Shown here: one piece after another, positions 1 through 31,699 of the stretch | How the letters are laid out: every line of letters starts with the position of its first letter | Position numbering within the stretch: the first letter of the stretch is position 1 | IMG/VR virus record: IMGVR_UViG_3300033145_002295 | Span: 1-31,699 of that record | Source of the DNA: a virus | Length of the DNA: 31,699 bases | Reading direction: 5' to 3' (one strand) | The notes under the pieces: generated by a model | Told to the model about the DNA's origin: nothing | The model's database searches: none | Seen by the model: only the letters and a program-made list of their open reading frames with translations | Position numbers and translations under genes: made by a program

Positions 1-682
1 CTATCGTATCCGGCGTATTGTCATCATCAAATTCAAATTCAACTTCTGCGGGGCAATGTTTTTGAATTACGTCTTCATAATATCCTACCCCTTTTATTTG
101 ATCTTCAGTTTTAAGCCAATTAATTTCTTCGATAATAAATTCATGTTGAGTTTTAGATCCATTGAAACATTGATAAAATGCCCAAAATCTATCTTCTCCT
201 GAAAACCTTTCTCCATCTTTTAATTCAATTTTCCAAATTTCATTTTTTTCAAAATAAGTATAAATTATATCCAATTCATTTTGGCTTTCATCATATATCC
301 AAAATCTAACTTCTTTTTCTGGATCATCAGTTAAAACATTACCATTCCAGTCAAATAATTTAAATCTTAATCCACATTCTTCAACTTTATCTGGAAATCC
401 AATAATTAAAGGACTTTTATTATTAGGTTTTCGAAACATTATCATAACTTCTTCATCTTCTATAAATGCATAAGCTCCATTTTCATCCATACTATCAGAA
501 TAAGTCTCATCAAAAGATTTTCCATCATCAGAATATTCTTCTTCACAGTGATAATGAATCGGGATAGAACTTCCTATTCCACTGACATCAGCAATCATGT
601 CTTCATAATTAATATTACTAATAGTTCCTCTTTGAATATTTCCTGCTTTTAAATCTATATCTTCCCACTGAAAAGAACTCAC
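1..682 (-). CDS. Baseplate/tail protein with OB-like segment (partial, 3' end off window)
   Basis: An open frame runs from a GTG at 680-682 to the window edge with no stop, giving 227 codons. The GTG overlaps the last base of the upstream gene's TAG (TAGTG), and an AGGAG lies 7 bases ahead of it (about 690-694), which decides the start; there is no ATG near it. The protein begins SSFQWEDIDLKAGN. Around residues 33-100 it has a stretch I read as a beta-barrel: GIGSSIPIHYHCEEEY, then GAYAFIEDEEVMIMF, then PLIIGFPDKVEECG. Small beta-barrels of this style are common in phage baseplate and spike proteins, but the family is not certain. The rest is acidic, rich in F, W and E. It is the last visible member of the baseplate operon, so a virion role is inferred from position. 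Its true length is unknown. Confidence 0.75.
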   Translation of the reverse strand, partial: MSSFQWEDIDLKAGNIQRGTISNINYEDMIADVSGIGSSIPIHYHCEEEYSDDGKSFDETYSDSMDENGAYAFIEDEEVMIMFRKPNNKSPLIIGFPDKVEECGLRFKLFDWNGNVLTDDPEKEVRFWIYDESQNELDIIYTYFEKNEIWKIELKDGERFSGEDRFWAFYQCFNGSKTQHEFIIEEINWLKTEDQIKGVGYYEDVIQKHCPAEVEFEFDDDNTPDTI

Positions 683-2379
683 TACCCTACTCCTTTTATA
701 TTTTCAGAAACATTTTCATAATATTTACTAGAAGTTGGAACTATAAACCAAGTTTCAATTTCGTCTTCTCCGCTTCCCGATGTTCCCTTTTGAATTACAA
801 CCCAATCACCTACAGAAAATTTTGATTGAGAAAATCCCCTTACTTCTTTTCCTGCAATTTTATATTTCCAATGTTCTGTTGGGCCACTTCTATAAGGACC
901 TTCTTCTATTACTCCCGCTTCTAAAAAATTTGGAGAATATGTATAAGTCAACATAAGAACAGGATATTCTCTAGGATCAGGATCAGGAATTTCCATGTTA
1001 CTATTAATTGTAAAAAATGTTTTCTTTTCTTCAGGCCAATTCTCAAAATTAGCCATTCTTGTTTGCTGTTCATTCAAAACAGATATGTCATTATAATGAC
1101 CATAAAGATAATATAATCCAGAAGGAATAGGATAATCATCTCGAAAGACATGCGTTCTACAAATTGGATTATGAGAATCTAGAGCAAATTTAGCTTCAGT
1201 TCCAATTTCAAAAGTATAATTGGTCTGATATACTCCTTCGTAAAATCCTTCTCTAGCTTCAGTGTGTTCCACAGGATCTCCTTCTGTAGAGGCCAGGGCT
1301 TCAACTCCTGTTTGTCTAGTTGTTATTTCAATTATCTTTCCTAAATCTACACAAACATAAACGGTATAATAATTTTGAAGTCTGGTTGTAAGAAATTGAG
1401 TGAGGCCAATGGAAACTCCAAACCCTGCTGCATTATAACTTTCTCTTAAAACATTTTCTATTGCCCCATAATCAGAAGACCATTCTTTTATAGCTTCTTC
1501 GTAAATAGATTCAAGATTAATAGATTCAAGAGAAGGAGCTAAAATGTTTCTTTTACAAAATGTTACTCGATTATATTCTTCAAAATTTATATAAGGAGCA
1601 GTTGTTCTTATTTCATCTTTTAATGTAACATATTGATTTGGTTCTTTTGTACTACAAGAATCTTCTCGAATCATATAACTTGCGTGAGCTTCCGCTACTT
1701 CCATCATACTTTCATCTGCATTAAGAGATAATAAAGAATTTTCCCATCTTTCTTTATTGAGATAATCAAGAATCGTGACTCCAACACTATGGCTAAAAGT
1801 TTGAACATCTGATCCGAAGAGTTTTACTTCGGCATAATGATCATCAAATCCATAAAATCCATCTCCTTTTGCTTCACGTTTATTCCAATATGTTAAGTCA
1901 TCATGGCCTTTAATCATTCCAATTTTGTTTTTAGTCTTAGGTTTAAACTCTAAAATTTCCGGTTCCCATGTTTTATTTAAAAGACCAAAAGTATCAGTCT
2001 GGTTTTTCCATTCCTTTCCCATTACTTTATTTACATCATAAAAAAAATCACCACAATAAACTTTAAGAGGACAATGTTTTATTATCCCAAGACCTCTTGT
2101 GCCGAAAAAAGAAAATACACTAAAAGCTTTTAACCTAGGATCTTCTTCAATTGTTACAGAAATTTTTAAATAATCAAAGTCACCATCCCCCCAAGTTTCT
2201 TCTTCTAAAGAAAATGAACAAGCAGAAAGATATCCATGACCAGCTTGAAGAACAGAATCGGCTGGTTTCTGCATATATAGTTCTAAGACTCCGTCTGAAT
2301 CGCATCCAGAAGGAACCATATTTAATGCAAGAACTTTTCCACCTTCTCCAGTTCTTACGACTTTATCTACAATTCCCAT
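682..2379 (-). CDS. Baseplate protein with a CAP/SCP-like domain
   Basis: 565 residues. ATG directly follows the TAA of the gene before it. The N-terminal 190 residues are beta-rich and cysteine-containing, of unknown family. Residues about 198-345 resemble the CAP (SCP/YkwD) superfamily: an ILDYLNKERW opening like the usual L-N-x-x-R helix, then AEAHASYMI like the A-x-x-H-A-x-x-M helix, a WSSDYGAIENVL segment, GFGVSIG, and a closing strand pair YYTVYVCVDLG. Only one of the two cavity histidines of classic CAP domains is visible (near residue 231), so activity is doubtful. The C-terminal part (about 400-565) is beta-rich and ends with a barrel-like FSVGDWVVIQKG segment similar in style to the small protein at 3672-3941. 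Probably a baseplate or cell-contact protein. The CAP assignment rests on motif reading and is moderate. Confidence 0.7.
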   Translation of the reverse strand: MGIVDKVVRTGEGGKVLALNMVPSGCDSDGVLELYMQKPADSVLQAGHGYLSACSFSLEEETWGDGDFDYLKISVTIEEDPRLKAFSVFSFFGTRGLGIIKHCPLKVYCGDFFYDVNKVMGKEWKNQTDTFGLLNKTWEPEILEFKPKTKNKIGMIKGHDDLTYWNKREAKGDGFYGFDDHYAEVKLFGSDVQTFSHSVGVTILDYLNKERWENSLLSLNADESMMEVAEAHASYMIREDSCSTKEPNQYVTLKDEIRTTAPYINFEEYNRVTFCKRNILAPSLESINLESIYEEAIKEWSSDYGAIENVLRESYNAAGFGVSIGLTQFLTTRLQNYYTVYVCVDLGKIIEITTRQTGVEALASTEGDPVEHTEAREGFYEGVYQTNYTFEIGTEAKFALDSHNPICRTHVFRDDYPIPSGLYYLYGHYNDISVLNEQQTRMANFENWPEEKKTFFTINSNMEIPDPDPREYPVLMLTYTYSPNFLEAGVIEEGPYRSGPTEHWKYKIAGKEVRGFSQSKFSVGDWVVIQKGTSGSGEDEIETWFIVPTSSKYYENVSENIKGVG

Positions 2380-3675
2380 TTAGCTTTCTCGAATTATAAA
2401 AGAATCATTGGCGAGACTATCAGAATCAGAATTTAAGAATCCTGGTTTCTCAGATCTGATTCGATGTTTTATTCCAGAAATGACATCTTCAATTAATAGT
2501 TCTCCAGCAGCATTAGTTCTTCCAACAGAAACATCATCTACCCAAACTTCAGCATCTGCAATAGGAGCTCCTGTTACAAAGTCTTTATAAATTACTGTAA
2601 TATCATATTTCTTTACTCCTTCTCCTTCTCCAAGTTCATATCCGATACAAATAATATCACACAATTCATTCTCATCATTTTTAACAAAGAAAACTCCTTT
2701 TCCTAAAATGGCAGAAGTTACTAAAAATTCTAACCACCGACTAACATATTTAATTCTAACTGTTCCGTATCCCGGAGGAATACCATGAACATATCCATCT
2801 TCTGGATTAATTGGCATTACTAAATCTCCATTTTCTACCAAAAATGGATTTAGATTACCGCTAAGAGTTTCTTGGCTGATCAATCTATAAACAAATTCAG
2901 AAGCACTAAAGTCTCCATTACATCCTGAAATATCTTCTTCTATTGTTTCTTCTTTAACTCCTAGAAATTCTATGCTTCCCCTTGTTGTTCCAACTGTTAT
3001 TTGATTTCTCTCTGCTCCATATACTCTGATTAATGCCTTGTTTTCATTAGCATAATTAGCCCCATCATCACTTGAAGTATCAGATTCAACAGTAATGGGT
3101 AAGCACTCACTATCTGCACAGCTACTTTTTATGTCTATTGTAGTTACTGCTTTGGCAGTTGAATCTCCTTCACAGTCCGCAAGAGCTATCAGCAGCAGAG
3201 TCCCAACTGAATTACCAACAAAACTATGCTTTAAATATCGCGACTTGTAGCTGACCTTTATTACAGCAAAACATGGAAGACTTGCCATAATTTCTTTTAA
3301 TCCAATTGTACTAGAAAAAGTAATTGAAGGAATAAGTTCTCCACTTTCACTGTAGGCATTCCCTATAAGCTCGCAATTAAAATCTGAATAAAGGGGAAAA
3401 TCAAGATTCTCCGTCTGTTCTCCTGAAAAAACAAGATATTCCTCTTCAATATCAATTTCAACATTTGAATCAAAGCGAATAGAACCGTTTGTAGCAAAAG
3501 TAATTATTGTAAGGTCTTGGGGGCTTTCGTATAATCTAATAAAATATGAAGTTCCGTTGAGATAACAAGCAGGATTATTATTATCATCAGAATTAAGTTC
3601 CCATGTTAAAGAACAATCTCCCTCAGAACAACTCTCAACTATATTCAAAGTAGTATAGGAATAAACAGTATTCAT
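2380..3675 (-). CDS. Baseplate beta-domain protein (two copies of shared domain plus carboxypeptidase-regulatory-like domain)
   Basis: 431 residues; its ATG overlaps the upstream TGA (ATGA) behind an AGAGGT. It contains two copies of a domain shared with the two hub-associated proteins upstream. Copy 1 (about 8-170) has FIRLYESPQDL, NGSIRFDSN, LVFSGE and VSYKSRYL. Copy 2 (about 180-330) has LIRVYGAERN, RGSIEF and IKYVSRWLEF. The last 70 residues (about 360-431) read as a carboxypeptidase-regulatory-like beta sandwich: YKDFVTGAPIADAEVWVDD, then VGRTNAAGELLIEDV and a final strand. There are paired cysteines (CSEGDC, CADSEC). Such domains usually act as spacers or surface contacts, so this is probably a baseplate or side-fibre component. 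No enzymatic motif is visible. Confidence 0.75.
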   Translation of the reverse strand: MNTVYSYTTLNIVESCSEGDCSLTWELNSDDNNNPACYLNGTSYFIRLYESPQDLTIITFATNGSIRFDSNVEIDIEEEYLVFSGEQTENLDFPLYSDFNCELIGNAYSESGELIPSITFSSTIGLKEIMASLPCFAVIKVSYKSRYLKHSFVGNSVGTLLLIALADCEGDSTAKAVTTIDIKSSCADSECLPITVESDTSSDDGANYANENKALIRVYGAERNQITVGTTRGSIEFLGVKEETIEEDISGCNGDFSASEFVYRLISQETLSGNLNPFLVENGDLVMPINPEDGYVHGIPPGYGTVRIKYVSRWLEFLVTSAILGKGVFFVKNDENELCDIICIGYELGEGEGVKKYDITVIYKDFVTGAPIADAEVWVDDVSVGRTNAAGELLIEDVISGIKHRIRSEKPGFLNSDSDSLANDSFIIRES

Positions 3676-3941
3676 ACTATTACCTCTGGAATATTTCCAA
3701 TAATTGGAAGCCGTTTGCCTTTACCTATAATTCTACAACTCTGCTGTTTTTCATCAAAAAATAATATAGCCACATAATCTCCAGAATTAAATTTCAAACT
3801 AGATGTATTTTGGACAAATAAAAAACTCTTTCCGTTAGAAAGCTTAATATTATAACTATCTTCGTGAACTTTCGTAACAATAGCATCTGTATAATAAACT
3901 GTTTTTTCTTCGGGAACAACTATCGTCTTTAGTTTTTTCAT
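3672..3941 (-). CDS. Small beta-barrel baseplate protein
   Basis: 89 residues, linked to its neighbours on both sides: ATG overlaps the upstream TAA (TAATG) with AGGAA ahead, and its TGA overlaps the next ATG. The alternating pattern TDAIVTKVHEDSYNIKLSNG, FLFVQN, SGDYVAILFFDE, CRIIGKG is what a five-stranded OB- or SH3-like barrel looks like. Small barrels of this kind occur in phage hub and spike complexes. No family is recognised. It lies between the putative hub C-terminal domain and a beta-domain protein, so a structural role in the baseplate is likely. Confidence 0.7.
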   Translation of the reverse strand: MKKLKTIVVPEEKTVYYTDAIVTKVHEDSYNIKLSNGKSFLFVQNTSSLKFNSGDYVAILFFDEKQQSCRIIGKGKRLPIIGNIPEVIV

Positions 3942-4267
3942 TAAATAAATTCCTCAAATTTAACTAACTCTAAATTCATTGTAAGCTTTGAAGAAGTTCC
4001 AGAAATCACAACTTTATTAACTTTTCTTACCCCGGATAATCCAAAAAATGGATCAGACATTTCAACTATATCATCATCCATAATAGCTTCTCCGCCATCT
4101 GTCTTTTTAAAAGGGACTTCTAGGTTTTGAATATGTTGAAGATACCATTGTCGATCTATTTCATTCTTTCCACGTTTAGTCGCCATTAAATCAGTAATGA
4201 TTAAATCATCTTCTACAGGATTTAATTCTTTATCTCCAAGTCCTCTTATGCAATAAACTTCTATCAT
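3941..4267 (-). CDS. Probable detached C-terminal domain of the tail hub
   Basis: 108 residues with AGGAG 6-8 bases before ATG. The fold pattern matches the end of gpD/gp27-type tail hub proteins, where a polar linker is followed by 'dIVxVxDxxxGxxGxxxVxxVxISGxxxxxxMxLELVxF'. Here the equivalents are DDDIVEMSDPFFGLSGVRKV, then NKVVISG and MNLELVKFEEF. In related phages this segment is normally fused to the hub. Here it is a separate gene, two genes downstream of the hub N-terminal part, with a beta-domain protein between them. The assignment is an inference from pattern and position. Confidence 0.65.
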   Translation of the reverse strand: MIEVYCIRGLGDKELNPVEDDLIITDLMATKRGKNEIDRQWYLQHIQNLEVPFKKTDGGEAIMDDDIVEMSDPFFGLSGVRKVNKVVISGTSSKLTMNLELVKFEEFI

Positions 4268-4270
4268 TTT

Positions 4271-4777
4271 TTATTCTCCTGAAAAAGAGAGAATTAGATT
4301 TCCAGTTCTAGAAAGCCTGAATTTAAAAAGTATATATTTAGTATAGTATGAAATAGATGCTATTCCAAAAATTTTTCGATTTGTTCTTATTGCTTTTGAC
4401 CCTTCCGTATAAGATATAATTGGAATGCATTCTTCCATATCTTCATTAAAAACTAATCCATCAAAAGAATATTGAAAATTTCCAAAGATCATTTTTTCAA
4501 CAGATCCTGCATCATCTCCTCCGAAAGTTATAATTTCATTTGGTGAAATGGCCTCTATTACTTCGGCAGTATCTAAAACAATTGAACCGAAATTTGCTCT
4601 AGCAACAATAGAAAGATCTGGATTAGATCTATATAGCCTAACATAATAATCGATTCCTGGAATATAACAACTGGGATCATTATTATCTTCATCTACAATG
4701 GAAGCTTCCATTATTGAATCTTCATCATAAGAAAGGGCAATCGTTACATCATGATAAGCTTTTGTTTCTGTCGCCAT
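4271..4777 (-). CDS. Single-domain copy of the shared baseplate beta domain
   Basis: 168 residues. I start it at ATG 4775-4777 (MATETKAYHD) rather than at the ATG 24 bases earlier, because an AAGGA lies 6 bases ahead of this one and it begins one base after the upstream stop. Almost the whole protein is one copy of the domain seen at the hub C-terminus and twice in the 2380-3675 gene: YYVRLYRSNPDLSI, FGSIVLDTAEVI, IITFGG and ISYYTKYILF. Tandem duplication inside the operon is the simplest explanation. Function unknown; probably a baseplate component attached to the hub. Confidence 0.75.
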   Translation of the reverse strand: MATETKAYHDVTIALSYDEDSIMEASIVDEDNNDPSCYIPGIDYYVRLYRSNPDLSIVARANFGSIVLDTAEVIEAISPNEIITFGGDDAGSVEKMIFGNFQYSFDGLVFNEDMEECIPIISYTEGSKAIRTNRKIFGIASISYYTKYILFKFRLSRTGNLILSFSGE

Positions 4778-4778
4778 A

Positions 4779-6398
4779 TTAATTTCCTTGATATTCTGCA
4801 ACTATTCTCGAAATAACTTCATCAAAAGTTAATGGGTCACATGGCTGCTCTACTCTGAGCAAATAAAGGTCATATTTAGAAGAATATGTAACTAAGACAG
4901 GTTCGTCTTCTATTCCTGACTCAGAAGTTATTGTTTTGTATCCGCTATTAAATTCATAACTTGTAGAAGGAAGATTAGTGCAGTCATATCTTTCAATTAA
5001 ACTAACAGAATTAATAGGTCTAAAAGTTTCTAAAGATTTTCCAGAAAATCCTGTTGATTCTTTAGAAATTACTTCCGATACACTTGAACTCATCAACGTA
5101 ATTTCTCCTAAAGAACAACTGATTTCATAATCTAAATCGAAAGGAGATCTATATACTCTTAGCCAAATATCTGACCCAAAAATAAAAGTGGTTTTTTCTT
5201 CATTAAGATCATCATCTAAAACAATTTCTAAATTCATATTTTGTTCTGCTAAATCATCTTTCGGACCTCTAACTAATATTCGATTATATCCTTCTGGAAA
5301 ATCAACCCTTTCTTCTAACAAATGAATTCCTTCTGTGTCATAAAAAGTAGCTTCTGTAGATCCTGTAGTGTCATACTTTTCATATCTTACAATAACTTTA
5401 TCATCTAAATCTGTTCTAACTTGTCCCCCTATTACTTTTGCAAGCCGATTAATTATTTCAATAGGGGTTTCATTAGAAACTACAAAAGAATCTTTTTTAA
5501 CAACAAAATCATCAATTTCTAATTCCAAAGAAAAGTTTCCATCAATAACATTTTCCATTATTTCACTTGCCATTCTATCATTAGTTTGCCATATATGAGG
5601 AACATAAGAAGAATCCTCAGAACAAATCCAATTTCCACTAGAGTCTTGATATATCTCTTTATCTGTAATTGGAATAGCATAAGGAGCATCAAGAATAGCA
5701 ATGTGAGATCTTCCCCAAATACTAAAAAATCCATCTTCAGGATTTCTACTCACATTTCGTTTCTCTAAAAGAAATTTATAATCAATATCATCAATAGTTA
5801 TTTTAATTCTTTTCTCTTTAATTCTTAAGGTTGGATCTGATTGTGTAAAGAATTCTTTACCCGTAAAAGTAATTTTCCCAGAATTTACATAGTTTTCTTC
5901 AGAAATAGTAACCGACCAATCAAGAATGTAATCGGTAACATCAACTTCATCTAAGAAAATTTTAATAATATAAGAATATTCAACAAAGCTTGGATCTCCC
6001 CTTAAGATATTAATTCCCACAGTTTCTTTTTCGTAAGGGCCATTATAATCTAATAAATCATTTACTGAAATAAATTCAGGAATATGGTCTGTTGATAAAA
6101 TGTTTAAAGAAATAGTTTCTCTAATTGAAGGTTCAATTAAATCGTTCAAAGAGATGATTTCGCTAAACACTTCTAATGAATTAATCCCTACAATTTCAGA
6201 TTCTATTAAAGAAGTTATATCGTTAATAGAAATAAATTCAGCAGGAATTTCTCCAGAAATTTTGTTAATTCCTATGACTTCTGCAAAAACTTCAAATCTA
6301 TTAAGAGAAAAAATTTCTTGTAAAAAGCTTCTCCACCCTACTGGATAAAGCCTTTCATCTCTATATGGATATGGTTTTCTTATTATTAAATCTGTCAT
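4779..6398 (-). CDS. Tail hub (gp27/gpD-like) with N-terminal tandem repeats and C-terminal beta domain
   Basis: 539 residues; TAATG overlap with the gene before and AGGAG about 9 bases upstream. Three regions. (1) Residues 28-132: eight tandem repeats of E-x-x-[SG]-[ILV]-N. (2) About 140-385: the hub core, with IIKIFLDEVDVTDYILDWSV, KITFTGKEFF, KEKRIKITIDD, and the typical late segment FVVSNETPIEIINRLAKVIG followed by VRTDLDDKVIVRYEK. This matches the 'estPxeiixxLAxxiGxxvxsdxdgxlvvr' pattern of phage late-control/hub proteins. (3) About 388-515: the shared beta domain (WLRVYRSPFDL, LGEITL, TGFSGK, VTYSSKYDLYLL). The usual hub C-terminal domain is missing and may be the protein at 3941-4267. 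Role: trimeric hub at the end of the tail tube, expected from the family. Confidence 0.8.
   Translation of the reverse strand: MTDLIIRKPYPYRDERLYPVGWRSFLQEIFSLNRFEVFAEVIGINKISGEIPAEFISINDITSLIESEIVGINSLEVFSEIISLNDLIEPSIRETISLNILSTDHIPEFISVNDLLDYNGPYEKETVGINILRGDPSFVEYSYIIKIFLDEVDVTDYILDWSVTISEENYVNSGKITFTGKEFFTQSDPTLRIKEKRIKITIDDIDYKFLLEKRNVSRNPEDGFFSIWGRSHIAILDAPYAIPITDKEIYQDSSGNWICSEDSSYVPHIWQTNDRMASEIMENVIDGNFSLELEIDDFVVKKDSFVVSNETPIEIINRLAKVIGGQVRTDLDDKVIVRYEKYDTTGSTEATFYDTEGIHLLEERVDFPEGYNRILVRGPKDDLAEQNMNLEIVLDDDLNEEKTTFIFGSDIWLRVYRSPFDLDYEISCSLGEITLMSSSVSEVISKESTGFSGKSLETFRPINSVSLIERYDCTNLPSTSYEFNSGYKTITSESGIEDEPVLVTYSSKYDLYLLRVEQPCDPLTFDEVISRIVAEYQGN
6003..6317 (-). repeat. Eight tandem 12-17 residue repeats in the hub N-terminus
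   Basis: Within the hub, units begin at residues 28, 40, 54, 68, 80, 94, 108 and 125, i.e. steps of 12, 14, 14, 12, 14, 14 and 17. Each starts E-[IVFT]-[FIV]-[SG]-[LIV]-N, with N at 33, 45, 59, 73, 85, 99, 113 and 130. Examples are EIFSLN, EVIGIN, EFISIN, EIVGIN, EIISLN, ETISLN, EFISVN and ETVGIN. The regularity suggests a beta-solenoid or a stack of short hairpins. Confidence 0.9.
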
Positions 6399-7330
6399 TA
6401 AACTGTGTCTCCTGAAACTGAAACCATAATTTCTGTTCCAAGTAAGCTCTGATCATTACTAACAAAGCTCACTATAACCGAATGCCCGACTTTTTTTTCA
6501 ATATCTATTAAAAAAGAACCATCTGCTGCTGATGAAAGACCTGTTCCAACTAAATTATTTTTATCAGAATCCATAACGATTATTCTACACTGACTCCCTG
6601 TTATTATATCTCCGCTTCTGTTTTTACAAACCCCTTTAACTTTAGAAGCAGCTTTTATTTCAGTATCTAATAAAAAATTTGAACCAAGTCTTCCTCCGAC
6701 AATTTGAGTGATGGTAAATTTAGGTCTTAAAAAATAGAGATTAGAAGAAGGCCCATAAATATCACAATATCCGCCTTTAGCACTTATAGTAAACCCAATA
6801 GAATTACCTTGCATGAATTTATAAAATGTTTGAATTATATCATCAAATTTAACGTTGTTTGCTGATAAATCAGCAGAAACTGTTTTTTCATATAATGTTG
6901 AATCATAATTTTCTAATGGAACATCAAAAGGAATATAGTGTTCTAGAATATCTTCATAAGTAATTTCAGTAGAAGTTGTCCAAGAAGAACCGCTAGAATT
7001 AGCCCACGGTTTAATCGTAATATTAAGTTCTACTTCTCCATCATTTAAAGTAGCTTGTAAAAAATTCAAAAGAAAGGTTGTGCTAATTGGAGAATTCTGA
7101 ACATTCATCTTATCTAAGTCAGGCTTTAAGGCTGTTAAATAATTTTCGATTATCTCTTCTGAAGCATTAAGATCAAACTTTTTTTCTCCAGATCTAACAA
7201 TTCCAAAAGAATCAGGAATAAATATTCCTGATTCTAGAAAAGTTTTTGCCCCTGTAGTTTTATTTCTCAAAATTCTTTGGAAATAACACCAATAATTCCA
7301 ATAATCTACTACTGATTCTTCATATGCCAT
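6398..7330 (-). CDS. Baseplate/tail-tip structural protein with C-terminal carboxypeptidase-regulatory-like domain
   Basis: 310 residues, TAATG overlap at both ends. The N-terminal 220 residues are not recognised. They start with an aromatic-rich VVDYWNYWCYFQRIL and contain a DIIQTFYKFMQGN helix-like segment. From about 228 there is a beta-sandwich: VKGVCKNRSGDIITGSQCRI, then DGSFLIDIEKKVGHSVIVSF. This matches the same region of the 7893-8837 protein (GYVKDWRGHIVRKQCIIII ... TGYFNTKI ... VLVSCF), so the two proteins share this module. Position just upstream of the hub suggests a tail-tip or baseplate component. No enzyme motif seen. Confidence 0.65.
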   Translation of the reverse strand: MAYEESVVDYWNYWCYFQRILRNKTTGAKTFLESGIFIPDSFGIVRSGEKKFDLNASEEIIENYLTALKPDLDKMNVQNSPISTTFLLNFLQATLNDGEVELNITIKPWANSSGSSWTTSTEITYEDILEHYIPFDVPLENYDSTLYEKTVSADLSANNVKFDDIIQTFYKFMQGNSIGFTISAKGGYCDIYGPSSNLYFLRPKFTITQIVGGRLGSNFLLDTEIKAASKVKGVCKNRSGDIITGSQCRIIVMDSDKNNLVGTGLSSAADGSFLIDIEKKVGHSVIVSFVSNDQSLLGTEIMVSVSGDTV

Positions 7331-7881
7331 TATGTTTCATCCCTAATTGTGGTTGTTGTGTAAGTATTTATTTCTAAAGTATTCATATTTCCTCTTTCGG
7401 TTCCCCAAGTTCCATTAATTATGATTTTGAGACTTCGATCATTTCTATAAATTCCCGTTCCATATCTAATGTGAATAAATCTATTAATAAGAAATGATCC
7501 TCCTTTTTGAAATAAAAGAAGATTGCTCTTAGATTTACTATTTGTCTTTATTGTAAACCAATAAGTTCCTGAATCCAAATTTAATCCATTTAGTGCGAAA
7601 GTGTATCCAGTTGGAGGAATATCTTCGTCATTAATCCACGAAGACTCATCAATAACGGACTGGGTCAAATCTAATGCGCTATCTTTTCCAATTCCTGCTC
7701 TAACTTCACATTTCAGCTTAACATCTCGCAAAGGATCTTGGTTTGTAGAATCAAATTCAACCGTTACTGAATCTAAAATAAAAGATTTTTCAAAAAAGAA
7801 AGATTGATTTACAGATTCCTCATCTATTATTCCAAATCCAACTGTATCATTATGGTTTAGTTGTGATTTTAAAATTGCCAT
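7330..7881 (-). CDS. Jelly-roll-like tail surface protein
   Basis: 183 residues with AAAGGA before ATG. The sequence has the look of a jelly-roll or carbohydrate-binding-module-like beta sandwich: SFILDSVTVEFDST, DVKLKCEVRAG, GLNLDSGTYWFTIKT and LKIIINGTWG. 'LxxGtYWFxI' is typical of surface-exposed sandwich domains. A short stretch (NQDPLRDVKLKCEV) resembles WNPLRNEIQLDVEI in the next gene upstream, so the two may be related. Possible receptor or glycan contact; that is an inference from fold style only. Confidence 0.65.
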   Translation of the reverse strand: MAILKSQLNHNDTVGFGIIDEESVNQSFFFEKSFILDSVTVEFDSTNQDPLRDVKLKCEVRAGIGKDSALDLTQSVIDESSWINDEDIPPTGYTFALNGLNLDSGTYWFTIKTNSKSKSNLLLFQKGGSFLINRFIHIRYGTGIYRNDRSLKIIINGTWGTERGNMNTLEINTYTTTTIRDET

Positions 7882-7892
7882 ACTAATTTCCT

Positions 7893-8837
7893 TTAAGGCG
7901 ATAATGAAGAAGAACTGCTACTACTTGATTCAGATGAAGAACTCATAGAAGATGAACTTGACGAAGAACTTGCTGTAGTAAAAATTAAACTTCCTGCTAA
8001 ATTTTCTTGACCACGAAAAATTCCTTCTAAAAAACAAGAAACTAAAACATTTGTTCCAGATGCGACAGAAATTTTTGTATTAAAATATCCAGTATCTTTA
8101 TCTGAGTTTGTTCTTCCATAAATAGTTGTTCCATCTAAAGATGAAATGATTATAATGCATTGCTTTCTTACAATATGTCCTCTCCAATCTTTAACATATC
8201 CCCATATCATACTTGAAGCCGTAATTTCTACATCTAATTGAATTTCGTTTCTTAGAGGATTCCATAATTCAGAATCTAAAATAGTGCTTATTCTATGAGC
8301 TTTATGGGTTTCTGTATCTAGGTAGATATCAATTTCGTGATGCTGAGCTGAACTAGAACTTGAAGAAGACCTAGAACTCGATGAAGAAGATTTCGATGAC
8401 GAAGATTTCGATGACGAAGAACTAGACCTAGAACTCGATGACGAAGATTTCGATAACGAAGAACTAGAAGAACTAGATTGAGATTCATAGAATTCTATAT
8501 CAGTTACATTCCCGTCATTTTTGAGATACACATAAACCCAATATATATCATTAGCCCCAAACGAAAGATCCACTTCTTCTAACGAAACATAAGTATAATC
8601 GCTACCAATGGTTGCCTCTTCAGTATCAAGTATTACCAGATTAGCAGTCCCAAATCCAACCCCATCTCCAGAATGAGTAACTCTTATTTTAGTTGGTCTA
8701 TACCCATCATCCCAGGATCCAATAGGAGGATATAAATCTAATACTTCAACAGAAGTTTCCCAATGATCTGTGACCCAAGATCCAGTTTGAACAGTCCATT
8801 CAGTATTATCAAAATGTGAAACCCATGCCCATCCCAT
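7893..8837 (-). CDS. Tail surface protein with two poly-serine linkers
   Basis: 314 residues; ATG follows the upstream TAA directly, with AAGGGGAT as ribosome site. Residues 1-117 are an aromatic beta domain (WAWVSHFDNTEWTVQTGSWV ... DIYWVYVYLKN) resembling jelly-roll domains. Residues about 118-163 are almost pure serine with scattered K and R. Residues about 170-285 hold a second beta domain with GYVKDWRGHIVRKQCIIII, shared with the 6398-7330 protein. The last 25 residues are again poly-serine, with single M, E and L, ending LSP. Poly-serine runs act as flexible, often modified linkers in surface proteins. The C-terminal run has nothing after it, so it is a free tail. Confidence 0.75.
   Translation of the reverse strand: MGWAWVSHFDNTEWTVQTGSWVTDHWETSVEVLDLYPPIGSWDDGYRPTKIRVTHSGDGVGFGTANLVILDTEEATIGSDYTYVSLEEVDLSFGANDIYWVYVYLKNDGNVTDIEFYESQSSSSSSSLSKSSSSSSRSSSSSSKSSSSKSSSSSSRSSSSSSSAQHHEIDIYLDTETHKAHRISTILDSELWNPLRNEIQLDVEITASSMIWGYVKDWRGHIVRKQCIIIISSLDGTTIYGRTNSDKDTGYFNTKISVASGTNVLVSCFLEGIFRGQENLAGSLIFTTASSSSSSSSMSSSSESSSSSSSSLSP
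8340..8483. repeat. Serine-coding minisatellite
   Basis: A 15-base unit, gatttcgatgacgaa on the plus strand, is present at 8389-8403 and again at 8404-8418, with a one-base variant at 8446-8460. Flanking blocks such as ctagaactcgatgacgaa and gaactagacctagaa repeat around them. It encodes the central poly-serine linker of the 7893-8837 gene and would be prone to length change by slippage. Confidence 0.85.
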
Positions 8838-9233
8838 TTAAGATATCCCCTTTTTCCAACCAGAAGTGGGATTCCTCCCCATTCCTTCCTTCCCAAAAGG
8901 AAATTGCCTCACAGTCATATCTCCAATTCTATGTTTTCCTTTATCTCTAGAAAGAAGAGTAACCCTATATGAAGTAACTAAATTCTTTTTACACCCCATA
9001 GTAAATAAATGAATTATCGTTAACTTCTTTTCTCCAACTAAAGGCTTAATTGCTCCTATGAAGAAATTATATTTTTCATAATTTGAAAGGACTATTCTAT
9101 CATCATATGGTAAAATTAACTCAAAAGATTTTATCCCTAAGTCTGGACATTTAGTCCATTTTGGAAATTGAATACTTCCTCCTAAAAACTCTTCTCCATT
9201 CTGAAAGCTAACTCTATAAATCTGTTCTTCCAT
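8838..9233 (-). CDS. Hypothetical tail protein
   Basis: 131 residues with AAGGAG before ATG. I do not recognise the family. Two beta-like stretches (SFELILPYDDRIVL, LTIIHLFTMG) are followed by a basic, glycine-containing tail (KGKHRIGD, GKEGMGRNPTSGWKKG). It has two cysteines and no signal or membrane segment. Its stop is directly followed by the start of the poly-serine protein, so the two are co-translated. Position points to a small tail or tail-tip component. Confidence 0.6.
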   Translation of the reverse strand: MEEQIYRVSFQNGEEFLGGSIQFPKWTKCPDLGIKSFELILPYDDRIVLSNYEKYNFFIGAIKPLVGEKKLTIIHLFTMGCKKNLVTSYRVTLLSRDKGKHRIGDMTVRQFPFGKEGMGRNPTSGWKKGIS

Positions 9234-9254
9234 GTTATTCTCCTTTTTAATAGA

Positions 9255-9893
9255 TTAGGCGAAAGTCATGTATATTGCCAACACAGGGTTAGAAGCAAAG
9301 GGTCCAGCAGAACTAGGAACTAGTAATCTCATGTTCCAATATACCATTTGTGGAGCAATAATGGCTCCCGTACTCAGAGCAATAGAATTAGAATCACCGT
9401 CTCCTGCAAGAGGTGTACCCGCCCACCCTACTCCGGGAGCTCCATCTGTAGTCTTAACTGCCCTCAGCATAGAGTTTGCAGGAACACCTGCACCTAAAAC
9501 TTCTAGATTATAAGAATCATGAGAAGTAGAGTCCCAAGCTTGGAGAATTGGAGTTGATGCAGTCGTTCCATCTATATATGCCCCAAATGCGTACCGATAA
9601 TTTCCACCTCCTCCTTGATCTGCATCAGATCCTGCTAACCAAACTCTATCCCATTTAGATTCACTATAATCATTAATGAATTGCTTAGGAACTTCTTGGT
9701 TTCCGGATTCAGGAATTATAAAAACATCCTTTGAAGAATTAGAATCTTGATCATTTGTTCCTGATCCAAGAAATCCAATCTTATCATTGATTGGATCAAA
9801 TAATTCCCAATCAGCATCTCCTGATGCTCCTCCTGTATTAACTGTATCGTTTTGACTACTATTCCATAAAACGGTTAGGTTCGGGGCAGACAT
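9255..9893 (-). CDS. Glycine/asparagine-rich tail structural protein
   Basis: 212 residues with AGAAGGAGA before ATG. The composition (G, S, N, D, A rich, few charges, no cysteine) and alternating pattern suggest a beta-rich virion protein. Visible segments are WDRVWLAGSDADQGGGGNYR, YAFGAYIDGTTAS, and a C-terminal strand MVYWNMRLLVPSS ... NPVLAIYMTFA. No family recognised. It is the first gene after the homing endonuclease and was probably adjacent to the 10718-11701 gene or its small follower before insertion. Confidence 0.65.
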   Translation of the reverse strand: MSAPNLTVLWNSSQNDTVNTGGASGDADWELFDPINDKIGFLGSGTNDQDSNSSKDVFIIPESGNQEVPKQFINDYSESKWDRVWLAGSDADQGGGGNYRYAFGAYIDGTTASTPILQAWDSTSHDSYNLEVLGAGVPANSMLRAVKTTDGAPGVGWAGTPLAGDGDSNSIALSTGAIIAPQMVYWNMRLLVPSSAGPFASNPVLAIYMTFA

Positions 9894-9917
9894 TTTATTT
9901 CTCCTTCTTTTTTCTGG

Positions 9918-10589
9918 TTAAATATGCGTCCAAGAATATCTATAAACAACTCTACTCACTGTGCTTTTAGAAACATTAAAAATTTTTATTAGATCTATCC
10001 TTTTCTTTCCTTTTAAAAAAAGTTTTCTCATTTTTAAAACATCTTTTTCGGTTAATTTAGAAGAGTTATTCCCTTCCCCTTTTCTTTTTTCAGAAAAATG
10101 TTTTCTATATTCAGGATTTTTCCAAAGTTCCCTAAATTGCTTTTTTGCTTTCTTGCTCATTTCTTTTCTATACTTTTCGCTTTTCCAATTTTTTAAATTC
10201 ATTTCTCTCATTCTTTTTCTAATCAAAGGAGAATTCTTTCCTCCCTTTCCATCTGATTTATTTAATAAAGGACCCTTTTTGAGGTCTTGTCTTCCGATTC
10301 CTATGATTAACTTTTCTTCCAAAGAAAAAGCCTGTTCTTTTATTAAATTTTTTCTAAGAACTTTAACTTTTATAAAATTTCCTTGTTTTCTCATTTTAAG
10401 AATTCTTTGCCCCGTTTTTCCATCCCTTTTTCTAGCTTTTTTATACCATAAATATCTTTTTCCTTTTCCTGTTCCTATGTAAAAAGGTTCAAATTCAGGA
10501 TGATAAATTCCTTCTTTAATTTTATAATTATATTTTCCAGATCTCCTAGAATCCAAATAAGCATAAACATGATATTTTTTCTCTTCCAT
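9918..10589 (-). CDS. GIY-YIG homing endonuclease
   Basis: 223 residues with AGGAGA before ATG. Residues 7-11 (HVYAY) and 36-45 (FYIGTGKGKR) are the GIY and YIG elements. Glutamates 91-92 (LEEKLI) fit the catalytic acid; IGRQDLKKGPLLN (98-110) and DGKGG (113-117) complete the phage-type nuclease domain. Two W-x-x-x-x-Y-R units (NWKSEKYR about 134-141, LWKNPEYR about 155-162) resemble NUMOD DNA-contact repeats. The C-terminus (178-214: SKLTEKDVLKMRKLF ... IKIFNVSKSTVSRVV) is a helix-turn-helix. Such enzymes cut allelic genomes lacking the gene and spread by repair. It is strongly lysine-rich, unlike the structural genes beside it. It interrupts the tail operon as a free-standing gene, not inside a recognisable intron. 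Confidence 0.93.
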   Translation of the reverse strand: MEEKKYHVYAYLDSRRSGKYNYKIKEGIYHPEFEPFYIGTGKGKRYLWYKKARKRDGKTGQRILKMRKQGNFIKVKVLRKNLIKEQAFSLEEKLIIGIGRQDLKKGPLLNKSDGKGGKNSPLIRKRMREMNLKNWKSEKYRKEMSKKAKKQFRELWKNPEYRKHFSEKRKGEGNNSSKLTEKDVLKMRKLFLKGKKRIDLIKIFNVSKSTVSRVVYRYSWTHI

Positions 10590-10717
10590 GATGATCTCCT
10601 CTGTAGATCCCCCTGAAATGCAGATTGTGGCAGGAGAGACAGAGGTTCTCTCTTTTCGGGTCTAGATTCCCTAGCCACAAAAACTTTTAAACTCAAATCT
10701 TTAATAATTACAGTCAC
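10475..10717 (-). pseudogene. Short gene or 5' gene remnant displaced by the homing endonuclease
   Basis: A GTG one base after the TAA of the upstream gene opens an 80-codon frame. Its first 37 codons read as a plausible protein (MTVIIKDLSLKVFVARESRP, then a segment ending LLPQSAFQGD), with coding-like base use. The remaining codons run through the start and N-terminal coding of the endonuclease in another frame and look non-coding. The simplest reading is a small tail gene whose 3' part was replaced when the endonuclease entered; no matching 3' remnant is visible in the 24 bases after the endonuclease. It could also be a genuine short overlapping gene. Confidence 0.4.
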
Positions 10718-11701
10718 TTATGAACCTTCTGCATAAAATTTCGTCTTCATGACATTATTTGCTTTAGAACCTGTTAAAACAGGAACAATTTCTTTAATCC
10801 ATACACTTTTAGATGAATGGTGAGTGGAAAAAGTAATAGTTTCTCCAAGAACCCATACGCCCGAAAACCCTGCTGCTCTTAAGATAAAGTAATAATCTCC
10901 AGTTCCAACATTTGTATTAATGGGAGAAAAATCTCCCCCTGTAGTTCCTGATCCAATTGCTCCAGAATTTGTTCCAGAAACAGAAAACGCTACAGCACTT
11001 GAAAAAGTTAGAGTCCAAGTATCTTCTACAGTTCCAACATTATTTGTTTCTATTGGATAATTAGCTTCATCATAAGTTCCCAATACAGATGTTTCTGTCC
11101 ATGAATCAGAAGAAGCAACTAAACTCCCTTGATCAATAACTCCCATGACTAAAGAATTCTGACTAGCAGGATAAGTTCCTCTAACTGGAGTTGTAACTAC
11201 TATCGTTACCGTATTTCCTACCCAAGAAATTCCTCCTGGATTTTCAATTGTTAAAAATTCTTCTCCACCACTATTGTCTGTAATTCTGATAAGAGATCCA
11301 TTGTAAACTCCATCACTTGTATCAAACAAAGCTTCAAAAGTGGTAGAATCAGCAGACAATGGAGCAGTCAAATATCCTGTTCCAAGCCAATTTGAATACC
11401 CTTCAGCATCTGACTGAACATCAGAATTAGTTCCTTCTTTTATTCGAAAATAATCTCCACCTGTTGATCTAGAAGAAATCCAAAATCGACTGTTCGCTGC
11501 TGTTTCTCCTGCCGAATTTTTATTTCTCATAAAGAATTTCCTATACTTAGTCGCCCCTGCTGTACGTTCAGCCTGAGTAATATTATTGAACATATTATTG
11601 AGGACATTCGAAGTGACTTGATTATAAGACATCCTTCCGCCATTATTTGCATTTGAACCAACAACAATCGACTTAATAAGGATTAGATCTGTATTGTCCA
11701 T
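10718..11701 (-). CDS. Tail structural protein with Ig-like domain
   Basis: 327 residues with a strong GAGGAGGGAG site. The N-terminal part (GSNANNGGRMS, NVLNNMFNNITQAERTAGAT, YRKFFMRNKNSAGE) is the type of sequence found in a conserved tail protein of Mu-like and related phages whose exact role I cannot name. The middle contains LIRITDNSGGEEF and a long beta region. Residues about 225-300 are an Ig-like domain (WTLTFSSAVAFSVSG ... DYYFILRAAGFSGVWVLGET) of the kind also inserted in the connector and possibly in the tail tube protein. The C-terminus SVWIKEIVPVLTGSKANN returns to the first domain. Probably on the tail tip or tail surface. Confidence 0.7.
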   Translation of the reverse strand: MDNTDLILIKSIVVGSNANNGGRMSYNQVTSNVLNNMFNNITQAERTAGATKYRKFFMRNKNSAGETAANSRFWISSRSTGGDYFRIKEGTNSDVQSDAEGYSNWLGTGYLTAPLSADSTTFEALFDTSDGVYNGSLIRITDNSGGEEFLTIENPGGISWVGNTVTIVVTTPVRGTYPASQNSLVMGVIDQGSLVASSDSWTETSVLGTYDEANYPIETNNVGTVEDTWTLTFSSAVAFSVSGTNSGAIGSGTTGGDFSPINTNVGTGDYYFILRAAGFSGVWVLGETITFSTHHSSKSVWIKEIVPVLTGSKANNVMKTKFYAEGS

Positions 11702-11716
11702 CTTTTCTCCCTCCTC

Positions 11717-13210
11717 TTAAATTTCTTCTCCAGAAATTGTATAACTTACAACATTATTTTCGAATACCGGAACAAATTCAAGAATTAAAATTTTATAGGT
11801 TGGTATATAAGAATATATTGTTTCGCTGTCAATTGTTTCTGAGCCTAAGTCTTCATAAACAACTCTTGTTTGTTGGTTCTTCTCCGAAATCGGAATAAAA
11901 TCTATAAAGTCTACAATTTTATTAAGGGCGCATCTCTTCCTAATATCATCAAATTGAGTTTGAGTAATTCCCTTAATATTTATCATAAGCTTTCTTCCAT
12001 TGACGTCAATATCATTTATTCCTCCGCCAATAGTTCTTTTATATTCTCCATATTTTTTGAAACTATGAGAATACTGCTCATAAACATAATAAGGAACACT
12101 ATCGTAAATCAACCTTGTAGTTCTAAGGATGTGCTGAAGTGTTCCATATCTAGTCTTATTAAAAGCAAAGACAAAAGCTTTATCAAAAAACTTAGAATTA
12201 CAAATTGTAATACTCAGATTTCTCTCTTCATCATTTATATAATCATTATAAAACTCTAGAGTAGATTCAGTTGCTGAAAATTGACCATAAGTTGAAAATT
12301 GATTTAAAATAAGCCCTTCATGAGTATTATTTAAAAATTTTGCAGAACCAGGAGTCAGGGTGTTACTTATTTCAAAATAGAACTTTGCGATATCTATCCA
12401 ATTATTCATACTATAACAATTGATTTGATCCGTATTAACCTCTTGTTCATTATCAGCAACCAAAGAAGGACTCGCCATTTCTATAACCCGAGCATCTCTT
12501 CCTCTTAAGTTAAAAGAAGCTTCTATTCCTTCTGATGGTCTTGCATTAAACACAAAATCTGAAAGCTGAATTCCATTAAAACAAAAATAATCTCCATCTC
12601 TATAAATTAAACAAGTTAAACTTGTCGGCAAAACATAAGAAAAACCATTTCTATAACGAGAAATTATATCTAAAGTATTACCTCCTGAAATAACTACCCC
12701 ATACACAAGGGCGTTTTTTGTATGTAAGACCGCTGTAGTGCCTTCTGAGTGCCTGTCTGAACTTATTACACTGCCATTATTAATTGTATTTACATTAATG
12801 TATTCGTTATCTATAATAATCCCATCAATATTATCAAATTCTCCAGTCTTATATTCTGTGATTGTAAAAGTCGTCTGGGAAGAATCAATATTTTCTGATA
12901 ACATTCCTGTAATTATATTCCATTTTTCTACAGACCGAGCAAAAGCAAAATCAGTTAGTCGAATCTTTTGACCCATAATAGTTTTAAATAATATATTCCA
13001 AGCTTCATTTCCATAAGTAAAAGCAAATTTCGTTCTTCCATTAATAGTCTTTATCCCATTAACCCTTGATTGTCTAGTGGGAAAATTGAATTCTCTAATT
13101 TTTTGGTAATTAATGTTATCAATTATGTTTTCTTCCAATAAATCAATAACATAATCTTGAGAAGTAGAATCTTCTCCATATGAAGGTTCTTCTGAGAATG
13201 TAAGATACAT
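11717..13210 (-). CDS. Tube-like distal tail protein
   Basis: 497 residues; its ATG overlaps the tape-measure stop (TAATG), the classic position of a distal tail protein. The N-terminal part resembles a tail-tube fold: YQKIREFNFPTRQSR, KFAFTYGNEAWNILF. Residues about 100-170 are an inserted beta domain of a phage type: IDGIIIDNEYINV ... SDRHSEGTTAVLHTKNA, matching the 'IGxExixV ... RGxxGTxaaxHxxGaxV' pattern. The tube fold then returns (YVLPTSLTCLIYRDGDYFCF, EGIEASFNLRGRDARVIE). The second half (about 260-480) repeats the style with its own strands (KLMINIKGITQTQFDDI, KILILEFVPVFE). It probably forms the ring joining tube to hub. Confidence 0.7.
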   Translation of the reverse strand: MYLTFSEEPSYGEDSTSQDYVIDLLEENIIDNINYQKIREFNFPTRQSRVNGIKTINGRTKFAFTYGNEAWNILFKTIMGQKIRLTDFAFARSVEKWNIITGMLSENIDSSQTTFTITEYKTGEFDNIDGIIIDNEYINVNTINNGSVISSDRHSEGTTAVLHTKNALVYGVVISGGNTLDIISRYRNGFSYVLPTSLTCLIYRDGDYFCFNGIQLSDFVFNARPSEGIEASFNLRGRDARVIEMASPSLVADNEQEVNTDQINCYSMNNWIDIAKFYFEISNTLTPGSAKFLNNTHEGLILNQFSTYGQFSATESTLEFYNDYINDEERNLSITICNSKFFDKAFVFAFNKTRYGTLQHILRTTRLIYDSVPYYVYEQYSHSFKKYGEYKRTIGGGINDIDVNGRKLMINIKGITQTQFDDIRKRCALNKIVDFIDFIPISEKNQQTRVVYEDLGSETIDSETIYSYIPTYKILILEFVPVFENNVVSYTISGEEI

Positions 13211-16200
13211 TAATGAAGCCTCACTAACTTCTGTTCTTCTAGATCTTTCTTAAGTTCCTGAAGGACAGAAATCTCTCCTTGAATAGGATAAACTTTAGAT
13301 ACTCCTTCTTTTTCAACTCTAATTGTAAAACTTCCAACTTGTGGGATTTCTTTTTCAGAGATCATCTCTTCATTTACTTCACCACCTTCGGCAAAAGATT
13401 GAGCTCCTTGCTGCATAGATCTTTCGTATGCTGCCATCCCTTTTTGCGAAAGAACATAAGATCCTCTAGGTAAATAAGTTGGAATGTTATCTACTCCACC
13501 GGGACCAGTGAATGTAGAAATTGCTCTGGGAATAGCTCCAGTTGTGCTTCCTCCGTTGAGAGAATTTAAAATATTAAGGTTTCCCAAAACTTGATTAGGA
13601 GGAATATATCCTTCTCCTGCTGAAACTCTTGCAGAAATTAATCCCCCTGTTGCTTTAAAAACAGGAGATGGTCCTTTATAATTTGCAGATTCAGTTCCTA
13701 AAGAAGATGTATATTTTGAAGGATCATCTCCGGAAAGCTTTTCAAATCTCCATTTAATTACATATGTTGGATCATTAAAAATTGGATCTAAAAAATTATC
13801 TTCTATATATTTTCTAGCTTCTTCAGTTTTTACATTAACAAGAATACCATCTTTAGCTTTCTGAACAATAGCGTCATAAGCATTTTCGATTTTTTTAAGA
13901 CTTTCTAGGGCATTTTCTCTATTTTCTTTTTCTTTTTCAATTCTATCATCAATTGCTTGCTTAAGAGATTCATTTGCCGCTTTTTCTTTATCAAGTGCCC
14001 CTTTTACATCTTCTCGTAATCTAAGAAATTTTTCTTCAAGTATTAAAGCTGCTTCTTCCTTTTGAATTCTAGCTTCGAAAGCAGTAAGAATTCCAGCACT
14101 CTTCTCAAGTTTTATTCGTTCTAACTCTTTATCGTAAATTTCCTTAAGGATACCCTTTTCTGTACCAAGATTTTTAGTGATATCTTGTCTAATTTTATAG
14201 TTATCTTCTAGCCCTTTAAGAGTTTTATCATATGAATTTATTAGTTTCTCTTGTTCATTAATCTCTCTTCTAGTATTTCCAACTTCTTCACTTTTTATCC
14301 TTTGGATTTCTTGAATTTTATAAATAAGGTTTCCATATTCATACTGAAGATCTCTTTTATTTCGATACTCTTCTCTTGCTGCACTAGATGCTCTTTTTTC
14401 AACATCTTCAACAGCCTTTTGAACAACTACATAATTTTCCTGAGCAACTTTATATTCATCAGTTCCTCGTTTTGCTTTTCTTTTTTCTGCATCTGCTCTG
14501 GAAAGAGCCATTCTCAAATCTTCTTCAGTTCGAATAGCATCTTCTGTACGATCTCTCATTTCTTCAAGAGATCTGATTCCAGATCCAACTTCTTCTCTAG
14601 CTCTTTTCCTCGCCCTTTCTTCTCTTCCTTCTAAAATAGAAATCTTCTCATTTTGAGCTTTTATATCTTCTCTTACTTTTAAATATTCTTCTGATCCTCT
14701 TTTTGCTAATTTCATTTCACTTTTAAGTTTATACAGACTAGCTTGTGCTCCAAGAACACTTTTGTTTGCGCTGTCTATTTTTTTGCCATACTTCTCTGTT
14801 TCAGAAATAAATTCACTAAGAGTAGATAGAGTAGAACTAATTGATATTTCTAAAGCTCCATAATGAGATTTTTGAGCTCTAACCATAGAAAAATCAATTC
14901 CGATCATATCTTGTTGAAGTTCTTCTTGTCTCTTTTCCAGATTTACTATTGAATCCGAAAAGGCTTTCACTTTCTTAATCCCCTCCGAACCTAGCCTGTT
15001 TACATCTTTCCAAAGTTTAGAAAATCCTTTCCTGTCATCAATAGCCAAATTTTCTATTAAGTAAGTTAATTTTTCAATTTCTGCATTAAATGATAAAAGA
15101 TTAGATTCTGTAGAAAGTTTTTTAAATCCTTCAGCCACTTTGTAGCTTGCCGATTTTCCAGTTTCTCCAAGATCTTCAAAAACTTCTCTAGTTATTTTTA
15201 TTAAACTTTTAATTTCGTGCATTTTATTTATTTCTTTATAAAAGCCTTCTGAAAATTCTCGAGCTTTTTTTATTGCATTAGATAAATCTTTTTCAGCAGT
15301 AGTCTGTTCAACTGTTACTCCTGTAAGTTTGCTTCTTTGGACAAATTTTTGTTTAAGAGCTTCAATTTCTTTTTTATGTTCAATTAATCTTTTCTCTGCT
15401 ATCTTTAATTCTTTTTCTGTAGATAATATTAATAAATCTGTAAATTCTCTACCTTCTTTATTTGTTTTTTCTCTAATTCTTTCTAGAGCTTCTATCTCAT
15501 CTCTATAAAGTCCAACTTTATATGATAACTTTGCAAACTTATCCCCCACTTTTTCTAAATTTCTTTCTATTTCTCTCGTACCTCCTCGGAGAATACTGAT
15601 GAGATCAGCCGTTTGTTCATATAATTCTGCCATCCAAGAATCAGAAATGTCTCTCCTGATTAATTCTAAACCCTTTTCAATAGTTGTAAGGTTTTCTTTC
15701 CCCCATTTATTAATCTGTTCGAGAGTTTTTTCAACAATTCTTAATTCTTTAGATAATTCTCTTTCTTTTTGAATTTCTGCCAATTCCTTTTGAGATTCAA
15801 TCAATTCACTTGTTGCTTCTCTAACAGCCTTTATTTGATCCTCTTCACTTTTATATTCTTTGTTCAAAAGACCAGTTTCAATCATAAGTTTCCTAACAGT
15901 TGCTTGATTTTTCTTTGTTATCTCAGTTTCGTTTTCAAGAGATTTACTTAAAAGCTGAAGAGTATTAATATATCCTAACGTAGAACCCGTTGCTGCCTTC
16001 AATTCAGCATGTTGTTTTTTTAATCTATCTAAAGCTCCATCGAAAAATTTAATAATTTCAATAGCAACTAAAATTCCCAAAATAACGACAGCAGCTTTCA
16101 TTACAGCATTGAGACTGATCCATGCTGCCTTTACTCCATTAATTGCTCCGATTTGTTTCTTGGCAACATAATCATATTTTCCAGTTACTTGATTTAATTC

Positions 16201-19200
16201 AAAATTGCCCTTTTTGGCAAAACTAATGCTCGCTATATAAGAACTGAATCCGGCAGAAACCCCCTGAATTGCACCTTTAAATCTTTGCATTGCAGTCTTG
16301 GAATTTCTAGCTTCTTGTCCTATTTTCATTAAACCAGAAGATAAATGAAACCCTAAAGCCACAAGCCAGTTAAAAGCTTTTCCCACTTTGGTAAAAGCTG
16401 CTCCCATCGCAAGGGCAGTTACAACAACTGATCCCCATTTAATTGCTCCACTTAAGAAATTTTTATTTTCTTTATCTACTTCTTTTATTCCTTCTGCTAA
16501 TTTGTTAAACATTCCAACTGTAAGTCCTATAGATTCCATTAAAGGGGTTACTCCTCTTCTGACTAAAGCTTCAAGATTAACAGCAGCAATCACAGCCTGG
16601 GAAGCAAGATCTGAAAGTCTAATCCTTTCCATCTCTTTAGCTGCACCTTCTGCATCTCTTCTTAAGAGCTCAATATAATCTTTAACTTCTCCTATATTTC
16701 TCTGAATTAAGTTAAAAGCTTCGGCTCCTCTTAGTCCCAATTTCTTAAATATTATTCCCAGTTTTTCAACTGAAATTATACTCTCTCCATATTGCTCATT
16801 AATCTGTTCCATTATATTAAGAAAATCAAGAGGTTCCCGAGGATCAATTTTAATATCAAATGCCTCAGCAAATCCTTTTGCATCTTTAGTTAGTTTAGAT
16901 AGAATAACCCTCATTGCTCTACCGGCTGTTCCTGCTTTAATTAAACGATTATTTAAAAAAGCAAGTATTCCAACCATCTGATCAAGAGAAAGATTAGCAG
17001 CTCTAGCAGACTGGGCCATAAACTTTAATCCATCTCTCAATTCATCCATTTCAACTTGGGCATAGTTAAAAGCAATAACTAACATGTCGTTGATATAGAC
17101 AAATTTTTCAGTAAGAGAAATATTTTCTATAAGAGATTCATTGTTAGCTTTCATTACTTCTGAAAGAGATCTAATTTTTCCATCTACCTTCAGAACTTGA
17201 TCAGCAAAATTAAGATAAAGACCTGCAATTAATTTCGTTATCCCTCTAGCTTCAGCTTCTGTTCCAATTATATTAGCTAAAGTAGAATTAAGAGCAGCTA
17301 AAGCTTCTTCAGCAGTCAAACCAGCAGATCCTAATTGGTATAATATTTCTCCGAGGTCTTCAAAAGTAGCTCCAGTTCTAGCCCTAGCCCTACTCATTGC
17401 TTCCGAAAATTCATTAAAGATCTGAGTATAGCCCATTGTCTCACTTCGAGCTGATCTCATTGCACGAACATTGGCCTGTTGTAATTCAACAACAGACATA
17501 AGAGCTTTTTTGAATTTATCAAGAGTGCCAAATATAACTTGAAAACCAGCCATCCATGCAGCTTGACTAATTATCATATTCGCAAATCCAACAGCAGTTA
17601 CTCGATCAAGAGCTCTAGCCGTATCTGCCCCTGTTCTTCTTAGCCTATTTAATTCTTTTTCTAATACTTCAAGATTTCTTGTAGCAATGTTAGCCTTTAC
17701 TGATAATAAAGATAATGCTTTTTCTGATAATCTAAAAGCCTTTGCCCCCTGCCTTGTCCTCTTGTCAATTCCTTTCGTTGCACTATGAAGCCTGATAATA
17801 GTATCCACATAGGCTTGAACTTTACTTCTGGCAACATCTACTCTTTTTGCTAAAAGATATTCTGAATTTGCTAAATTTTTTGTAGAAGCGGCTAAAGCTC
17901 TTTCTTCAGCATTTAACGTTCTTATTCCTTCTTTAAGAGTTCTTATTGGAGCAAGGATTTTTCTCATAGCAGAGCCTTGTTCGAACAAGGCTAATGTGTT
18001 TCTTTTAATGCTCGCAACTCTTTTCAGATCTTCTCCAGTTAAAATTTTACTCAAAGCAATTGATTCAGCCATTATCTGATTTTTTATCTTCATTGCTTCA
18101 GAAGTATGTTTATAAGTATCATTCAACAATTTATTTGTTGCAATTAACCCAATATACATTTCTTCTAAACTCAGAACTCTATTGCCTAATTTTTCTGCAG
18201 CTTGACTAATTAAAGAAAAGTCTTCTCTTATTTTTTGTGATCCAATAGTTGAAGTTCTAATGAAATTGAGGACAGAATTTCTCATTTGCTGCCAAGATTT
18301 TTCCATCTGACCTTCTAACTTTTTAACTAAGACTTCAAGTTTTTGAAAACTATTACCTGTCTTTGTCAAAGCTTTTCTATGAATTTTTTCAAAAGATTCT
18401 ATAGAAACGGCATTATTTACATTCGCTATTCCAATTGCCTTAAAACTAGAAATGACTTTTTCTCTCATTTCATGAGTCTTATCGACAATCTTTTGCATAC
18501 TTGAACTTATATGGGCTGCTCCTCCTTCTGCCGTTGTAGCAAGATTAGTAAGACCTTTTGCTCCTTTCTTAATTGAATTAGTCATCCTCTCAAATTCTTT
18601 ATACTGAGCTCCATATTTTTTAATTAAAGCGGGAAGTTCAGCCAGAGCAGTTTTATATTTATTAACTTCTACTTGAATTTTCTTATACTCATTTATCATC
18701 TCCTGAGTTACACCAAATTGTTTAGTCTTTACCTGTTCTCTATAAACTTTAGAAAGTTCCATTCTCAATTTAATAAGTTCTTTTTGGAATACTTTTAAAC
18801 CATTAATCTCTTCAGAAAAAGGAGCAGTCCTCTTCATTCCACTAATGGCTTGAACTTCTAAAAGTTTCTTTTCAAGAGATGTTAATTTAATAGTCAGGCG
18901 GGAAAAAAGATTAATCGTTTCATCAGCTTTTCTATTAACAATGACCAAAGAACCACTTACTCCGTGTGCTCCTTCTGCGACTTTATAGAATTGTTTTGCT
19001 GAATTGTTCAGAGAACCTGCAAGGGAAGTAGTATGCTTCTGAGTCTGCATAGTCATTTTCATCATTTCATGCATAGCATTATTGGCGGGATCCAAGACCC
19101 CGCTCAATTTTCGAATTTCAGAAATTCCTTCTCTCGGCATACTTCCAAGCTCTTTCTTTGCTCTTCTTGATTTTTTGGTTAAACTTCCTACTATTTCTCC

Positions 19201-19476
19201 AACTTCTACCAACTTATTTCTAAGTTTTTTAAGTCCTGAAACAGGTTTTCTTTCAATTTCATTTAGATTTTTAACAAACTTCTTAATTTCTGGATTTGTC
19301 TTTCTAACTTCACCTGCTACTTTTGCAATATCTTTCCTAACATTTTCACCAAAAGCAAATCCTCTGCCCAGATCTTTGTGAAGAGTTTCAATTTCAGACC
19401 TTAATTTTTTAATCTCTGCTTGATTCCCTTTAGCTCTTCTCAGTCTCATTATTAATGTTAGATCTCTAGAAGCCAT
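13210..19476 (-). CDS. Tail tape measure protein (TP901 family)
   Basis: 2088 residues, the largest gene; GGGGAAAT precedes ATG. Layout: residues 1-650 mostly helical and coiled coil, lysine/glutamate-rich; about 670-960 the conserved TP901-type core (QLGSAGLTAEEALAALNSTL, LDQMVGILAFLNNRLIKAGT, AGRAMRVILSKLTKD); hydrophobic segments at about 1010-1040 (SVVVTALAMGAAF ... FNWLVALG) and 1120-1140 (AAVVILGILVAIEIIKFF); a second long coiled coil to about 1880; and a glycine-rich C-terminus (GGLISARVSAGEGYIPP, PTYLPRGSYVLSQKG, SFAEGG) of the type common at tape-measure ends. It sets tail length and is ejected with the DNA; the hydrophobic segments may enter the host membrane. No lytic transglycosylase or peptidase motif is visible. 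Confidence 0.95.
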   Translation of the reverse strand: MASRDLTLIMRLRRAKGNQAEIKKLRSEIETLHKDLGRGFAFGENVRKDIAKVAGEVRKTNPEIKKFVKNLNEIERKPVSGLKKLRNKLVEVGEIVGSLTKKSRRAKKELGSMPREGISEIRKLSGVLDPANNAMHEMMKMTMQTQKHTTSLAGSLNNSAKQFYKVAEGAHGVSGSLVIVNRKADETINLFSRLTIKLTSLEKKLLEVQAISGMKRTAPFSEEINGLKVFQKELIKLRMELSKVYREQVKTKQFGVTQEMINEYKKIQVEVNKYKTALAELPALIKKYGAQYKEFERMTNSIKKGAKGLTNLATTAEGGAAHISSSMQKIVDKTHEMREKVISSFKAIGIANVNNAVSIESFEKIHRKALTKTGNSFQKLEVLVKKLEGQMEKSWQQMRNSVLNFIRTSTIGSQKIREDFSLISQAAEKLGNRVLSLEEMYIGLIATNKLLNDTYKHTSEAMKIKNQIMAESIALSKILTGEDLKRVASIKRNTLALFEQGSAMRKILAPIRTLKEGIRTLNAEERALAASTKNLANSEYLLAKRVDVARSKVQAYVDTIIRLHSATKGIDKRTRQGAKAFRLSEKALSLLSVKANIATRNLEVLEKELNRLRRTGADTARALDRVTAVGFANMIISQAAWMAGFQVIFGTLDKFKKALMSVVELQQANVRAMRSARSETMGYTQIFNEFSEAMSRARARTGATFEDLGEILYQLGSAGLTAEEALAALNSTLANIIGTEAEARGITKLIAGLYLNFADQVLKVDGKIRSLSEVMKANNESLIENISLTEKFVYINDMLVIAFNYAQVEMDELRDGLKFMAQSARAANLSLDQMVGILAFLNNRLIKAGTAGRAMRVILSKLTKDAKGFAEAFDIKIDPREPLDFLNIMEQINEQYGESIISVEKLGIIFKKLGLRGAEAFNLIQRNIGEVKDYIELLRRDAEGAAKEMERIRLSDLASQAVIAAVNLEALVRRGVTPLMESIGLTVGMFNKLAEGIKEVDKENKNFLSGAIKWGSVVVTALAMGAAFTKVGKAFNWLVALGFHLSSGLMKIGQEARNSKTAMQRFKGAIQGVSAGFSSYIASISFAKKGNFELNQVTGKYDYVAKKQIGAINGVKAAWISLNAVMKAAVVILGILVAIEIIKFFDGALDRLKKQHAELKAATGSTLGYINTLQLLSKSLENETEITKKNQATVRKLMIETGLLNKEYKSEEDQIKAVREATSELIESQKELAEIQKERELSKELRIVEKTLEQINKWGKENLTTIEKGLELIRRDISDSWMAELYEQTADLISILRGGTREIERNLEKVGDKFAKLSYKVGLYRDEIEALERIREKTNKEGREFTDLLILSTEKELKIAEKRLIEHKKEIEALKQKFVQRSKLTGVTVEQTTAEKDLSNAIKKAREFSEGFYKEINKMHEIKSLIKITREVFEDLGETGKSASYKVAEGFKKLSTESNLLSFNAEIEKLTYLIENLAIDDRKGFSKLWKDVNRLGSEGIKKVKAFSDSIVNLEKRQEELQQDMIGIDFSMVRAQKSHYGALEISISSTLSTLSEFISETEKYGKKIDSANKSVLGAQASLYKLKSEMKLAKRGSEEYLKVREDIKAQNEKISILEGREERARKRAREEVGSGIRSLEEMRDRTEDAIRTEEDLRMALSRADAEKRKAKRGTDEYKVAQENYVVVQKAVEDVEKRASSAAREEYRNKRDLQYEYGNLIYKIQEIQRIKSEEVGNTRREINEQEKLINSYDKTLKGLEDNYKIRQDITKNLGTEKGILKEIYDKELERIKLEKSAGILTAFEARIQKEEAALILEEKFLRLREDVKGALDKEKAANESLKQAIDDRIEKEKENRENALESLKKIENAYDAIVQKAKDGILVNVKTEEARKYIEDNFLDPIFNDPTYVIKWRFEKLSGDDPSKYTSSLGTESANYKGPSPVFKATGGLISARVSAGEGYIPPNQVLGNLNILNSLNGGSTTGAIPRAISTFTGPGGVDNIPTYLPRGSYVLSQKGMAAYERSMQQGAQSFAEGGEVNEEMISEKEIPQVGSFTIRVEKEGVSKVYPIQGEISVLQELKKDLEEQKLVRLH

Positions 19477-19478
19477 CC

Positions 19479-19982
19479 TTATTTCCCCTTTTCTTTAGGT
19501 TCCATTTCATTTTCAGAAATAGCTCTTTCAGAAAGAACGAAATTTCTAACTTCAAAATAAAACATACTTTCCTCAAAAAGAATTTCAGCAGAAGGTAATT
19601 TTCCAACTGACTCTGACCAGTCTACCAAGTTAATAAGAAACAAAGCCCTTTCTGTAATTCTTGACTTAGGACAGCCTGGAGTTTTATAAGTTGTCCCTAA
19701 TAGAAATTCACTCTTACCAAAATTAACCCTGCCCCCACACTTAGGGCATATAAACTTTGACGTCCTATGTTCTTTCTCGACGTCCTCAAATGATATTTCT
19801 CCGCATGTTTTGCATTCTCCAAGCTTTTTCCACCCACAATTTCTATTTTCTTTAAGGCTTTGTTTAGACTCGCAGTAATCACATTCCCACTGAGCAGGAT
19901 TTTGAAGATATCTAAGAGCAACTCCCCACCTTACTGCGAGCCTTAACTCTTGAGTCAGTCCAAGTCTACGGTGCTTGATCCT
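19479..19982 (-). CDS. T extension of the tail assembly chaperone, zinc-ribbon-like, reached by frameshift
   Basis: An open frame in the -1 phase relative to the chaperone G gene. It opens after a TAG at 19983-19985, overlaps the end of G, and runs to TAA 19479-19481, two bases before the tape-measure ATG. From the G stop onward it encodes 158 residues beginning TQELRLAVRWGVALRYLQNP. It has no ATG, GTG or TTG near its start and no ribosome site, as expected for a G-T fusion made by programmed frameshifting. It contains cysteine pairs CDYC (19873-19884), CKTC (19803-19814) and CPKC (19737-19748), plus NCGW and PGCP, consistent with two zinc ribbons. After these comes a helical part (ITERALFLINLVDWSES ... 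FYFEVRNFVLSE). I could not find a canonical slippery heptamer, so the shift site is unknown. Confidence 0.75.
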   Translation of the reverse strand, partial: RIKHRRLGLTQELRLAVRWGVALRYLQNPAQWECDYCESKQSLKENRNCGWKKLGECKTCGEISFEDVEKEHRTSKFICPKCGGRVNFGKSEFLLGTTYKTPGCPKSRITERALFLINLVDWSESVGKLPSAEILFEESMFYFEVRNFVLSERAISENEMEPKEKGK

Positions 19983-20359
19983 CTAATAAAATCGGAAATC
20001 TCACCCCGAGTTTCAGGAGGAATCTTGTTTAGGTTTTCATCCAAAGTTGCTTCTCTCTTCTGTTTACTTCCTTCAGGAATTTTCCATTCAATTGCTGTTC
20101 CATCTTCATAACAGAAATTTTCCCAACCAACTAACCCTTCCCTTAGAATGGTAAGTTCCTGAGTTCCTGCTTTTAAAAGTTCTTCTCTTTTATTTCCAAA
20201 TCCCTTTGCCGAATAAACCTGATCTGTGATTTTAGCAGCCGTTTGAACTAAAAGAAACTTACATTTAAAAACCGTTCTTTCTTCAACAGGTAACTTCACC
20301 TCTTCTTTCGGTGTAAAATCGTGAACTTGATCTGCTTTGATTCCAGCTATCTTTCCCAT
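19955..20359 (-). CDS. Tail assembly chaperone G
   Basis: 134 residues starting MGKIAGIKADQVHD at ATG 20357-20359, chosen because AAGGAGG lies about 9 bases upstream. The frame stays open for 69 codons further, but that stretch is T-rich and reads as an artificial hydrophobic peptide. The body matches tail chaperones: VFKCKFLLVQTAAKITDQVY, LTILREGLVGWENF, DGTAIEWKIP, and a C-terminal ETRGEISDFIRGSS just before the stop. The family binds the tape measure and recruits tube subunits, and is normally made in two forms, G and a frameshifted G-T. Gene order tube, G, T, tape measure agrees. Confidence 0.82.
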   Translation of the reverse strand: MGKIAGIKADQVHDFTPKEEVKLPVEERTVFKCKFLLVQTAAKITDQVYSAKGFGNKREELLKAGTQELTILREGLVGWENFCYEDGTAIEWKIPEGSKQKREATLDENLNKIPPETRGEISDFIRGSSTVDLD

Positions 20360-20600
20360 GATACCAGCCTCCTTTGAAAAATGGTTTATTAAATCTTCAA
20401 ATAGAAGATAACTCCTAGAAGTGAAAAACACCCAAAGCCTAAAAAGTGGGATAAAAAAAACCCCCTTTTTCCAAATTAGATTCTCGAGAAATCTCCCTAA
20501 TAGAAAAAGAAGGCTAAAGATTGAAAGGTATGGAAACCAAAAAAATAGATTTAAATACCCTCTCATTTTTTCCCTCTATTATCTATTCTTAATAGGGAAG

Positions 20601-20630
20601 GAGAGGTGGGGTTTTAAGTGCCCACCTCTC
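20601..20630 (-). promoter_or_regulatory. Perfect 10-bp hairpin downstream of the tail tube gene
   Basis: gagaggtggg at 20601-20610 pairs with cccacctctc at 20621-20630 around a 10-base loop. It lies about 55 bases after the tail tube stop. On the transcribed strand it is followed by CTTCCCTATT, not a T-run, so it is not a classic intrinsic terminator. It could be an attenuator, an mRNA 3'-end stabiliser or a processing site that lets the tube mRNA be more abundant than that of downstream genes. Confidence 0.6.
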
Positions 20631-20642
20631 AAATTAAGGCAT

Positions 20643-20667
20643 CCATCGGCAAGGCAAGGTCCGATGG
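20643..20667 (-). promoter_or_regulatory. Second hairpin, 7-bp stem
   Basis: ccatcgg (20643-20649) pairs with ccgatgg (20661-20667) around an 11-base loop containing the repeated caagg. It lies between the tail tube stop and the 10-bp hairpin, so the two form a tandem structured element in the transcript. It has no T-run. Confidence 0.5.
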
Positions 20668-20684
20668 CATTCTACCTAGCAAGC

Positions 20685-22664
20685 TTATATATATGGGACA
20701 TCCGAAACAATTGTTGTTCTTAATTCAGGAATATTATTGTCATCATCCCATAATGCAACATAAGGCATATCAACAGTAATAATTCCTTCATCAGCAATTG
20801 TCGGAGTTGCTCCGTTAAACTCAATTTCAGGCTGACGGATAGTCATGCCAAATTGAGTTGCACTATTTCCAAGAGCAGTAGTCTCGATATACTCTGCTGA
20901 AGTGAATTCCATTATTAAGTCACCCTGAGTACCATTAAGAAATCTTCTATAGAGATCCAGATCATCAAACTCTACATTAACTGTTCCTTCAACAGTTCTT
21001 TTCTGTTCAGGCAACTTAGCTCTTACTCTCTCACCAAGATGATATTTATCTCCATAAAGGTTATTATTAACAGTACATGTCCACCCCATTATAGGCTGAG
21101 TAGCACCGTCGATCTCAAGGGACCCTTCGTACCCTGAATAAGGATCAATATCAGAATAGTCAGTATCGGAAGAAGGTCTAATCGTTTCAAACGACCAAAT
21201 GTCATCGAGTTGAAGTTCAGTATTATCTGGGAAAAAAACATCATAACCCGAATCAACATTCGCTCCTGTTCTGACTTCAGAAGAAACTGTTGCCGAAGTC
21301 GTACATTCATTCCCATAACCTCCACCAGCTTTCTGAAACTGAAGCTTTGCAACTCCAGGAACTCCTGCTCCAGTAACCTTTATGTGGAAAGTTACTGAAT
21401 CTCCTGAGTCGCTTCCAATATAATCTCCCCAAAGAACAGGAAGAGAAGTTTTAACATCCGATTCAAAATTAAACCAAACATAATCAGAAGAAGTTATATC
21501 TGTAGCCGGATAATTATCTAAGCTCGTAGTGAGAGTTCTTGGATCTGTATAATCTGCAATTTGACAATCAATATAAGATAAATCGTCTAAATAATCTACA
21601 ATTCCTCCAATCCGATTTACATTATAAACGATACCTGTTTCAGGATCAACATAAGGTTCGTTAATATTTAAAACAACATCTTCAGTAGTTGCATCAATTT
21701 CTAAAACTAATACTGAATTGCTTGAATCAATTTCCAGAGTTGCGGAAGCCTGCTCTCCTACATATCTTATTTTAAATGCATTCTTAGCGTTTCCAGCATT
21801 TGCAGAAGCAGCAGCCGGAGTATCTGAGGTTGTTCCACCTTTGCCCATTAATCCAAAAGTTCCGGCAAAAAACTCTCCTGGAGTAGCATTTAATTCCATT
21901 GTGTTGATTTTCATTCCTGAATATAAGAAGGCTGCAACATCTCTCCCAACTTCAATACTCATCCCCGGAGGAAGATCCTGAGCACATTGGATCTGATGAG
22001 AAAAACACCCCCATTCTGTACTCACAACCCATCGCCTATCAGGACTCTTTATAAGTTCTATATCTGCAAGTTCTTCCAGACGATTACTGTTATCCCCAGA
22101 AGCACAATAATCGTTAGTAGCATCTAAAGATGTTTGCCACACTCCTTGAGTAGCTTGATAGGGACTCCAAGCTGCAAGGTTAGCATGAGCATTAATGGCA
22201 GTCATTACTTCTCCAATAGTATCATAAGAAGCATTTGTAAGATCAAGAGTGAGATCTGCTCCGACCACCATGTCTACTTTCAACTCAGTTGCCAAACCAG
22301 CAACCTGAGTAATTGACAACACAGCATTCGTTTCATTTGGATTTGTGCATTCTAAAACAAAAGCTTTATCAAGCCTCGTAGTTTCAACTTCTCCAAGAGC
22401 ATGTTTGAACCAAGTCTCAAATCCACTTGGTCCGACTTCACAATTAACATCTCCTCCAGCAGCTTCTACCCCTCCAATTCTTTTATGAGTAGCTCTGTCT
22501 GACCGAAGAGCTCCTGAAACGAGAGACCCAATTTCAGAAACAATTGATTCACTTGTCATTTCAATAAAATTAGTCATTTCTTGAGATTGACATCCCCAAG
22601 CACCTTCCTCAGCAAGTCCCACCTGACCTTTTGCGCCGACAGCCGGCCCGACATGAAGAGTCAT
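20685..22664 (-). CDS. Major tail tube protein with large insert
   Basis: 659 residues; AAGGGGGTG lies just before ATG. The first 260 residues carry the major tail protein pattern: GAKGQVGLAEEGAWGC, a middle WFKHALGE, SVEVGRD-like MSIEVGRDVAAFLYSGMKIN, then MELNATPGEFFAGTFGLMGK. The C-terminal end returns to it with GTVNVEFDDLDLYRRFLNGT and MTIRQPEIEF. Between about 270 and 520 is an insert of beta domains, including SVTFHIKVTGAGVPGVAKLQ and a later LDDIWSFET segment like the Ig-like domain of the connector. Tube proteins are usually 200-400 residues, so the insert probably decorates the outside of the tail. Absence of a sheath gene indicates a non-contractile tail. Confidence 0.85.
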   Translation of the reverse strand: MTLHVGPAVGAKGQVGLAEEGAWGCQSQEMTNFIEMTSESIVSEIGSLVSGALRSDRATHKRIGGVEAAGGDVNCEVGPSGFETWFKHALGEVETTRLDKAFVLECTNPNETNAVLSITQVAGLATELKVDMVVGADLTLDLTNASYDTIGEVMTAINAHANLAAWSPYQATQGVWQTSLDATNDYCASGDNSNRLEELADIELIKSPDRRWVVSTEWGCFSHQIQCAQDLPPGMSIEVGRDVAAFLYSGMKINTMELNATPGEFFAGTFGLMGKGGTTSDTPAAASANAGNAKNAFKIRYVGEQASATLEIDSSNSVLVLEIDATTEDVVLNINEPYVDPETGIVYNVNRIGGIVDYLDDLSYIDCQIADYTDPRTLTTSLDNYPATDITSSDYVWFNFESDVKTSLPVLWGDYIGSDSGDSVTFHIKVTGAGVPGVAKLQFQKAGGGYGNECTTSATVSSEVRTGANVDSGYDVFFPDNTELQLDDIWSFETIRPSSDTDYSDIDPYSGYEGSLEIDGATQPIMGWTCTVNNNLYGDKYHLGERVRAKLPEQKRTVEGTVNVEFDDLDLYRRFLNGTQGDLIMEFTSAEYIETTALGNSATQFGMTIRQPEIEFNGATPTIADEGIITVDMPYVALWDDDNNIPELRTTIVSDVPYI

Positions 22665-22710
22665 AATTTCACCCCCTTATTTAATTTAAAATTTCAACTT
22701 TAATTCTTAT

Positions 22711-23187
22711 TTAAGATGTTATACTAGTCATATGTAATTTTTTTACAATTACATTAATAACTCCTCCCGCTAACCATTTAGATCCTCTAAGTCTCGGAAT
22801 CCAACTTACCCCTACAACTTCTATTCCCAACTTTGGAACAAATCCGTTTAAAGTAATATTTCTTTTTAATAATTCGTTGATTTCCCATAAAACATAAGTT
22901 ATTTCACTTCTTTTGGTCTGTTCTGTAAGGTCTTCCTCAAAATACCAAATTTCAAGACCAATATTTATCGTATATCTAATCTGAGTCAAATTTTGAGATG
23001 ATCTTCTTTCATCATCTGAATCAGTTACAAGAACAATAAAACAGGGAGTTCTGGGATTAGAAATATCTTCCTCGTAAAAACCATTTATTCTTCTTCCAGA
23101 TTCACTAGGGAATTTTTTTAAGACTTCCATGCAATTTAAAACTGCATTTTTATATAAATTCCCTTCTCCTCTAAAATCTTCAACCAT
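22711..23187 (-). CDS. Tail terminator / tail completion protein
   Basis: 158 residues with AGGTAA before ATG. The pattern is that of small neck proteins of the gpU/gp17 type: an N-terminal helix (NLYKNAVLNCMEVLKKF), a strand (TPCFIVLVTDSDD), then RYTINIGLEIWYFEED, a helix and a final pair of strands (GIEVVGVSWI, GVINVIVKKLHM). Its position directly before the tail tube and after the neck protein agrees. Such proteins cap the tube and dock it to the head. Confidence 0.7.
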   Translation of the reverse strand: MVEDFRGEGNLYKNAVLNCMEVLKKFPSESGRRINGFYEEDISNPRTPCFIVLVTDSDDERRSSQNLTQIRYTINIGLEIWYFEEDLTEQTKRSEITYVLWEINELLKRNITLNGFVPKLGIEVVGVSWIPRLRGSKWLAGGVINVIVKKLHMTSITS

Positions 23188-23196
23188 TTTTACCTA

Positions 23197-23763
23197 TTAC
23201 CTTGTTTGTTGAAACTGTCTAGAAAAAAGAATTATAGCCTGATTTTCTATAGCTTTAAAAAGATATTTTTCTTCTCCAGAATCAACACTTACAATTCCCT
23301 CTTCAGGAACAATTCCTCTGTTTATCAAATACTGATTAAATATCGTAGGATATCCCTTTCCCTTGAAAGTTCCTCCTCCTACTTTAGCAAAAGCCTCAGG
23401 AACAATGGAATATTCTAACACTTCTCCTAAAATAGAGGTATGAACTCCCGGCTCTTGAGATTTTCTTAGATCTTTTATAAAAGTCCCAGTCCTACGCCCC
23501 ACTTTTGGACTATTTAAAACATGAGCTCCTTCTCCTCTGTGGGCTTCTACCATATAATCTTTAAAGTAAGCCCACCTTCTCCACTTTCTTGTTGCCTTTG
23601 AAACTCCGAATCTAACAATATGGGAAGCTCTATCTTCCATAATCCTTGTTAGCCGATCTAAAGGATTAAGCCAAAAGGTTTTAGGAATTTTACATCCATT
23701 AGCATTATTAAGTCCACTAAAAGCTGCATTTATTCCTTGTATTTCAAAACTTAATCTAAACAT
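23197..23763 (-). CDS. Neck / head-tail joining protein (HK97 gp10 or virion-morphogenesis type)
   Basis: 188 residues; ATG overlaps the connector stop (TAATG). It is basic, with HIVRFGVSKATRKWRRWAYF, a RRTGTFIKDLRKS segment and PTIFNQYLINRG. The 'RTGxfxxxl' element and position between connector and terminator fit the gp10/gpG neck family, which joins the head to the tail. Sequence support is moderate, since this family is weakly conserved. Confidence 0.6.
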   Translation of the reverse strand: MFRLSFEIQGINAAFSGLNNANGCKIPKTFWLNPLDRLTRIMEDRASHIVRFGVSKATRKWRRWAYFKDYMVEAHRGEGAHVLNSPKVGRRTGTFIKDLRKSQEPGVHTSILGEVLEYSIVPEAFAKVGGGTFKGKGYPTIFNQYLINRGIVPEEGIVSVDSGEEKYLFKAIENQAIILFSRQFQQTR

Positions 23764-24524
23764 TATCGATCATAGTCCTTATTGCTTGAATCTAGTAAAT
23801 TATCAATTTCAATAACCCCATCTCCTACACCGTCTACTCCAAGTTCTGTGATTAAAGAATCTCTTGATTTCCAAACTGGACCTTGTCCATGGCTCTCAAT
23901 GAAATTGTTAAGAATTTTTTCTGCAGATTTCTTCCACCCTTGAACCGGAAAATTTTCTTCTAATGCTGCTGCTGAATAGATTGAATTAAAAATTTCATAA
24001 GCAGAAAGTCTGATACAGGCAAATATAATAGCAGGCGGAATTTCTTCTGCGGGATTTACATAAAAAGAAACTTTATCTAATCCACCATACTTGCTCTCCA
24101 ACATCGCATTAATAATTCTACAAGCATCATTTATAAAATCATCACCATCATTTTCGCTAATATCAGAATCAGATGTAATATACCAAATATCTCCAGTTAA
24201 AGCTCCTCCGCTCCAATTTGCTGCTGGAACACTAAATCTATTAGAAGCTGTAAAGGAAGAAAGAACTGTTCCTGATCCTAAAAAACCAACTATTTGTCCA
24301 ACAACATCGAAAGAAGTAGAATCAGTAAATTCAAACGAAAAGGTTTCATGGGCAGCAAATTTTTTAGAGAATGATACTCCGGAAAGAGAAATTGATCCGT
24401 TGTTACCTTGGTCTGCTTTTAATTCTTTATAGGATTCTGAAAATCTTACTTTCGATTCTGACTGTACTCCGACGGACCGAAGAAGTCTTTTAGTATCATC
24501 CAAAGTACAATAAATTCTGCCCAT
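23763..24524 (-). CDS. Head-tail connector (Mu gp36-like) with Ig-like insert
   Basis: 253 residues. Residues about 1-35 and 125-230 form a helical connector like the gp36/gp6 family: IYCTLDDTKRLLRSVG, then DFINDACRIINAMLESKYGG, PAEEIPPAIIFACIRLSAYE and WKKSAEKILNNFIESHG. Between them (about 45-120) is an inserted beta domain: FSFEFTDSTSFDVVGQIVGF, LGSGTVLSS, and FSVPAANWSGGALTGDIWYI. This insert resembles the Ig-like domain in the 10718-11701 protein (FSV ... FSGVWVLGETITF). Connectors of this family are usually near 130-150 residues, so the insert explains the extra length. The ribosome site is weak, so it may depend on upstream translation. Confidence 0.7.
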   Translation of the reverse strand: MGRIYCTLDDTKRLLRSVGVQSESKVRFSESYKELKADQGNNGSISLSGVSFSKKFAAHETFSFEFTDSTSFDVVGQIVGFLGSGTVLSSFTASNRFSVPAANWSGGALTGDIWYITSDSDISENDGDDFINDACRIINAMLESKYGGLDKVSFYVNPAEEIPPAIIFACIRLSAYEIFNSIYSAAALEENFPVQGWKKSAEKILNNFIESHGQGPVWKSRDSLITELGVDGVGDGVIEIDNLLDSSNKDYDR

Positions 24525-24540
24525 GATTTAGTTTCATTCT

Positions 24541-24735
24541 TTATTTTTTCTTCTTAGATTTACGTTTTTCTTCTTCTAAAGGAAGTCTGACATTCCCTGT
24601 CTTCAATTCCTTTCTCGCAATTGCTTTTTCTAAGGTAATGGCTTGTCCAACTTTTGCAACAAACGATTTACCTTTATTATATCCAGGAACCTTATATTTA
24701 AGATTCGGTTTTTTAACAATCACCGTTACAGACAT
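24541..24735 (-). CDS. Small basic head protein
   Basis: 64 residues with GAGAGGAT before ATG. It starts MSVTVIVKKPNLKYKVPGYN and has a short AITLEKAIARKELK helix-like part. It ends with a very basic tail (EEEKRKSKKKK). No family recognised. Its place between capsid genes and the connector suggests a minor head or DNA-contact protein. Confidence 0.6.
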   Translation of the reverse strand: MSVTVIVKKPNLKYKVPGYNKGKSFVAKVGQAITLEKAIARKELKTGNVRLPLEEEKRKSKKKK

Positions 24736-24765
24736 AATTTTATCCTCTCTTTCTGAGATTAATTT

Positions 24766-24942
24766 TTAATTATGAAGGACGTCACGAATAAGTAAAAAAG
24801 ACGTTCCATCTTCACAAAAATTAAAATGACCATCACTATCTACATACATCCTCCCCGCTTTAGCAGGAGGAGCAGCAGTCATGGAGTCAAAACTTAAATA
24901 TCCAATTTTGCTATTTCCCCATAAGTATCTTGCTTGTGACAT
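24766..24942 (-). CDS. 58-residue head-fibre-like protein
   Basis: A short gene starting at ATG 24940-24942 with AGGAGAG six bases before, ending TAA 24766-24768. It reads MSQARYLWGNSKIGYLSFDS, then PPAKAGRMYVDSDGHFNFCE and DGTSFLLIRDVLHN. 'aGRMYVDsDGxxxxxxDGtsf' is a pattern typical of short phage fibre or decoration proteins. Position right after the major capsid gene suggests a capsid surface protein. Confidence 0.75.
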   Translation of the reverse strand: MSQARYLWGNSKIGYLSFDSMTAAPPAKAGRMYVDSDGHFNFCEDGTSFLLIRDVLHN

Positions 24943-25017
24943 TTTATCTCTCCTATATTCATTTAATCAGAAGTAGACCTCTGAACCATATACTAAGGCT
25001 GAATCGGAAAATTATTT

Positions 25018-25959
25018 TTAGTCATCCCCGGATGTTCCGGTTTTTACTCTCTTATACATATAAGCTGCATCTAAATTGGTAATCTTAGGAGAATAGACCT
25101 TATTCACCTTAATGAATTCACCTTCTCGGTCATCATCTCTCCACTTAACAACTTTAAACTTTTTAGACACAAAGGTTCTACCAAGAGTAAGATTATTCGA
25201 CGGATCAACAAAAGCCATTGCCACCCTGTATTTAACAATATACTCATAAGACGCAGTCTGACCCTCATCGTTCTCATTCCACAGCCCGTCAGCAAACAAT
25301 ACCTTCATATTTCTGAGGGTAGCAGGAAGAGCATTCCCTGTAATCATAGATGTAGTATGATACTTAAGAATCTCTCTAATAACAGGATCGGCCGCAATTG
25401 CTTCAGAAACCTCTGAAGTGAAAACTATTTTATTAGGACGTTTTCCTGTGGCTTTTGAAATAAGAACAATTGCATCAGAAAGATCACCCAAAATATCAGG
25501 ATCAGTACCGTCAATCCAAGCAGTGGCAGCGGTCAGGTTAGCATAATAAGCTCCACTTTCAAGACCTGAAGTTCCCAAAAGCAAAGCCCAAATGTCAATT
25601 TCTTCAGAAAGAAGAACTTTTTCTGTAAGAAAGTTTGTAACATCTACCTTAGGACGAACAGGGGCATCAGCATTCTGCATAGCCCTATCGGTTACGATAT
25701 CCTTAAGAGCTCTTTCGTAGGTGCTATATGTTCCCTCGTCGTATGACAGAGTCGCTTCCTCTGTGATGGCCCCATCTGCTTTCTTGGGCGCACCCTTATA
25801 AAACCCATCTTTTCTGAAAATACGATATTTGTCAGATTCTTTCTGGACTCCATATTCAGGCAGAAATTCTGATCCGACAAATTCATTGTTAGAGTAACGT
25901 ACTGCTAGATTAGTCAAAAATTTATCATCTCTAACATTTCCCTTTTGAACATTAAACAT
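25018..25959 (-). CDS. Major capsid protein
   Basis: 313 residues starting MFNVQKGN at ATG 25957-25959. An in-frame GTG three codons earlier overlaps the Shine-Dalgarno, whereas AGGAGG at 25968-25973 is 8 bases from this ATG. The sequence fits HK97-fold capsid proteins of the Mu-like group: an N-terminal arm, EGTYSTYERALKDIVTDRAM, a long helix-like LTEKVLLSEEIDIWALLLG, a P-domain-like GKRPNKIVFTSEVSEAIAAD, then KVLFADGLWNE and a final FKVVKWRDDDREGEFIKV. It sits between the decoration protein and the fibre and connector genes, after protease and scaffold, as expected. Confidence 0.88.
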   Translation of the reverse strand: MFNVQKGNVRDDKFLTNLAVRYSNNEFVGSEFLPEYGVQKESDKYRIFRKDGFYKGAPKKADGAITEEATLSYDEGTYSTYERALKDIVTDRAMQNADAPVRPKVDVTNFLTEKVLLSEEIDIWALLLGTSGLESGAYYANLTAATAWIDGTDPDILGDLSDAIVLISKATGKRPNKIVFTSEVSEAIAADPVIREILKYHTTSMITGNALPATLRNMKVLFADGLWNENDEGQTASYEYIVKYRVAMAFVDPSNNLTLGRTFVSKKFKVVKWRDDDREGEFIKVNKVYSPKITNLDAAYMYKRVKTGTSGDD

Positions 25960-25987
25960 TCGTACCACCTCCTTTTCTTTGATTAAA

Positions 25988-26016
25988 CTCCTTATCTTCT
26001 AAACTTGAATAAGGAG
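25988..26016 (-). promoter_or_regulatory. 8-bp inverted repeat in the capsid gene leader
   Basis: ctccttat (25988-25995) pairs with ataaggag (26009-26016) around a 13-base loop, between the decoration gene and the major capsid gene. The stem on the transcribed strand contains an AAGGAG not used for translation. It may shape capsid mRNA stability or translation. It has no T-run typical of a terminator. Confidence 0.4.
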
Positions 26017-26036
26017 GAAATTAGAATTCTGACTAA

Positions 26037-26516
26037 TTAAGTTACAAAAGTTAATCCGAGCCCTTTCATACAAACTGGAACAATATCTCCGTCATCTCCA
26101 GTTTTAAGAGCTATTCCAAGTAGTCCCCGAAGAGTACCTCCTCCGGTAGGAGTAACAGGTTTAATAAGAGCATTTTCTCCATCATCAGGACCAACAAGAT
26201 TTCCTCTTGTGACGGCTTCTGCACATTCACATTTTACAACAGGACCGCAAGAGACAGGAACCATATCTCCATCTACAGCATCAGCAAGAGCTACTCCGAG
26301 AGCAACAGTTGTCGTTGCACTATAATCATAAGGTTCCACTTCTCTATAATCAGTCCCAATTTGAACAACATCTCCCTCAAGAATAGAAAGTTTACCTTCC
26401 ATAGCCCCTTTACTTTCTCCCCCTCTGTCGTCACTCCCTTCACACAAAAAGTTTTGGATAAAATCATTAGGACTCCATCCGTAACTGTGTCCAGTTTCTT
26501 CAGTCGGTAATGCCAT
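26037..26516 (-). CDS. Head decoration protein (DUF2190-like)
   Basis: 159 residues from ATG 26514-26516 (MALPTEETGHSYGW). The upstream GTG overlaps the Shine-Dalgarno GGAGG, while this ATG is 8 bases from it, the same arrangement as the capsid gene. The repeated pattern EGDVVQIGTDYREV, TTVALGVALADAVDGDMVPV, RGNLVGPDDGENALIKP, LRGLLGIALKTGDDGDIVPV is the beta-tulip-like layout of DUF2190/decoration proteins. These bind the outside of the capsid lattice and stabilise it. Confidence 0.75.
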   Translation of the reverse strand: MALPTEETGHSYGWSPNDFIQNFLCEGSDDRGGESKGAMEGKLSILEGDVVQIGTDYREVEPYDYSATTTVALGVALADAVDGDMVPVSCGPVVKCECAEAVTRGNLVGPDDGENALIKPVTPTGGGTLRGLLGIALKTGDDGDIVPVCMKGLGLTFVT

Positions 26517-26570
26517 CTTGTTCACCTCCTTTTAAAATTTATAAAAACTTTTTAGTCTATTAAATTAAAA

Positions 26571-27314
26571 TTAGTCTTCTTTGATTTTTCCGTCCATTTG
26601 AAGTTCGACTAAAGCATCCCCAAAAGAAATTTTCTTTTCGGTTGCATATTTCTCAACTTCAGTAACAGACATTTCTTTTCCGCCACTTGCTGAAGTTATA
26701 GCCTCACTTTCTTCACTCTCCGAAAATCTGAATTCTTGAGGAATAGAATCCAGAAGATCATAAATAACGTCTGCAAGAGAAAGAGTTCTTTTAACAGGAT
26801 CTTCCCCTTCTTTCTTAACTTCGGAAAGCGTAATCGAAAACTTCTTTGTTTCTTCCAAAAACAAAATAGGCTCAATTATCTTAAGAGTAGACGGGAAAGC
26901 TCCCATCGTCTTAAAATCTCCAAGCTTTTTTTCCATTCCGGTTTTATACTCTCTAACAGCAAGGTCTTCATTGGATTTCATAAGAGTTTTAACTGAATCT
27001 CCAAGAGTATCTACCTTTCCAGAAAGTTCTTTTCCTCTCTTATTACTTTCTGCCAACTCTTTAGAGGTCTCTTCCAATTTCTTAGAAGTCTCTTCCAATT
27101 TCTTTTCCGTTTCAGTTAGACTCTTAGCATTTTCCCTTTTCTTTTTCTCTCCAACTTCGTTAAGAGTTTTAATATCAGTTTTAATTTCTTCCAACTGAAT
27201 TTGTAAATCCTTTAGCTCTTTCTGTGATTTTTCATCCTTTTCGTCTTTAAGAGCTGCCATTTGATCCTGTAACTTTTTTTGTTCTTTTTCCAAATCTTTC
27301 AATTTCTTCTCCAT
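26571..27314 (-). CDS. Nested scaffold protein (internal start in protease gene)
   Basis: Within the protease gene, GAGGAGGTG at about 27324-27333 precedes the in-frame ATG 27312-27314 (residue 226), giving a 247-residue protein MEKKLKDLEKEQKK... that is the coiled-coil part only. The in-frame GTG at 27324-27326 is an alternative. Nested scaffolds inside the protease frame are established in Mu (I/Z) and lambda (C/Nu3). The spacing to the ATG is long (11 bases), so the exact start is uncertain. Confidence 0.6.
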   Translation of the reverse strand: MEKKLKDLEKEQKKLQDQMAALKDEKDEKSQKELKDLQIQLEEIKTDIKTLNEVGEKKKRENAKSLTETEKKLEETSKKLEETSKELAESNKRGKELSGKVDTLGDSVKTLMKSNEDLAVREYKTGMEKKLGDFKTMGAFPSTLKIIEPILFLEETKKFSITLSEVKKEGEDPVKRTLSLADVIYDLLDSIPQEFRFSESEESEAITSASGGKEMSVTEVEKYATEKKISFGDALVELQMDGKIKED

Positions 27315-27989
27315 TTCAACATTCACCTCCTCTTCATTTTCTAAAATTTCTTCCAAGGTTACTATTTCTCCAGCTTCACTTAAAGAAACTGGCTTCATCC
27401 CTTTTATAAAAGGTCTATTCGTTAATCCTCCTCCTAAAAGAGCTGGCCCATAATTTATCTTTACTTCTTTTTCTATTGTTTCTCCGTTTTCATTCACCTC
27501 CTCTTCAAAAAGATATTCTGAATAATCATCTGTATATTCTGCAGAAAAATACTTGAATTCCTTTTTCTCAATAGATTTTCTCCCTTCTTCAGTAAGAAGA
27601 ACTGAAGCCATTAAACTTTTTCCTTCTTGAAAAAGCTTCTTAACCCATGCAGCAGCCCCCGCATCTGATCTGTGTTGAAAATCAAAAGCAATTTCTTCTT
27701 GAGGAATATCTTGATCAAAATTATGGATTAGTTTTTTAAAAAAAGCACCATTAAAGGTAAGAATTCCCCACCAAGGGTGACGAAATTTTCCTTCCTTTAA
27801 AATTTGAATATCAATTGGTTTATCTTTTCCTGCTAGTTCAAAAGATAACAGGGTAGATTCGGAGAGTGGAAAAGTAAAGCGATGAGAAATTTTGGATTGT
27901 TTTTTGCCTTTAGTTTCCATATGTTCCTCCGCTAATTTATTCAGACGCCTTTCTTTAATTGAATTAATAACTTTATCTGAAAAGTTCAT
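26571..27989 (-). CDS. Capsid maturation protease fused to scaffold (Mu gpI-like)
   Basis: 472 residues with AGAGAGA before ATG. Residues about 35-205 match Mu gpI-type proteases: GKFRHPWWGILTFN, FDFQHRSDAGAAAWV (102-116; the histidine lies in the family's conserved D-x-x-H-Q-like element), LLTEEGRKSI, YFSAEY (147-152), and LTNRPFIKGMKPV (189-201). From residue 226 a long charged coiled coil follows, with heptad-like repeats KKLEETS-KKLEETS-KELAES, ending with a helical segment (MSVTEVEKYATEKK). The protease cleaves the scaffold and usually itself during capsid maturation. An internal start probably yields the scaffold alone. Confidence 0.85.
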   Translation of the reverse strand: MNFSDKVINSIKERRLNKLAEEHMETKGKKQSKISHRFTFPLSESTLLSFELAGKDKPIDIQILKEGKFRHPWWGILTFNGAFFKKLIHNFDQDIPQEEIAFDFQHRSDAGAAAWVKKLFQEGKSLMASVLLTEEGRKSIEKKEFKYFSAEYTDDYSEYLFEEEVNENGETIEKEVKINYGPALLGGGLTNRPFIKGMKPVSLSEAGEIVTLEEILENEEEVNVEMEKKLKDLEKEQKKLQDQMAALKDEKDEKSQKELKDLQIQLEEIKTDIKTLNEVGEKKKRENAKSLTETEKKLEETSKKLEETSKELAESNKRGKELSGKVDTLGDSVKTLMKSNEDLAVREYKTGMEKKLGDFKTMGAFPSTLKIIEPILFLEETKKFSITLSEVKKEGEDPVKRTLSLADVIYDLLDSIPQEFRFSESEESEAITSASGGKEMSVTEVEKYATEKKISFGDALVELQMDGKIKED

Positions 27990-28001
27990 ATTTATTTCTC
28001 T

Positions 28002-28700
28002 CTATTTAATTGTCATTGCATCAACGAATCCATATTTTCGTCTATTAATAATTTCATTTGGCACTCTTTTATACCCAGCTAATTTTATAATAATCTTCTT
28101 CCTATTTTGAGAATCAAATTTTTCCTTCAGTGGAATCTGTGCAAACAAAAGAATCAACCTTTGATCCAGATACGGAAGAAGTGCTTCCACCTCTCCACTA
28201 TTTTTATTTAATGGCTCAAGTTGTTCTTCTTGTAGCCTTAATAGATAATTGAAATAGGTTTCCTCTGTTGGATTTTTCATGTGACCGTAATAACCGCCCA
28301 TGAACTCATCAATCCCGTCTCCTGTAATAATTCTTTTTATTCCATTATGAGATAGGGTATTATAAAAATTTCTTACTATCTCATCCCCTGGAAAATCTCC
28401 TGATTTTCTTTCAATATATCCGTCTGGAATATTTGCTATGCAATCTATTCCAAAATGTCTTGCAATGAGGTTTGCGAAAATATAATCAGGATGATCTGTA
28501 TTTTTAGCAATGGTATAACACCTTACATCTTTTCCAAAAATTTGAACCATATAAGAAAGTAGTAATGACGAATCAATTCCTCCAGATAAAGATAAACAAT
28601 TACAATCCAAATCTTTGATAATCTTAATCATAGTCTCATCAATTTGAGTCAGCGTTATCTTAGTTCCGATTTGATTCCAGTTTTTAGGGTGTTTTATCAT
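28002..28700 (-). CDS. Stand-alone asparagine-synthetase-like ATP-pyrophosphatase
   Basis: 232 residues; ATG overlaps the upstream TGA (ATGA). It has the asparagine synthase C-terminal domain: SGGIDSS at 39-45 (ATP pyrophosphate loop), GDGIDEFMGG at 127-136 (equivalent of G-x-G-x-D-E in AsnB), EALLPYLDQRLI at 172-183 and NRRKYGF at 219-225. The N-terminal glutaminase domain with its catalytic Cys is absent. The length is far below AsnB (about 550), so it either uses ammonia or forms an amide or isopeptide with another nucleophile, as in lasso-peptide cyclases or sugar amidotransferases of this superfamily. Located between phage head genes and downstream of glycosyltransferase and radical SAM genes. 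Substrate unknown. Confidence 0.85.
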   Translation of the reverse strand: MIKHPKNWNQIGTKITLTQIDETMIKIIKDLDCNCLSLSGGIDSSLLLSYMVQIFGKDVRCYTIAKNTDHPDYIFANLIARHFGIDCIANIPDGYIERKSGDFPGDEIVRNFYNTLSHNGIKRIITGDGIDEFMGGYYGHMKNPTEETYFNYLLRLQEEQLEPLNKNSGEVEALLPYLDQRLILLFAQIPLKEKFDSQNRKKIIIKLAGYKRVPNEIINRRKYGFVDAMTIK

Positions 28701-29132
28701 TTAAGTTGCCTATTTGCACAAGGCACTGTTTCTTTAGCTTCCACAGCTTCCTCATCGCTCCAATAAACTTCTTGATCCTCGACCATTCCGATAACACAAT
28801 GTTTGAATTTATTATCCTTCGCTTTTATATGATCAATCAAATAAAGATTTCCAAGATGATCAACTAATGGACAATGATGAATAATTTCTTTTCCTGTCTT
28901 GGGGTCTTTATGAATATGATGAATTAAATATTCCCAATCTTCTAATCCCGACATATTCTTATGTGAAGCTTCAACTAACTTAACGAATTTCGTTAAATTT
29001 TCTAAGAAATTATCATCCAGTTTTCCAGATTTCTTCAAAGCTGCCGTACAAATCGCAAAAGCAGAACTCTTACTTTTTCCTTGCTTTACCAGCTTGGCAA
29101 CACATTTATCTAATATCTCAGGGATAGGTCAT
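28697..29132 (-). CDS. Phage head-region protein with a one-base-displaced start
   Basis: The frame encodes IPEILDKCVAKLVKQGKSKS, then SAFAICTAALKKSGKLDD, and ends with a His/Cys-rich segment (YLIHHIHKD, IIHHCPLVDHLGNLYLIDHI, KFKHC). The C-(x)n-S-A-x-A-I-C pattern near the N-terminus is common in phage proteins encoded near capsid genes. The open frame extends upstream to about 29128, far beyond the TTG at 29036-29038, which has no ribosome site. An AAGGAG and an ATG (29130-29132) sit exactly where a start is expected, but in the neighbouring phase (ATG ACC TAT CCC TGA). Deleting one T would give MTIPEILDK. So it has a frameshift, a non-AUG start (ATC), or a sequence error. His/Cys richness suggests metal binding. 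Confidence 0.7.
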
Positions 29133-29168
29133 CTCCTTCTTAAAGAACTCAGTTAATAGTCAGTGAAT

Positions 29169-29198
29169 AGTTTAGCATAAATTTTATTTTTTTGACAA
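29169..29198 (-). promoter_or_regulatory. Extended -10 promoter driving the head genes
   Basis: On the minus strand TTGTCA (29193-29198) and TAAACT (29169-29174) are separated by 18 bases, and TGC immediately precedes the -10 box (extended -10). It lies in a 164-base gene-free gap, 37 bases before the first ribosome site. It reads toward the 142-residue protein, the ATP-pyrophosphatase and the capsid genes. The rest of the gap (29199-29289) is very AT-rich with a short AAGAAGCTTCTT palindrome and no gene. Confidence 0.7.
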
Positions 29199-29289
29199 GA
29201 AAAAACTTTACAATCTGAAATGGTTTTTAGAAAGAAGAAGCTTCTTAAAAATATATTTCATCTAATAAATTTTTAAAATTTCTGTTTTC

Positions 29290-29625
29290 CTATCCTAATA
29301 TTTCCACTACCGTCATTGTAATCTCCCCTTCGTATTTAGAATAAACCGCAGGAGTTCCAGGAAGAAGTTTTGTAGTTATTACTTTAGCAGTTATTTTGTG
29401 GGAATCTCCATCTACTCCCCCTTTGATTCCAACAATTACAATTTTGCCATCACTACTGATTACTGATCCTGTAATAATGTCAGAAGTAGTATCAACTGTT
29501 CCTTTAGCTGATGTAACAACTTTCTCTTTGATTGTTTCATCAGAATCTAATTGTTTATCAAAATCAAATTCAATCGGAAACATTTCATAAGGCTGTTTGG
29601 AAAGATTCGAAGGTGTAGTTGCCAT
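29290..29625 (-). CDS. Small Ig-like virion protein
   Basis: 111 residues with AAAGGAGAA before ATG. After a short polar start it reads PIEFDFDKQLDSDETIKEKV, then DIITGSVISSDGKIVIVGIK, GGVDGDSHKITAKVITTKLL and a final EGEITMTVVEILG. This 'fD...L..deTI...v ... D.i..g..is ... v.v.i.GG.dG..hkItakv.T' layout is typical of small phage Ig-like head or tail proteins, often near portal and adaptor genes. It is the last gene before the promoter gap. Because it follows the radical SAM and glycosyltransferase genes, it is a candidate target of their chemistry, which is speculation. Confidence 0.65.
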   Translation of the reverse strand: MATTPSNLSKQPYEMFPIEFDFDKQLDSDETIKEKVVTSAKGTVDTTSDIITGSVISSDGKIVIVGIKGGVDGDSHKITAKVITTKLLPGTPAVYSKYEGEITMTVVEILG

Positions 29626-29643
29626 AATTTCGTTCTCCTTTTT

Positions 29644-30585
29644 TTAAAGAAAATTAGTATGTCTTAAAAATTTGTATTTTGATTGAGAGAATTTTTGAAA
29701 TCCTCTGGCATAATTCATATATCTACACTGGGGACACTTACTTATCTCAGGAATAATTGTTTTCCTTTTTTCCCAAAGTTCTTGAAAGGTATTTTCTTCT
29801 AAAGAACCTAAAGAAAACTCTTCTTTGCCTCTGTGTTGACAACAAAAATATACATTTGCATCTGCTCCAATAATCCCTATCAATCCAGCAATTATACAAG
29901 GAAGATTATCTTTTGCACTAAATCTTTCAGTTACTATAGAACTTTTTTCTTTTTCTAATAACCCTTCTGGAATTTCTGTTTTCTTTCCATTTATCCATGC
30001 TGGTTTAAATTGTATATAATCTACTCCAAGGTCTCCTGCTATCTTCTGAACCTCCTCAATCCCAGAAATATTATCAGGGCAAATTACATAACTTATGCCA
30101 ACATCTGTTGGTTTTGAATTAACGAGATCAAAAATATTTCTAATGACTTGGGTAAATAAGTTTTTTCCTTTTACTTTTTTATAAGAATCTTCATCATAAG
30201 CATCGAGGCTTATCCTTATAAATTTAAAAATTTCAGGTTTTTGAATTCTTTTCAAAAGAGTACCATTTGTTATTAAGCCTATTTCAAATCCCAAACTATA
30301 AGCAGAAGAAGCCATTTTAATAAAATCTTTATTCATCAAGGGTTCTCCTCCTCCCGTAAAGGTGATACTTTTTACTCCTAAATATTTTAGTTGTTTGATA
30401 ACCATTTCAAACAAGTTAAAATCCAAAAGATTTTTATGTTCTTTAATAAAACTTTTATACATGCAAAAAGAACAATCTAAATTACAAAGATTAGATGGAT
30501 CAATTTCACATGTTATCGGATAAACTGTTTTCCCTTCTATTATCTCATTTATTTTATCTATATGCTTTATAATTTTTCTTTCCAT
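29644..30585 (-). CDS. Radical SAM protein with SPASM-like C-terminus
   Basis: 313 residues. I start it at ATG 30583-30585 (MERKIIKHID), because the GGGGGAAA at the end of the upstream gene is a good ribosome site; an earlier ATG at 30642 lies inside that gene without one. CNLDCSFC (34-41) is the CxxxCxxC cluster-binding motif and GGGEP (78-82) the SAM-binding element; ITNGTLL and IRISLDAYD follow the family's beta strands. The C-terminal part has C230, C248, C249, C284 and C287 around GADANVYFCCQHRG, GSLEENTFQELWEKR and CPQCRY, a SPASM/twitch-type auxiliary cluster region. Enzymes of this class modify peptides, proteins or sugars. Substrate unknown. Confidence 0.9.
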   Translation of the reverse strand: MERKIIKHIDKINEIIEGKTVYPITCEIDPSNLCNLDCSFCMYKSFIKEHKNLLDFNLFEMVIKQLKYLGVKSITFTGGGEPLMNKDFIKMASSAYSLGFEIGLITNGTLLKRIQKPEIFKFIRISLDAYDEDSYKKVKGKNLFTQVIRNIFDLVNSKPTDVGISYVICPDNISGIEEVQKIAGDLGVDYIQFKPAWINGKKTEIPEGLLEKEKSSIVTERFSAKDNLPCIIAGLIGIIGADANVYFCCQHRGKEEFSLGSLEENTFQELWEKRKTIIPEISKCPQCRYMNYARGFQKFSQSKYKFLRHTNFL

Positions 30586-30586
30586 G

Positions 30587-31615
30587 CTATTTCCCCCACC
30601 ATGCTTCCAAATATTTATGATTTCCTGTTTTATGGTATTCAACTATCGTCCTTCTTTCATGTCCATTCATAAATAACATATTTGGACCATAATCAAAATA
30701 TTTCTTTTCTATTGGATCTAACTTCAAAACTCTCCTGATTTTATGTTCAGCATGTAAATGTCTTAATCCTAAAACTTTTCTCCAAGTCCCCTTTTTATCT
30801 GCTCCAGGAATAGGTTTAAAATGGGCATCTTCAGGATTTTCTACTAAAACAACTTTTGCTTTTTTCTTCGCAGCCCATTCTCCCATTCTTCTTTCTGCAT
30901 TTCCTATATTAAAAAAATAAAGCTTTTCAATATATTCTTCCCAAATTTCCATTAAAATCTTTGTTTTACAAAGAAAACTCATAGTTCCACAATATTTTTT
31001 TTCAGGAATATATTCACAAGAAATTAAATCATTTCCTCCAAGCATTTCTCTTATAATGTGAAAATTTTCTGGTTTTTCCAAAATACAATCTCCGTTTAGA
31101 TTAAAAATATATTCAAAACCTAAAGCTTGAAGCATTTTTAAACCAAAGAACATATTCCAAGCATGAGGAATTCCTACTCCAGATCCCCAAGTCTTAGGTT
31201 TAATCGAAATATAATCAGCAAGACAAAGAGCTTCCACGGAAGGCATTCTGGTTTCAATTTTTAAATTTTTAGAATAGAAAGGATTATCATAAGCTAAGAG
31301 AATAAAGAATCCTAATTTTTGACAGCTTTCCAAACAAGCTCTTAGCCATACTGAATGGTGATAATGAGTAGGTACAATAATCGCAATATTTTTTTGTAAT
31401 TTCTTAATTTTTTTTAAATCTTTCATATTATTATTAAAAACTTTTTCTTCTTCATCATACCAGCTCTGGTATTGCTCATCACTGTGAAAAATTTTATTTT
31501 TGCGATGTTTTAATATTCGATTCTCCAACCAATCTAATCTAAAATTATAAAGAGAACAAGGGTCAAATATCTTTCCAGAATTATCCCAATTTTTAATTAT
31601 TATTTTATTTGACAT
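30587..31615 (-). CDS. GT-A-type glycosyltransferase
   Basis: 342 residues with AAGGG before ATG. It has a nucleotide-sugar-binding start IAIIVPTHYHH (77-87), AYDN (108-111), GSGVGIPHAWN (144-154) and NLNGDCIL (172-179), which takes the place of the DxD metal motif of family-2-like transferases. The N-terminal 70 residues are charged and may be a separate helical region. The C-terminal part (281-310: VLGLRHLHAEHKIRR, LDPIEKKYFDYG) is matched by the end of the gene immediately upstream, so the two are tandem paralogs. Likely acceptors are a virion protein or a host or phage glycan. No membrane segment, so it acts in the cytoplasm. Confidence 0.8.
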   Translation of the reverse strand: MSNKIIIKNWDNSGKIFDPCSLYNFRLDWLENRILKHRKNKIFHSDEQYQSWYDEEEKVFNNNMKDLKKIKKLQKNIAIIVPTHYHHSVWLRACLESCQKLGFFILLAYDNPFYSKNLKIETRMPSVEALCLADYISIKPKTWGSGVGIPHAWNMFFGLKMLQALGFEYIFNLNGDCILEKPENFHIIREMLGGNDLISCEYIPEKKYCGTMSFLCKTKILMEIWEEYIEKLYFFNIGNAERRMGEWAAKKKAKVVLVENPEDAHFKPIPGADKKGTWRKVLGLRHLHAEHKIRRVLKLDPIEKKYFDYGPNMLFMNGHERRTIVEYHKTGNHKYLEAWWGK

Positions 31616-31699
31616 TCAATAAGCCCTTTTTCAAGTGGAAGCATATTTTGTCTTTTTCTCTGTAAATCTTCATAATGCAAATGCCTCATTCCAAGAATT
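31600..31699 (-). CDS. Second glycosyltransferase-like gene (3' end only)
   Basis: Only the last 32 codons are in the window, ending TAA 31600-31602 and overlapping the next gene by 16 bases. They read ILGMRHLHYEDLQRKRQNML, then PLEKGLIECQIK. The first part aligns with VLGLRHLHAEHKIRRVLKLD and PIEKKYFDY in the complete glycosyltransferase downstream, which indicates a tandem paralog. The rest of the gene lies beyond the window. Confidence 0.7.
   Translation of the reverse strand, partial: ILGMRHLHYEDLQRKRQNMLPLEKGLIECQIK

Follow-up and report, generated by a model that had tools for sequence, protein, structure and literature searches.

The most informative feature of the locus described here is an undescribed pair of overlapping genes, smp and ATPP, which may represent a novel form of chemical modification of virus particles. 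The window, a 31.7-kb viral fragment (31,699 nucleotides), encodes a glycosyltransferase (GT), a radical SAM protein (rSAM), smp, and ATPP, all on the minus strand and directly upstream of genes for a Mu-I-type protease, a cement protein, and the major capsid protein. An earlier note on this DNA was right to place the enzymes inside the head operon. It also treated the GT, rSAM, and ATP-pyrophosphatase as one system; judged by gene content in related contigs, the enzymes instead form two independent modules, GT with rSAM (module A) and smp with ATPP (module B). We give only slightly less than an even chance to the overall reading that these adjoining modules are, respectively, a sugar builder and a mobile modifier of virion proteins.

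25018..25968, minus strand: major capsid protein (phrog_1005, 2e-46)
26037..26525, minus strand: cement protein (PF09956, 4e-6)
26571..27989, minus strand: Mu-I-type prohead protease/scaffold (PF10123, 7e-14)
28002..28700, minus strand: ATPP, asparagine-synthetase-like ATP-pyrophosphatase without glutaminase, 232 aa (PF00733, 6e-22)
28697..29125, minus strand: smp gene, N-terminal PEILDKC head domain plus smp domain (28954-28700; 76% smp-domain identity to L018)
29290..29625, minus strand: Gp77-type fibre-tail adaptor protein (PF23148, 4.9e-7)
29644..30585, minus strand: radical SAM protein, 313 aa, twitch/SPASM-like C-terminus (PF04055, 3e-18; SPASM, PF13186, 8e-5)
30587..31615, minus strand: GT-A-fold glycosyltransferase, 342 aa, NGDC motif (AlphaFold and Foldseek; 21 related viral loci)
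31600..31699, minus strand: 3' end of a probable tandem paralogous GT, cut at the contig end (frame ILGMRHLHYEDLQRKRQNMLPLEKGLIE..., family motif)

Separate distribution of the two modules

Sister phages, with capsid proteins 81-85% identical, carry the modules separately: L002, L003, L004, and L006 have GT-rSAM or rSAM without ATPP, and L018 has smp-ATPP without rSAM. ATPP was absent from 16/16 rSAM/GT contigs (a set without a positive control), and the window is the sole contig found with both modules. Co-conservation of the enzyme genes thus holds within each module and fails between the GT-rSAM and smp-ATPP halves; separate carriage in related phages is the outcome that the earlier note had itself named as counting against a single system. 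A single pathway from GTs, rSAM, and ATPP to a modified peptide or unusual glycan, as first proposed, would fit their shared operon and strand in the window and the sugar-nucleotide genes that directly follow ATPP in L024 and L073. However, we consider it highly improbable, as a close rSAM is absent from all ATPP contigs other than the window, sister phages included, and nothing above cut-off matched a RiPP recognition domain or a family specific to RiPPs. On the latter grounds we also rejected a RiPP assignment, with all NCBIfam maturase matches falling far under cut-off, although a small precursor of an unfamiliar kind may have been missed. A queuosine/7-deazaguanine assignment was also rejected, with only QueC-like (0.18) and QueE-like (1e-4) matches, both below other families; within the 31.7-kb window, the enzymes correspond to no queuosine pathway and to no complete capsule pathway.

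In module A, the 342-aa GT matched no sequence family. Its AlphaFold model (pLDDT 82.5) matched GT6, GT2, and other nucleotide-sugar enzymes in Foldseek with probability 1.00 and E-values of 3e-6 to 3e-5, at TM scores of only 0.3-0.4 of the query, which is an assignment to the GT-A fold rather than to an exact family. A scan with the window GT as single query gave no match, and one with a GT alignment as query recovered the 21 related viral loci. Of the two tandem glycosyltransferases described previously, one is this protein; of the other, only about 32 C-terminal residues remain where the contig stops (31699-31600, ILGMRHLHYEDLQ...), and these include the family G-[LF]-R-H-[LI]-H motif.

The rSAM gene starts at the ATG at 30585, and the listed TTG at 30642 falls within the upstream gene. 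Its product has the CX3CX2C motif of the radical SAM superfamily, with Cys34, Cys38, and Cys41 invariant in the rSAM alignment. The SPASM-like cysteine tail seen at first reading is borne out by the PF04055 and PF13186 matches and by five conserved C-terminal cysteines (C230, C248, C249, C284, and C287). Although PF13186 passes its cut-off, five rather than seven such cysteines indicate a twitch-like tail, and we rejected assignment as a full SPASM protein with two auxiliary clusters.

Module A is a sugar-transfer set of a kind common in phages. In 11/12 assessable loci, GT or sugar genes lie near the rSAM gene, so the module is probably a cassette for phage glycans, in which rSAM would have a sugar role as well. 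The sugar that it would build or edit would go to a virion protein, plausibly its neighbor at 29290-29625, or to a phage-directed surface glycan. This neighboring protein, first called Ig-like, instead matches the Pfam Gp77-type fibre-tail adaptor, which is also kept in L002, L003, L004, and L045 and is plausibly a candidate glycan acceptor. A virion protein is a plausible target of the enzymes, as originally suggested.

The smp-ATPP pair

The small structural-type protein ahead of the ATP-pyrophosphatase, passed over at first reading, is in fact the constant partner of ATPP. In about 23 distinct viral contigs, searched from either partner, each ATPP has an upstream smp, and neither search direction yielded an smp without ATPP or a phage ATPP without smp; in one contig, a methylase gene stands between them. 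L019 and L021 have capsid proteins without similarity, yet their ATPPs are 89% identical and their smps, fused to different partners, 80% identical. Moreover, smp and ATPP distances are correlated (r 0.57; 0/2000 permutations). These comparisons of sequence indicate that the pair moves between phages as one unit.

For the window smp, listed as 29038-28697, the most likely start is a non-ATG codon farther upstream (ATC at 29125); we prefer this to an assembly frameshift, since relatives use ATT or ATG in that position. Its PEILDKC head domain is the protease N-terminus in relatives; the window protease lacks the N-terminal domain present in the proteases of L002-L006 and L045. The smp domain has a core of the form HH..HHC...DH, a conserved His/Cys/Asp cluster, and gave no Pfam or PHROG match. 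Its AlphaFold model (pLDDT 75) matched nothing in the PDB by Foldseek or VIA-align, and the smps in the initial full alignment diverged too much for it to serve as a scan query.

ATPP had been described as a glutaminase-less asparagine-synthetase domain, and the PF00733 match over the 232-aa protein agrees. The family profile matches CarA (1e-9), human AsnS (3e-9), and AsnB (4e-8), and the PP-loop, DGxDE block, and RxK of the PF00733 superfamily are invariant in 16 members. We rejected ATPP as AsnB proper: it has no N-terminal Ntn glutaminase, starts about 38 residues ahead of the PP-loop, and matched the synthetase domain only, with a score under the AsnB equivalog cut-off. The Tyr of a Tyr-Glu catalytic dyad typifies beta-lactam/carbapenam synthetases; an Asp of ATPP aligns with this Tyr of CarA (TGYGSD), and we rejected that assignment too.

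The species-genome scan gave only generic Asn-synthetase-type proteins (24-31% identity), using patterns drawn from the DEFMGGY subgroup alone, which DEFMCGY-type members could escape. Generic asparagine synthases (22-27%) were among the matches listed for plasmids. Neither the four ATPP queries nor the single smp query matched any of 50,697 annotated phage records, and we found no report in the literature of an Asn-synthetase-like enzyme within a phage head module.

Head association and possible roles of smp

The smp domain often forms the C-terminus of other proteins: Portal_Mu-Phage_Mu_F fusions, portal-position proteins, protease N-terminal domains, or nucleotidyltransferase-like proteins. 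Portal or protease genes always precede the pair, so these fusions could partly mirror gene order. In the jumbo-type contigs L010, L011, L014, and L029, smp has an N-terminal leader shared with many neighboring proteins. The motif [LI]xE is present in 34/44 leaders, versus about 13 after shuffling, and occurs on smp of L010, L011, and L029; the L014 leader is without the exact motif. The short leader is absent from smp of the window, L008, and L009, and several smps stand alone with no recognizable leader (L008, L009, L023, and L074).

These associations lead us to suggest, tentatively, a mobile two-gene system: an ATP-dependent enzyme that forms amides and, as its target, a dedicated tag domain on portal, protease-domain, and other head proteins. 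ATPP would bind ATP through its PP-loop and adenylate a carboxylate, and an amine would attack, as in asparagine synthetase and carbapenam synthetase, to form an amide-type bond on, or with, smp. The smp domain would be the dedicated partner of ATPP, most likely its substrate or else an acceptor presenting the substrate; it would reach the prohead through fusion to, or the leader of, a head-interior protein and would end modified inside the head.

The His/Cys-rich smp core could, however, be catalytic rather than substrate. As a catalytic or regulatory subunit of ATPP, smp would form a complex whose amidation target is a metabolite, sugar, or different head protein, with the HH..HHC..DH site replacing the glutaminase by supplying ammonia or another nucleophile, or binding metal. 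We regard this as unlikely. In its favor, the overlapping genes are constantly paired, the cluster resembles an active site or metal site, ATPP lacks a glutaminase, and sugar-nucleotide genes follow ATPP in L024 and L073. But it leaves unexplained why smp is fused to portals and to protease domains, and capsid-targeting-type leaders would draw smp away from a cytoplasmic enzyme.

The same leaders raise the question of whether smp is a head-packaged effector, activated or matured by ATPP and delivered by injection into the host, perhaps to counter its defences or aid take-over. T4 internal head proteins with capsid-targeting leaders are injected (PMC9026906), smp is fused with MuF and nucleotidyltransferase-like parts, and within a phage group the pair is present in some members but not others. 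Nonetheless, portal fusion favors a part that remains in the virion, and smp matches no known effector fold, making such a role rather doubtful.

If smp is indeed a tag modified by ATPP, the pair would represent a previously undescribed enzymatic chemical modification of the virus-head interior. An AsnB-like phage family tied without exception to one domain, which in unrelated phages is fused to portals, protease domains, and capsid-targeting-type leaders, would be a new virion enzyme-substrate system, and many unknown head genes could be named with the pair as an anchor. To our knowledge, head-protein-modifying phage enzymes are hardly known besides prohead proteases and glycosyltransferases.

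Comparison with known systems

ATPP resembles the AsnB/CarA/beta-lactam synthetase superfamily (PF00733), with which the PP-loop SGGxDSS, DGxDE, and RxK align over almost its whole length. It differs in having no N-terminal glutaminase-type domain, in reaching no more than 25-31% identity to the cellular proteins that were found, in its constant partner gene, and in the DGxDE block, where Asp in ATPP stands against Glu in AsnB and Tyr in CarA. T4 capsid-targeting sequences are short N-terminal leaders cut after L/I-x-E (PMC9026906). Short L/I-x-E leaders are similarly common to many small proteins, smp of L010, L011, and L029 included, whereas the window smp has the PEILDKC head domain in place of a short leader.

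For module A, Caudoviricetes sp. ctQWt234 (MW202801) has a 28%-identity rSAM gene just after its capsid gene, followed by glycosyltransferase, PhyH-like, methyltransferase, NodB-like, and glycosyltransferase genes. Unlike the window, it has a larger sugar cassette, and no ATPP was found across the phage collection. In mycobacteriophage virion glycosylation, phage GTs reportedly lie near structural genes and act on virion-protein acceptors (Freeman et al. 2023, cited in PMC12619734). The window GT is likewise phage-encoded and near structural genes, with a predicted glycan; compared with the enzymes described there, it belongs to a different family and is paired with a radical SAM protein.

The enzyme genes and their two modules

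The window (31.7 kb) is an entire viral contig, itself a fragment. Its enzyme genes share the minus strand with the protease, cement and major capsid protein (MCP) genes and lie upstream of them. The enzyme cluster that the earlier note placed among the head genes is real, and the link to the virion proposed for it is plausible. The cluster comprises the following genes:

Minus strand: tail of a probable glycosyltransferase, truncated by the contig end
Minus strand: complete glycosyltransferase, 342 aa
Minus strand: radical SAM protein (rSAM), 313 aa
Minus strand: Gp77-type adaptor (PF23148)
Minus strand: smp, a small gene
Minus strand: ATPP, an Asn-synthetase-like protein, 232 aa

Among the tail genes, positions 9918-10589 encode a protein resembling GIY-YIG homing-endonuclease-type proteins (translation judged by eye).

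The relatives do not bear out the earlier note's reading of the glycosyltransferases, rSAM and ATPP as one unit. Four sister phages (L002, L003, L004 and L006; capsid proteins 81-85% identical) have the order rSAM-(Gp77)-protease-cement-MCP without ATPP, whereas the related locus L018 (81% capsid protein identity with the window) has smp-ATPP-protease-cement-MCP and no rSAM, glycosyltransferase or Gp77. The gene directly before rSAM belongs to the window's glycosyltransferase family in L003 and L004; a hexapeptide acyltransferase occupies this position in L002, and the region is cut off in L006. ATPP was found in 0 of 16 rSAM/glycosyltransferase contigs, a set without a positive control. Radical SAM proteins were only distant and elsewhere on the contig in the 19 ATPP contigs searched, and none was seen in the later ATPP loci L080-L084. 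Because sister phages and contig sets carry one without the other, the glycosyltransferase-rSAM pair (Module A) and the smp-ATPP pair (Module B) are separable. Independent occurrence in related phages, which was to count against a single cassette, is therefore found between the two halves but not within each.

Module A: glycosyltransferase and radical SAM protein

The 342-aa glycosyltransferase has no sequence family match, but its structural model (pLDDT 82.5) gave Foldseek matches to GT-A-type nucleotide-sugar enzymes with a probability of 1.00. Its family has many members in viral contigs, mostly tandem paralogues accompanied by methyltransferase and aminotransferase-like genes. The rSAM protein carries a CX3CX2C motif and only five conserved C-terminal cysteines, and we therefore consider it twitch-like rather than a full SPASM protein. 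Glycosyltransferases or other sugar genes lie close to rSAM in 11 of 12 assessable loci (the window, L003, L004, L005, L007, L032, L034, L035, L036, L038 and phage record MW202801, those of L036 and L038 being identified partly by eye); the twelfth is L002, with its acyltransferase. On a plain reading, Module A is a phage glycan cassette within the structural region, and its acceptor may be a virion protein, either the Gp77-type adaptor or a different one, or else a glycan of the host surface. Virion glycosylation by phage-encoded enzymes is known in mycobacteriophages (Freeman et al. 2023, as cited in PMC12619734).

Long poly-serine stretches occur in structural or tail proteins of the window (7893-8837), L004 (1-1448), L006 (4141-4860) and L055 (8794-12801), and are possible glycosylation sites. 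Intein-splicing and LAGLIDADG domains are carried by a glycosyltransferase gene of L004 (1532-5449), and Hint and LAGLIDADG domains by the portal gene of L009 (1-2514).

Module B: smp, ATPP and their attachments

Scans of viral contigs with ATPP and, separately, smp as query gave about 23 distinct contigs after duplicates were merged. In these, smp lies upstream of every phage ATPP and was never found without it (the weakest smp assignments are L029 and L080); neither matched among 50,697 annotated phage records. The two genes mostly overlap by 1 base or lie a few bases apart; in L014 an N4/N6 DNA methylase gene (7273-8004) separates them, overlapping each by a few bases. The smp product has about 85-107 residues, with the motif order H-H, H-H-C-x3-D-H, WSDEEA and a C-terminus of two types (KEW or PCANRQL), and matched nothing in Pfam, PHROG or PDB folds. 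L019 and L021 share ATPP (89% identical) and smp (80%), whereas no similarity could be detected between their capsid proteins, and smp is fused to different partners in the two. Since, in addition, smp and ATPP identities correlate over 21 pairs (r 0.57; 0/2000 permutations), we conclude that the two travel together.

The smp segment forms the C-terminus of a portal-position protein in L024 and L073 (63% identical to each other; the portal label rests on size and position, as there is no Pfam match). It stands behind a Portal_Mu and Phage_Mu_F fusion in L019/L020, a nucleotidyltransferase-like region in L021, L066 and L075 (judged by eye), the PEILDKC domain in the window and L018, and, in L083, a KKKFMDRC...AVCNSIW motif, which we take to be a prohead-protease motif. 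The PEILDKC domain is the prohead protease N-terminus in L002-L006 and L045. In the window (29125-26571) and L018, smp-ATPP sits between this domain and the protease body, which form a single gene in L002-L006 and L045. The domain starts with ATG in L006, L018 and L045, with ATC in the window (29125) and with ATT in L002 (1990), L003 (2064) and L004 (7954); a strong ribosome-binding site precedes the non-ATG codons, making this a head gene with infC-like non-standard starts. Behind ATPP in L021, a single 1048-aa open frame (8715-11861) joins methyltransferase, ATP-dependent DNA ligase and XkdF-type protease domains.

Stand-alone smp in L010, L011, L014 and L029 has an N-terminus like that of many small neighbours (MISVSxLFE, MSKARxxLE or MKYREILE). 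Within 16 residues, [LI]xE occurs in 34 of 44 such leaders, against about 13 expected from shuffled leaders; the figure for other loci is 186/1060. Internal proteins of T4 are directed to the prohead by short propeptides, which are removed by cleavage after L/I-x-E (PMC9026906). We infer that the prohead interior is the property common to smp's partners. Dozens of small proteins with a common short N-terminal [LI]xE leader occur in L010 and L011 (most of each locus), L029 and L076, which suggests that these phages have large sets of capsid-targeted internal proteins.

Proposed ATPP chemistry and known relatives

The constant pairing of smp with ATPP, its domain fusions and its capsid-type leaders, seen across unrelated phages, can be read directly from the sequences, and Module B is worth follow-up; its function is a testable proposal. 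Sugar-nucleotide genes directly follow ATPP in L024 and L073 (DegT aminotransferase, NAD epimerases, GDP-mannose dehydratase, C-methyltransferase and GT2). In L027 and L082, genes of this kind were recognised by eye downstream of the capsid gene. An amino sugar or a uronic acid is thus a possible partner. In L082, a UDP-GlcNAc-2-epimerase-like gene stands among the terminase genes (645-1721), and downstream of the capsid gene comes a series of sugar-type genes (9558-13923; both by eye).

The ATPP profile aligns with CarA, human AsnS and E. coli AsnB over nearly its full length. The common chemistry of this family is carboxylate adenylation followed by amide formation. As ATPP has no glutaminase domain, the amine would be supplied either as free ammonia or by a protein or sugar that bears one. 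Conserved elements of ATPP are the PP-loop, the DGxDE block and RxK; the block carries Asp in ATPP, in contrast to Glu in AsnB and Tyr in CarA.
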